Assembly: GCA_001513145.1 (NCBI GenBank) | Contig: LFSP01000023.1 | Location: 55,500 to 106,044 of the forward strand | DNA length: 50,545 nt | DNA from: Clostridia bacterium DTU025 | GTDB lineage: Bacteria > Bacillota > DTU025 | Direction of reading: 5' to 3' | Shown here: piece by piece, positions 1-50,545 of the stretch | Numbering within the stretch: position 1 is the first letter of the stretch | How the letters are laid out: each line of letters begins with the position of its first letter | Notes under the pieces: generated by a model | Databases searched by the model: none | Told to the model about the DNA's origin: nothing | The model's input: only the letters and a program-made list of their open reading frames with translations | Program-made: the position numbers and the translations under genes

Positions 1-63
1 TAAAGAATAGCATACACGCAGTATGTTCCCATTGCAAGCACTTCTCGGAGTACTTCGAACATG

Positions 64-459
64 TCACCGCCGAGGAAATCGCAGGATGCCGCCTTCCAGC
101 GCCCCTCGCACCGCCGCGCCGGCCAGCATGGACGCCAGGCACAGGGGCAGGAAGACCACGATAACCACCGCCATAGAATGACGTATCACGCTGAACGCCA
201 CAGCCCACTCCTCCTCGGCGGGCACCGGCAAGCTCACGATCCACGCAGCCAGGATCGGAGCGCCCACTATGGATATGGCGGCCGTGCCCAGCAGGCGTTC
301 GGGGGTCATGCCCCGCAGGCCGCAGGCAAACCAGGCCAGGGCCACCGGCAGGAACGGCACCCATACCGGCAGCGTCAGGAAGGACCTAGCCGACAGGGCC
401 GCACACGCCACGGCGCAGCACAGCATGGCCCCTATACCGAAAGCCAAGACGACTCTCAT
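64..459 (-). CDS. small polytopic membrane protein, unknown function
   Basis: This 131-residue protein is almost entirely hydrophobic. About four membrane-spanning stretches are visible (roughly residues 4-22, 30-48, 57-77 and 92-115), and it ends in a basic tail (RFPRR). I do not recognise a family. The ATG overlaps the stop of the upstream gene in an ATGA arrangement and a GGGGGAG sequence precedes it closely, so it is probably translated by coupling. It is the last of three genes read on the minus strand from 1496. The two upstream products are a single-pass membrane protein and an exported thioredoxin-fold protein, so an envelope role is likely. The function is not assignable from sequence. 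Confidence 0.6.
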   Translation of the reverse strand: MRVVLAFGIGAMLCCAVACAALSARSFLTLPVWVPFLPVALAWFACGLRGMTPERLLGTAAISIVGAPILAAWIVSLPVPAEEEWAVAFSVIRHSMAVVIVVFLPLCLASMLAGAAVRGALEGGILRFPRR

Positions 460-965
460 CTTGCTCCCCCCATGTCCACATCGCCAGTGAGCGGCACCCG
501 CGCCGGAAGCACTCTGCCAGGTAAGTACAGCCTGACAACGAGCCTGCCGTCAACCTGCAGCCACCTGCTGGATCTCACGTCCGGCCAGTGCTCCTTGTGG
601 ATCTCCGAGTAAAGGGCCATCTCAGCCGTAACCCCATGCTCGTCCCAGTGGGTGATGCCCTCAGGCACCACGATGCGATAGGAGCCCACATCGCCATGGG
701 CACCTTTCAGGGTGAACTCAACCGACTGGATCTCAGCGCGATAGCCCACGGCAGGCGCGGTGAAACGGATGTCCATGTAGAGCTCACCGCTGGTACCATG
801 CGGCTTGATGGAGGCGGACACCAGCGACGCCTTCACCTCGGAAGTCCATCTCAGATACTTCAGATAATTGGCACCGGTGCTCAGCGCCATTGTCACTGAC
901 GCCAGGACCGCAACCACGAGCATGGCCCGGGCGAGGTTCTCGACGGTGGCCTCGCGATGGATCAT
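456..965 (-). CDS. single-pass membrane protein with extracytoplasmic domain, unknown
   Basis: The protein has 169 residues. One hydrophobic stretch (about residues 11-30) follows a short N-terminus. The remaining ~135 residues alternate hydrophobic and polar positions, as expected of a beta-rich domain outside the membrane. No cysteine pairs or catalytic motifs are visible, and I do not recognise the family. A GGAGGAG sequence lies 11 bases upstream of the ATG, a slightly long spacing. It sits 21 bases after the thioredoxin-like gene and overlaps the next gene by four bases, so the three form an operon. Confidence 0.6.
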   Translation of the reverse strand: MIHREATVENLARAMLVVAVLASVTMALSTGANYLKYLRWTSEVKASLVSASIKPHGTSGELYMDIRFTAPAVGYRAEIQSVEFTLKGAHGDVGSYRIVVPEGITHWDEHGVTAEMALYSEIHKEHWPDVRSSRWLQVDGRLVVRLYLPGRVLPARVPLTGDVDMGGAR

Positions 966-986
966 CCGGCGACCATCTCCTCCACA

Positions 987-1496
987 CTAGAGTAGCGTGG
1001 CAACTCTCTGTTTCACTGCCGCCTCAACTGACTTATCCCAGCCTCCGTAGGCCGAGTCGATATCACCGGACCGGTCCACTATGAACACAGCGGGAACTCC
1101 CTGAAGCCTGTACGCAGCGGCTGCGTTTGGCCCGACGGCCCCTCCCACCAGAGGGAACGTCAGGCCGAGGCTGGCCCTTACCGTGTTCATGGAACTAGAC
1201 GATTCGCCCGCGTCGTTGACTCCCACGCACACGAGGCCCTTGGACCGGTATTCTCGGTACACACGCTCGATGCCTGACAACGCGTCAAGGGACAGGCGGT
1301 ACCTGCTGTTCCAGAAGGCAACCACCGTCACTTGCCCGGCGACCGGCACGTCCACGCGCACCCCGTCCGCAGCCGTTCCGCTGATCCTAGGGGCCGCCGA
1401 CCCCACCAACGAGGCAGGCTGCGAGCATGCGCTCCACGGGACCGCCAGGAGCAATGCCAACATACCTGCCAGGCAGACATGCATGTGCCTATTCAC
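987..1496 (-). CDS. exported thioredoxin-fold (TlpA/redoxin-like) protein lacking the CxxC
   Basis: The predicted protein has 169 residues from a GTG start with GGGAGGT eight bases upstream; the open frame extends seven codons further. The N-terminus is a signal sequence ending near WSACSQP, possibly a weak lipobox. The rest follows the TlpA/AhpC-TSA pattern: a 'G..AP' strand, a 'VVAFWNS' strand, a 'VCVGVNDA' strand, the cis-proline segment 'GVPAVFIVDRSG' and a closing 'GGWD'. In active members the 'FW' is followed by a CxxC-type redox motif. Here the stretch reads FWNSRYRLSL with no cysteine. The fold assignment is fairly secure, but thiol-disulfide exchange by the usual site is not possible. 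It may be a binding or structural relic. It heads an operon with two membrane proteins. Confidence 0.7.
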   Translation of the reverse strand: MNRHMHVCLAGMLALLLAVPWSACSQPASLVGSAAPRISGTAADGVRVDVPVAGQVTVVAFWNSRYRLSLDALSGIERVYREYRSKGLVCVGVNDAGESSSSMNTVRASLGLTFPLVGGAVGPNAAAAYRLQGVPAVFIVDRSGDIDSAYGGWDKSVEAAVKQRVATLL

Positions 1497-1547
1497 CGCA
1501 CAGCACCTCCCTAGCACTTACTACACATGTTAGACGATGCCAGGGTT

Positions 1548-2594
1548 TCAGGGTTTCACTGTATGGCGAAGGATGCTCCATACAGATCTGCCCAGCGACT
1601 CGCACCACCGGTAATCCCCGTCCCAGTCCGCAGCCGGCTCCTTCAGGAACCGTTCGAACTTGTTCACCTGCGCGTCCATGTTGTCCGCAAAGTGAAGGAT
1701 ACAGGCCTCTATGGTGGCAGGCTCCACGGGGGAGCCCCATTCTTTCGTCCCATGGTGGCTCACGATCAGGTGCTGCATGTACAGCGCCATCCTTTGGTCC
1801 CAACACCCGCTGTCGCAGCTTGCCTTGTTGGGGCAGCCATCCACCAACGACCTTATTCGGCACGCCACCTGATCAGCCCCAAGCACCAGGTGGTCGGCGG
1901 CTACTCCCTGCAGGCTCATGCTTGTGATGCCCTTCGTCCTGTCGTATACGTAGCTCGAAAGCTTGCCCACATCGTGGAGCAGCGCGCCTGCAATAAGGAA
2001 GTCGCGGTCAACGTTGTGGTACTGAGATGCCGCAAGGATGCACAGCTGCAGCACGCCGACGGTGTGCTCCAACAGCCCCCCGCAGTAGGAGTGATGGTGA
2101 CGAACCGCCGCGGGCCATGTCCGGAAGGTCCCGGCGAACTCGGGATCGTGGAAGAACGACTCCAGCAGGCACCGCACGGGTCGTCGCTGCACCGAGGCGA
2201 TGGCGTCCATCAGTACGCCCCACATCTCGTCAATGCTCTTGTCGGTGGCCGAAACGAAATCTCCCGGGCAAACCTGTGCCTCGTCCACCACCGACGACGC
2301 CCGCAGGAAGACTGACCAGTCCATGGCCACCTGCAGCCGCCCTCCGAACTCGGTAACGGTGACTCCAGACAGACGAATGAACGATCCCGGCCCCATGGCT
2401 CTATCTGCCCCACCGGTGTAGTTCCAGAGTTTGAGGTTGATCTCGCCCGTCCGGTCAGAGAGCTTCACATCCAGGTACGGCTGGCCGTTCTTGCCCTGCC
2501 GCTGTTGGAGCTCGGTCACCATGAACACCGTGTTGACGGGATCGCCGACCTTGAGGTCGGATATGAACTGCGTTTTCCCACAGAGTGCGCTCAT
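1548..2594 (-). CDS. yhaM: 3'-5' exoribonuclease YhaM-like (OB fold plus HD domain)
   Basis: The protein has 348 residues, close to the usual YhaM length. The N-terminal ~120 residues form an OB-type nucleic-acid-binding domain (DVKLSDRTGEINLKLW). The C-terminal part is an HD phosphohydrolase domain: HHHSYCGGLLEHT supplies metal ligands, LLHDVGKL is the HD doublet, and SHHG and FADNMDAQ are later ligand motifs. YhaM-family proteins are cytoplasmic 3'-to-5' exonucleases acting on RNA and DNA ends in Bacillota. The gene is the last of the gdpD-MFS-hom-ndk-yhaM string and overlaps ndk by four bases. Family assignment is confident; substrate preference is inferred from the family. Confidence 0.87.
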   Translation of the reverse strand: MSALCGKTQFISDLKVGDPVNTVFMVTELQQRQGKNGQPYLDVKLSDRTGEINLKLWNYTGGADRAMGPGSFIRLSGVTVTEFGGRLQVAMDWSVFLRASSVVDEAQVCPGDFVSATDKSIDEMWGVLMDAIASVQRRPVRCLLESFFHDPEFAGTFRTWPAAVRHHHSYCGGLLEHTVGVLQLCILAASQYHNVDRDFLIAGALLHDVGKLSSYVYDRTKGITSMSLQGVAADHLVLGADQVACRIRSLVDGCPNKASCDSGCWDQRMALYMQHLIVSHHGTKEWGSPVEPATIEACILHFADNMDAQVNKFERFLKEPAADWDGDYRWCESLGRSVWSILRHTVKP

Positions 2595-3040
2595 CTACAG
2601 CCCTCATTCCTCTCATCGCCTGCTCCCGAGAAGAAGCGCCCTATCTCCATCCTGGCGGCGCTCTCGCTGTCGGCAGCATGCACCAGATTGTACCTGATGG
2701 AGGTTGCCAAGTCGCCTCTGATGCTGCCGCGTTCCGCCTTCATCGGGTCGGTGGCTCCCACGATCCTTCTCGCGGCCTGCACGGCATTGGGCGCCTCCAG
2801 CACCATGCCCACCACTGGCCCCGAAGTCATATAGGCGACTATCTCGGGAAAGAACGGCTCGTTGGCAAGGTGCGGGTAGTGCTCGGCCACATCGGCTTCG
2901 GCAAGTCGCCTGGAATCCATGCGCCGCACGACGAAACCCTGCCTCTCGAACCTGGATACTATCTCGCCCACCAGGCGGCGCTGTACTGCGTCGGGCTTGA
3001 TGAGCACGAACGTTTGACCCACAGTTGTATGCCCCTCCAT
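2591..3040 (-). CDS. ndk: nucleoside diphosphate kinase
   Basis: The protein has 149 residues, the normal size. It transfers the gamma phosphate of ATP to nucleoside diphosphates through a phosphohistidine. The key residues are present: Lys15 in FVLIKPDAV, the Arg/Thr-containing region TDPMKAERGSIRGD, and the catalytic His121 in NLVHAADS (usually N.VHGSDS, so one glycine is alanine here). It starts two bases after hom and its stop overlaps the yhaM start, so it is translated as part of that operon. The assignment is secure. Confidence 0.95.
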   Translation of the reverse strand: MEGHTTVGQTFVLIKPDAVQRRLVGEIVSRFERQGFVVRRMDSRRLAEADVAEHYPHLANEPFFPEIVAYMTSGPVVGMVLEAPNAVQAARRIVGATDPMKAERGSIRGDLATSIRYNLVHAADSESAARMEIGRFFSGAGDERNEGCR

Positions 3041-3042
3041 GG

Positions 3043-4107
3043 CTACCGGCCCCCCTGCCTATGCCTGAAGAGTTCAGCGAGGTTCACGAGGTCCCTCAGC
3101 GCTGAGCCCGCCGCAGCGGTCAGGCCGCCCGCTCCTCCCGCCATCACCAGCTCCCCGAAGAGATCCGTGGTGAACCGCACCGCCTTGGCGTCCTCTCTGA
3201 CCTGGGCGAAGAAGTCCCTGTGAGGCAGGGGCGCCGGCGCGACCTCGATCCGAACGTCGTCGCCAACCAGTGCCGCCTTGCCCACCAGCTTGACGCTGCG
3301 TCCTTCCATGGCCCACGTGGCGATCTGACGTCTGGTTATGCCGGTGATGCCCGTGATCCTCACGTCGCTCAGCCTCTTTCTGGCATTCATCGCGGCGTTC
3401 GCAAGGATCAGCACCTTGCACGCTGTGTCGATTCCCGTAACGTCCCTCTCGGGGTCCGACTCCGCCAGGCCCATGGCTCTGGTGCGCTGAAGAGCGTCTT
3501 CGTAGGAGAGGCCTTCGTCTGACATGGCAGTCAAGATGTAATTCGTGGTCGAGTTCAGTATACCCTCAATTGACTGGACTTCGGCGCCGGCCAGGCTCAC
3601 CCTGATGGTGTCGATGGTGGGCAGCCCGGCGGCGGTGGCCCCGCTGAACTTGAGCTGCACCGAGTGCCTGCGAGCTGCCTCCACGAGCCCGTAGAAGTCG
3701 GCCACAAGCGGAGCCTTGCTGAGGGTCACGATATGGCAGCCCATGGCGGTCGCCTTGAGCAGGCGGGAAAGCCCAGGCTCGCCCGTGTCAAGGTCAGACC
3801 ATGTGGCGTCCACTATGACCGTGGGCCCCGCGCCGTCGATCCATGGGAGGATCCACTTCGACAGGTCCTCGGGATCGCCCTCGCGGAATCCTTCCTGGCT
3901 GCTCAGATGGGCCAACCGGGATCGCTCCGACAGCTCCCTCTCGCTGAACCCACGGGGCTCGACGACGCCTCCTGTGGAAGTGACTATCGCGAACACCTTT
4001 GCGTCGATGCGGTGCCGCGCCTTCAGGTACGGGCCCTTCGCCGCCAGCACCCTCGCGAACTCCCGGCCTACATTGCCGAAGCCGTACAGGCATATCTTGA
4101 TCTGCAC
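3043..4107 (-). CDS. hom: homoserine dehydrogenase, short form without ACT domain
   Basis: This enzyme reduces aspartate semialdehyde to homoserine in the threonine/methionine branch. The NAD(P)-binding glycine motif GFGNVG lies near residue 10. The catalytic region is clear: FSGATAAGLPTIDTIR, GILNSTTNYIL and LAESDPERDVTGIDTACK. The protein is about 354 residues and lacks the C-terminal ACT domain of feedback-regulated forms. I chose the GTG at 4107 because AAGGAG lies eight bases upstream and the Rossmann fold begins at once. ATG codons at 4125 and 4155 are alternatives, the latter overlapping the MFS gene. No thrB or thrC lies in the window. Confidence 0.88.
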   Translation of the reverse strand: MQIKICLYGFGNVGREFARVLAAKGPYLKARHRIDAKVFAIVTSTGGVVEPRGFSERELSERSRLAHLSSQEGFREGDPEDLSKWILPWIDGAGPTVIVDATWSDLDTGEPGLSRLLKATAMGCHIVTLSKAPLVADFYGLVEAARRHSVQLKFSGATAAGLPTIDTIRVSLAGAEVQSIEGILNSTTNYILTAMSDEGLSYEDALQRTRAMGLAESDPERDVTGIDTACKVLILANAAMNARKRLSDVRITGITGITRRQIATWAMEGRSVKLVGKAALVGDDVRIEVAPAPLPHRDFFAQVREDAKAVRFTTDLFGELVMAGGAGGLTAAAGSALRDLVNLAELFRHRQGGR

Positions 4108-4132
4108 CGGAATTGCTCCTTCCATAGCACCT

Positions 4133-5485
4133 TCATTGCTCCGCCCGGGCCTCAAGGCCAGCTCTTGACGGGTCGCCCCTCCTTACGCGCCCCATGAAAG
4201 CGAAAGCCGCCAGGGCGCACAGTATCGAGAACGGGAAGAGCGCCCTCGTGCCGAACGTGTCCTTCAGAAGCCCAAAGGCCGGTGGGCCGGTAATGGCCGC
4301 CAGCGACGAGAACAGGTAGTAGAGGCCTGTGTAGGCGCCTGTCTGCGCTCTCACGGCCATGTCCACCACCATAGGGTACGAGTTGATGTTGATCAGCGCC
4401 CAGAATACCCCAGCAACGGCCAGCAGCGCAGGCACGATGATGCCGGTCGATCCCAGGAGCCAACCGATAAGGCGCGCCTCTCCTGAGGGGTCGTGGCCCA
4501 GGCCGAACACTGAGTTCAACGCCTCCAGGAGGGGCATACCCAGAGAGTCCCTGGCCAGCAGGCCCAGACCCGCCAGGCACACTGCCAGACCAATGATGCC
4601 GATGCGTATGGTGCGGGCGCGTCCGATGGACGTGGCGATGAAGCCCGCCGGGATGGCGAAAGCCACCAGCGTCACCGAGAAGAACCCCAGGTACGTTGCG
4701 CCAGTAGCTTCCGATACTCCCCACACCTCACGCGCGTAGAGCGTGAAGAAGGCCTCAATGCCGTTCCACGCCACGAACCAGGAGAATATCGCGACGAGCA
4801 TGTACAGGGCACTTTTCTCCGTGTCCGTCAGCACCTGCATAAGGGCGCCAGATATGCCGATGCTCTGACCTGCCTCTCCCGAGGCGCCTTCGACTTCACG
4901 TGGCTCAACAATTCGCCACTTGAGGATGGCCACGGAGAGGATCATGAGAACGGCCCCCATGATAAACGGATACGCCGGATTGAACCTGTAGAGAGCTGAC
5001 CCTGCGAACAGGGCCACCATGGCCCCGACGCCGCCCATCAGGTTGATCACGCCGTTGGCCTTGCTTCTCAGCGGTGGAGGAGTGACGTCAGGCATCAGCG
5101 CCACAGTTGGCGCCCGGAAGATGGCCATGGATACGTTCATGAACAGGATAGCAGTGATGATCGGCACCAGCCAGAGCCTGACGAAAGGTATCAGCGCGAA
5201 GAACGCCGCGCCCAGGGGCATTCCCACCAGGATATAGGGCATGCGTCGACCGTATCGGTTCCAGGTGCGGTCGCTGAGGGCGCCGAAGTAGGGCTGCAGC
5301 GTAACGGCGGCTATGTTGTCGAAGGTCATAATCACTCCAACCAGCGTGCTGGTGTACGCGACGCCAGCCAGGGCGTCGTGGAGAAACACCGGGACGAACG
5401 AGTTGTATATGGTCCAGCACAGGCTGATGGCGAAGAAGCCGAGGCCTAGAACGAACGTCTTGCCGTAATTGAGCCTCTCACTCAC
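4133..5485 (-). CDS. MFS transporter, SLC45/GPH-like
   Basis: The protein has 450 residues with about twelve membrane segments. The loop between segments 2 and 3 carries the major-facilitator signature GALSDRTWNRYGRR. The opening NYGKTFVLGLGFFAISLCW resembles the glycoside/sucrose-type branch of the superfamily. The substrate cannot be read; a sugar or glycoside is a family-based guess. The GTG start overlaps the gdpD stop in GTGA, with AGAGGTGA upstream. It lies between a glycerophosphodiesterase and homoserine dehydrogenase, which does not clarify the cargo. Confidence 0.8.
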   Translation of the reverse strand: MSERLNYGKTFVLGLGFFAISLCWTIYNSFVPVFLHDALAGVAYTSTLVGVIMTFDNIAAVTLQPYFGALSDRTWNRYGRRMPYILVGMPLGAAFFALIPFVRLWLVPIITAILFMNVSMAIFRAPTVALMPDVTPPPLRSKANGVINLMGGVGAMVALFAGSALYRFNPAYPFIMGAVLMILSVAILKWRIVEPREVEGASGEAGQSIGISGALMQVLTDTEKSALYMLVAIFSWFVAWNGIEAFFTLYAREVWGVSEATGATYLGFFSVTLVAFAIPAGFIATSIGRARTIRIGIIGLAVCLAGLGLLARDSLGMPLLEALNSVFGLGHDPSGEARLIGWLLGSTGIIVPALLAVAGVFWALININSYPMVVDMAVRAQTGAYTGLYYLFSSLAAITGPPAFGLLKDTFGTRALFPFSILCALAAFAFMGRVRRGDPSRAGLEARAEQ

Positions 5486-6225
5486 TCGCTGTCACCTCTC
5501 GCGATCTGCACAGCTAGGGCCGGCACGTTGGTTATGATGGCGTCGACCCCGGCGGCCAGCATCCGCCGGATATGTTTCTCGGAGTTCACCGTCCATGGGT
5601 TCACCTGAAGACCTCGCTCGTGCGCCTTCTCCACCATTCTCGGGCACACGGTGTAATGGAGCGGGTGCAGGGCATCGGCACCGACGCGTTCCGCGTAGCT
5701 CCATGGGCCGATGAGGGCGGCCACGTACAGCAGGCCAACTGGGATCTCAGGGGCTATACGCTTCAGTTCCATGAGCGCGTGATGGTTGAAGGACGACACG
5801 ACCACCCTCGCCCCAATCCCTCTGGCCAGGATGAAGTCCGCCACCTTACGTTCGATCCCTGGGTACTGCGTCGTTCCGCTCTTGATCTCGATGTTAATGA
5901 ACGCGGAATCGCCCACCGCTTCCACCACTTCCGCCAGGGTGGGTATGGGCTGCGGTTGAAAGCGCCCTGCGAACCTGGCTGCTGCGTTGAAACGCTTCAG
6001 CTCCCTGAGGGAATACGCTCCCACAGGGCCGCTGCCGTCCGTGGTGCGGTCAAGCGTGTCATCGTGTATCACCACCAGCTCGCCGTCGCGTGACAGGTGA
6101 ACGTCTAGCTCGATACCGTCGGCCCCGCTGGCCATGGCCAGCTCGAAACCGGCAAGCGTGTTCTCTGGAGCTTCGCCCGGAACCCCCCTGTGCCCGAGGA
6201 TCAGCGGAGTCTGATTCATCCGCAT
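5482..6225 (-). CDS. glycerophosphodiester phosphodiesterase
   Basis: The GDPD family hydrolyses deacylated phospholipid head groups to glycerol 3-phosphate and an alcohol. The signature residues are present: GHRGVPGEAPENT (catalytic His and Glu), GIELDVHLSRDG (metal-binding Glu/Asp) and VIHDDTLDRTT (second His). A C-terminal VNPWTVN motif and AGVDAIITN complete the TIM barrel. The chosen ATG at 6225 (MRMNQTP) follows a GGGAGGGG sequence. The longer frame to 6306 would add 27 basic residues and overlap the upstream gene, so I reject it. No signal peptide is seen, so the enzyme is probably cytoplasmic. First gene of the operon running down to yhaM. Confidence 0.9.
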   Translation of the reverse strand: MRMNQTPLILGHRGVPGEAPENTLAGFELAMASGADGIELDVHLSRDGELVVIHDDTLDRTTDGSGPVGAYSLRELKRFNAAARFAGRFQPQPIPTLAEVVEAVGDSAFINIEIKSGTTQYPGIERKVADFILARGIGARVVVSSFNHHALMELKRIAPEIPVGLLYVAALIGPWSYAERVGADALHPLHYTVCPRMVEKAHERGLQVNPWTVNSEKHIRRMLAAGVDAIITNVPALAVQIARGDSE

Positions 6226-6298
6226 CCACCACGCCCCTCCCTCTCTTCTCACTGGCAACTGCGCCTTGGGCCGTGATCGCGGCACCACTCTGCGAGTA

Positions 6299-7390
6299 TT
6301 AGACACCCGGCACCGAAATCCTCTGCACAGCTACGAGCCGCCCTCCGCGGACCTCCATGCCCAGCCCCATGCCTGCCAGTATCCTCAGGGCCGCGGCTGC
6401 CGCAGACAGCCTTGCGGCGCGGCTCCGAGGCTCAGTGCCCTCGGCACCAGCAGCCCAGCCGGCGTTCTCCAGCTGATGCAGGAGCTTCGCAAGCTCAACC
6501 TCGCTTTCGGCCCTTGCCGCGGCGAGCCTCAGCTCGGCATCGCCGAGCCCACGGCCTACTCCTGCCTCCTGCATGGCGCGGCCTGACAGGCCCAGAGGTA
6601 TCTCCAGCCTCACCCCTGCCACGGGACCAGGCTCGCCAACAGGCCATGCCAGGTCCAATGCCACGCTGGCCCTGGTAGCGGCTCCGAGCCAGGCTGTGGA
6701 CCGCGCACAATGCATCTCGATGATGGCGGCCAGAACGTCCGGATCGTTCTCCACCCATTCGCGGACTATCCCATCTATGGGCTGTGCCTGGACCAGGTGT
6801 ATCACGGCGTCGAGTTCATCCGCACACACGCTGAAGCAGCCTGCGGTGCTTGCGGGCAATCCCAGCGCCGCCGCGGCCTGCGCCCGCAGGCTGGCGGCCA
6901 AGGTTCCGCCGTCCGCCTCCGCCAACAGCTCAGCCTGGGCCAGGAGGTCCAGCACTCTGGCGCCTGCCTCCGCTTCCTGCCTCAGTTGCGCCGCCTGCCC
7001 GGCCCGCTGGCGCAGCCGCCCGGCCGCCCCTCCCATCGCAGCGTCCGCCAGAGCCTCAACCGGCAATGAGACGCTCAGCCGGGCGCAACCATGGGAATCG
7101 TAGGACGCCATGGCTACCAGTCCGTGTTCAGTCTGCGCGTAAAGGGAAGCCCGCCACTGCGAGCCCAGCATCTCAGCCTCCAGTCTCACAGGATAACAGG
7201 AATTGCCTGAGGCACTTTCCACCGCATCGCTCACCCTGGCCACCGCCGCGGCCCTGCGCAGGATCTCGAGGAGCTCCACAGGTTCAGTGCTAGCCCCTAC
7301 CAGGCAGGGTAAACCAAGTGTCGCCGCGCACACTGCAGCCGAGCAGGCGGCGCCCATCAGAGCTCGCCTCAGTGTGCCATGCAGTCCCAC
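6299..7390 (-). CDS. exported coiled-coil protein, divergent TolC-like
   Basis: The protein is about 363 residues from a GTG start with GGAGGT eight bases upstream. A signal peptide spans roughly the first 30 residues (ending LPCLVGAS). The mature part shows two halves, each with a beta-type stretch followed by long alanine/glutamate-rich helices. Examples are GCARLSVSLPVEAL followed by GRLRQRAGQAAQLRQEAEAG, and GVRLEIPLGLSG followed by AELRLAAARAESEVELAK. A segment NDPDVLAAIIEMHCARS precedes the second half, much like the NPEL..A repeats of TolC-family proteins. I take it as a divergent or shortened relative of outer-membrane efflux proteins. This rests on pattern alone; an unrelated coiled-coil exported protein remains possible. 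The start region faces the PLP-enzyme gene. Confidence 0.45.
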   Translation of the reverse strand: MGLHGTLRRALMGAACSAAVCAATLGLPCLVGASTEPVELLEILRRAAAVARVSDAVESASGNSCYPVRLEAEMLGSQWRASLYAQTEHGLVAMASYDSHGCARLSVSLPVEALADAAMGGAAGRLRQRAGQAAQLRQEAEAGARVLDLLAQAELLAEADGGTLAASLRAQAAAALGLPASTAGCFSVCADELDAVIHLVQAQPIDGIVREWVENDPDVLAAIIEMHCARSTAWLGAATRASVALDLAWPVGEPGPVAGVRLEIPLGLSGRAMQEAGVGRGLGDAELRLAAARAESEVELAKLLHQLENAGWAAGAEGTEPRSRAARLSAAAAALRILAGMGLGMEVRGGRLVAVQRISVPGV

Positions 7391-7536
7391 TCTGCCCACC
7401 TCCAACTTGCACCTGAACTTCCATCGTGTGGCTTGTACTATACCGTCCTGGTGCGACCGGCACCATCGCCCGAAAGGAGGAATTCCGAAGGTTTCGGCTC
7501 TGATGGGCCCCGCACTGGCGCCTGACGGCGGACGGC

Positions 7537-7565
7537 TTGACAACGCCTGTCAGTCCGGATAGCTT
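7537..7565 (+). promoter_or_regulatory. candidate sigma-A promoter for the PLP-enzyme gene
   Basis: A perfect -35 box TTGACA (7537-7542) is followed after 17 bases by TAGCTT (7560-7565), a weak -10. It lies about 40 bases upstream of the ATG at 7603. On the opposite strand, TATAGT (7437-7442) could serve the divergent gene at 7390. Confidence 0.45.
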
Positions 7566-7602
7566 GGAAATGCCAGGATAGATAGAACTGGGGGCGATCC
7601 TG

Positions 7603-8976
7603 ATGCAAGCCGGCGACTTCGTTCTCGGCCCGACCTATGAGGAGATGGCCAGGCCGGAGCTGATACCTGATGACATCCGCCAGCTGGCCGTCTCGGCGCT
7701 GGGGGCCGACGAGCTAAACCCGGTCAACCTGTTCAATATCCACTGGAAGGACTCCTCGAACCGCGTCAGATACCTGGTGTTCCCGCGCCAAGTTACGGCG
7801 TTGGATGTGAATATCATCGTGCTTCTGGGCTCGGGTTTCCCGTCGGGCTCCCACAAGGTTGGCCCGGCCTACGCCATGATGGCTGAGGCGTGCGTCGACG
7901 GCCTCATCGACCCGCAGGTGCATACCATCCTGGCCCCGTCTACGGGGAACTTCGGCATCGGCGCGGCCTACGTATGCAGCCTGATGGGTTTCAGGTCACT
8001 GGTGATCATGCCCGACAGCATGAGCAGAGAGAGATACGAACGGATACGCAGGTACGGAGGCAACCTTGAGCTCACCCCGGGCACGGAGTCTGATGTCATC
8101 CTCACGTTACAACGCACCCAGGAGCTGATGAGGAACCCGTCCAACCACGTCCTCGCGCAGTTCGAATCCTTCTCCAATTACCGCTTCCACAGGCACGTGA
8201 CGGGGCGGGCGGCGGTGGAGGCCGCAAGGGGCGTGGGCAACGGACGAATCGCCTGTTTTGTGTCGGCGCCGGGTTCAGCGGGCACCCTGGCAGCAGGGGA
8301 CCATGTCAAGTCGGTATTCCCCGACGCCCACGTGGTAGCGGTGGAGCCGTACGAGTGCTCCACGCTGTCAACAGGCGGAAAAGGCCAGCATCGCGTGGAA
8401 GGCATCGGCGACAAGATGTGCACCCTGATCCACAACGTGCTCACCACCGATTTCGTGGCAGTCGTGCATGACGAGGACGCCGTGCGGGCGCTGAAAGTGA
8501 TCCGTGACGGCACCTCCGTCCTGGAGGAACTGGGAGTTGGCCACGAAGAGGCGGTCGCCTTGAGGGATCAGCTCGGCGTGTCAGGAATGTTCAACATAAT
8601 CGCCGCGGCGCGCATGGCGCGCTGGCTACGGCTGGGACCGAACGAGAACGTTGTAACCGTAGCCACGGACGGGTTCGACAGGTACCATTCGGTCATAGAC
8701 GATCTGGACCGAAGGAGCCTTGAGACCACGCCCAACGTGCTCCACAGGTGGATCCGGGATGCTTTCGCGGGTCCTGAAGACAGGATGGTGTTCGACTGCC
8801 GCCGCAAGCCGGCAAAGGAACGGCTGTTCGCCCAGAAACAGGTGGACTGGGTGCCCCTGGGCTGGAGCGTCGAACGCCTGGAAACCCTCAAGCGTCAAGA
8901 GGCCTGGGAGGCTGAGTATGAGAAGATCGGTGCCTACGACGAGAAGATTCGCGCCGCCAGAGGCAACGCCCGGTGA
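7603..8976 (+). CDS. PLP-dependent enzyme, cysteine synthase/threonine synthase fold
   Basis: The protein has 457 residues. The fold-type II core is recognisable: SGSHKVGPAYA carries the probable PLP lysine, PSTGNFGIGAA corresponds to the substrate/PLP loop (usually SGNTG), and SAPGSAGT corresponds to the phosphate-binding glycine loop. It is longer than cysteine synthases (~310) and has a C-terminal extension of about 100 charged residues without recognisable motifs. The substrate is not evident; the family contains beta-replacement and beta-elimination enzymes acting on serine or cysteine derivatives. It stands alone on the plus strand, with a TTGACA promoter candidate upstream and a hairpin terminator downstream, so it is probably monocistronic. 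Confidence 0.72.
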   Translation: MQAGDFVLGPTYEEMARPELIPDDIRQLAVSALGADELNPVNLFNIHWKDSSNRVRYLVFPRQVTALDVNIIVLLGSGFPSGSHKVGPAYAMMAEACVDGLIDPQVHTILAPSTGNFGIGAAYVCSLMGFRSLVIMPDSMSRERYERIRRYGGNLELTPGTESDVILTLQRTQELMRNPSNHVLAQFESFSNYRFHRHVTGRAAVEAARGVGNGRIACFVSAPGSAGTLAAGDHVKSVFPDAHVVAVEPYECSTLSTGGKGQHRVEGIGDKMCTLIHNVLTTDFVAVVHDEDAVRALKVIRDGTSVLEELGVGHEEAVALRDQLGVSGMFNIIAAARMARWLRLGPNENVVTVATDGFDRYHSVIDDLDRRSLETTPNVLHRWIRDAFAGPEDRMVFDCRRKPAKERLFAQKQVDWVPLGWSVERLETLKRQEAWEAEYEKIGAYDEKIRAARGNAR

Positions 8977-9111
8977 GTGGTCCACGTGAGATAGGCGCAA
9001 GGTGAGGGTCAAACCAGCACGAAAGGTGAGCGTCGCCCCACACGACGGCAGAGCGCTTCGCGGCGCGTCTGGGGTGCGGCGATGACGTAACGCCTGTAGC
9101 TTGAGAAAGGT

Positions 9112-9137
9112 GAAGCCGGCGCTGAGGCGCCGGCTTC
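9112..9137 (+). terminator. hairpin terminator after the PLP-enzyme gene
   Basis: An 11-base-pair perfect stem GAAGCCGGCGC with a TGAG loop is followed by CTTCCGTGTT. The U-tract is weak, but the stem is very stable. It lies 135 bases past the stop codon at 8976. Confidence 0.55.
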
Positions 9138-9285
9138 CTTCCGTGTTGACTCGACGCTTGCTCGTCACCGTCCCTGTACCGCCCGTGCCCCTGCCTCTGC
9201 CCCCGCCCAGGCCGCCCTTCGCGCCCCCCCGTTCGGTGCGGTGGCGGTTTGACCCTCGCGACGTAAGCCAGGCGGGCGCAAGCGA

Positions 9286-9312
9286 GATAGGCGGAGCTGA
9301 GCTCCGCCTATC
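9286..9312. terminator. second intergenic hairpin, possibly bidirectional terminator
   Basis: A 12-base-pair perfect stem GATAGGCGGAGC with a TGA loop is followed on the plus strand by GTTGTTCCC. It lies 26 bases from the stop of the minus-strand gene at 9339, so it could end transcription arriving from either side. Confidence 0.55.
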
Positions 9313-9338
9313 GTTGTTCCCGGCTGTCGCGGTCACCC

Positions 9339-9857
9339 TCATCGACTGAGGGTGAACCGGCCCTGGGTGTAGATGCCCACCTCGTAACCTTTGATGGTGA
9401 AGATCACACGAAAGCGCGCGGGATCCACGTCCGGGAAGAAGAGAGCGAGCCACTGCGTGGCCACGGCTCCGGCCTCAGAGTAAGCCCTCATCACCTCGGC
9501 GTCGCTCACCGAGAACCTCGCAGCCCCCACGTGCGCATCCCAACTGGTCTGGGTGAGGGTATCCACGAACAGGTCAATGTAGTGCTCCCCCAGGAAGCAT
9601 CTGACGCTCTGCCTGACCAGTTTGGATGTGAGGGCGCCCGGGCTGTTGTAGTAGGCCGTGAGCCTCAAGGCGGCGAACTCGGCCACGCTGATCTGTGCCG
9701 CCGCATTGTACTCTTCCGGCAGGTAGTAGTAGGCCGACACCTGCGCGCCGACGCCGGCGTGCGCACAAGCTGCCACGGCCATCGCAGCAAGAAAGACCGC
9801 CGCCCTCCGCACCGACGTTGACCTGCGCGCCCACGTTTTCAAGATGGGTCCAATCAT
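9339..9857 (-). CDS. exported protein of unknown function
   Basis: The protein has 172 residues from an ATG preceded by AAGGAGGT at eight bases; an upstream ATG at 9890 lacks this support. A signal peptide runs to about ACAHAGVGA. The mature part opens with a tyrosine-rich segment (QVSAYYYLPEEYNAAAQ) and has mixed alpha/beta character with a single cysteine (VRCFLGEHY). I recognise no family. It lies 38 bases downstream of the adenosine deaminase gene's opposite end on the same strand order (add ends at 9897), so it may be the last gene of the add operon. Confidence 0.6.
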   Translation of the reverse strand: MIGPILKTWARRSTSVRRAAVFLAAMAVAACAHAGVGAQVSAYYYLPEEYNAAAQISVAEFAALRLTAYYNSPGALTSKLVRQSVRCFLGEHYIDLFVDTLTQTSWDAHVGAARFSVSDAEVMRAYSEAGAVATQWLALFFPDVDPARFRVIFTIKGYEVGIYTQGRFTLSR

Positions 9858-9896
9858 TTGAAACGACCTCCTTCCACTCCGGTTCGCCACCGCAGG

Positions 9897-10952
9897 TCAG
9901 CTCCGGGGCCCGCCCGCAGCTCCGCCGGCGGAGCCGTCATCGGGCCGCCAGGCCGCCACGACGGCGGCCAGCTCAGCCTTCCTGGCATCGTCAACGAAGG
10001 CTGCCCGGGCAGCGGTGAGGTTCATCTGCCGCAGCTCATCCGGGCCAAGGCCCCAGTGGGATATCGCCACCTGGTACTCGTGGCCAAGGCTTATCCCGCT
10101 TATCCCCGGATCGTCCGTGTTGAGCGTCACCTTGGCACCGGCTGCCAGGAGCTGAACCATGGGGTGGTTCTCGTAGGATTCGGCCACTCGCGTGTGGATG
10201 TTGCTGGTGGGACACACCTCGAACACCACCCCCCTGGCCACAGCCAGCTCGAGCACCTCGTCGCACTCTACGGCCCTGACGCCGTGTCCGAGCCTGGTGG
10301 CACCCAGTCTCTCGACGGCGGTCCTCACCGACTCCGGCCCCTCGGCCTCCCCGGCGTGGATCGTCACACCCAGGCCCTCCGAGCGCGCCCACTCCATCGG
10401 AGCCTGGTATTCCTCGAGGCTCCTGATCCTGGTGTCGTCGGAGATATCGACCCCCCTCACGCCTGAGGAGAGGTAGTCGCGGGCGAGCTTCACCGTGTCC
10501 CAAGCCACCTCCACCCCCCTGGGCTGAGGGGTGCCCAGGATGAAGCTGACCGACATCCCCGCCGGCACTTCCCGCGCCCCGTCCAGCACCGCCTCCACCG
10601 CCTCCACAAGGCTGAGCCCGGTGAGGCCCTGGATGAACGCGGGCGAGAAACGAAGCTCCGCGTGCACTGTGCCCTCGGCGGCGCAGTCTTCAATGACCTC
10701 CCTGGTGATCCTTGTTATGTCGGCGCGTGACTTGATGCACGGCATGAAGAACTCAAACTTCGCCAGGAAATCCACGAGCGAGCGCTCGCTGCCGGTTATC
10801 TGCATCCTGGGAAGCAGTTCTTCAAGGCTGGTGTCGAGATACATCCCGAGGTTGCGGCGGAACATGTCCAGTATCGTGGCTGGCCTGATGGAGCCCTCCA
10901 GGTGACGGTGGAGCTCCACCTTGGGCATGCTGCGGATCCACTCGGGGTACAT
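9897..10952 (-). CDS. add: adenosine deaminase
   Basis: The protein has 351 residues, typical of bacterial adenosine deaminases, which convert adenosine to inosine using zinc. The zinc ligands and catalytic residues are in place: KVELHRHLEGS (HxH), IHAGEAEG (third His, catalytic Glu two residues on), RLGHGVRA (His) and LNTDDPGIS (paired Asp). The ATG is preceded by AGGAGG at a good spacing. It probably heads a short operon with the exported protein after it; the DUF4438 gene lies 28 bases upstream on the same strand. Confidence 0.92.
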   Translation of the reverse strand: MYPEWIRSMPKVELHRHLEGSIRPATILDMFRRNLGMYLDTSLEELLPRMQITGSERSLVDFLAKFEFFMPCIKSRADITRITREVIEDCAAEGTVHAELRFSPAFIQGLTGLSLVEAVEAVLDGAREVPAGMSVSFILGTPQPRGVEVAWDTVKLARDYLSSGVRGVDISDDTRIRSLEEYQAPMEWARSEGLGVTIHAGEAEGPESVRTAVERLGATRLGHGVRAVECDEVLELAVARGVVFEVCPTSNIHTRVAESYENHPMVQLLAAGAKVTLNTDDPGISGISLGHEYQVAISHWGLGPDELRQMNLTAARAAFVDDARKAELAAVVAAWRPDDGSAGGAAGGPRS

Positions 10953-10980
10953 TGGCTCGCCTCCTGCTCTTCAGGGTGCT

Positions 10981-11880
10981 TCAGCGGTACCGGCCGATCC
11001 CTAGATACCGGCCGATGTTGGCCTCGGGATCCAGGACCGGCTCTATGATGGGAGACGCCGCCGTCATGATGGTGGCCACCCCCGGCCCGTGCCCTGCCAG
11101 CAGGCAGTCGGAGTGGACCACAACCCCGATGGTTATGGCTCCCCTGCGGAAGCTCCTGCCGTACAGGTTGTCGCAGTCGTCCAGGGCGACGACGTCGCCG
11201 AAGCGGAGCCTGTCCAGGCCAAGCCTGGCTATCTCGTCGCGGTCGGTGGTGGTGATGTCGTAGTCGCCCGACGCCACGTCCGAAGTGCCGATGCCGGAGC
11301 CCATCATCACCGCAGGCACCCGCGCCGCTACCTTAACCCGCAGCCGTTCGTCTGCCTCCTCTACGCCCATGAGCTCCAGAAGCTCGGGATCGAGATTGAA
11401 GAGCTTCACGTCAGGGTAATCCAGCAGCTGGAGCCCCTGGCCGCACGCGCGCACCAGGATCTTGTCGCCGATGGCCAGCTTCTCTAGGGTTTCGTCGTCG
11501 AAATCCACGAGCACATGCTCGATTCCGCCGTGATGCCCTGTCACGCGGCCTTCCGCGCCCTTTGCGTCGCCGCTCACAACACGGACCCGGTTTCCGATGC
11601 AGCTCAGCACGTTGTATGCCACGTTCTCCGGGTCAGTGCGCTTGTCGGGCTTGGCTGACGTTGACACTCCTGGCTCCACGTGATCGCCGGCCCATCCGAA
11701 GGCCGGGTCGCCCACCTTCACGTTGTAAGTGATGCCCCCGACCCCGGGGAGCGCAAAGGGAACGCCATTGGCGTCAATCCTGAACGCCTGTTTCCTGACA
11801 TGGGGTGCCACCACGCCCTGCACCGCCATGACCACGAGCTTGTCCTTGTTGGTCCTAAGCAAACCGAACACTCCTTCCAT
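10981..11880 (-). CDS. DUF4438 domain protein
   Basis: The protein has about 299 residues and matches the DUF4438 family: PGVGGITYNVKVGDPAFGW, a basic-acidic segment DKRTDPENVAYNVLSCIGN, and HSDCLLAGHGPG near the C-terminus. The family has no established function, and no transmembrane segment or signal is visible. The start is uncertain: ATG 11880 has no nearby Shine-Dalgarno, TTG 11889 has AGGA nine bases upstream, and GTG 11913 is the furthest. It lies directly upstream of add on the same strand, so the two are probably co-transcribed. Confidence 0.75.
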   Translation of the reverse strand: MEGVFGLLRTNKDKLVVMAVQGVVAPHVRKQAFRIDANGVPFALPGVGGITYNVKVGDPAFGWAGDHVEPGVSTSAKPDKRTDPENVAYNVLSCIGNRVRVVSGDAKGAEGRVTGHHGGIEHVLVDFDDETLEKLAIGDKILVRACGQGLQLLDYPDVKLFNLDPELLELMGVEEADERLRVKVAARVPAVMMGSGIGTSDVASGDYDITTTDRDEIARLGLDRLRFGDVVALDDCDNLYGRSFRRGAITIGVVVHSDCLLAGHGPGVATIMTAASPIIEPVLDPEANIGRYLGIGRYR

Positions 11881-12028
11881 GTCAGCCAACTCGCTGCATC
11901 CTAGGTGATTCACCTACCGCAGGCACGATTCCTGCCCGCGCATCCCGATTGTGCCGACAGCGGAATCCCACGTATCCCGAGCTTGAATATGATGTCAGCG
12001 CAAGTCCATCGATGGAGGGATCGACGGC

Positions 12029-12223
12029 ATGACCACAGGTTTCAACAATCCGCTGGGCACCGGACACCTCGCAATGGCCTTCGTATGCCCGCAGGAGTAC
12101 ATCACCAGGTTCAACCCTGACGAGGGGTTGTGCCAGGGTACCATCTTCCCCGAGCTGGTCAGCCCGTACCCCACATATCAGCTTCTGCTGAGGACCGCCG
12201 CGAAGGAGGCGCAGAAAGAATGA
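12029..12223 (+). CDS. cotJA: spore coat-associated protein CotJA
   Basis: This 64-residue protein fits CotJA: it is short, with LAMAFVCPQEYITRFNP, and is followed by cotJB and cotJC in the standard order. CotJ proteins are made in the mother cell and enter the inner spore coat. GGAGGG lies nine bases upstream of the ATG. The stop overlaps the cotJB start (ATGA). The cotJ operon of Bacillus is under sigma-E; I could not find a convincing sigma-E box here. Confidence 0.85.
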   Translation: MTTGFNNPLGTGHLAMAFVCPQEYITRFNPDEGLCQGTIFPELVSPYPTYQLLLRTAAKEAQKE

Positions 12224-12492
12224 ACGGATTCCCCGACAGGGAGCAGCTCCTCTGGCGCATCCAGGCGCTGAGCTTTACCGCGGTGGACCTCAACCTATAC
12301 CTCGATACCCACCCGTGGGACACGCGGGCCCTTGCCGACTACAACCAGATCTCGGCGGCGCTGGCCCAGACCAGGGCCCTGTACGAGCAGCTGTACGGCC
12401 CAATGCTGAACTTCGGCATGTCATGCGGCGGCGACTCGTGGAGATGGGTTGAGGAGCCGTGGCCCTGGCAGATATCGACGAGGAGGGCTTAG
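12220..12492 (+). CDS. cotJB: spore coat protein CotJB
   Basis: The protein has 90 residues. The core REQLLWRIQALSFTAVDLNLYLDTHP with the following DYN and Y..YGPM(L)NFG motif is the usual CotJB pattern. The ATG at 12220 overlaps the cotJA stop, with GAAGGAGG about 12-18 bases upstream, so translation is probably coupled. It lies between cotJA and cotJC, which confirms the identity. Confidence 0.88.
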   Translation: MNGFPDREQLLWRIQALSFTAVDLNLYLDTHPWDTRALADYNQISAALAQTRALYEQLYGPMLNFGMSCGGDSWRWVEEPWPWQISTRRA

Positions 12493-12496
12493 TGGC

Positions 12497-13069
12497 ATGT
12501 GGATATACGACAAGAAGCTCCAGTTCCCAGTTAGGGTCAGCGGACCGAACCCTAGGCTCGCCAAGAGCGTCATAACTCAGTACGGTGGGCCTGACGGCGA
12601 GCTCGCCGCGTCACTCCGCTACCTCACCCAGCGCTACACCATGCCCACGGGGCGGTCCATCGCCACCCTGACCGACATCGGCACCGAGGAGCTTGCCCAC
12701 ATGGAGATCGTGGCCGCCCTTGTGTACGGGCTGCTGGTGGACGCGCCCATCAGCGAGATAAAGGCTGCCGGCCTCGACGGCTACTACGCCGACCACGACA
12801 AGGCGCTGTACTTCGTCAGCGCTGAGGGCGTGCCCTGGACCGCTGCGTACATCCAGTCAAAGGGAGACCCCATAACCGACCTCCACGAGAACATGGCTGC
12901 AGAGCAGAAGGCCAGGTCCACGTACGAATACCTCATCAACCTCTCCGACGATCCCGAGGTCACCAACGTCCTGCGGTGGCTCCGTGAGCGCGAGATAGTC
13001 CACTTTCAGCGCTTCGGCGAGACCCTGAACCACGTCCAGGAATACCTGAGCGCGCGCAAGGTATTCTAA
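12497..13069 (+). CDS. cotJC: spore coat protein CotJC, manganese-catalase family
   Basis: The protein has 190 residues and the ferritin-like four-helix fold of manganese catalases. Metal-ligand motifs are visible: DIGTEELAHMEIV (Glu and His), ENMAAEQKARSTYEYL (Glu) and REREIVHFQRFGE (Glu and His). In the CotJ family this is a coat-associated enzyme, and catalase-like protection of the spore is inferred. The ATG lies 10 bases after an AGGAGG inside the end of cotJB. A hairpin terminator follows. Confidence 0.92.
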   Translation: MWIYDKKLQFPVRVSGPNPRLAKSVITQYGGPDGELAASLRYLTQRYTMPTGRSIATLTDIGTEELAHMEIVAALVYGLLVDAPISEIKAAGLDGYYADHDKALYFVSAEGVPWTAAYIQSKGDPITDLHENMAAEQKARSTYEYLINLSDDPEVTNVLRWLREREIVHFQRFGETLNHVQEYLSARKVF

Positions 13070-13103
13070 CTGCCGCAGGCGCCTCTCTTCGAGAAGGCGG
13101 TCG

Positions 13104-13141
13104 ACGCCCCGGAACCTCCTGCCAGGGTTCGGGGCGTTCTT
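13104..13141 (+). terminator. terminator after cotJABC
   Basis: The stem ACGCCCC-G-GAACC pairs with GGTTC-GGGGCGT with one bulged base, followed by TTCTTG. It begins 35 bases after the cotJC stop. Confidence 0.6.
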
Positions 13142-13168
13142 GACGCGCCCTCACCGGTCTGGTACCTT
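13140..13168 (+). promoter_or_regulatory. candidate promoter for pckA
   Basis: TTGACG (13140-13145) and TACCTT (13163-13168) are separated by 17 bases. The -10 is weak. An imperfect dyad, TCATatgtaccacATGA-like, lies just downstream near 13171-13187 and could be an operator. Confidence 0.35.
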
Positions 13169-13228
13169 ATCTCATATGTACCACATGACAGCAGCAAGTT
13201 CATACATTGCAGCTTAGAGGTGATGATC

Positions 13229-14812
13229 GTGGGTAGAGTCGTGGAAGTCCCTGTCGTGCCTGGGCTGGCCAACACGGGACGCGTGTTCTGGAACATCGGC
13301 ACCGCAAAGCTTGTGGAAGCGGCTATCTGGAGAGGCGAAGGCCGGCTCTCCTCCTCCGGAGCTCTGGCGGTGCTAACAGGCAAGTATACCGGTCGTTCCC
13401 CTGAAGACAAGTTCATTGTGGACGACGCCGAATCCCGCTCGAAAGTGGCCTGGGGCCACGTGAACAAGGGGTTCACCGAAGACCAGTTCTCGCGGCTCTA
13501 CTCGCGCATGCTGGCCTACCTGCAGAGCAGGGATCTGTTCGTGTTCGACGGCTACGTCGGCGCCGACCCCGCCCACCGGCTCTCCGTGCGGGTGGTGAAC
13601 GAGTTCGCCTGGCACAACCTGTTCGCAAGGCAGCTGTTCTTGCGGCCCGCCCCTGGCGAGCTCGCCGACGATGCCGCCGAATGCACGGTGGTCTGCGCCC
13701 CGGGCTTCAAAGCGGACCCCGAGATAGATGGCACGCGGTCTGAGGCCTTCGTTGTGCTGAACCTCACGAAGCGCATGATCCTCATCGGAGGCACCCACTA
13801 CGCCGGGGAGATGAAGAAGTCAGTCTTCACGATGATGAACTACCTGCTGCCCGCCGCCGGCGTGCTTCCCATGCACTGCGCCGCCAACATCGGCCCCACC
13901 GGCAACACAGCGCTGTTCTTCGGCCTCTCTGGCACCGGCAAGACCACGCTCTCTGCCGACCCCGCCAGGCAGCTCATAGGCGACGACGAGCACGGCTGGA
14001 GCCAGCTCGGGGTGTTCAACTTCGAGGGAGGATGCTATGCCAAGTGCATCGGGCTGACTCGCGAAAACGAGCCGCAGATATGGGAGGCCATCAGGTTCGG
14101 CTCCATCATGGAGAACGTGGTAGTAGATGATGACACGGCGGAGCCCGACTACTCAAGCGACGCCATCACCGAGAACACCAGGGCGGCATACCCCGTGGAC
14201 TTCATCCCCAACGCCGTCATCCCCGGCGTCGGCGGTCACCCCACCGCGCTGATATTCCTCACCGCTGACGCCACCGGCGTCATGCCGCCCATATCTAGGC
14301 TGGAGCCGGACCAGGCCATGTACCACTTCCTGTCAGGCTACACCTCGAAGCTGGCAGGCACTGAGCGCGGCATCCTGACGCCGCAGAGCACCTTCTCGTC
14401 GTGCTTCGGCGAGCCCTTCCTGCCGCTTCCGCCCGCCGAGTACGCCGAGATGCTGCGAAGCCGCATCAAGCAGCACGGGTCACGGGTCTACCTGATAAAC
14501 ACCGGCTGGATCGGAGGGCCGTACGGGGTCGGATCCAGGATCAAGCTGCGCTACACCAGGGCCATGGTGCAGGCCGCAGTGGAGGGCCTCCTGGACGACG
14601 ACGTGGAGTACAGGCTCCACCCCGTGTTCAACGTGCTGGTGCCCACCACGTGCCCGTCTGTGCCTGCGGAGATACTCGACGCCCGCAGCCAGTGGGCCGA
14701 CCCCGATGCGTACGACGCCGCTGCCCGCAAGCTCGCCGCCGAGTTTCAGGCCAACTTCTCCAGGTTTACCTCTGTAGACGAGACCATCAAAGCAGCCGGG
14801 CCCAGGCCGTAA
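13229..14812 (+). CDS. pckA: phosphoenolpyruvate carboxykinase (ATP)
   Basis: The enzyme converts oxaloacetate and ATP to phosphoenolpyruvate, the first step of gluconeogenesis. About 527 residues. Motifs of the ATP class are clear: the P-loop [14 protein letters not shown] (about residue 232), the metal-binding GDDEHGWS, and [13 protein letters not shown] prefer the GTG at 13229, because AGAGG ends eight bases upstream of it. The GTG at 13220 and ATG at 13223 lie inside or against that sequence. It is monocistronic, between the cotJ terminator and a hairpin at its own stop. Gluconeogenic flux may supply the glucan region further along the window; this link is inference. Confidence 0.96.
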
Positions 14813-14823
14813 GGCCCGGGCCC
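14798..14823 (+). terminator. hairpin at the end of pckA
   Basis: GGGCCC-a-GGCC, loop GTAA, then GGCC-c-GGGCCC form a stem that contains the pckA stop codon. There is no U-tract, so termination is only possible, not certain. It lies between convergent genes. Confidence 0.35.
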
Positions 14824-14850
14824 AGTCCAGACAGACCGCTGCTACCGCCG

Positions 14851-16029
14851 TCACGCTATGCCCGCCTCTCTGTGGGCGGCTGCGATGCGCTCTGCCAGGT
14901 CGTCAATGGCCTTGTAATCGTCAGGCCCAGGGAGGCCCTTCACCACCACCGGGTCGAGCACCTGGGCGCTCAGGTTGCCCAGCATGGACGTGAGCTGGTC
15001 AATGGCCCTCCCCGCCCAGCCGTAGCTGGTGACTGCTGATACGAACCGCGTGCGGGGCCTCAAGGCGTTGGCGACGAAGGCGGCGTACGCCGCTGCAGGG
15101 TGAATGCCGCCCAGCACTGTGGGCGCCGCTATCACCACGGTGGCGCAGTCAATGAGCGACATCGCCAGAAGCCCCAGGTCCACCGAGGTCAGCTCGAAAC
15201 GGTCTACCCCCACTCCCCGCTGGACCAGGGCGTCCACCAGCCTGTCCACAAGGAGCAGAGTGCTGCCGTGCATCGTAACGAAGGGTAGACACACCCGGTT
15301 AGCCGTGGGCCCTGAGGTCCACTGGCGGTAGCATTGGATGATGGCGGAAGGGTTCGTCCACACTGGCCCGTGGCTGGGGCAGACCGTCTCGATGTCCAGC
15401 GCCTCTATCTTGTCGAGGTGCCTGACGATGGTGGACGCGAAGGGCATCATGATCTCAGCGTAATAGCGCTTCGCCGCGGCAAGCTCCCTGGGGCCCCCGT
15501 CGCTGAAAAGCTCGCTGGCGGCGAGGTGAGCGCCAAGGAAGTCGCAGGTGAAGAGGATTCGGTCTTCGGCAAGGTACGCCAACATCGTCTCAGGCCAGTG
15601 CACCCACGGAGCATAGATGAACCTGAGGGTGCGGTCGCCAAGGTCCAGCACCTCATCGTCTTCCACCACGGTTATGCGCTCCGAGGGCACGCGGAGCAGG
15701 TCCCACAGCATCGGCGCACACTTCTTGCTGCAAAGCACCTTGGCCTCGGGGTAGCGCGCCAGCACGTCGGGGATGGCGCCGGAATGGTCCTGCTCGGCGT
15801 GCAGGCAGATCAGGTAGTCAAGGCGTTCGACGTCGTCCAGCTGTTCCATGAGCTCATGGCGCTTGGCGGGGTCCACCGCGTCGATGAGCGCCGTAGCGCG
15901 CGACCCCCGCACCAGGTACGAGTTATAGGTGGTGCCCTCAGGCAGAGGGATAAGGGAGTCGAAGAGGCGGCGATCCCAGTCAACCGATCCCATCCACAAT
16001 ACTCCGTCGATTATCTTCCGTGCTTTCAT
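14851..16029 (-). CDS. FprA-type A-class flavodiiron protein
   Basis: The protein has 392 residues from an ATG with GGAGGT 12 bases upstream; the open frame extends further but would overlap the preceding gene. The N-terminal metallo-beta-lactamase domain carries the diiron ligands HAEQDHSG, WVHWPETM, FTCDFLGAH and CPSHGPVW. The C-terminal domain is flavodoxin-like: FVTMHGSTLLLVDRLVDAL binds the FMN phosphate. Flavodiiron proteins reduce oxygen or nitric oxide in the cytoplasm of anaerobes. No rubredoxin domain is fused, so a separate donor is needed. The presence of this gene fits an anaerobic or microaerophilic host. Confidence 0.93.
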   Translation of the reverse strand: MKARKIIDGVLWMGSVDWDRRLFDSLIPLPEGTTYNSYLVRGSRATALIDAVDPAKRHELMEQLDDVERLDYLICLHAEQDHSGAIPDVLARYPEAKVLCSKKCAPMLWDLLRVPSERITVVEDDEVLDLGDRTLRFIYAPWVHWPETMLAYLAEDRILFTCDFLGAHLAASELFSDGGPRELAAAKRYYAEIMMPFASTIVRHLDKIEALDIETVCPSHGPVWTNPSAIIQCYRQWTSGPTANRVCLPFVTMHGSTLLLVDRLVDALVQRGVGVDRFELTSVDLGLLAMSLIDCATVVIAAPTVLGGIHPAAAYAAFVANALRPRTRFVSAVTSYGWAGRAIDQLTSMLGNLSAQVLDPVVVKGLPGPDDYKAIDDLAERIAAAHREAGIA

Positions 16030-16085
16030 GCGTTCAAGTCTACCTCCAGTCAGACAGCAAAACGGCAAAGTCAACCGTCCGGCGT

Positions 16086-16574
16086 CTAGTTGGTGTCTCG
16101 CCTGAGCAGCATGAGGATGCCCGCCAGGATTAGAACCGACGGCCACCACTTGAGCGCGGCTGCCACCACAGACGGCGCCAGGGCCGTGAGGAGAAGCGGA
16201 ATCCCAACAGCTGCTAGGATCACGGCGGGCACATACGCCCATGAGTAGCTCTCACCGGCGGCCCGCGATGTGGGCACTATGATGAGCCAGCCCAGGGCGA
16301 GGCAGATGAGAAACGCACCGCCACGTGCCGGGCCGGTGAACCCCCGCCTGAACGCGTTCATGGCGAGAGAGCCGAGACCCACGCCTGACAGGATGCCGCC
16401 GGGCACCGTCAGGCCCGGGGCGCGGTTGGCGAGCGCCGCGGCGATGAAACCGGCCCCCAAGACCAGCAGAAACAGCCTGCCGAACAGTCTGGCGTTGGTA
16501 AGCTGGTCTATGAGGAGCAATAGCCCGAAGATCACCAGCCCCGTGCCTACGATCGTGTTTCTCCAGCCCTTCAC
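16086..16574 (-). CDS. polytopic membrane protein (LiaF/DUF5668-like)
   Basis: The protein has 162 residues with about six hydrophobic segments. The N-terminal pattern (GTGLVIFGLLLLIDQL) and the C-terminal LKWWPSVLILAGILMLLRR resemble the transmembrane part of LiaF/LiaI-type and DUF5668 proteins, in which 'WP.ILI..G' repeats recur. No soluble domain is attached. The GTG start has GGGGTGA upstream. It lies 56 bases upstream of the flavodiiron gene, so they may be co-transcribed; function unknown. Confidence 0.55.
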   Translation of the reverse strand: MKGWRNTIVGTGLVIFGLLLLIDQLTNARLFGRLFLLVLGAGFIAAALANRAPGLTVPGGILSGVGLGSLAMNAFRRGFTGPARGGAFLICLALGWLIIVPTSRAAGESYSWAYVPAVILAAVGIPLLLTALAPSVVAAALKWWPSVLILAGILMLLRRDTN

Positions 16575-16596
16575 GGCACGTCACCCCTACCCCTAG

Positions 16597-16688
16597 GATA
16601 CAGGCCTGCCCCGAAAGCCGTAGCCTCTCGGCGACCGCTTTCGGCGGCAGCCTAGCGGCCCCGCTAACCGCGGCTCATAGCCTGTGTC
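16597..16688 (+). ncRNA. predicted three-way-junction RNA or DNA structure upstream of the pilin genes
   Basis: The 92 bases fold into a closed junction. P1 pairs GATACAGGC (16597-16605) with GCCTGTGTC (16680-16688) with one G-U. P2 pairs 16606-16618 with 16637-16650, 13 pairs with one bulged C. P3 pairs TAGCGG (16653-16658) with CCGCTA (16661-16666). The element ends 116 bases before the first pilin-like gene. Read on the other strand it lies 22 bases upstream of the membrane protein at 16574. I could not match it to a riboswitch class I know; the c-di-GMP class I core (GGCAAACC, GACGCAAAGCC) is absent. Strand is uncertain. Confidence 0.4.
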
Positions 16689-16804
16689 ATTCTTCGAAGT
16701 TCCGCCATTTCCTTCCCGCACAGCCGCCTTGGATATTGTGGCCAAGCCCGAGTGGAAACTGGTCAATGTTGTGGTATTCTGTACCCAGGTGGTGAAATGT
16801 CGAT

Positions 16805-17194
16805 ATGTGCCATGCCAGTAATGAGCGGGGATTCACCATCGTCGAAGCCCTGGTAGCCGTGGTGATCCTGGGTGTCACCATTACGGCGCTGCTGGCCGCG
16901 TTCAATGCCGGGATCGGTATGCAGCACCTTGCCGACATGGCGGCGCGCGCATCGTACCTGGCCAATGACGGCCTGGAGGAGATGCGAGCGAGGTTCAATG
17001 CCGGCAACTTCGACGCTATAGTGGAGCCTGCGCCGAACCCGATGGAAGTGTCGCCCGGGTTTCAGCGAAGGATCGATGTGACCTCAACCGGCACCAGCCC
17101 CAACCGCATGTGGACGATCAGGTCCACTGTAACGTACTCGGCGGGAGGCGTTCAGCGAAGTGTGTCGTATCAGACAGTTCTTGCAGAACCATAG
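16805..17194 (+). CDS. type IV pilin-like protein (PilV-like)
   Basis: The protein has 129 residues. The prepilin cleavage and assembly motif is clear: NERG|FTIVEALVAVVILGV, with Glu at +5 of the mature protein, followed by a hydrophobic helix. The rest is short and beta-rich, as in minor pseudopilins. AGGTGGTGAAATG precedes the ATG. It is the first of three adjacent pilin-like genes. No pilus ATPase, platform protein or prepilin peptidase is in the window, so assembly must rely on genes elsewhere. Confidence 0.82.
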   Translation: MCHASNERGFTIVEALVAVVILGVTITALLAAFNAGIGMQHLADMAARASYLANDGLEEMRARFNAGNFDAIVEPAPNPMEVSPGFQRRIDVTSTGTSPNRMWTIRSTVTYSAGGVQRSVSYQTVLAEP

Positions 17195-17636
17195 CGGCAT
17201 GGCCCTGGTGGAGCTGCTGGTGGCCGTGGTGGTCATTGGCATCGTCGTCGCAGGCGCCTCGGCGCTCCTGCTCGGCGGCAACAGCACCTACCGCGCGGCT
17301 ACCATCAGAGCTGACCTGTCTCAGCGGGCACACGCGGCTTTGGCCGTCGTCGCGTCAAGGGTAAGGGACGCCTCCGTTGTAGACCGGCAGCTGGACGGCT
17401 CCTGGAAAGTGACCATCTTGAGGGATGGCGCCAACTACGACCACGTGTTCTCCGTGTCAGGCTCGCAGCTCCTGATGGAGCTGGGAGGAAACACCACTGT
17501 GGTTGCGGATGATGTGGTCGGTTTCAGTATTGAGCCATACATGTCGGAATCCACTTTCGCGTATAGGCTCACTGTCGCCCTGGGGAGAGGTGGAGCAGTG
17601 CGGGAAGCCTCCACCATCGTTGGGCTGCGAAGATGA
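17160..17636 (+). CDS. type IV pilin-like protein (PilW-like)
   Basis: The protein has 158 residues. The N-terminal stretch HSGMALVELLVAVVVIGIVVAGA is a class III-type prepilin signal (G|MALVE). A beta-rich domain follows, with DASVVDRQLDGSWKVTIL. The GTG start overlaps the preceding gene by 35 bases, with GGGAGG 11 bases upstream, so the two are translationally coupled. The second of three minor-pilin genes; its probable role is in pilus or pseudopilus priming. Confidence 0.78.
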   Translation: MCRIRQFLQNHSGMALVELLVAVVVIGIVVAGASALLLGGNSTYRAATIRADLSQRAHAALAVVASRVRDASVVDRQLDGSWKVTILRDGANYDHVFSVSGSQLLMELGGNTTVVADDVVGFSIEPYMSESTFAYRLTVALGRGGAVREASTIVGLRR

Positions 17637-17655
17637 GCCCGGAGGTGACGGATCC

Positions 17656-18660
17656 ATGACTTACCTGAAAGACTCCAGAGGGGCGGCGCTTCCGCTGACC
17701 CTGGTGGTGATCCTGGTTCTCGCGATACTCGGCGTGAGCCTGTTGACGGTGGCGTCCAGCAGTCACTCCATGCAGGCATCGCAGCATCGCCGTCTGGCCG
17801 CCAGGCATATCGCGGAGGGCGGAGCGGAGACCGTCTACCAGGCGATCAAGACCAGTTCGTCGTCGGTGGTGTACGGTCATCCCTTCACGGTGAACCTAGG
17901 GAACCAGCCCGGGAACCCCACTGCCTCTGTTACGGTGGAGGAACTCGAGGATGACACCGTGTTGATAACGTCCACGGGAACATACGGTTCGGCCAGCGCC
18001 ACGGTGAAATTGGCTGCAATACCGGGCCTGCCAGAAGTGTACACCCTCGGCGTGTACGCGGGTGAGGGAATACACGGAAAGGGTGACGGGAAGAAGAACG
18101 TCGTGTTGGGGGCGGATATCGTATCAGGTGGCGAGATCGACGGGTGGTCCGCTCCTGGCCACAACGTTGTTGAGAACAGCCCCATCGCTTTTCCCACTGT
18201 GAACCGGGACGACTACGAGTCATGGCCGCCCCCCCAGGACAACGGCGACAAGAATCATCGTGAGATCAGGATCGGCCCCACGGGAAAGGCTTTTCTCCCT
18301 AATGATGTAGAGGCCAAGAACAACCTGAAGATATACGGCCCTGGTACCCTGGTGATTGACGGAGGCCTGACCGAGAAGAACAACATCACAATCCATGGCG
18401 CCGTGACGCTTATCGTCATCGGAGACCTGACGGGCAAGAACAACCTAGAGGCTGTAGAACTCACTGGCAGCCAGCTGAACCTAGTAGTGACAGGCAACGT
18501 ATCGCTTGGGAACAACAGCAAGGTGTTCGGCAACATAGTTGTCGGCGGCAGCCTGACGGTGGACCAGAACACTGAGGTGAAGTACTCCCCTCCCGTTCTT
18601 GGATTGGTACCTGACGTCATCGGCGGCAACAGGGAGTGGAGCCGCGTGTGGATACGCTGA
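17656..18660 (+). CDS. PilX-like exported protein with repeated beta-strand domain
   Basis: The protein has 334 residues from an ATG with GGAGGT nine bases upstream. The N-terminus SRGAALPLTLVVILVLAILGV is the PilX/pseudopilin-like membrane helix (G|AALPLT, without Glu5). The middle is beta-rich. The C-terminal part has short repeats built around 'KNN..I.G..TL.V.G.L' (DVEAKNNLKI, LTEKNNITI, LTGKNNLE, VSLGNNSKV), which suggest a beta-solenoid. The gene closes the three-gene pilin set and is followed by a strong hairpin. Lack of Glu5 is common in PilX/GspK-type tip proteins, so a tip position is a reasonable inference. Confidence 0.72.
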   Translation: MTYLKDSRGAALPLTLVVILVLAILGVSLLTVASSSHSMQASQHRRLAARHIAEGGAETVYQAIKTSSSSVVYGHPFTVNLGNQPGNPTASVTVEELEDDTVLITSTGTYGSASATVKLAAIPGLPEVYTLGVYAGEGIHGKGDGKKNVVLGADIVSGGEIDGWSAPGHNVVENSPIAFPTVNRDDYESWPPPQDNGDKNHREIRIGPTGKAFLPNDVEAKNNLKIYGPGTLVIDGGLTEKNNITIHGAVTLIVIGDLTGKNNLEAVELTGSQLNLVVTGNVSLGNNSKVFGNIVVGGSLTVDQNTEVKYSPPVLGLVPDVIGGNREWSRVWIR

Positions 18661-18737
18661 TGCGTAACCGGCGTCCTCGAAGCAGTAGTCCTGACGCTGA
18701 CATGGACGTGTCGAACGATGCCCGCAGTGCATGAAGG

Positions 18738-18759
18738 AACCGCCTCTTCGGAGGCGGTT
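18738..18759. terminator. bidirectional terminator between pilin genes and ssrA
   Basis: A 9-base-pair stem AACCGCCTC with a TTCG tetraloop and GAGGCGGTT. On the plus strand it is followed by TTACAATTAT. On the minus strand it lies 15 bases past the tmRNA CCA end. It probably ends both converging transcripts. Confidence 0.75.
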
Positions 18760-18773
18760 TACAATTATCGGTA

Positions 18774-19125
18774 TGGTGGAGGCGCCGGGAGTCGAACCCG
18801 GGTCCGAAGAGGTCCCTTGGGCCGCGTCTACGAGCGTAGCGCGCGAACTGGACTTCGCTCCGCGCGACGCGCACGCGCGCGCTTCGGGCGGGCTATCTCG
18901 ATGGTCTTTTCGTCAGCCTCCGAGAATTGGCTGGCGAGCATCCTGACTTTCGTGACGCCCTTACCGGCCTCTCAGGCTAAGTCCGGATCGGACGGCCGCC
19001 TAATACTTAGGCTGCGTAAGCGTAGTTGTTGTTGGCACTTATTGTGCTTCCACCGTTTAACGAGCTGGTGGGATCTCGGCTCGCAACGTCCCTCGCGACG
19101 CTCCCCGTCGAAACCGTACGCCCCC
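18774..19125 (-). ncRNA. ssrA: tmRNA (ssrA)
   Basis: The molecule is about 352 bases on the minus strand. The 5' end GGGGGCG pairs with CGCCTCC just before the 3' ACCA, and the T-arm sequence GGTTCGACTCCC is present near the 3' end. The conserved GGTTTCGACGGGG follows the 5' acceptor strand. The resume codon lies in AAGTGCCAACAACAAC, and the tag reading frame encodes ANNNYAYAA followed by TAA (about 18994-19035). Most tags I know end in LAA or VAA, so the tyrosine before the last two alanines is unusual. tmRNA rescues stalled ribosomes with SmpB, whose gene lies just upstream. Confidence 0.95.
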
Positions 19126-19140
19126 GTAGTCTCTATCGGA

Positions 19141-19169
19141 AGTATAACATGAAGCGTCTTACCGCACAA
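19141..19169 (-). promoter_or_regulatory. ssrA promoter
   Basis: On the minus strand, TTGTGC (19164-19169) and TATACT (19141-19146) are spaced by exactly 17 bases. The expected start is some eight bases upstream of the mature tmRNA 5' end, consistent with RNase P trimming of a short leader. It lies in the smpB-ssrA gap. Confidence 0.7.
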
Positions 19170-19217
19170 TGTGCCCACAAGCAGGCGCGTAGCTGTCATA
19201 TGCCTCGGCTCGAGGGC

Positions 19218-19697
19218 TCATCGCTCGCGGAACGACGACTTGGAGGACCTCTCTATCTCCCGCTGCGCGTCGCGCTTGGCGATGTCCTCTCGCTTGTCCC
19301 AGATCTTCTTGCCTCTGGCCAGGCCAATCTCCACTTTGGCGTAACCGCGGGTCAGGTACATTCTCAGCGGCACTATGGTGTAGCCGCGTTCCTTCACCTT
19401 GGAATGCAGCTTCCGAATCTGCCCCTTGTGCAGCAGCAATTTGCGCCGCCTTCTCGGGTCGTGATTCAGCCTGTTGCCGTACTCGTATTCGGAGATATGG
19501 GCGTTGACCAGGTAGGCCTCACCGTCCCGGATCTCCGCGTACGCGTCGGTCAGGCTCACCCTGCCCTGCCTGACGCTCTTTATCTCAGTGCCTGTAAGGG
19601 CGATCCCTGCCTCGAGGGTGTCCTCAATGAAATACTCGTGGCGCGCCTTCCTGTTGGACGCCACAAGCTTTTCTTCTGTTGTCTTGTCGTGGGCCAA
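19218..19697 (-). CDS. smpB: SsrA-binding protein
   Basis: The protein has 159 residues. It binds tmRNA and delivers it to stalled ribosomes. The conserved core is present: [52 protein letters not shown] and the basic C-terminal tail [19 protein letters not shown] that enters the mRNA channel. The start is TTG, seven bases after GGGAGGT. The gene lies 92 bases upstream of ssrA on the same strand, with a promoter for ssrA in between. Confidence 0.97.
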
Positions 19698-19767
19698 GGC
19701 TGGAACCTCCCTTCGACGTTGGTTGAGCCTGCCTCTCTAGGTTGTACCGCCGCGGGCTCAACCTTGG

Positions 19768-20319
19768 TCACAGGCCGAGCTCGGCGCTGTTTGCCTGCAT
19801 GGCGCGAAGGCAGATGTCTATGAAGTCCCGCAGGTCGAGGCCTAGCTCCTCGCAGCGGCGGATCTGCTCCCTGTTGGCGCCGCGGGCGAACCCCCGCTCC
19901 CCAAACCTGTTCAGGACGAAATCGGTGTCGATGGCGGCCAACTTCCTTGCCGGATGGATCAGCGCCGATGCGACGATCAGCCCGGTGAGCGGATCGACGG
20001 CGTGCAGCGCCTTGTCCATCAACGATAGCCTGGGAAGGCCGTGCATGTCGTTGTGCACCTTCACTGCGTAGACTACGCTCTCATCGACGCCGGCGTCAGT
20101 CAACATCTCGGCACCTACCAGCGAATGCCGATGGGGGTCGTGCCCTGCCGAATCGTAGTCGATATCGTGAAGCAGGCCAGCCAGACCCCAGTTATCCTCG
20201 TCTTCACCGAAATGCGAGGCCAGTGCCCTCATGCAGACCTCCGCTGCGATCATGTGCTTGACCAGGTTCTTGTTCTTGACGTTCCGCTCAACGAGAGCCA
20301 AAGCTTCATTCCTTGTCAA
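19768..20319 (-). CDS. HD domain phosphohydrolase
   Basis: The protein has 183 residues. The HD superfamily motif GLLHDIDYDSAGHDPHRHSLVGAEML and later VHNDMHG and DKALHAVDPLTGLIVASALIHP are visible. These resemble small uncharacterised HDIG-type hydrolases of Bacillota; the substrate is unknown (nucleotides are common for the fold). The TTG start has GGAGGG seven bases upstream and overlaps the end of the acyl-CoA ligase gene by 14 bases, so it is probably co-transcribed with it. Confidence 0.8.
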   Translation of the reverse strand: MTRNEALALVERNVKNKNLVKHMIAAEVCMRALASHFGEDEDNWGLAGLLHDIDYDSAGHDPHRHSLVGAEMLTDAGVDESVVYAVKVHNDMHGLPRLSLMDKALHAVDPLTGLIVASALIHPARKLAAIDTDFVLNRFGERGFARGANREQIRRCEELGLDLRDFIDICLRAMQANSAELGL

Positions 20320-21841
20320 CAGGGGTCCCTCCCGAATCGCGATGTGACCTAGGGCGCATCAGCTTGCCTGTGGCGCTGCGGGGCATGCTGGCCACCACGG
20401 TGACTCGCGCCGGCACTTTATATGACACCAACCGGTGGCGGGCGTGACGCACTATCTCAGCGCTGGACACAGGATCGCATCCCGGTTTGAGCTGCACTAG
20501 GGCGGCAACAACCTCGCCCCTAACGGGGTGCGGTATCCCGAAAGCCATGGCGTCGGCAACACATGGGTGATCCAGCAGCACAGCCTCTACTTCGTCTGGG
20601 TATACTTTGAACCCTCCCACGTTGATGACGTAACACGCCCTGCCCAGGATGCTGAGCCTTCCCTCACTGTCGACGCACGCGACGTCACCTGTGCGCAGCC
20701 AGCCGTCCTGCATCACGGCATGAGTGAGGTCCGGTCTGCGATAATAGCCTTGCATGACGCCGTCGCCGGCCACCAACAGCTCGCCGCACTCGGCACCCTG
20801 GTGCCCCAGTGGATCGGCACTCAGGGGGCTGTCTCCATGATAAGGTAAGGGCTCGATCCGAACCCGTACGCCTCTCAGCGGTTTCCCGACGCGCCCGGGG
20901 CGGACTGGCTCATCGTAACGGCTCGCGGACACAACGGGAGATGCCTCCGTGAGGCCGTAGCCCTCGTATATCGTGAGGCCGAACTTTTCCTCAAACGCCT
21001 TTCTCACCCGCTGAGCAAGGGGAGCGCCTCCGCTGATGCACATGCGTATGCTCTTCAGGTCCGACGGCTGCACGCGGGACTCCACCATGGCCGCGAACAT
21101 GGCCGGCACTGCGGCCCAGATGCTGGGCTTCGTTTGCTGCGCCAGCGCAGCTACCGCCTCCGGGATGAACTGAGGCGCTACGACACAGCAGCCGCCGCTC
21201 GCCAGCGGCATGTTCATGCTCACGGTGGCGCCGAACGAGTGGAAGAGCGGCAACGTCGCCAGGTGCACCTGCCCAGGGCGAGCCCCGGCTTCGTCCGCCA
21301 TGCCCAGCGCGTTGGACGCCAGCGCCTTTCCTGAGAGCATCACACCTTTGGGCTCTCCGGTGGATCCGGAGGTCACAAGGATCGCAGCTGTGGCGTCGCC
21401 GTCGAGCTCGGCGGCGAGACGTTCAAGACCGTCGGCGGCCTCCTGGATGTCGCAAGCAGCCGAGGCTTCCAGCAGGCGCCGCAGCAAAGCGCGTTCCCCG
21501 TCAGCTGATTCTTCGAGCTCAGAGTCGGCCTTGAGCTCGAGAGCAGGCTCGAAGTGAACACTCATCGCGACTCGCTCTGCAGGCCTCAGGTGCGGGTTCA
21601 GCGGCACGACGATGGCACCCGCTGCCATGGATCCATAGTACGCAATTACGAACTCGGCACAGTTCCCAAGGCTGACGGCGACCCGGTCGCCCGGGCGTAT
21701 GCCCAGTTCCATGAGGCTTATGGCACATTGAGCCGCACGCCAAGCAAGTTCAGCGTAGGTGAGCCTCGCGTCGCCGTAGATCACCGCCGGCGAATGAGGG
21801 CGCAACTTCGCCTGCTGCAGAAGAAGGTCAATCAGTGTCAT
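20306..21841 (-). CDS. AMP-forming acyl-CoA synthetase/ligase
   Basis: The protein has 511 residues from the ATG at 21841, with GAGGTG 12 bases upstream. It is an adenylate-forming (ANL) enzyme: the P-loop ILVTSGSTGEPKGVML, the A5 motif YEGYGLTEASP, the A7 motif WLRTGDVA, the hinge and A8 motif INVGGFKVYPDEVEAVL, and the A10 lysine in MPRSATGKLMR. A carboxylic acid is activated with ATP and coenzyme A. The chain length is unknown, though the sequence looks like medium- or long-chain fatty acid ligases. It ends inside the HD gene start. Confidence 0.85.
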   Translation of the reverse strand: MTLIDLLLQQAKLRPHSPAVIYGDARLTYAELAWRAAQCAISLMELGIRPGDRVAVSLGNCAEFVIAYYGSMAAGAIVVPLNPHLRPAERVAMSVHFEPALELKADSELEESADGERALLRRLLEASAACDIQEAADGLERLAAELDGDATAAILVTSGSTGEPKGVMLSGKALASNALGMADEAGARPGQVHLATLPLFHSFGATVSMNMPLASGGCCVVAPQFIPEAVAALAQQTKPSIWAAVPAMFAAMVESRVQPSDLKSIRMCISGGAPLAQRVRKAFEEKFGLTIYEGYGLTEASPVVSASRYDEPVRPGRVGKPLRGVRVRIEPLPYHGDSPLSADPLGHQGAECGELLVAGDGVMQGYYRRPDLTHAVMQDGWLRTGDVACVDSEGRLSILGRACYVINVGGFKVYPDEVEAVLLDHPCVADAMAFGIPHPVRGEVVAALVQLKPGCDPVSSAEIVRHARHRLVSYKVPARVTVVASMPRSATGKLMRPRSHRDSGGTPVDKE

Positions 21842-21883
21842 ATGCCCCGCTTCACCTCGCTTAGCCAGCCAGAGGCATAACAA

Positions 21884-21919
21884 GACCCCGCACCTGGCGA
21901 AGACGCAAGGTGCGAGGTC
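21884..21919 (-). terminator. terminator after secG
   Basis: A 12-pair stem (GACCTCGCACCT with AGGTGCGGGGTC, one G-U) with a 12-base loop is followed on the minus strand by TTGTTATG. It begins 20 bases after the secG stop and lies before the acyl-CoA ligase start. Confidence 0.7.
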
Positions 21920-21938
21920 AGCAAGATGCAACCGGAAC

Positions 21939-22160
21939 CTACACGAACACGAACAGAGCCGTGATCACCATGAAAGCCGCCAGGACCCACACGGTGATCT
22001 TGTCAAGCAGTGCTTCCAGGCCCTTGTTCTTCGCGAAAAAGCTCTGGCTGGATCCGCCGAACGCCCCAAGACCTTCGCCTTTGGCCTGCTGCACAGCGAC
22101 CAATGCGATGAGCCCAATAGCGAGCACCAGTTCAACCACGAGAAGTATAGTGGTAATCAA
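21939..22160 (-). CDS. secG: preprotein translocase subunit SecG
   Basis: The protein has 73 residues and two membrane helices separated by the SecG signature QQAKGEGLGAFGGSSQSFF, then KNKGLEALLDKITVWVL. SecG assists SecYE at the membrane. The TTG start has AGGAGGT upstream. It has its own promoter (22213-22241) and terminator (21884-21919), so it is monocistronic here. In Bacillota it commonly follows the glycolytic genes, as in this window. Confidence 0.93.
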   Translation of the reverse strand: MITTILLVVELVLAIGLIALVAVQQAKGEGLGAFGGSSQSFFAKNKGLEALLDKITVWVLAAFMVITALFVFV

Positions 22161-22212
22161 AGCCGGAACCTCCTATGCGGCGATGCGCTGACCGAGCAAG
22201 AACACTATTGGC

Positions 22213-22241
22213 ATTGTAGCACAGGGCTATGCAGCACGCAA
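22213..22241 (-). promoter_or_regulatory. secG promoter
   Basis: On the minus strand, TTGCGT (22236-22241) and TACAAT (22213-22218) are spaced by 17 bases, about 50 bases upstream of the secG start. Confidence 0.65.
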
Positions 22242-22308
22242 TAAGTTCGGCAGAACGAGCAGCCGCGCGGGCGCGGCACAGCGCAGACACGGGTGCGCGG
22301 CGTTCGGT

Positions 22309-22398
22309 TGAGCGTCGAACGTGATCGCGAGCGGGCCCCCGCGCTGGCTGCCCAGGCTGACCCATGCGTGGGTCGTCGTGACCGCCCTTCGACGCTCA
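22309..22398 (-). ncRNA. predicted multibranched structure between the ECF gene and secG
   Basis: An 11-base perfect inverted repeat (TGAGCGTCGAA at 22309-22319, TTCGACGCTCA at 22388-22398) encloses three possible hairpins: GCGG/CCGC (22331-22342), CTGG/CCAG (22344-22355) and GACCCA/TGGGTC with a TGCG loop (22359-22374). It starts 20 bases after the ECF stop and ends ~70 bases before the secG promoter. It may simply be a complex terminator; I recognise no RNA family. Strand is inferred from the ECF gene. Confidence 0.35.
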
Positions 22399-22417
22399 CG
22401 CGGCGAGAGCCGTCCGC

Positions 22418-22954
22418 CTACCGCTCCGGCAGCACCTTGTTCACCGCGTACACGATGGGTGCAAGCACCAGCGCGGAGGCCAATGCCTCGGGGCCACCCT
22501 GCAGCAGAGCGATGCCCAGTGCTCCGGTCTTACCGGCGAGAGGGATGTACCCGAAGACCACGGCCAGGGTGAGGGTTCCCACGGTGTTCGTCAGGCTACC
22601 CGCCACAGCTGCCGCAGGCGCCGCCAGAGCTCGGCCCCCGTTGCCCTGGCGCCTGCCACGGCGCAGCGCCGCGTATACCGCGAATGCCACCGGCCCTATC
22701 AGCACGCGGGCCGGGATCACAACTCGGAAATCAGGCAAGAACTGAAAAGTGGTCAGTCCGAACATCAGCCCCACCAGCGAGCCCATGAGCGGCCCCCCCA
22801 GGATGCCCGCAAGAATCGTAGGCAGATGGGCAAACGTCATGGCTCCCGCCGGTGTCGGCACTGGGATGAACCCTACTCCCGTGACTCCCAGAATGACGGT
22901 GAGCGCGCCGAGTACCCCGGCCACGGCCACCCTTCGGGTGTCAAGTCCCGTCAT
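22418..22954 (-). CDS. ECF transporter substrate-specific (S) component
   Basis: The protein has 178 residues with about six membrane segments. The pattern GVTGVGFIPVPTPAGAMTFAHLPTILAGILGGPLMG followed by GLMFGLTTFQ is typical of S components of energy-coupling-factor vitamin transporters. Such proteins bind a vitamin or metabolite and dock onto a shared EcfA-EcfA'-T module, none of which is in the window. The vitamin cannot be assigned. GGAGGT lies eight bases upstream of the ATG. It lies after the P1 peptidase gene with a 60-base gap. Confidence 0.75.
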   Translation of the reverse strand: MTGLDTRRVAVAGVLGALTVILGVTGVGFIPVPTPAGAMTFAHLPTILAGILGGPLMGSLVGLMFGLTTFQFLPDFRVVIPARVLIGPVAFAVYAALRRGRRQGNGGRALAAPAAAVAGSLTNTVGTLTLAVVFGYIPLAGKTGALGIALLQGGPEALASALVLAPIVYAVNKVLPER

Positions 22955-23014
22955 GTTAAGGCACCTCCGTTCCAGCCCCTCGTCAGAGGGTGCCGGACGT
23001 ACTCTTTCAAGCGT

Positions 23015-24028
23015 TCAAGCGCGGTTAACGCTGGATACAGATGGGTAGCCACCTGCGGCATCGGCTGCCCTTACCGCCCTCACGATGGCCTCCGCCACCA
23101 CCTGCGCCGCCAGGGCGCCCACCGCGGTGATGTCGGCGGCTCTGTCGCCATACAGCCTGCGCCTTCCTGTCGACAGGCAGAACACGGTGTCGCCGTCAAA
23201 CATGGTGTGGGCAGGCACGATTGCGCGGGCCAGGCCGTCGTGGGCCATCGCTGCCACCTTGTTGGCTCCCTCCTTATCTAGTATAACGTCGGTGGCCACC
23301 ACGGCAACAGTGGTGTTGCCGCCGGCCATCCCCTTCACCGGACCCGGCACAGAAGCGGCTCCTCCTGCGGCGCCCGCAACGCCTGGGGAGCCCAGGAATC
23401 GGCGCGCCGTGCGGTCGTAAGCACCCGCCAGCACGCCTCCGCCCACAGGGTCTACCACGTCTCCGAGGGCGTTCACCACGGCCAGAGCCGCCACCACGGC
23501 CTCCTGGCCATCCGGCAAGGTGATCCTTGCGCTGGCGGTGCCCAGTCCGCCCTTCATGGCGTACGCCGGCCCCATGGCCTTGCCGACAGTGGCCCCTACC
23601 CCGGCTCCGACGTTCCCCTCCTGCACAGGCCCTGCTGCTGCGTTCTCGCAAGCCTGTCGCCCCATGAGCCTGTCAGGCCGTCGCCGCGGGTTTCCTATGT
23701 CGAGATCGTAGATCACTGCCGCCCCCACGATCGGCACGACCCCGTGGGCGGTATTGAAGCCGCACCCCTTCTCCTCGAGGTACTCCATGACGCCGGAGGC
23801 GGCATCAAGCCCGTAGGCGCTTCCTCCCGAGAGCACTATGGCATGTGCCTTCTCCACCAGGTTTCCCGGCCGCATCAGGTCGGTCTCCCGGGTGCCCGGC
23901 GCAGACCCCCTCACGTCCACGCCAACAACAGCGCCCTCCGGCACGAGCACCACCGTGCAGCCTGTGAGGGCTTCCATGTCATGGGCGTGCCCAGCGAGCA
24001 CGCCCTCAACATCAGTGATCCAGCTCAT
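23015..24028 (-). CDS. P1 family peptidase (DmpA/NylC-like, Ntn-type)
   Basis: The protein has 337 residues. The family is made as a precursor that cleaves itself before an N-terminal nucleophile. The likely cleavage is at GGN|TTVAVVATD (around Asn238-Thr239). Other family marks are VLSGGSAYGLDAASGVM, NPRRRP and MKGGLGTAS. Characterised relatives are aminopeptidases and nylon-oligomer hydrolases. The gene starts three bases after the eno stop, so it is in the glycolytic operon. Its role there is not evident. Confidence 0.85.
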   Translation of the reverse strand: MSWITDVEGVLAGHAHDMEALTGCTVVLVPEGAVVGVDVRGSAPGTRETDLMRPGNLVEKAHAIVLSGGSAYGLDAASGVMEYLEEKGCGFNTAHGVVPIVGAAVIYDLDIGNPRRRPDRLMGRQACENAAAGPVQEGNVGAGVGATVGKAMGPAYAMKGGLGTASARITLPDGQEAVVAALAVVNALGDVVDPVGGGVLAGAYDRTARRFLGSPGVAGAAGGAASVPGPVKGMAGGNTTVAVVATDVILDKEGANKVAAMAHDGLARAIVPAHTMFDGDTVFCLSTGRRRLYGDRAADITAVGALAAQVVAEAIVRAVRAADAAGGYPSVSSVNRA

Positions 24029-24030
24029 GA

Positions 24031-25329
<1,299 letters not shown>

Positions 25330-25341
25330 TCAAGTCTCCTT

Positions 25342-26121
25342 TCACTGCTGGCGCTGCTTGACGGCGTCCAGCGTCGCTTTGATGATCCCGCAGAAGTCCT
25401 GCGCGTTCAGGCTCGCTCCACCCACCAGGGCGCCGTCTATATCTGGCTGCCCGGCGAACTCAGCCATGTTGCCGGGCTTGACGCTCCCGCCGTACTGGAT
25501 CCTTATAGTCTCCGCGGTGATCGCGCCGTACAGGCTCGCCAGCGTTGACCTGATGCGAGCGCAGACCTCCTGCGCGTCGGCGCCTGAGGAGGCCCTTCCG
25601 GTGCCTATGGCCCATATCGGCTCATAGGCCACGACCATCTGGACTGCCTGATCCTCCGGCACGCCGCCGAACGCCGCCTTTACCTGAGAGACCACAACAT
25701 CAAACGTCAGACCCTGCTCGCGCTGCTGGAGGGATTCGCCCACACACACGATGGGCCGAAGCCCTGACGCCAGCGCCGCCTTGACCTTGAAGTTCACGGT
25801 ATCATCCGTTTCGCCGAACATGGCCCTCCGTTCGGAGTGTCCGATGATGACCCACGAGCACCCGACGTCAAGCAGCATCTCGCAGGACACCTCGCCGGTG
25901 TAGGCCCCTTTGGCCTCCCAGTGCACGTCCTGCCCGCCAACCTCAATGGGCGAGCCCTTCACCGCGTTCGCCACCGCCGCCACGGCCGTGAACGGCGGGC
26001 AGAGCACCACCTTGCAGCCGTCGAACTCGGCGGAGGCTTTCACCAGCTCAGAGGCGAGCGCGACGCCCTCGCCGACGGTCTTATGCATCTTCCAGTTGCC
26101 TGCCACTATCGGCGTTCTCAT
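25342..26121 (-). CDS. tpiA: triosephosphate isomerase
   Basis: The protein has 259 residues and interconverts dihydroxyacetone phosphate and glyceraldehyde 3-phosphate. The active site is complete: GNWKMHK (Asn9, Lys11), IGHSERR (His95) and [11 protein letters not shown] (Glu167), followed by [11 protein letters not shown]. The ATG overlaps the pgk stop by four bases and has GGAGG within the pgk end, so it is translationally coupled. Confidence 0.97.
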
Positions 26122-27323
26122 CTCAGTGCCTCCAAATCCGATTCGTCACGGAGCGCCTCGACGCCCGGGAGCCTGCGGCCCTCAAGGAACTCCAGCGACG
26201 CGCCGCCGCCTGTCGACACGTGGGTCATCTTGTCGGCGAAACCGAACTGTTCACACGCTGCCGCCGAATCCCCTCCGCCCACGATCGTCACGGCCTTCGA
26301 CTCCGCCATCGCCTTGGCCACCGCGATGGTGCCCTCCGCGAAGGGCGGCATCTCGAACACGCCCATGGGACCGTTCCACACCACCGTGCCTGCCGCCGCG
26401 ATGATTTCCGCGTAACGTTGGCGCGTTTCGGGGCCGATGTCCAGGCCCTCCCAATCGGCGGGGATGGCATCGGCGGGCACCACCTTGCGCTGAGCGTCAG
26501 GCGAGAAAGCGTCGGCCACCACGATGTCGCCCGGCAACGCCAGCTCCACGCCGGCCTCTGCCGCCTTGCGCATGGCCTCGGCTGCAAACTCGATGCGGGA
26601 CGAGTCGAGTATGGACTTGCCCACTTCGTAACCTTTCGCCTTCAGGAAGGTGTAGGCCATTCCGCCTCCGATGACTATGGCATCCGCCTTCGCCAGCAGG
26701 TTCTCGATGACGCCGATCTTGTCGGACACCTTCGCTCCGCCAAGGATGGCCACGAAAGGCCGCACCGGGTCGGTTAGGGCCTTCCCGAGGATCTCAATCT
26801 CCTTCTGCATCAGAAGGCCGGCTACTCCCGGGATGAACCTGGCTATGCCCTCGGTGGACGCATGGGCCCGGTGGGCGGCACCGAACGCGTCGTTAACGTA
26901 TACGTCGGCAAGGGACGCCAGCTTCGCCGCGAAGGCGTCGTCATTGGCCTCCTCTTCCTTATGGAAGCGGACGTTCTCCAGGAGCACCACGTCGCCAGGC
27001 TTCATCGCCCACACGTAGGCTTCCACTTCCGGTCCTATGCAGTCGTTCAGCTTCGGCACAGGCCGGCCCAACAGCTCGCCCAGGCGCACCGCTACGGCAT
27101 CCAGCGTGGCGGAAGGATCGTACTTCCCCTTCGGCCGCCCCAGGTGCGACGCCAGGATGACCTTGGCGCCCCGCTCCAGGAGAAGCCTGATTGTGGGGAT
27201 CGCAGCCGCTATGCGGCGGTCGTCGGTGATACGCCCCTCGGGATCCATGGGGACGTTGAAGTCAGCGCGCACGAACACGCGCTTGCCTGCGGGGTTGATA
27301 TCTGCCACCGACAGCTTGCGCAT
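26118..27323 (-). CDS. pgk: phosphoglycerate kinase
   Basis: The protein has 401 residues. It transfers the acyl phosphate of 1,3-bisphosphoglycerate to ADP. The signature [13 protein letters not shown] is at residues 15-27, with [32 protein letters not shown], and the C-terminal nucleotide loop [11 protein letters not shown]. It begins 12 bases after gap and overlaps tpiA by four bases, so gap-pgk-tpiA are tightly coupled. Confidence 0.97.
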
Positions 27324-27335
27324 GGCCCAAACCCC

Positions 27336-29443
<2,108 letters not shown>

Positions 29444-29444
29444 G

Positions 29445-29480
29445 GACACAATGTATCCCACTTGGTCAGCAATTGTCCCA
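29445..29480 (-). promoter_or_regulatory. CggR operator
   Basis: On the minus strand the 36 bases read TGGGAC-N6-TGAC-N4-TGGGAT-N6-TGTC. This matches the two-repeat CggR target described for Bacillus subtilis (CGGGAC-N6-TGTC-N4-CGGGAC-N6-TGTC) in every spacing, with three to four base changes. It lies just downstream of the cggR -10 box, as in Bacillus, where CggR blocks transcription. Confidence 0.8.
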
Positions 29481-29492
29481 CCCCGCATGAAC

Positions 29493-29521
29493 ATTATACC
29501 TCATTCCCGGCGAGGCTTCCA
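29493..29521 (-). promoter_or_regulatory. cggR-gap operon promoter
   Basis: A perfect -10 TATAAT (29493-29498) with a weak -35 TGGAAG (29516-29521) at 17 bases. A 13-base imperfect inverted repeat (29499-29511 and 29539-29552) overlaps the spacer and could be the rpoN terminator or a second regulatory site. Transcription should start near 29486, placing the CggR operator at about +6 to +41. Confidence 0.6.
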
Positions 29522-29588
29522 TGGGCTCTTGGCTCATTGCCCGGGAGTGAGGCACGTCGTACAGCGCCGGGAGCCGGGGTTCCAGGCC

Positions 29589-31034
29589 TCAGTACCGACG
29601 CCGCGCGGCGGAGGCCGGGATCAGCATCTCCTCGCGGTACTTTGCCACCGTCCTGCGCGACACATGTATGCCTTCGTGCTGGAGACGCTCGGCGATTGCC
29701 CTATCCGACAGCGGCTCAGAAGGATCCTCCTCGTCGATAAGCTGTTTGATCAGACGGCGCACACTCTCGGCTGCCGCCTGCTGTCCGTCAGCGGCCTTCA
29801 GGCCCGAACTGAAGAAGAACTTCAGCTCGAACATGCCCCTGGGAGTCTGGGCGTACTTGCCCGACGTCGCGCGGCTCACGGTGCTCTCGTGTACGCCGAT
29901 GTCGGCCGCGACGTCCTTCAGCGTCATCGGCTGCAAGCTCATGATGCCGTTGTCAAAGAACGCCTTCTGCCTCCGCACGATGGATTCAGCCACCCGGAGG
30001 ATGGTGTCTCTCCGCTGCGACAGCGCCCTGAGAAGCCATAGCGCCGAGTTGAGCCTGTCGCGGACGAAATCCTTGACCGTTGCGTCAACTCCGGGATTGG
30101 TCAGAAGGGCTCTGTAGCGCGCGCTGACACACAGACGAGGCACGGCGGAATCGTTGGGGATCACGATGTACTCGCCGTCAACGCGCTCGATGTACACGTC
30201 TGGGGTGATGTACCTCACCTCTCCGTCGCCAGAGAGCCCGGCTCCGGGGGCGTGATTGAGCCGTCTGATGAGGTCCACTGCCTCCTGCACCCTCGCCAAG
30301 GGCGCTCCCGTTGCCGAGGCCGCCTTGCCGAGCTTTCCGGCGGCTATGTCCTCCAGGTGGGCGGCGACTACCTGAAGCGCTAGGCGGCTCAAGTCTTCGT
30401 CCAGCTGCATCGCCCGAATCTGTGCGCTCAGGCACTCCTGCAAGTCCCTGGAGCCGATGCCCACGGGCTCAAGATTCAGCAGCACCCGCCGTACCGCCTC
30501 CACCTCGTCCACGTCCACATTGAGAGCCGCGGCGATCTCGTCAACAGTCACGGCAAGGTAGCCGCGGTTGTCCAGACAGCCCAGAAGGTACTCGCCGATA
30601 CGCTGATCCCTGGGGCAGCTGATCGCCGTTTTCAGCTGGATCCTGAGGGATTCCAGTAGCCCAGGCTCCCACCCGATGCCAGCCACAGGATCCTCATCGC
30701 GCCAGTCGTTACCGCGAATCTCCCATGAGCCGTCGCCCAGCTCGCCGAAGTACTGCGCCCAGTCCACCACCGGTTCGTCGGCAGAACGCGCGTCGGCTGA
30801 CGCCCCGCTGGCAACGTCAGCTTCCGTCGGATCCCCCTGGCACTGGTCGGCTGAGGCGTACGCGTCATCAATCTCCACCTCGAGCAGCGGATTCTGTAGC
30901 AGCTGCTCCTCCAGGTAGTTCGACAGTTCCACCGTGGGAAGCTGAAGCAACTTGATGGCCTGTTGAAGCTCTGGCGTCATCACCAGCTTCTGAACTTGCT
31001 GCTGTACCAAGCCTAGACCGGTATCGTAAGCCAT
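29589..31034 (-). CDS. rpoN: RNA polymerase sigma-54 factor
   Basis: The protein has 481 residues. Region I is glutamine/leucine-rich (QQQVQKLVMTPELQQAIKLLQL), followed by an acidic linker, the core-binding domain and a helix-turn-helix (MTLKDVAADIGVHESTVSRA). The RpoN box near the end reads SRRTVAKYREEML, one change from the usual ARRTVAKYRE. The sigma factor directs activator-dependent promoters of the -24/-12 type; no enhancer-binding activator is in the window. The ATG shares one base with the whiA stop (TGATG), so the two are coupled. cggR follows downstream. Confidence 0.95.
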   Translation of the reverse strand: MAYDTGLGLVQQQVQKLVMTPELQQAIKLLQLPTVELSNYLEEQLLQNPLLEVEIDDAYASADQCQGDPTEADVASGASADARSADEPVVDWAQYFGELGDGSWEIRGNDWRDEDPVAGIGWEPGLLESLRIQLKTAISCPRDQRIGEYLLGCLDNRGYLAVTVDEIAAALNVDVDEVEAVRRVLLNLEPVGIGSRDLQECLSAQIRAMQLDEDLSRLALQVVAAHLEDIAAGKLGKAASATGAPLARVQEAVDLIRRLNHAPGAGLSGDGEVRYITPDVYIERVDGEYIVIPNDSAVPRLCVSARYRALLTNPGVDATVKDFVRDRLNSALWLLRALSQRRDTILRVAESIVRRQKAFFDNGIMSLQPMTLKDVAADIGVHESTVSRATSGKYAQTPRGMFELKFFFSSGLKAADGQQAAAESVRRLIKQLIDEEDPSEPLSDRAIAERLQHEGIHVSRRTVAKYREEMLIPASAARRRY

Positions 31035-31975
31035 CAGGAAAGCCCCTTCTTCCTTCTCAGGCTATCGGCGATCTGAGCCAGCCTCCTCATGCGATGGTTG
31101 ACCCCAGACTTGCCGATGGCGGGGGTCAGCATCGCCCCAAGCTGCGTCAGGCTGGCTTCCGGGTTCTCCAGCCGCGCCATGGCTATCTCTCTCAGGCTCG
31201 GGGGCAGGCGGTGCAAGCCCATGGCCTCGTCGATGAGCTCGATATCCTGCACCTGACGGCAGGAAGCCTCCACCACCTTAGCGAGGTTGGCGTTCTCCGC
31301 GTTCACCAGACGGTTGACGTCGTTCCTTATGGACCTCACTATCCTGTCGTTCTCCATCTCCAGCAGGGCGTTGGGAGCCTCCATTATGCGCAGAAGCTCC
31401 GCCACGTCGTCACCGTCTTTGACGTACACCACGTAGCGCTTGCGACGCTGGACTATGCCAGTGCGCACCCCGAACTCCCCGATGAGCTGTGAGAGGAACT
31501 CGGCGAAGCCTTCAGTCTCCACGTTGATCTCAAGATGATACCCTTTGCCCGGCAGGCTCATGTAGCCACTCCCCAGGAACACCCCGCGGATGAAGGCGCG
31601 CTTGCAGCAGTAGTTCTCAACAATTCGCGGATCCGGCCCGCCCGCCGCCGACGAAGCGGAAAGCCCCAGAACGTCGAGGAGGCGCACAACTTCATCGTGC
31701 CGCGGAAGCCTGACGATGTATGCCTTGCCGCGAACAAGCCCTCTCCCCTTGGCCACGGCAACCTGCACTTCCGGACGGGACACGTCCTTGAGCAGCGCCA
31801 CTATCTTCCTGGCCACTGCTGCGCTGGACTCCCGTATGGACAATGACATCCTGCCAGACGCGATCCGGACGACGCCGTCGGCCTTTATGAGGCCGCACAG
31901 CTCGGAGATCTTGCAGCACTCGCGTTCAGGCATCGCCCTGATCAGCTCGTCCTTGGCACGAGCGTAGAAGTCCAC
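31034..31975 (-). CDS. whiA: DNA-binding protein WhiA
   Basis: The protein has 313 residues. The N-terminal half is the degenerate homing-endonuclease-like domain (CCKISELCGLIKADGVV, CCKRAFIRGVFLGSGYMS) and the C-terminal part is the WhiA helix-turn-helix (LREIAMARLENPEASLTQLGAMLTPAIGKSGVNHRMRRL). WhiA is widespread in Gram-positive bacteria and affects cell division. The start is GTG. It lies upstream of rpoN with one-base overlap. In many Bacillota yvcJ-yvcK precede whiA; here yvcK is nearby but faces the other way behind spmAB. Confidence 0.95.
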   Translation of the reverse strand: MDFYARAKDELIRAMPERECCKISELCGLIKADGVVRIASGRMSLSIRESSAAVARKIVALLKDVSRPEVQVAVAKGRGLVRGKAYIVRLPRHDEVVRLLDVLGLSASSAAGGPDPRIVENYCCKRAFIRGVFLGSGYMSLPGKGYHLEINVETEGFAEFLSQLIGEFGVRTGIVQRRKRYVVYVKDGDDVAELLRIMEAPNALLEMENDRIVRSIRNDVNRLVNAENANLAKVVEASCRQVQDIELIDEAMGLHRLPPSLREIAMARLENPEASLTQLGAMLTPAIGKSGVNHRMRRLAQIADSLRRKKGLS

Positions 31976-32080
31976 GACGACGCCCCCTTCGGTTCATGGT
32001 ACTTGGGTATTCCCCATACAGCGAGCTTTCCCTGCATGACATCAATACGTGCAGAATAGGCTTGCCGGGGAGGAGATAGC

Positions 32081-32677
32081 ATGTTGGGAACTCTCTGGGT
32101 GGCTATGCTGGCGTCGGGAACCCTCGCAGCCGTCGTGTGCAAGGGGCCCGCGTCGGTGGCGCAGATCCTGACCAAGTCCGCGTCTGATGCCATCCACCTG
32201 TGCATCGGGCTTGCCGGCCTGATCGGCCTCTGGTCAGGCATATCTGCCCTGGCAGAGGAATCGGGGCTGATGGACGCGCTGGCCGCTGCAGTGAGGCCCG
32301 TGACCCGCCGCCTGTTCCCAGGCCTTCCTTCCGACAGCCCAGCCCACGGCGCCATGGCCGCTTCCTTCGCAGCCAATCTGCTCGGGCTTGGGGGAGCCGC
32401 CACCCCTCTTGGCCTGCGGGCCATGGAGGAGCTGGCGAAGGCCTCAAGGCGTCCTGGCGAGGCCTCGGACGAGATGTGCACCTTCGTTCTCCTGATCGCC
32501 TCCGGCCTCACGCTGGTCCCAACGTCGATCCTGGCGGTGCGGGCCCACGCGGGATCCGCGGCGCCTGCGTCCGTCACCGGGCCGATGCTGATAGCCAGCA
32601 CCTGCTCAACCCTGACGGCGCTCCTGGCGGACGGACTCATCAGGGGAGCTAGGCGGCGCCTGCGGCGCGGAAGGTAG
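32081..32677 (+). CDS. spmA: spore maturation protein A
   Basis: The protein has 198 residues with several membrane segments and a nucleoside-transporter-gate-type domain (SASDAIHLCIGLAGLIGLWSG, AANLLGLGGAATPLGLRAMEEL, FVLLIASGLTLVPTSILAVRA). SpmA and SpmB act together in spore core dehydration in Bacillus. GGGGAGGAG lies upstream of the ATG. It begins 105 bases from the divergent whiA start and is followed by spmB after 10 bases. It supports spore formation by the host. Confidence 0.9.
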   Translation: MLGTLWVAMLASGTLAAVVCKGPASVAQILTKSASDAIHLCIGLAGLIGLWSGISALAEESGLMDALAAAVRPVTRRLFPGLPSDSPAHGAMAASFAANLLGLGGAATPLGLRAMEELAKASRRPGEASDEMCTFVLLIASGLTLVPTSILAVRAHAGSAAPASVTGPMLIASTCSTLTALLADGLIRGARRRLRRGR

Positions 32678-32687
32678 GCGCCAGCCG

Positions 32688-33227
32688 ATGAAGGCGTTCG
32701 TAACCTTCGCGCAGCTCGTCACGCCTCTCTTCGTAGTGGGAATCCCCCTTTACGCGTGGTTCCGCCGCGTAGACGTTTACTCCGTGTTCCTCAGGGGCGC
32801 AGGCGAAGGCTTCAGGTCGCTGGCGCGCATGGCTCCAGCTGTGCTCTGCATGTTCACCGCGGTTGGGCTCCTGTCGGAATCAGGAGCCATGGACCTCGCC
32901 GGGCCGGCCCTGGCTCCGCTGGCGCGGGCCCTGGACACGCCAGAGGACATCCTGGTGCTATCACTGATAAGGCCCCTGTCGGGCTCCGGCGCGCTTGGCC
33001 TGCTCGCGAGGATCTTGAGCTCCAAAGGACCGGACTCGTTCGAAGGGATTCTGGCGTCCACCGTTCAAGGATCCACCGACACCGCCATCTACGTGGTGGC
33101 GCTGTACTTCGGGTCAGTGGGAATAGCGCGTACGCGACACGTCCCCATCGTGGCGCTGCTGGCGGCGGCGGCCGGAACTGCGGCGGCAGTCGTGGCCTGC
33201 AGGCTCAGCGCGATCTCGGGTTTCTGA
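32688..33227 (+). CDS. spmB: spore maturation protein B
   Basis: The protein has 179 residues and is polytopic. The family core is present: RMAPAVLCMFTAVGLLSESGAMD, LIRPLSGSGALGLL and TVQGSTDTAIYVVALYFGSVGI. It pairs with SpmA. The last 23 bases overlap the end of the convergent yvcK gene. dacB, which often precedes spmA, is not seen here. Confidence 0.9.
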   Translation: MKAFVTFAQLVTPLFVVGIPLYAWFRRVDVYSVFLRGAGEGFRSLARMAPAVLCMFTAVGLLSESGAMDLAGPALAPLARALDTPEDILVLSLIRPLSGSGALGLLARILSSKGPDSFEGILASTVQGSTDTAIYVVALYFGSVGIARTRHVPIVALLAAAAGTAAAVVACRLSAISGF

Positions 33228-34164
33228 GGGCCACCTCGGCGACGGTCAGGGCCAACCCCATGGGATCGTGCCTCACGATGTCCGTCTCGCTGGCGACGCT
33301 GGCTTCCACCACCCCTACCCCCATCGCCCTGAGCTCGTCCGCGTCGTATCGGACAGGTTCGGCGCCCTCAGCGAGGTACTTCTCCCTCAGGTGCCTGGAT
33401 ATGGGCGAGTTGCTGACTATCACCCAGTCTACCACCTCATCGCCTGCATGGTTCCGGATGGCCGCCAGGTGTCGCTGCGCGGTGTAGCCGGTGGTCTCGC
33501 CCGCTTCAGTCATGACGTTGCACACGTAGATCTTGACGGCCTTGGACGTAGCGATGGCATCGGCCATGCCGGGCACCAAGAGGTTCGGTATGACGCTCGT
33601 ATAGAGGCTCCCCGGCCCGAGCACTATGGCATCGGCCTCGTCGATGGCCCTGAGCGCCTCCGGGAGCGGCTTGCAGTCGCCGGGCTCAAGGAACACCCTG
33701 GATATGGGCGAGTCGCACGTGGCTAGAACGCTCTCGCCTAACACCCGCCGGCCGTCCTCCAGTATCGCCCCGAGCACGCAGTCGTCGCAGGTGGCGGGCA
33801 GCACCCTTCCCCTGATGGCCAACACGTCACTGGACCTCTTCACGGCAAGGTCGAAATCGCCGGTGATGTCGGACATGGCCGCAATGAAGAGGTTTCCGAA
33901 GCTGTGCCCGGCCAGCGGGCCGTTGCCCTTGAACCTGTAGTTGAAAAGTTCCGTCATCAGCGACTCGGAATCGGCCAGAGCCACCAGGCAGTTGCGGATG
34001 TCACCTGGGGGCAACACCCCCATCTCGGCCCTGAGCCTGCCTGAACTGCCGCCGTCGTCGCTCACCGTTACGATGGCGGTGATCTTGGAGGTCAGCTGCT
34101 TGAGCCCCCGCAGCAGTGTGGAGAGGCCAGTGCCTCCACCCAGGGCAACCACCTTCAGTTCCAT
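33205..34164 (-). CDS. yvcK: gluconeogenesis factor YvcK/CofD-like
   Basis: The protein has 319 residues. The N-terminus ALGGGTGLSTLLRGLKQLTSKITAIVTVSDDGGSSGRLR is the family nucleotide-sugar-binding signature, followed by LPPGDIRNCLVALAD and GPGSLYTSVIPNLLV. YvcK binds UDP-N-acetylglucosamine-type nucleotides and is needed for growth on gluconeogenic carbon sources in Bacillus, linking metabolism to cell-wall synthesis. AGGA lies seven bases before the ATG. It lies downstream of a GH57 gene on the same strand and the rapZ partner is absent. Confidence 0.92.
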   Translation of the reverse strand: MELKVVALGGGTGLSTLLRGLKQLTSKITAIVTVSDDGGSSGRLRAEMGVLPPGDIRNCLVALADSESLMTELFNYRFKGNGPLAGHSFGNLFIAAMSDITGDFDLAVKRSSDVLAIRGRVLPATCDDCVLGAILEDGRRVLGESVLATCDSPISRVFLEPGDCKPLPEALRAIDEADAIVLGPGSLYTSVIPNLLVPGMADAIATSKAVKIYVCNVMTEAGETTGYTAQRHLAAIRNHAGDEVVDWVIVSNSPISRHLREKYLAEGAEPVRYDADELRAMGVGVVEASVASETDIVRHDPMGLALTVAEVALRNPRSR

Positions 34165-34194
34165 TGGCGCATCCTCCGATCTACCGTGGACCTA

Positions 34195-35718
34195 TCATAG
34201 ATAATTCGTCGGCGCCCATCGGAACACCTCGTCTTGTGCCGCTATATCTCGAAGGGCGCTGGCATCGTCGCAGGCAGAATCCAGGGCGGCACGGGCGAGC
34301 CGCATGAAGTTGTCGACGTGCGCCCGAAACCTGGCCCTGGCGTACTCAGACGCCTGGCCGACGCCGACGAGATACGGCCAGTCGCTGGCCTCAGCCAGCA
34401 TCAGCTCCCTGGATGCCGCGGCCGCAAGCTCCAGTTGACGAGGGCTGAGCCGAACGGTGGCCGCGTCAAGCTGGCGCTTGAGAGCGTGTGCATCCCTGAG
34501 CACCGTCCACATGGAGCGCGTTGAGTCGTTGGTCCAGTTGCTGTGCGGTGGCCCTTCTCCCCACGATCCGTCCGTCAGCTCGACGTCTCCGCCCCACGTA
34601 CCCTCGTCCGCTGCTCGGCTCACCGAAGCCAAGCTCATGCCAGCGCTTTCCGACACAATATGTATTACGTGGCTCAGCCAAGTAACCCCCTCATGCCACC
34701 AGTGCCCGAAGAGCTCCATGTCGAACGGGGCAACAACCAGCCCGCCGTCGACGCCGGCGACCCTTTCGGCCACGAACTGACAGAAGTGCTCGGCATGGCG
34801 ACGGGCCGCCGCGTCCGCCTCCTGAGGCCGGTACAGCTGCTTGTAGTCTAGCGCCGTAAGCTTCGACGTCACCCTCCAGTACGGTATCCCGGAAAGCTCG
34901 TGCCGCTTGTGGAACTCCCTGTATGCCCCGTCTCCCGGGTAGCCAGTGTCTGGCGACCACACCTGAGCCACGGCGACGTCGTCTCGCACCAGAACCCGCA
35001 TGTCGCTGCCGCCAAGGGTGTAGCGCGCCAGGCTAGCTGCGCCCGAACGGCCCGGCGTGGGCCTCACGGACGACGGGTCCACCAGTATGCAGTCTACACC
35101 GATCTCCTGGAGCGCGGCGTCGAGGGCTCCTGGGCTGTATCCCAGCTCAGGAAGCCACGCCGCCTTCGGCCGCACGCCCAGGTGGTGCTGTATGGCCAGC
35201 GCGCCGGTGCGCAGCTGCGCCCTGACGCGGTCGGCGTCGCCCAAGAGTGGCAGGTAGGCGTGGGTGGCCGCTGTGGTCATGATCTCTATCCTCCCGTCCT
35301 GTGCCAGCCGGCGGAAGGCTCCCACGAGATCGCGGTGCCAGCGTTCCAGGAACGAGCGCTTAACCGCCTCGCACTGCTCGAGATAGTCTCCGGCGATGGA
35401 GGCCATTATATCGTCGTGGACCTCCATGTGGCGCTCGATGTCGCGGCGCGCGGCTGCGATCCTGGCGTCGATGTACTCCAGGAACCTCTGCTTCATGTAG
35501 TCGTCCGCCAGCTGCTCGCAGAGGATCGGGGATACGGCCACCGACAGGCACGCGCCGGCCTCAGCGGGCAGGGCCTCTGCCATCAGGTCCAACATGGGGA
35601 TGTAGGTCTCAGCCATGGCCTCAAACACCCATTCCTCGCCGAATGGCCAGACCCCTTGCTTCCTGCAGTATGGGATGTGTGAGTGCAGAACGAACGCCAG
35701 AAGCGACCGGGAGCTCAA
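34195..35718 (-). CDS. GH57 family protein, 1,4-alpha-glucan branching enzyme-like (first copy)
   Basis: The protein has 507 residues from a TTG with GGAGGT seven bases upstream. The GH57 motifs are recognisable: LHSHIPYCRK (motif 1), ATHAYLPLL, AWLPELGYSPG with the nucleophile Glu191, and APFDMELFGHWWHEG with the acid/base Asp333. The spacing matches branching enzymes, which cut and rejoin alpha-1,4 glucan to make alpha-1,6 branches in the cytoplasm. A helical C-terminal region of DUF1957 type follows. No signal peptide. It is one of two GH57 copies, more divergent in motif 1 than the second. It is transcribed away from DUF4912 and the other copy. Confidence 0.85.
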   Translation of the reverse strand: MSSRSLLAFVLHSHIPYCRKQGVWPFGEEWVFEAMAETYIPMLDLMAEALPAEAGACLSVAVSPILCEQLADDYMKQRFLEYIDARIAAARRDIERHMEVHDDIMASIAGDYLEQCEAVKRSFLERWHRDLVGAFRRLAQDGRIEIMTTAATHAYLPLLGDADRVRAQLRTGALAIQHHLGVRPKAAWLPELGYSPGALDAALQEIGVDCILVDPSSVRPTPGRSGAASLARYTLGGSDMRVLVRDDVAVAQVWSPDTGYPGDGAYREFHKRHELSGIPYWRVTSKLTALDYKQLYRPQEADAAARRHAEHFCQFVAERVAGVDGGLVVAPFDMELFGHWWHEGVTWLSHVIHIVSESAGMSLASVSRAADEGTWGGDVELTDGSWGEGPPHSNWTNDSTRSMWTVLRDAHALKRQLDAATVRLSPRQLELAAAASRELMLAEASDWPYLVGVGQASEYARARFRAHVDNFMRLARAALDSACDDASALRDIAAQDEVFRWAPTNYL

Positions 35719-35853
35719 AGCGACAACCTCCGGAGTCTCGCATGATGCGCAATGGACGCGTTTGGCGTTTAGTGTTACCCCGTTCAGCCCCAGTATCCAG
35801 CGGCGGATAGCCCATCATTCCTGGGGGCAGTATACCGTGAAGGAGGAAGGCCA

Positions 35854-36384
35854 TTGGACACTGACAGCGCTCGCAGAATACCTCGACACCAGCACCAGCC
35901 CGGAGAGGGCCTCCCAGCCCCGGAGTCACCCATCAACCTCTCAGACCAGTTGCCGCGCTCCTACGGAGTGACGCGCTGCGTTCTCCAGGCTCGCGATCCA
36001 AGGTGGCTGCATGCCTGGTGGGAAGCGTCTGAGGCCGAGTGGAGCTTCGCGCTGGCGCGCGTGGGAGCGAACGCCGCTCAGGCCACCCCGGTGCTGCGCG
36101 TGTACAACCTGGGGACCGAAGGCCCGCCGGATTTGGCCTTGGCCTCGGCCTCGGCGATGGCACCTTGGTGGTATGTGCCCCTGGGCCAGTTCGCCGACGC
36201 CTGGCTCTTCGAGGTGCCGGTTCCCGGCTGCTACTACCGAGTCGAAGTGGGCCTTCTGGGCCCGGGAGGCGCGTTCGTCCCCGTGGCCGCCTCCAACGTT
36301 GCCCAGACGCCCCGGGCGAGCCCATGCGGCTTGGCAAGCCGGCGGCCATCAGCGTGGTCTGGCAGCATCAGCCGCCTGGCGTAG
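35854..36384 (+). CDS. DUF4912 domain protein
   Basis: The protein has 176 residues from a TTG seven bases after AGGAGG. The first ~40 residues are low complexity and Pro-rich. The DUF4912 core follows: LPRSYGVTRCVLQARDPRWLHAWWE, then a beta-rich part with LRVYNL and WWYVPLGQFADAWLFEVPVPGCYYRVEVGL. The domain is predicted to fold as a beta sandwich and is often found next to GH57 enzymes; a glucan-binding role is inference. It is separated from the GH57 gene downstream by 46 bases and shares its operon. Confidence 0.72.
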   Translation: MDTDSARRIPRHQHQPGEGLPAPESPINLSDQLPRSYGVTRCVLQARDPRWLHAWWEASEAEWSFALARVGANAAQATPVLRVYNLGTEGPPDLALASASAMAPWWYVPLGQFADAWLFEVPVPGCYYRVEVGLLGPGGAFVPVAASNVAQTPRASPCGLASRRPSAWSGSISRLA

Positions 36385-36430
36385 GCCGATCCAGCATCTA
36401 CGTATGGCATATCTGCGGGGGGTATCGGAA

Positions 36431-38074
36431 ATGGCTGAACCCAAGGGATACCTATGCATCGTGCTTCACGCCCATCTTCCGTACGTCAGGCATCCAGAAG
36501 GCAAGGGGGCCCTGGAGGAGATGTGGCTGTATGAGGCCATGACTGAGACCTACATACCGCTGTACATGATGCTGAAGCGCCTGGCCGACGCTGAAGTGCC
36601 CCATCGCATCACCGTGTCGCTCTCCCCGACGCTGGTGTCCATGTTCCGCGATCAGCTCCTCATGGACAGGTACCGCCAGCACCTTGACGGCCTCACCGAG
36701 CTTGCCGACAGGGAGGTGCAGCGTACCGCCTCGCTCGATGACATGAACGCCGTCGCCCACATGTACAGGGACATGTTCCGCGAGGTTCGAGATGTATTCA
36801 CGGGCGAGCTGGGCGGCGACATAACGAAAGGCTTCGCGTCTCTCGCCAGCCGAGGGACTGTGGAGTTGATCACGTGCGCGGCCACCCACGGCTACCTTCC
36901 GCTGATGCAGGTGTGCCCTGAGGCCGCCAGGGCCCAGGTGCTGGTGGCAGCCGCGGAGCACCGGCGCGTGTTCGGAAGCCCCCCGAAAGGCATGTGGCTT
37001 CCTGAATGCGGCTACTACCCGCACGTTGACGAGTTCCTCGCAGAAGCCGGAGCCCGCTACTTCTTCGTAGAGTCCCACGGCGTCCTCAACGCGTGCCCCG
37101 CCCCTATGCGCGGCCTGTACGCGCCGATTACGTGCCCCAGTGGGGTTGCGGCGTTCGCCAGGGACGTGGAGAGCTCGCAGCAGGTGTGGAGCGCCGACCA
37201 TGGCTACCCCGGCGATCCGGTCTACCGGGAGTTCTACTGGGACATCGGCTTCGAGCTGGACGAGGACTACCTCAGCCCCGTGCTGGGAAAGCTGCCCGCG
37301 CGCGCACACACAGGGTTCAAGTACCACAGGATAACCGGCAAGACTAATCACAAGGAGATCTACTGCCCGTCGGCGGCCAGAGATAGGGCCCTAGTGCACG
37401 CGGGCAACTTCGTGTTCAATCGGGGCAGGCAGATAGAGCACCTGGCAGGCTTCATGGACCGCCGCCCGATGGTGGTGGCGCCGTACGACGCCGAGCTCTT
37501 CGGCCACTGGTGGTTCGAGGGGATCGTCTTCCTGGAGCACGTCCTGAGGCTGGCGGCAGAGCCAGGCTCGGGTTTTGCCACTGTCACCGCGTCCGACTAC
37601 CTCGGCCAGTATCCGGTGAGCCAGGAGGCCGTGCCAAGCATGTCGTCGTGGGGCTATGGAGGCTACTCGGAGGTGTGGCTGTCCCAGGAGAACGACTGGA
37701 TTTACCGACACCTGCACTCCATGGCGTGGCGCATGAGCGAGCTGGCCAGGAGGTTCCCACCGCCCCAGCCTCCGCTGGTGGCGAGAGCCTTGGCGCAGGC
37801 CGCACGCGAGCTGATGCTGGCCCAGAGCTCCGACTGGGCGTTCATCATGAAGGCCGGCACGTGCGTGGACTACGCAGTGCAGCGCACCGCGTCTCACGTG
37901 CTGCGCTTCGACAGCCTATACCAGGCCCTCGTCCGCGGCGAGATCAGCGAGGGGCTGGTGAGGAAGCTGGAGGAAGCTGACAACCTCTTCCCCCAGCTGG
38001 ATTACACCGTCTACTCCGGCGTGCTGAACCCTGAGGCGCTCTCCGCCACGGCGGACCGTATCACGCCGGCATAG
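36431..38074 (+). CDS. GH57 family protein, 1,4-alpha-glucan branching enzyme-like (second copy)
   Basis: The protein has 547 residues. All GH57 motifs are standard: VLHAHLPYVRHPEG, ATHGYLPLM, MWLPECGYYP with the nucleophile Glu192 and VVAPYDAELFGHWWFEG with Asp353. The C-terminal helical part (SWGYGGYSEVWLSQENDWIYRH and beyond) matches the branching-enzyme family. It is cytoplasmic. ATG 36431 is chosen because the conserved part begins at once; ATG 36401 is an alternative. The gene follows DUF4912. Its last 64 bases overlap the convergent nucleotidyltransferase gene. Confidence 0.87.
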   Translation: MAEPKGYLCIVLHAHLPYVRHPEGKGALEEMWLYEAMTETYIPLYMMLKRLADAEVPHRITVSLSPTLVSMFRDQLLMDRYRQHLDGLTELADREVQRTASLDDMNAVAHMYRDMFREVRDVFTGELGGDITKGFASLASRGTVELITCAATHGYLPLMQVCPEAARAQVLVAAAEHRRVFGSPPKGMWLPECGYYPHVDEFLAEAGARYFFVESHGVLNACPAPMRGLYAPITCPSGVAAFARDVESSQQVWSADHGYPGDPVYREFYWDIGFELDEDYLSPVLGKLPARAHTGFKYHRITGKTNHKEIYCPSAARDRALVHAGNFVFNRGRQIEHLAGFMDRRPMVVAPYDAELFGHWWFEGIVFLEHVLRLAAEPGSGFATVTASDYLGQYPVSQEAVPSMSSWGYGGYSEVWLSQENDWIYRHLHSMAWRMSELARRFPPPQPPLVARALAQAARELMLAQSSDWAFIMKAGTCVDYAVQRTASHVLRFDSLYQALVRGEISEGLVRKLEEADNLFPQLDYTVYSGVLNPEALSATADRITPA

Positions 38075-40485
38075 AACAGGGCTATCTCCTCGGCCGCCTC
38101 CTGGCTGAAGGCCTCTGTATACACCTGGAAGACTGGGCGGTCGCTATCGGGCAGGATCAGCGCCTGCCCCTCGTCAGACTCCACCCTTATCCCGTCGATG
38201 AGCTGAACGTTGGAGCCTCTGGTGCGCTCGATGAGAGAGCGCATGACCCTGCCCTTGGCGGTCCAGGGGCACTCCACGGTGTGCGCGGCGGTGTGCGCCT
38301 GCGGCATCAGGCTGGCGGCCTCACTGAGCCGCATCCCCGTGGCGGCGAGGTAATCGGCCACCAGGGCCAGCGCGAAAAGGCCGTCCACCACCGGGTGCAG
38401 GTGATGCGTCCTCCTGCCCCCCGCCCCTACGTGGCACTCGATGGTGCGACGCAGCACCGACCCTGCGCCGGTGGGCGCCCGCAGCACCGATCCTCCCAGC
38501 GACTTAGCAAGCCTCTCCACCGATGCCGGCGCCGTTACCGGCACCACGAAGGGTTCACTGGGACGCAGTCTCACGGCGGCGGCACACGTCAACGCCAGGA
38601 GCGCCGGCTCCGACACTGACCCGCCTTGCTCGTCAATGAGGGCGAGACGCTCAGCGTTGCGGTCTACAATGAACCCGAAATCGGCTGCGGCATCGCGAAC
38701 CAGCTGCGCGTGGGCGGCGGCAGCCGCGGGACCCTCCCAGTCGATGGACGCCAGCAGGGTGATGCCCAGTTTTCGGCAGAGCTCCACCACGAGGTCGCCG
38801 ACATAGGCGGCGTCGTACGCGCCGGCCACCACCATCCCGGCGCGGCGTATGGCCTCAGTGTCGACTGCCGAGGCCACGGCGGCCAGATACGCCCGGGTGT
38901 GGTTGGGGCCGGGGACGATGGCGCCGATGCCGTCCGCTGGGGCTCGGCGGGAATCCTCGGTTGTGTACGCGTTCTCGATCTTGCGTTCGAGGTTCCTGTC
39001 GACGTGGATGCCCTCGGAATCAAGGAACTCCAAGATGAGAGATGCGGGGTCGGCCGGAGACACCCTGATATGGGCGCCCCCGGCGTAGCTGGAGGCCTGC
39101 AGGGTGTAGCGGGCGACGGCGGTGGTGTAGACGCCGTGGTCGACGACGTGGGTTCCGGCTGACACCACGCCTGACGCAAAGGCCGACGCGGCCATGGAGG
39201 ATGCTGGGTGCGCGTCGCGGGAGAGGGCGATCTTGGCGCCGGCGGGCATACACGAGGCGTAGGCCGCCCCGGCGCGGGTGAGCACCGCCGGGGTGAGGTC
39301 GACGTTGGCGACACCGCTGACGCCCAGGGAGCCGAAGAGCCTGCGCTGGGCGGCGCCGGACCATACTAGGCTGTGGTAGACGCGCGCTCCGCCGTCGATC
39401 ACCTTGTCGGGCCAGATCTTGACCCCGGCGGCGATCTTCGCGCCTTCGCCCACAGAAGCGCCGGACCCCACCACGGCGCCCTCCCCTATGCTGGCTCTAG
39501 CCTTGATGCTGGCGCGGGAGCCGATGACGCCGCCGGTTACGGTGGCGCCTGCGCCCACGAAGGCCCCGGGCCACAGCACCGAACGGGTGATGCGGCAGCC
39601 GGCCGAGGCCACGCACCCGGTGCCCAACACCGAACCGTCGCCCACCTCAGCACCCTTCTCGATCCAGCACCCGGAGGACACGATCACAGGAGGCTTGAGA
39701 ACGGCGCCGGCCTCTATCACCGCGCCGTCGCCGACCCACACCCCGCGTTCGATGAGCTCGGCACCGATGTGCACCCTGGCCCTGCCCTCCAGGATGTCGT
39801 AGTGGGTTGCGCGGTACTGCTCAAGGCAGCCCACGTCGCACCAGTAGCCGTCGGCGACGTAGCCGAACAGCGGCCACTCCCTCTTGAGCAGGCGCGGGAA
39901 CAGGTCACGGGAGAAGTCGAACTCGCCCTCGGGAGGGACCAGGTCAAGCACCTCAGGCTCCAGCACGTATATGCCGGTGTTCACCGTGTCGCTGAACACC
40001 TGCCCCCAGCTGGGCTTTTCCAGAAAGCGCTCGATCCTGCCGCTGGAATCGGTTATCACGACGCCGTACTCGAGGGGCGTGTCGACTTTCGTGAGAACCA
40101 GCGTGGCGGCGGCGCCGCGCGCCCTGTGGAAGTCAATGGCGGCGGAGATGCTTATGTCGGTGAGGGCGTCACCGCTGGCCACGACGAACGTGCCGTCAAG
40201 GAGGCCGCGTAGCGCCCTGACGCTGCCGGCGGTGCCCAGGGGGGTGGTCTCCACGGAGTACTGGATTGAGCAGCCGAAGCGGGAGCCGTCGCCGAAGTGC
40301 GTTCGCACCTCGTCAGGGAGGAAACACAGCGTGCAGGCGAGGTCAGTGATGCCGTTGGCCAGGAGAAGGTCAACGACGTGTTCCATCATGGGCCTGGCTG
40401 CCACCTGGGCCATGGGTTTCGGCAGGCTGCAGGTGAGAGGGCGAAGCCGTGTGCCTTTTCCGCCGGCCATTATCACCGCCTTCAT
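38011..40485 (-). CDS. nucleotidyltransferase fused to left-handed helix and degenerate phosphomannomutase domain
   Basis: The protein has 824 residues in three parts. Residues 1-235 are a sugar-1-phosphate nucleotidyltransferase: AGGKGTRLRPLT, GTAGSV and VASGDALTD. Residues 245-370 are hexapeptide repeats (left-handed helix). Residues 380-824 resemble phosphoglucomutase/phosphomannomutase (SRDAHPASSMAASAFASGVV). The phosphoserine motif TASHNP is replaced by RVSPADP (about 474-480), and the metal-binding D-G-D-.-D-R is altered to VDRNAER (about 607-613). The mutase part is therefore probably inactive. Such fusions are annotated as mannose-1-phosphate guanylyltransferases; the nucleotide and sugar here are not proven. 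It overlaps the GT4 stop region by four bases, so it is co-transcribed with it. Confidence 0.85.
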   Translation of the reverse strand: MKAVIMAGGKGTRLRPLTCSLPKPMAQVAARPMMEHVVDLLLANGITDLACTLCFLPDEVRTHFGDGSRFGCSIQYSVETTPLGTAGSVRALRGLLDGTFVVASGDALTDISISAAIDFHRARGAAATLVLTKVDTPLEYGVVITDSSGRIERFLEKPSWGQVFSDTVNTGIYVLEPEVLDLVPPEGEFDFSRDLFPRLLKREWPLFGYVADGYWCDVGCLEQYRATHYDILEGRARVHIGAELIERGVWVGDGAVIEAGAVLKPPVIVSSGCWIEKGAEVGDGSVLGTGCVASAGCRITRSVLWPGAFVGAGATVTGGVIGSRASIKARASIGEGAVVGSGASVGEGAKIAAGVKIWPDKVIDGGARVYHSLVWSGAAQRRLFGSLGVSGVANVDLTPAVLTRAGAAYASCMPAGAKIALSRDAHPASSMAASAFASGVVSAGTHVVDHGVYTTAVARYTLQASSYAGGAHIRVSPADPASLILEFLDSEGIHVDRNLERKIENAYTTEDSRRAPADGIGAIVPGPNHTRAYLAAVASAVDTEAIRRAGMVVAGAYDAAYVGDLVVELCRKLGITLLASIDWEGPAAAAAHAQLVRDAAADFGFIVDRNAERLALIDEQGGSVSEPALLALTCAAAVRLRPSEPFVVPVTAPASVERLAKSLGGSVLRAPTGAGSVLRRTIECHVGAGGRRTHHLHPVVDGLFALALVADYLAATGMRLSEAASLMPQAHTAAHTVECPWTAKGRVMRSLIERTRGSNVQLIDGIRVESDEGQALILPDSDRPVFQVYTEAFSQEAAEEIALFYAGVIRSAVAESASGFSTPE

Positions 40486-41753
40486 CCGCTCGCCACCTCC
40501 CGTGCGAGGCGGGCTCCAGTCCCATCCTGCTCACGGAGCGTCGCCCCGCCCGCCGCGCCGGACTGAGGATGCAGGCCGCCGTCGCCCTGCATCTCCATGT
40601 GAAACCGCAGCACTTGGGCGTACACAGCAGCGGTGCGGCGCGCGATGGCCCGCCAGTCGTATGTGGTGCGTATGTCGTACGCTGCGGCCTGTGTGAGGTT
40701 GCATCGCAACGCCTCGTCAGCGAGCACGCTCACCAGCGCCGCCCCCAGCTGCACCGGATCGCCGGCCGGCACCAGGAGACCGTTGCGTCCGTGCGTGATG
40801 ATCTCCTGCAATCCGCCTACGGCCGACGCCACCACAGGGGCCCCTGCGGCCATGGCCTCCAGCGCGGTGATGCCGAAGGGCTCGTAGAGACTGGGCACCA
40901 CCGCCGCCCTGGCCCGCCGGTACACGGCGTTCCGCTGCTGATCCGACACGAACCCCAGCATCCTCACGGCATGACCCAGGCGCCGCTGGTCCACGAGGCG
41001 TCTGAGCTCGTCCCCGTACGGTCCCGTCCCTATCACGAAGAGCTTCGCGTTGGGCCTCGCTGCCAGCACCTGCGGCATGGCCTCCAGCAGCACCTGCACG
41101 CCCTTCTCGTACACCAGCCGGCCCACGAAAGCTATCACTTCATCGCCGGGATCGATCCCCAGCGAGCTTCCTGGCACATCGCCCTCTGCGAACTGGCCGG
41201 GCACGACGCCGTTGGGGATGACTTCGATCTTGTCGCCGGGGATTCCGAACACGTTCATCAGTTCGGTCCGCATGTGACGGGAGCACACGATCACCCGCCA
41301 GGCCTCGTAGCCCAGGTACCATTCGATGTCGGAGATGCGTCGCTGCATGGGTGTGTGCAGGCCGGAGTTGCGCCCGAACTCCGTGGCGTGGATGGTGGCT
41401 ATCAGCGGGATCCTGTAGGCGTGCTTCATCCCCACTCCGGCGAACGCCGACGTCCAATCGTGGGCGTGCACGACGTCGAAGGGACCGGTCTCGTACGCCA
41501 GGCGGGCGCCTGCCGACAGCATGCCCACCGTGAGCTGCGAAGACCACTGCAGGAAGTCCTCGCAGCGGGGCCCCGGCACATCCACGCGGTGCACGTGCAC
41601 CCCCCGGTCCGACTCGTCCGATTCCCTGTCTCCAAGGGCTATGACGTGCACCTCGTGTTCGGCAGCCATGGCCCTTCCCAGCTCCTGCACATGCCGGGAT
41701 AGCCCGCCCACAACCCTAGGCGGGTACTCCCAGCTGAACATGAGCACTCTCAT
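40482..41753 (-). CDS. glycosyltransferase family 4 (glycogen synthase-like)
   Basis: The protein has 423 residues from an ATG with GGAGGT six bases upstream; the longer frame overlaps the preceding gene and lacks homology. The GT-B fold motifs are MFSWEYPPRVVGGLSRHVQEL at the N-terminus, VHAHDW, IPNGV, GRLVYEKGVQVLLEA, and EPFGITALEAMAAGAPVVAS with the EX7E pair near the C-terminus. The WEYPP.GGL opening is that of glycogen/starch synthase-like GT4 enzymes, which transfer glucose from a nucleotide sugar to an alpha-glucan. It follows the GH57-like membrane gene and precedes the nucleotidyltransferase, which may supply the donor. Confidence 0.85.
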   Translation of the reverse strand: MRVLMFSWEYPPRVVGGLSRHVQELGRAMAAEHEVHVIALGDRESDESDRGVHVHRVDVPGPRCEDFLQWSSQLTVGMLSAGARLAYETGPFDVVHAHDWTSAFAGVGMKHAYRIPLIATIHATEFGRNSGLHTPMQRRISDIEWYLGYEAWRVIVCSRHMRTELMNVFGIPGDKIEVIPNGVVPGQFAEGDVPGSSLGIDPGDEVIAFVGRLVYEKGVQVLLEAMPQVLAARPNAKLFVIGTGPYGDELRRLVDQRRLGHAVRMLGFVSDQQRNAVYRRARAAVVPSLYEPFGITALEAMAAGAPVVASAVGGLQEIITHGRNGLLVPAGDPVQLGAALVSVLADEALRCNLTQAAAYDIRTTYDWRAIARRTAAVYAQVLRFHMEMQGDGGLHPQSGAAGGATLREQDGTGARLAREVASG

Positions 41754-41830
41754 TGCCCCACCTCCAGCGCAAGACAACGCTGCGACCTGGTGACCAGGCC
41801 GCAGTGTTATGGTTGCGCCGAAGCGGACAT

Positions 41831-44263
41831 TTATGCGCGCCTGCGCCGCACGGCCGCGATGGCACCCAGCACGACGGCCGCCGCCAGCGCAGCTCCGAGG
41901 CCCAGCCACAGCGACTCTGGAGCCCTGACCCTGAGCCGCCCCTGGTGAATGGTGACGCGGGCGTCTTCCACTTTGGGGAAGAACGAGTAGGAGCCGGCGC
42001 CTTCGAGCCGGGCGCCTGCGTCCTCGATGATGGGTCCAGGCCCCCACGCATACTGCGATACCATAGTGAATCTCCCCTCGGGCATGGGAGCGCGCAGCTC
42101 GCCTGCTTTGTCGCCGGCGGCCATGTCGGCGCTGACGGTGATGCCCAGGTTGGAGTAACGCAGGGCGCACGCCACGGTGTACGAGGGCACCACTGCCACA
42201 ATCGACTCCCCGTCACGTCGCAGCTCATGGATGGGGTGAGCGGTGATGCGCTCCACGCCGCTTTCGAGTTCCATGGAGACCGTGGCCGACGCACCTGGCG
42301 CCAGCGACAGCGCGTAATCGGTAGCCACGAGCCTGCCGAACGGCACCGAGGTGCACGAGACCTCCGCCGCCAGACCGTCGTACCTGACCACGGCGTACGC
42401 CCCTGTCGCCATGCTCATGAGCCCCAACGGCGTGCCGCCGTGGGTGTACGCGCTGAGCACGCCCTTGCCCCCTGGGTCGCGGTAGGCCAGGAGGTCGGTG
42501 CCGGCGACGACGTCGAGGGCCCGCGACAGTCTCACGAAGCTGCTCAGGGTCAGGTCGACGGAGCCGGTGGCGCGGATGTCGAAGGTTGCCTTGAGTGCTG
42601 AGCCCTCAAGGCGAAAGGCTTTGGTCACGAAGGCCGGGCCGGAGCTGCTGCGGAACGTGAGGGACTTCGAGTCCTGCCCGATCTCGAAGGTGAACCCGTC
42701 AGAACGTAGCGTTCCTGAGGCCACCAGGGCGCCTCCGACGGTTTCGCGCGGCGTGAGCCCGGAGCCTGCCATGAGGAGACCGTTCGCCAGGTCGTACCAG
42801 GCAATGATGTCGCCGGAATCCGGCGAGAACACGAACATGTTCCCGGCGTTCACCAGCACAAGCTCCTCGACACCGTCGGCATCCAGGTCCTCCGCGTACG
42901 CAGAGACGGTCGGGTTCATCGCCTGCCAGGCGGCATGAGCGGGCAGGAGCGCTGCCACCCCGCTCCGGGCGCGTTCCGGATCCATCCGCCCCACGAGGCC
43001 CATGTTCCTCAGGTGCCAGCAGTGCACCAGCTCGGCCCAGCTCAAGAGGGCCCCCGCCGCACTGGCCGCGCCGGCCGCGCCGGTCTCGTCGGCCATCGCG
43101 GCACGAACCGTCTGTATCTTGCTGCGCACCTGAGCCTGGACGCTCCTGGCCTTCGCCAGCACCGGATCGTCCGCATTGAACTGGGCCCACGAAGAGTAGC
43201 GCTGGGCTGACAGGGCTCGCGAGATGGCCCGGGGCTCGCCGGCAGGCACCTGCGCCACCGACGGAATGCCCTCGGCAGCGCTCAGGTGCGCCTCGACGCT
43301 GACGATGGATGCCGAACCAACGTCGGAGACGGCCCTGATCAGGTCGGGCAGCCTCTCCCAGCCTGGCTCCTCGGCCGACAGGTCAACCTCGATGGCGCAC
43401 ACAAGTATGTCGCGTGAATCACCCTTCGCGCGCGCGGCGGCTGCCCCTGCCACGTAATCTGCAGCCTGTTTCACCGAGCCAGAGGTCAGCGCCTTCCTGC
43501 ACGCGTCCACGAACGCGGTGTCGATGGGAACCAGCACTATATCGTCCCGAGACCAGCTTGTCCTCACCGGGCTTCTGCTGCTTATCCCCTGGGCGTTGGC
43601 GCTGGCGCGCAGCACCGTATCGTCGACCAGGGTGTAGCTGTACCCGGCCGCCGCCAGCGGACCGGTGATGTCCTGGCGCCATACCCCTCCGGTGTTCCAG
43701 TAGCCTGTGGGTGACGACCTCAGCAGGCGTTCGTTGAAGGCGCGCCCCAGCTCCAGACTGACCCTGGCGTCCCACGGGTCCAGGGCGGCCAGGGCAGCCG
43801 GGGCCAGCAGCGAGCCGACGCTCACGAACCTCGCGGCGGTGAGGCCGTCCCTGATGCGCTGCAGGGCCGGGGAGCCTGTCCACGCCAGGGCCGCGGCTAG
43901 GTCAGGCGATACACCCAGACCGAACTGCGCCCCCTCGCACCTCTCCATGGCCTCTATGAGCTCCATCAGCCGTTCGGATTGAGCCTGCAAGTCGCCTGAC
44001 TCGACGTCCCCGATGACATAGAACGAGAATGCCACTGGAAAAGCGGATGGTTCAGCAGGCTCGCTCACGCCCCCCGGTACCAGACCTTCCCGAATCCCCT
44101 TGCTGAAGATTCGCTCCAGGAAGTCCAGGAGTCCACCATCGGAGGACTGCGCCTGCGCGCGAGGGCCCGCAGCTACAACCAGAGTCACTAAGATGAATAC
44201 AGTAAAGCGGCGTAAGGCACAACGTAACATCCGCGATATGCTGCCCAAGCGAGTTCCGCCCAA
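41831..44263 (-). CDS. membrane-anchored GH57-like protein, probable pseudoenzyme
   Basis: The protein has 810 residues from a TTG after AGGGGA. A signal peptide covers residues 12-38 and a C-terminal membrane helix with an Arg-rich tail (LGLGAALAAAVVLGAIAAV then RRRRA) anchors it. The central part follows GH57 4-alpha-glucanotransferase/amylase architecture: YWNTGGVWRQDI with AGYSYTLVDD aligns with the usual WLTERVWEP...AG..YT.VDD. The DUF1926-like part has DLDADGVEELVLVN (459-472). At the nucleophile position the Glu appears to be Gly (WNTGG, 189-193). The acid/base Asp segment (usually DDGEKFG) reads CAIEVDLSAEEPG. Catalysis by the GH57 mechanism is therefore unlikely, so a glucan-binding or sensing role outside the cell is inferred. 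It is followed by the GT4 gene and preceded by the DOMON-like gene. Confidence 0.6.
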   Translation of the reverse strand: MGGTRLGSISRMLRCALRRFTVFILVTLVVAAGPRAQAQSSDGGLLDFLERIFSKGIREGLVPGGVSEPAEPSAFPVAFSFYVIGDVESGDLQAQSERLMELIEAMERCEGAQFGLGVSPDLAAALAWTGSPALQRIRDGLTAARFVSVGSLLAPAALAALDPWDARVSLELGRAFNERLLRSSPTGYWNTGGVWRQDITGPLAAAGYSYTLVDDTVLRASANAQGISSRSPVRTSWSRDDIVLVPIDTAFVDACRKALTSGSVKQAADYVAGAAAARAKGDSRDILVCAIEVDLSAEEPGWERLPDLIRAVSDVGSASIVSVEAHLSAAEGIPSVAQVPAGEPRAISRALSAQRYSSWAQFNADDPVLAKARSVQAQVRSKIQTVRAAMADETGAAGAASAAGALLSWAELVHCWHLRNMGLVGRMDPERARSGVAALLPAHAAWQAMNPTVSAYAEDLDADGVEELVLVNAGNMFVFSPDSGDIIAWYDLANGLLMAGSGLTPRETVGGALVASGTLRSDGFTFEIGQDSKSLTFRSSSGPAFVTKAFRLEGSALKATFDIRATGSVDLTLSSFVRLSRALDVVAGTDLLAYRDPGGKGVLSAYTHGGTPLGLMSMATGAYAVVRYDGLAAEVSCTSVPFGRLVATDYALSLAPGASATVSMELESGVERITAHPIHELRRDGESIVAVVPSYTVACALRYSNLGITVSADMAAGDKAGELRAPMPEGRFTMVSQYAWGPGPIIEDAGARLEGAGSYSFFPKVEDARVTIHQGRLRVRAPESLWLGLGAALAAAVVLGAIAAVRRRRA

Positions 44264-44265
44264 GC

Positions 44266-45153
44266 TTAGCTCCCCTTTCGTCGTAACGCGCGGCGCCTTG
44301 CCAGCAACGCACCGATGCCCAGCGCCGCCACGCCTGCAGCGGCCCAGCCAGCGGCCGGCGCCCAGTTGACCCCGGCCTCATGCACGTTGGCTGGCACCAG
44401 CACCGCCAGGCGTCGGTCGGCGTCGCTCCACGACCTCAGCTGGCTGTACTGGGATTTGGAGGCTGAATCCGGAGCCAGAATGTCGATGGCGTACGGGCAC
44501 AGCCCGGAGTCGCTTCCTCCCCCGAACACCCACTGGCCGCCTTCCTCCGTGACCGGTCTGTGGTCGTCGGGGCCGTAACCGTCCTGAGAGGAGACCACCA
44601 CATAGTATTTCCAGCTTTCAGACGGCTCCCCGAGGAGTTCCAAAGGCACCGACGCCCTGATGGTGGACGTGTTGGGCAGAACCCCTGCCCAGATCGGGTG
44701 ATCCTGGCCGCCCACATTGACGCGGCTTCCGCCCCATGCCAGTATCTTGATGTACACGTCCGGAGCCCAGCGCGGATCGAACCTCACGTTCAACCCCGAA
44801 CCGAAGGAGTCGACGCTGCCCTCGCCCGGCGTCGTGTCGATGAACACTTCCACCAGCTGGTGGCTGAAACCCTCAGGCGCGTTCCACGTGTTAATTAGCC
44901 GGGCCACCGTGACATCGAAGTTCGTCGCCCTGTCGTCAACGGTCACTCGAAACCTCGTGAGGTCGAAATGCCCGCTGTACGGGGCGAAGGACGGGTTGGT
45001 GGGATACGTATAGCTGCCAGGCCCGTGGTCATCTCCGGCGGGATCATCGCACTCCCACACCACCCGTTCCCCAGCTACCTCCGCACGCGCCATCGGCACC
45101 GACGCCATCGTCGCCACCAGCACCAAAGCCCAGGCCACCAACGCCCTTCTCAC
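44266..45153 (-). CDS. membrane-anchored glucodextranase C-terminal (DOMON-like) domain protein
   Basis: The protein has 295 residues from a GTG with GGAGGT seven bases upstream; the longer frame overlaps the ROK gene. A signal peptide ends near VPMARAEVAG. The main domain is the DOMON-like glucodextranase C-terminal type: WECDDPAGDDHGPGSYTYPTN, DLTRFRVTVDD, VEVFIDTTPGEGSVD and ILAPDSASKSQYSQLRSW. In glucodextranase and pullulanase-type enzymes such domains bind carbohydrate. Here no catalytic domain is attached. A C-terminal helix with RRRALRRKG anchors it to the membrane. It lies two bases upstream of the GH57-like gene start and both are anchored the same way. Confidence 0.78.
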   Translation of the reverse strand: MRRALVAWALVLVATMASVPMARAEVAGERVVWECDDPAGDDHGPGSYTYPTNPSFAPYSGHFDLTRFRVTVDDRATNFDVTVARLINTWNAPEGFSHQLVEVFIDTTPGEGSVDSFGSGLNVRFDPRWAPDVYIKILAWGGSRVNVGGQDHPIWAGVLPNTSTIRASVPLELLGEPSESWKYYVVVSSQDGYGPDDHRPVTEEGGQWVFGGGSDSGLCPYAIDILAPDSASKSQYSQLRSWSDADRRLAVLVPANVHEAGVNWAPAAGWAAAGVAALGIGALLARRRALRRKGS

Positions 45154-45182
45154 GCCAATACCTCCGCATCGACTGTAAAGAA

Positions 45183-46136
45183 TCACGAGTATTCCTCGAC
45201 AGCGCAGCACGCGGCGCCCAGGACCCCGGCGTCGGTGCCCAGGGAGGCTGGCACGATACGACATCTCGCCGCTGCCTCCGGTGGGTATGCTAGTACGGCC
45301 ACTTTCTGCTTCACAGTATCGAACAATACGTCGCCCACCTGCGACACTCCTCCGCCTATTACGACGGCGTCAAGGTCCAGAAGGTTCAGCGCGCTGGCCA
45401 CTGCAGTGCCAAGATATTCGAACGCCTCGCGCAATATGGCACTGGCCGTGGGATCTCCCTGCCTGGCGGCCTCTGCCACCACTCGGGCGGTGACCGGGCC
45501 AGAACCGGCGATGGCGGCGATGGTCCGCCCCGCAGGGCGGCTGGCCAGCTCCTGGCCGCGCCTGGCTATGGCCGTCCCTGACGCGACCGCCTCGAGGCAG
45601 CCCCTGCTCCCACAGCTGCATAGGGGCCCGTTGGGCACCATGGTGATGTGTCCTATCTCGCCTGCACCGCCCCGTGCGCCCCGATACAGCCGCCCATCCA
45701 GCACAAGGCCCCCTCCCACTCCGGTGCTGACGGTGATGTACAGCATGGCCCTGGAGTTCACGCCCGCCCCGAGCCGGCTCTCTGCCAGCGCGGCGGCGTT
45801 GGCGTCGTTCTCGATGCAGGTAGGCCTGCCCAGCTCGCGCGCGACGATTGCCGCCAGCCCAACGCTCCTCCATCCCAGGTTCGGCGCGTCCAGCACCGTG
45901 CCGGCGTCCCGATCCACCGGCCCCGGGGCCCCCACACATATCCCGGCCACGTCCTGGAGCCGGATCCCGGCATCATCCACCAGCGCCTTCACTGATCCAG
46001 TGATCCGTGAGATGACGGCCTTGACGCCTTCCTCCGGCACAGTCGCTACCTGGATCCGTGATAGAACGTTCCGACCTCGGTCAACGAGGGCCGCAGCTAT
46101 CTTGGTGCCTCCCAAGTCTACACCTGCAAAGTACAT
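45183..46136 (-). CDS. ROK family sugar kinase, glucokinase-like
   Basis: The protein has 317 residues from the ATG with GGAGGC eight bases upstream. ROK marks are present: DLGGTKIAAALVD (phosphate-binding), NLGW, ENDANAAALAE (catalytic Asp), TVSTGVGGGLVLDG and the zinc motif GHITMVPNGPLCSCGSRGC followed by LEAVASGTAIARR. Members phosphorylate glucose or N-acetylsugars. Glucose is likely given the glucan region, but this is inferred. An ATGTA...TACAT dyad lies just upstream. No DNA-binding domain is fused, so it is a kinase rather than a ROK repressor. Confidence 0.88.
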   Translation of the reverse strand: MYFAGVDLGGTKIAAALVDRGRNVLSRIQVATVPEEGVKAVISRITGSVKALVDDAGIRLQDVAGICVGAPGPVDRDAGTVLDAPNLGWRSVGLAAIVARELGRPTCIENDANAAALAESRLGAGVNSRAMLYITVSTGVGGGLVLDGRLYRGARGGAGEIGHITMVPNGPLCSCGSRGCLEAVASGTAIARRGQELASRPAGRTIAAIAGSGPVTARVVAEAARQGDPTASAILREAFEYLGTAVASALNLLDLDAVVIGGGVSQVGDVLFDTVKQKVAVLAYPPEAAARCRIVPASLGTDAGVLGAACCAVEEYS

Positions 46137-46186
46137 CGGCGATGCCTCCGCTAGTCTGCCATCCTTTCCTGCACTAGCCCTCGGCC

Positions 46187-46202
46187 ATGTATCTAGGTAC
46201 AT
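46187..46202. promoter_or_regulatory. dyad, possible operator for the ROK kinase gene
   Basis: ATGTATCTAGGTACAT is a 16-base dyad with 14 of 16 positions symmetric, lying 51 bases upstream of the ROK ATG and just before the ABC terminator. The binding protein is not known. Confidence 0.3.
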
Positions 46203-46204
46203 AA

Positions 46205-46232
46205 GCATGCCGGGGCCCACGCCCCGGCATGC
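46205..46232 (-). terminator. terminator after the ABC ATPase gene
   Basis: A 12-pair perfect stem GCATGCCGGGGC with a 4-base loop (CCAC on plus) begins 13 bases after the stop of the ATPase gene. On the minus strand it is followed by TTATGTACC. Confidence 0.7.
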
Positions 46233-46244
46233 CGAAGGCTGGAA

Positions 46245-47345
46245 CTACCTTATGGCCAACTCCGTCTTGGGGTCGAACAGGTGGCACTCGTCCATGTTCA
46301 ACACCACCTTGTGGCGTTGGCCGTCCCTTGCCTTGGTGCGCGGGTTCACCCTGGCCACGAAGGAATGAGGGCCGCAGGTGAGGTTAAGGTACACCTCGGC
46401 TCCCATGGGCTCCATCACGTCCACGGTGCACTCGATGACCCTGTCCGGAGCCGGCTCAGAGACGAAATCCGCGTCCTCGATGCTCTCGGGCCTGATGCCC
46501 AACACCACGCGCTCGTTGACGTAGTTGACTGCGCCGGGCGCGCGATGCAGCGGCACTCCGGTGGAGAACGACTCGCAATCGATGAAGAGATCGTCGCCTT
46601 CCTTCCTCAACACGCCTGGTATGAAGTTCATCGCAGGACTGCCGATGAACCCTGCGACGAACATGTTGTCGGGACGCTGATATATCTCCAGCGGCGCTCC
46701 TACCTGCTTGATGAAACCGTCCTTCATCACCACGATCCTGTCGCCCATGGTCATGGCTTCCGTCTGGTCGTGGGTGACGTAGATGATGGTGGTCTGCAGG
46801 CGGTTATGCAGTTTCGAAAGCTCCGCCCTCATCTGCACCCTGAGCTTCGCGTCGAGGTTTGACAGCGGCTCATCCATGAGGAAGACCTTGGGTTCTCGCA
46901 CGATGGCTCGCCCCACCGCCACCCTCTGCCTCTGGCCGCCAGAAAGCGCCTTGGGTTTGCGATCGAGCAAGTTCTCGATGCCCAGGATCCGCGCGGCTTC
47001 CTTCACCCTCCGGTCGATCTCCTCCTTGGGAAACCGACGGAGCTTCAGGCCGAACGCCATGTTGTTGTAGACGTCCATGTGGGGGTACAGTGCGTAGTTT
47101 TGGAAGACCATAGCGATGTCCCGGTCCTTGGGAGGGATGTCGTTCACCAGCGTGTCGCCGATATAGATGTTCCCTGACGTTACCTCTTCCAGACCGGCTA
47201 CCATTCGGAGGGTCGTGGACTTTCCGCAGCCTGACGGGCCAACCAGCACCAGGAATTCCTTGTCCCGGATCTCCAAGTTGGCGTCGTTGACTGCAACAAC
47301 GTTGCCAAACTTCTTGTAGACGTGTTCCAGTCGTACACCTGCCAT
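46245..47345 (-). CDS. ABC transporter ATP-binding protein, MsmX/UgpC type
   Basis: The protein has 366 residues. The ATPase domain has GPSGCGKSTT (Walker A), LSGGQRQRVAVGRAI (signature), VFLMDEPLSNLDA (Walker B) and YVTHDQTEA (H-loop). The C-terminal ~120 residues are the MalK/UgpC regulatory OB domain (GIRPESIE, YLNLTCGPHSFVARV). Such ATPases serve several carbohydrate importers in Bacillota. No permease or binding protein is adjacent, so it is probably a shared ATPase. AGGAGG lies close upstream of the ATG, and a strong terminator follows. Confidence 0.92.
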   Translation of the reverse strand: MAGVRLEHVYKKFGNVVAVNDANLEIRDKEFLVLVGPSGCGKSTTLRMVAGLEEVTSGNIYIGDTLVNDIPPKDRDIAMVFQNYALYPHMDVYNNMAFGLKLRRFPKEEIDRRVKEAARILGIENLLDRKPKALSGGQRQRVAVGRAIVREPKVFLMDEPLSNLDAKLRVQMRAELSKLHNRLQTTIIYVTHDQTEAMTMGDRIVVMKDGFIKQVGAPLEIYQRPDNMFVAGFIGSPAMNFIPGVLRKEGDDLFIDCESFSTGVPLHRAPGAVNYVNERVVLGIRPESIEDADFVSEPAPDRVIECTVDVMEPMGAEVYLNLTCGPHSFVARVNPRTKARDGQRHKVVLNMDECHLFDPKTELAIR

Positions 47346-47453
47346 GCATAGTCCTCCTAATCTATCAATTCGGTGGCATCTGTGCCCACCTGGTCCACTG
47401 GACTATTCCACACGGCGTTAGTGATTCCTTCAACGAAGTCCATCGCCGCTGCG

Positions 47454-47459
47454 TATAAT
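47454..47459 (+). promoter_or_regulatory. candidate -10 box for the L,D-transpeptidase gene
   Basis: TATAAT, 24 bases upstream of the gene start, in TGCGTATAATG. No good -35 is visible at 17 bases (TTCAAC lies at 19), so use of another sigma factor is possible. Confidence 0.45.
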
Positions 47460-47483
47460 GGGGCAGAAATCCTACAGGTGGTG

Positions 47484-48632
47484 ATGGAATTGGCCCACGA
47501 GAAGCCCCTTCTCCTGATGAGAGGGATGACGGTCATTCCCGTAGGCAACTTGCAGGAGCAGCTGCACTTCAGGGGGTTTCCCCTTGGCGAAGTCGACAAC
47601 GTGTTCGGCATCCGAACTGAGCTGGCCGTCAGGCAATTCCAGGCCAGCGCGGGGCTGCCGGAAACCGGCATCGTGGACGAGGCCACCTGGCGTCTGCTGT
47701 TCGGCGGTACCCCCCTCCCCGCTGGCGCCTGCGTGCAGGAAGAGTCTCTAGCCAATGCTGGCATGGCGAGCTCTGGAATCGGCGCCACCCAGGCCTCGGT
47801 GCAGATAGTGATAAACCTGGCCCAGCGGCGGCTCACCCTGATCAGAAACGGAGTGGAAGTGGCGAGTTACCCTGTGGCCATCGGCAAACCAACCACGCCC
47901 ACCCCGGTGGGTGAGTTCAGGATCCTTAACAAAGCCCTCAACCCGGGCGGCGTGTTCGGCACCAGGTGGATGGGCTTCACCACCAGGGGGCACGGGATCC
48001 ACGGCACCAACCAGCCGCAGTCCATCGGGCACGCAGTGTCCAACGGGTGCGTGCGCATGTACACGCCTGACGTGGAGGCCCTGTTCGACCAGGTATGGGT
48101 GGGGGTGCCGGTGTCAGTGCGCTCGGGAGTGCCAGGCCAGGCGGTAGCGCCGGGCACATACGTCGTCAGGTCAGGCGACACGCTGTGGACCATCGCCCAG
48201 CGTTTCGGCACCAGCGTGGCCGCGCTGCGCACCGTGAACAACCTCGCCTCCGACATGCTCGCCGTAGGCCAGGTGCTGGTGATACCGAGCGGACCGCAGA
48301 CTCCTCCCATAACGACCTCGGACTACGTTGTGCAGCCAGGCGACACCCTCTTCCTCATCGCCCGACGATTCGGCACCACAGTGCAGGCGCTGATGTCCGC
48401 GAACAACCTGACAACGACAAACCTGTACGTGGGGCAGCGGCTGCGCATCCCAGGCGGAACGCGAACAGCTTCGGCCGCGTCGTCCCCCAGTACGCGGGAA
48501 TACGTGGTGCAGACAGGCGACACCCTGCGGGCCATCGCCGGGGCCCACGGCACAACCGTCGAGGCGCTGGTGGCCGCCAACTCCCTGAAGAGCGACGACA
48601 TCTACCCAGGGCAGCTGCTTCGCCTGCCGTGA
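47484..48632 (+). CDS. L,D-transpeptidase with peptidoglycan-binding and three LysM domains
   Basis: The protein has 382 residues. The order is a PG_binding_1 domain (about 30-75: FGIRTELAVRQFQASAGLPETG), a YkuD catalytic domain (about 103-205), and three LysM repeats (each starting YVV..GDTL). The catalytic His173 and Cys189 lie in HGIHGTN and SNGCVRM. The enzyme forms 3-3 peptide cross-links or attaches proteins to peptidoglycan. No signal peptide is visible; the start (MELAHEKPLLLMRG) is not hydrophobic enough. Bacillus YkuD-type proteins also lack one and are spore-associated, so mother-cell use is possible. TTG 47490 is an alternative start. Confidence 0.88.
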   Translation: MELAHEKPLLLMRGMTVIPVGNLQEQLHFRGFPLGEVDNVFGIRTELAVRQFQASAGLPETGIVDEATWRLLFGGTPLPAGACVQEESLANAGMASSGIGATQASVQIVINLAQRRLTLIRNGVEVASYPVAIGKPTTPTPVGEFRILNKALNPGGVFGTRWMGFTTRGHGIHGTNQPQSIGHAVSNGCVRMYTPDVEALFDQVWVGVPVSVRSGVPGQAVAPGTYVVRSGDTLWTIAQRFGTSVAALRTVNNLASDMLAVGQVLVIPSGPQTPPITTSDYVVQPGDTLFLIARRFGTTVQALMSANNLTTTNLYVGQRLRIPGGTRTASAASSPSTREYVVQTGDTLRAIAGAHGTTVEALVAANSLKSDDIYPGQLLRLP

Positions 48633-48664
48633 CAGATAGGCGAGACGCCAGACGCCAGACGCAA

Positions 48665-48693
48665 CAGCGCCCGGGGATCGCCCCCAGGCGCTG
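48665..48693. terminator. terminator between the transpeptidase and the barrel gene
   Basis: CAGCGCC/GGCGCTG with inner GGGG/CCCC forms a strong hairpin 32 bases past the transpeptidase stop. It lies between convergent genes and could act on both. A short GACGCCA tandem repeat precedes it (48645-48663). Confidence 0.5.
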
Positions 48694-48736
48694 CGCTCTG
48701 GCTATTTCGCCAGGATTCAGTATCGTTCGAGTTGCC

Positions 48737-50077
48737 CTAGAACGAGACCTCGACTCCCGCGAAGACCTTGTTGTTCACGGTCTCGCCGGTCACGCTGTAT
48801 GCGTATCCGAGGTTCACGCCGTTAGGCGCGGTGTAGTCCACCGTCAGCTCACGGGAAGGATCATCCTCCGCCGGACGGCTGTCGTAGAGTCCGGCCACCT
48901 TGACGCCGCGGAAGGCACCTACATCGGCGCCAACGGCCGCGCGGGCCACGTGCCGCATTCCCTCAAGCGAGAAGTTGGTCACGGTGGCGTCGTAGCTTGC
49001 GCTGACCACCAGGTTCGGCAGGAGCGCGCGTTCGTTGATGGACACGCCGACGCTGGTCTCATTGGTGTTGGTGGTGGTCTCCTCCTCGATCCTCTGGGTC
49101 AGCCTGTGGCCGGCCCTGAGGTCCAGACCGCGGAAGTTGGTGGCCACCGCCGCGCCGATGGCGCGCTGGTCGTCCATCTTCCAGTCGTTGCCCGTGCCGA
49201 GGAGCTCACCGTCGACGGTGACGCCGAACCGGCCGACCTGGGTCGCCAGAGCCGCCGTCACAGCGGTGTGTCCTTCCTCGCCATCCACGGGATTGCGGTT
49301 TCCTTTCGCCATGAACGTGGGATCGAACGCGCCGCTGGTATGCCTAAAGCCAACGGATGCCGCCACGTCGATGGGCAGGAAGTCGATGCCGTACTCGGCC
49401 TCAGCCCTGATGGCGATCTGGTCGTCGTTGGCCTCTCCGGCCACGAGCCCGTTGATCACCAGGTTGCTCATGGGCACCACGGATGCGCGGGCCAGGTAAT
49501 CGATGTCCTCAGCTCCGGACTTGACGATAGCCGCGTCCATCGCCGCGATGGGCATCGTGACGCCGATCCTTCCGCCGGCGGCCGGCTGGTGGTCTTCCTC
49601 ACCCATGTAACGGCCGTAGAAGGCGTCCATGGTCACGGAGCCCATTGTAAGACCGGTGATGGAGATGCCGTCGATCTTCTTGGTGTCCAGGATGAACGGA
49701 GAGTACGCCAGGTCAAGGTCGCCGACGCGGGTGACCATGGCGGGTCCGCCCGTCCAGTAGGGTCCGGCCGCCTCGATGTAGGCGGTCTTGATGCCAAGGC
49801 CATAGGTCTCAGAGTGGTCCTCGTCAATGACGATCGATCCGTTCTCAAATGACCAACCCATGGGGGTCATCTCAACGACGCCACGGATGGTCTGTCCACC
49901 GGTGAAGCCCACGCCCAGCTCGAGCGTGAGGTCGGTGATGGTGGAGGATTCCTTTCCCTCGAGGTCATACGCGACCTCGCTGGAGAGCTTTCCGCCCAGG
50001 GTCATCTGAGCGGCGGAAACAGGCAGTGCCACAACTGCGACGATCAGTACTGCGAGTGCAACTGCTAGCTTTTTCAC
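48737..50077 (-). CDS. probable outer-membrane beta-barrel protein
   Basis: The protein has 446 residues from a GTG with AAGGGGG seven bases upstream. A classic signal peptide opens it (KKLAVALAVLIVAVVALPVSA|AQ). The mature part is an even run of amphipathic beta strands with Gly/aromatic turns, no long helix, and ends KVFAGVEVSF. A C-terminal phenylalanine after alternating hydrophobic residues is the signal recognised by the outer-membrane assembly machinery. The length fits a 16-20-strand porin-like protein. Neither substrate nor exact strand number can be given. Its presence implies a diderm envelope, which is inference. A long leader lies upstream. Confidence 0.6.
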   Translation of the reverse strand: MKKLAVALAVLIVAVVALPVSAAQMTLGGKLSSEVAYDLEGKESSTITDLTLELGVGFTGGQTIRGVVEMTPMGWSFENGSIVIDEDHSETYGLGIKTAYIEAAGPYWTGGPAMVTRVGDLDLAYSPFILDTKKIDGISITGLTMGSVTMDAFYGRYMGEEDHQPAAGGRIGVTMPIAAMDAAIVKSGAEDIDYLARASVVPMSNLVINGLVAGEANDDQIAIRAEAEYGIDFLPIDVAASVGFRHTSGAFDPTFMAKGNRNPVDGEEGHTAVTAALATQVGRFGVTVDGELLGTGNDWKMDDQRAIGAAVATNFRGLDLRAGHRLTQRIEEETTTNTNETSVGVSINERALLPNLVVSASYDATVTNFSLEGMRHVARAAVGADVGAFRGVKVAGLYDSRPAEDDPSRELTVDYTAPNGVNLGYAYSVTGETVNNKVFAGVEVSF

Positions 50078-50545
50078 GATTGTTCCCCCTTGATGACTGT
50101 GTGCATGCCGCATCACGTGCTGAGATCACTGCTGCGATTCCCTGAGCGTCGTTCGGGGAAGTCTCCTTGTTTCCTTCGCCGTCTTCACCCAGAGGTGCTA
50201 CGTCTGTTCTTGCCTCGGGCCGTTACTCAACATCCTTCGGGGGAGCACCTCCTTTCCGGACTCATGGCCGTACCCGAGCGGTCTGCGTGCGACAAGAGCA
50301 TGGTCGATGTTTCACCATCGCCTGTTCGGGGGAATGAATTCTACTTCCCATGCGGAGTTCCTGCCATTCAAATACCCACTGAGCTGGTGTAACTCTTGGC
50401 ATGTCTGGATATTGCGGCCGATCCTCCGATTTCTTGCCATCCGAGGCTCTGTTCAGGACATGAGCGTCAAACTCGAGCGTCGAGGTCTCTGAAAAACCCA
50501 GCTTGAGCCGGGCTTGAAGCTAGGAACATGGCGTGTTTTGTGGAA
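50078..50545 (-). other. 468-base region upstream of the barrel gene; leader or promoter region
   Basis: No convincing gene is seen on either strand; the short open frames here overlap obvious dyads. On the minus strand GAGGTGCT (at 50243-50250) pairs with AGCACCTC (at 50193-50200) around a 42-base loop, suggesting a structured leader about 115-175 bases before the GTG. A GGGAA...TTCCC dyad around GAATTC lies at 50330-50349, next to a GGCAGGA sequence. It may hold promoter and regulatory RNA. The window ends before any upstream gene can be defined. Confidence 0.35.

Follow-up and report, generated by a model that had tools for sequence, protein, structure and literature searches.

A GT4-GH57 gene block with an anchored GH57-like pseudoenzyme beside a Glucodextran_C protein in Clostridia, and the linkage of the latter across Bacillota

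Bacterial glycogen is treated as purely cytoplasmic, and its classical glgBCDAP operon joins a GT5 synthase, GlgC, a GH13 branching enzyme (GlgB) and a phosphorylase. Other described systems share further parts with the locus reported here. Mycobacteria use a GH57 branching-type enzyme (Rv3031) and a GlgM-type GT4 in alpha-glucan synthesis. Thermococcus and Bipolaricaulota encode GH57 amylopullulanase-like proteins in which a complete GH57 module is fused to a C-terminal PF09985 (Glucodextran_C) domain, so that both modules are used together outside the cell. The accessible text of PMC11046441 describes archaeal glycogen clusters of GT4, GH57 and GH133 genes in Picrophilus torridus and Methanoculleus bourgensis, in which the GT4 is unassigned. 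Finally, GH57 proteins without one or both catalytic residues form a known class, termed 4AGT-like (PMC6037648).

The locus lies in a 50,545-nucleotide window (the whole stretch of DNA analysed) from a Clostridia assembly of 2.0 Mb in 52 contigs. An earlier note had described it as a compact alpha-glucan locus at 34195-46136, and open reading frames and family matches recovered every gene that it named, in place. The conserved block, however, continues to about 50116. Along the minus strand run genes for an outer-membrane beta-barrel-like (porin-like) protein (48737..50116), whose homologues weakly match Porin_4 and SlpA_C; a MalK/UgpC-type sugar ABC ATPase (46245..47345); a ROK glucokinase-type kinase (45183..46136); a PF09985 protein (44266..45153); a GH57-like protein (41831..44263); a GT4 glycosyltransferase (40482..41753); and a sugar nucleotidyltransferase fusion (38011..40485), whose start is overlapped by the GT4 stop by 4 nt. 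Beyond a divergent plus-strand pair, encoding a short-form DUF4912 protein (35854..36384) and GH57 enzyme b (36431..38074), lies GH57 enzyme a on the minus strand (34195..35718), and yvcK follows the second GH57 gene at the far end of the block. Between the ATPase and porin-like genes, a conserved plus-strand neighbour (47373..48632) encodes a LysM and YkuD L,D-transpeptidase-type protein; this gene and the porin-like one suggest envelope biology of a general kind. Promoter and terminator counts in the window showed no excess over shuffled sequence. An 11-bp hairpin with a weak T tail on the minus strand between the GH57-like gene and GT4 (41780..41804), a consensus match only, is a possible attenuator.

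Like glgBCDAP, the block appears to encode cytoplasmic alpha-glucan synthesis and branching, but with GT4 rather than GT5 and GH57 rather than GH13 branching enzymes. It has no GlgC or GlgD, its genome has no phosphorylase, and it adds an anchored pair. GH57 a and b both match PF03065 and PF09210, carry a BE_C domain and have the catalytic WLPE and APxDxELFGHWW motifs: WLPELGY and APFDMELFGHWW are both present in a, and WLPECGY and APYDAELFGHWW are intact in b. Both score below NCBIfam equivalog cut-offs, and their exact specificity is putative. The GT4 resembles glgA_Coryne/GlgM, its nearest NCBIfam model, and MshA, below curated cut-offs. Compared by family only, this set is like mycobacterial Rv3031 and GlgM, but no anchored pair is known there and the nucleotidyltransferase differs. 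In the fusion protein, an intact-looking nucleotidyltransferase domain (NTP_transferase match) is followed by a left-handed beta-helix and a phosphohexomutase (PGM/PMM-like) domain. Read by eye, the four active motifs of the latter (TASHNP, DxDGDR, GGExSGH and RPSGTEP) are degenerate in 7/7 homologues, with the Ser position retained, which bears out its labelling as a pseudo-mutase. Because the nucleotidyltransferase is as near to mannose-1-phosphate guanylyltransferases as to glucose enzymes, the glucose identity of the polymer is only putative.

The core of DUF4912 is modelled by AlphaFold as an Ig/FnIII-like sandwich, for which a fold search returned generic Ig/FnIII matches only. In longer homologues there is also a Glucodextran_B-like Ig domain (a match at E 4.5e-5, short of the cut-off). 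In other parts of the phylum DUF4912 adjoins GH57 b, and some copies lie beside intact GH57 4-alpha-glucanotransferases or GH15. The literature outside subscription journals yielded no paper on DUF4912 function and one unrelated paper that mentions the family.

Two proteins of the block carry membrane anchors, as had been noticed: each has an N-terminal hydrophobic segment and a C-terminal hydrophobic helix that ends in an Arg/Lys tail. The first is the PF09985 protein, a DOMON-like member of Glucodextran_C (206 bits against a cut-off of 22; E 6.8e-61) that aligns with the solved glucodextranase structure 1ug9. Its gene starts with GTG just downstream of a Shine-Dalgarno-like GGAGG, and its anchor layout is common to most of 25 sequences checked. 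By the signal segments and the positive-inside rule, the pair is predicted to face outward. Omp85 is encoded in 12/12 genomes of the order, and because it occurs in all relatives the host is, judged by gene content, a diderm. Together with the barrel-like last gene of the block, this makes the inner membrane, with exposure to the periplasm, the most likely site of the pair, and not the surface as first proposed. On the same two features we rejected true cell-surface display through the C-terminal helix. In monoderm relatives the PF09985 protein would face the wall.

The second anchored protein has a signal segment, a degenerate barrel, a helical bundle, a beta domain and a C-terminal membrane helix followed by RRRR; its gene has a candidate ATG start at 44230. 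It matches GH57 weakly but significantly (E 1.8e-6), and its profile is closest to the Thermococcus litoralis 4-alpha-glucanotransferase 1k1w (E 1.9e-15). Foldseek ranks 1k1w first (3e-13) for its AlphaFold model, which is supporting evidence only, with a pLDDT of 55 for the model and a TM of about 0.26 for the match; the model is too poor for a binding cleft to be judged. We aligned the GH57-like sequences with Thermococcus and Bacillota homologues and numbered residues as in T. litoralis. In 7/7 sequences G, S or Q stands in place of the nucleophile E123, the acid/base D214 is replaced by E in 6/7 and by A in 1/7, and His11 and His13 of the HxHQ motif are gone from all seven. Thermococcus and Bacillota 4-alpha-glucanotransferases retain all four residues. 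The protein is therefore a homologue of this enzyme that has lost both E123 and D214, and what the earlier note listed as a GH57-like surface protein is no enzyme; an active surface amylase or transferase is ruled out by the loss of catalytic residues.

Loss of catalysis has not been followed by decay. Between two congeners the GH57-like gene has a dN/dS of 0.17, compared with 0.19 for GT4 and 0.22 for the PF09985 gene, so it is under purifying selection and encodes a maintained pseudoenzyme, which probably now only binds glucan. Related copies unlinked to the locus (L193 and L214, family f42) retain E, D and His11 and are probably active; L193 begins with a signal peptide. By definition alone the GH57-like protein would fall within the 4AGT-like class, as a 4-alpha-glucanotransferase relative with missing catalytic residues (PMC6037648). 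Unlike that class and the GH57 4-alpha-glucanotransferases, it is secreted, membrane-anchored and fixed beside PF09985 and GT4. In the amylopullulanase-like proteins the two modules are fused and GH57 is complete, whereas here they are two proteins, and the GH57 half is of 4-alpha-glucanotransferase type and catalytically dead.

The locus is conserved throughout its carriers. For comparison, we matched all open reading frames in the corresponding region of eight further genomes, seven belonging to the same family and one to a second family in the order. Gene order and orientation are identical in 8/8 other carriers as far as contigs reach (G006 and G007 are short contigs, in which synteny was judged only to the contig ends). 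The GT4, PF09985 and GH57-like genes are all kept across carriers G000-G008, contigs permitting, with the GH57-like gene of G008 split at a stretch of N. The arrangement is not chance, because gene order is the same in all relatives with these genes. The proposed neighbourhood comparison thus shows no scatter: in all carriers within the order, the anchored pair and the cytoplasmic GT4 and GH57 genes stay in one block. A third family in the order (G009-G011) has no such block and instead carries a GT5 synthase and phosphorylase; in G009, glgC, glgD, glgA and glgP lie together at the locus examined.

Linkage of the outward-facing component to the cytoplasmic module extends well beyond this order. 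PF09985 occurs in 96/399 sampled Bacillota genomes. Using profiles built from the window genes, we scanned 40 regions around standalone PF09985 genes; these came from 33 families, none of them in the order. In 13/33 families, including those of Fuchsiella alkaliacetigena and a Halanaerobiales MAG, PF09985 had GT4, fusion, GH57 b or DUF4912 genes within about 10 kb. With chance linkage of about 1.2% per family (a target of about 30 kb in 2.5 Mb) this gives P of about 5e-17, and 3e-9 at 5%. DUF4912 is present in 76/96 genomes with PF09985 and 114/303 without it (P 6e-13; 1e-10 without the order). These linkage and co-occurrence counts treat related genomes as independent, and all their P values are indicative. 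The inside-outside linkage across the phylum is real, as the earlier note had suggested it might be for this one locus.

The composition of these loci varies around the shared core. An uncultured Clostridia genome, FIZI01 (G050), has the same order without the GH57-like and LysM-YkuD genes and with a phosphoglucose isomerase. In other families the PF09985 gene adjoins GH133 debranching, GH15, GH13, glucokinase or glucose-6-phosphate isomerase genes. We expected other families to have a GH57-like protein separating PF09985 from GT4, but found GH133, an aminotransferase or nothing there. Single proteins combining GH57 with PF09985 occur in sister genomes as well as in Thermococcus and Bipolaricaulota; these fusions support a functional pair, with both modules working jointly on alpha-glucan.

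Carrier genomes have no match at all to PF00343 (phosphorylase), which is consistent with hydrolysis to glucose followed by glucokinase. Across the phylum there is no support for mutual exclusion of PF09985 and canonical phosphorylase (21/96 against 96/303 genomes, P 0.07); such exclusion holds only inside the order. The carriers have a second locus, GT5 GlgA/GH57, on another contig, so the GT4 block may make something else. The window genome also encodes a type I pullulanase and a cyclomaltodextrinase-like GH13. A further GH57 match on another of its contigs proved to be a PdaB/YlxY-type deacetylase.

We read the block, plausibly if still tentatively, as an alternative alpha-glucan storage module, independent of GlgC and GlgP, joined to a periplasm-facing glucan-binding pair at the inner membrane. 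The nucleotidyltransferase fusion would make an NDP-hexose in the cytoplasm, GT4 would lengthen alpha-1,4 chains, and the two GH57 enzymes would branch or remodel them, with DUF4912 as an accessory and possibly glucan-binding protein. On the periplasmic side, the PF09985 protein and its pseudo-transferase partner, tethered by a single C-terminal helix each and perhaps forming a complex, would bind alpha-1,4-glucan or maltodextrin that probably enters through the neighbouring porin-like protein. The pair would retain this glucan until sugar ABC transporters, driven by the MalK-type ATPase, take it up, after which the ROK glucokinase would convert the sugar to glucose-6-phosphate for renewed storage. 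Of such a transporter the block contains the ATPase alone: in the carriers examined it has no permease or solute-binding protein, and so differs from a bacterial maltodextrin ABC import locus, in which a binding protein and two permeases accompany the ATPase.

The opposite direction of traffic was half of the original proposal, in which a glucan made inside is displayed or retrieved outside. The glucan might be moved out and held by the pair as a capsule-like layer or as periplasmic glucan, comparable to the proposed mycobacterial capsular alpha-glucan. Outward glucan-type modules are indeed linked here to synthesis genes and not to import permeases, and the accessible text of PMC11046441 offers a precedent linking intracellular glycogen to extracellular glucan. 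But the block encodes no glucan exporter, nor any flippase or polymerase belonging to known export systems; branched glucan of the GlgA/GH57 type, where known in bacteria, is a large cytoplasmic polymer; and the glucokinase and MalK-type ATPase point inward. We consider export and display improbable. Display also sits poorly with a diderm host. The locus lacks an exporter but encodes a glucokinase, an import-type ATPase and a porin-like protein, which makes capture for retrieval more likely. With no phosphorylase in the genome, the same genes make uptake followed by hydrolytic use a better fit than export.

Two further explanations leave glucan traffic aside. Pfam describes PF09985 as SLH-like, so that its ligand may be cell wall and not glucan, and both anchored proteins could bind peptidoglycan or a secondary wall polymer unrelated to alpha-glucan, kept in place by general operon conservation. 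The LysM-YkuD and porin-like genes conserved in the block would suit such an envelope function, as would the genomes with standalone PF09985 and no DUF4912 (20/96). Yet across families PF09985 travels with GT4, GH57, GH133, GH15 and ROK genes while LysM-YkuD does not recur beside it, and the GH57 ancestry of its partner is specific to alpha-glucan, which leaves this explanation unlikely, if worth keeping in mind. Alternatively, in an ordinary storage-glycogen locus, the pair could sense an outside ligand and signal through its short tails to regulate synthesis. Pseudoenzymes are often regulators, and here catalytic residues are lost from a sequence still under selection, with both anchored proteins ending in short basic tails. 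Those tails, however, have about 5-15 residues and no recognisable domain, and no partner is known; a sensor is the account to which we give least credence.

The storage module with its glucan-binding pair is not wholly without precedent, and the earlier view that no described system has this composition was too strong. Ordinary GH57-PF09985 fusions are known, and the archaeal clusters likewise place an unassigned GT4 beside GH57, with GH133 found in related Bacillota loci (PMC11046441, accessible text). That text mentions no outward PF09985/GH57-like pair, nucleotidyltransferase-mutase fusion or DUF4912. Outside subscription journals, we found no description of the anchored pseudoenzyme and no paper tying PF09985 to glycogen synthesis.

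More speculatively, and with considerable doubt, the PF09985 protein and the pseudo-4-alpha-glucanotransferase could act in the inner membrane as a dedicated glucan receptor through which a pool of periplasmic alpha-glucan is coupled to GT4-based cytoplasmic storage, a trans-membrane glucan cycle undescribed in bacteria. In such a receptor the PF09985 half would be long established in Bacillota, and the pseudoenzyme would have been recruited within this order. As the pseudoenzyme has probably active relatives in a related family, the change from enzyme to pseudoenzyme is directly testable. The locus also gives the DUF4912 family a testable role, and it offers a second instance in which to ask if GT4 enzymes associated with glycogen act as glycogen synthases. 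Above all, the phylum-wide link of an outward-facing, tethered PF09985 protein to GT4, GH57 and DUF4912 suggests that many Bacillota handle storage glucan and extracytoplasmic glucan as one system.

Within this one order, the alpha-glucan block and a glgC/D/A/P operon form a clean replacement pattern: the order's third family lacks the block and carries the operon instead (G009, contig C3; L184). G000, which carries the block, has a second alpha-glucan locus on contig C35 (130000-149000; L178), where the genes for a GT5 GlgA and a branching-type GH57 enzyme lie side by side, together with one that is galT-like; this set is kept in relatives.

The GH57 branching enzyme has DUF4912 as a partner across the whole phylum. 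DUF4912 is present in 190 of the 399 sampled Bacillota genomes, and the protein at 35854-36384 has homologous entries L064, L066-L068, L090 and L224-L230; in its longer versions the last domain is an Ig domain resembling Glucodextran_B. The literature searched held nothing on DUF4912 function.

The anchored GH57-like pseudoenzyme has unlinked homologues in the sister family f42 (L193, L214 and L195), of which two retain an intact Glu and Asp and one is secreted. These could be its active counterparts. Between the anchored gene and GT4, an 11-bp hairpin on the transcribed strand (41780-41804) is a possible attenuator.

The porin-like barrel (48737-50116), itself without a Pfam match, is a conserved neighbour of the MalK-type ATPase and PF09985, an arrangement kept in several families.

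Elsewhere in the window lies a tmRNA gene (18774-19125, minus strand; tag ANNNYAYAA). Because spmA/spmB-like spore maturation genes (32081-33227) and Omp85 occur in one genome, the evidence suggests that the host is a diderm spore former.
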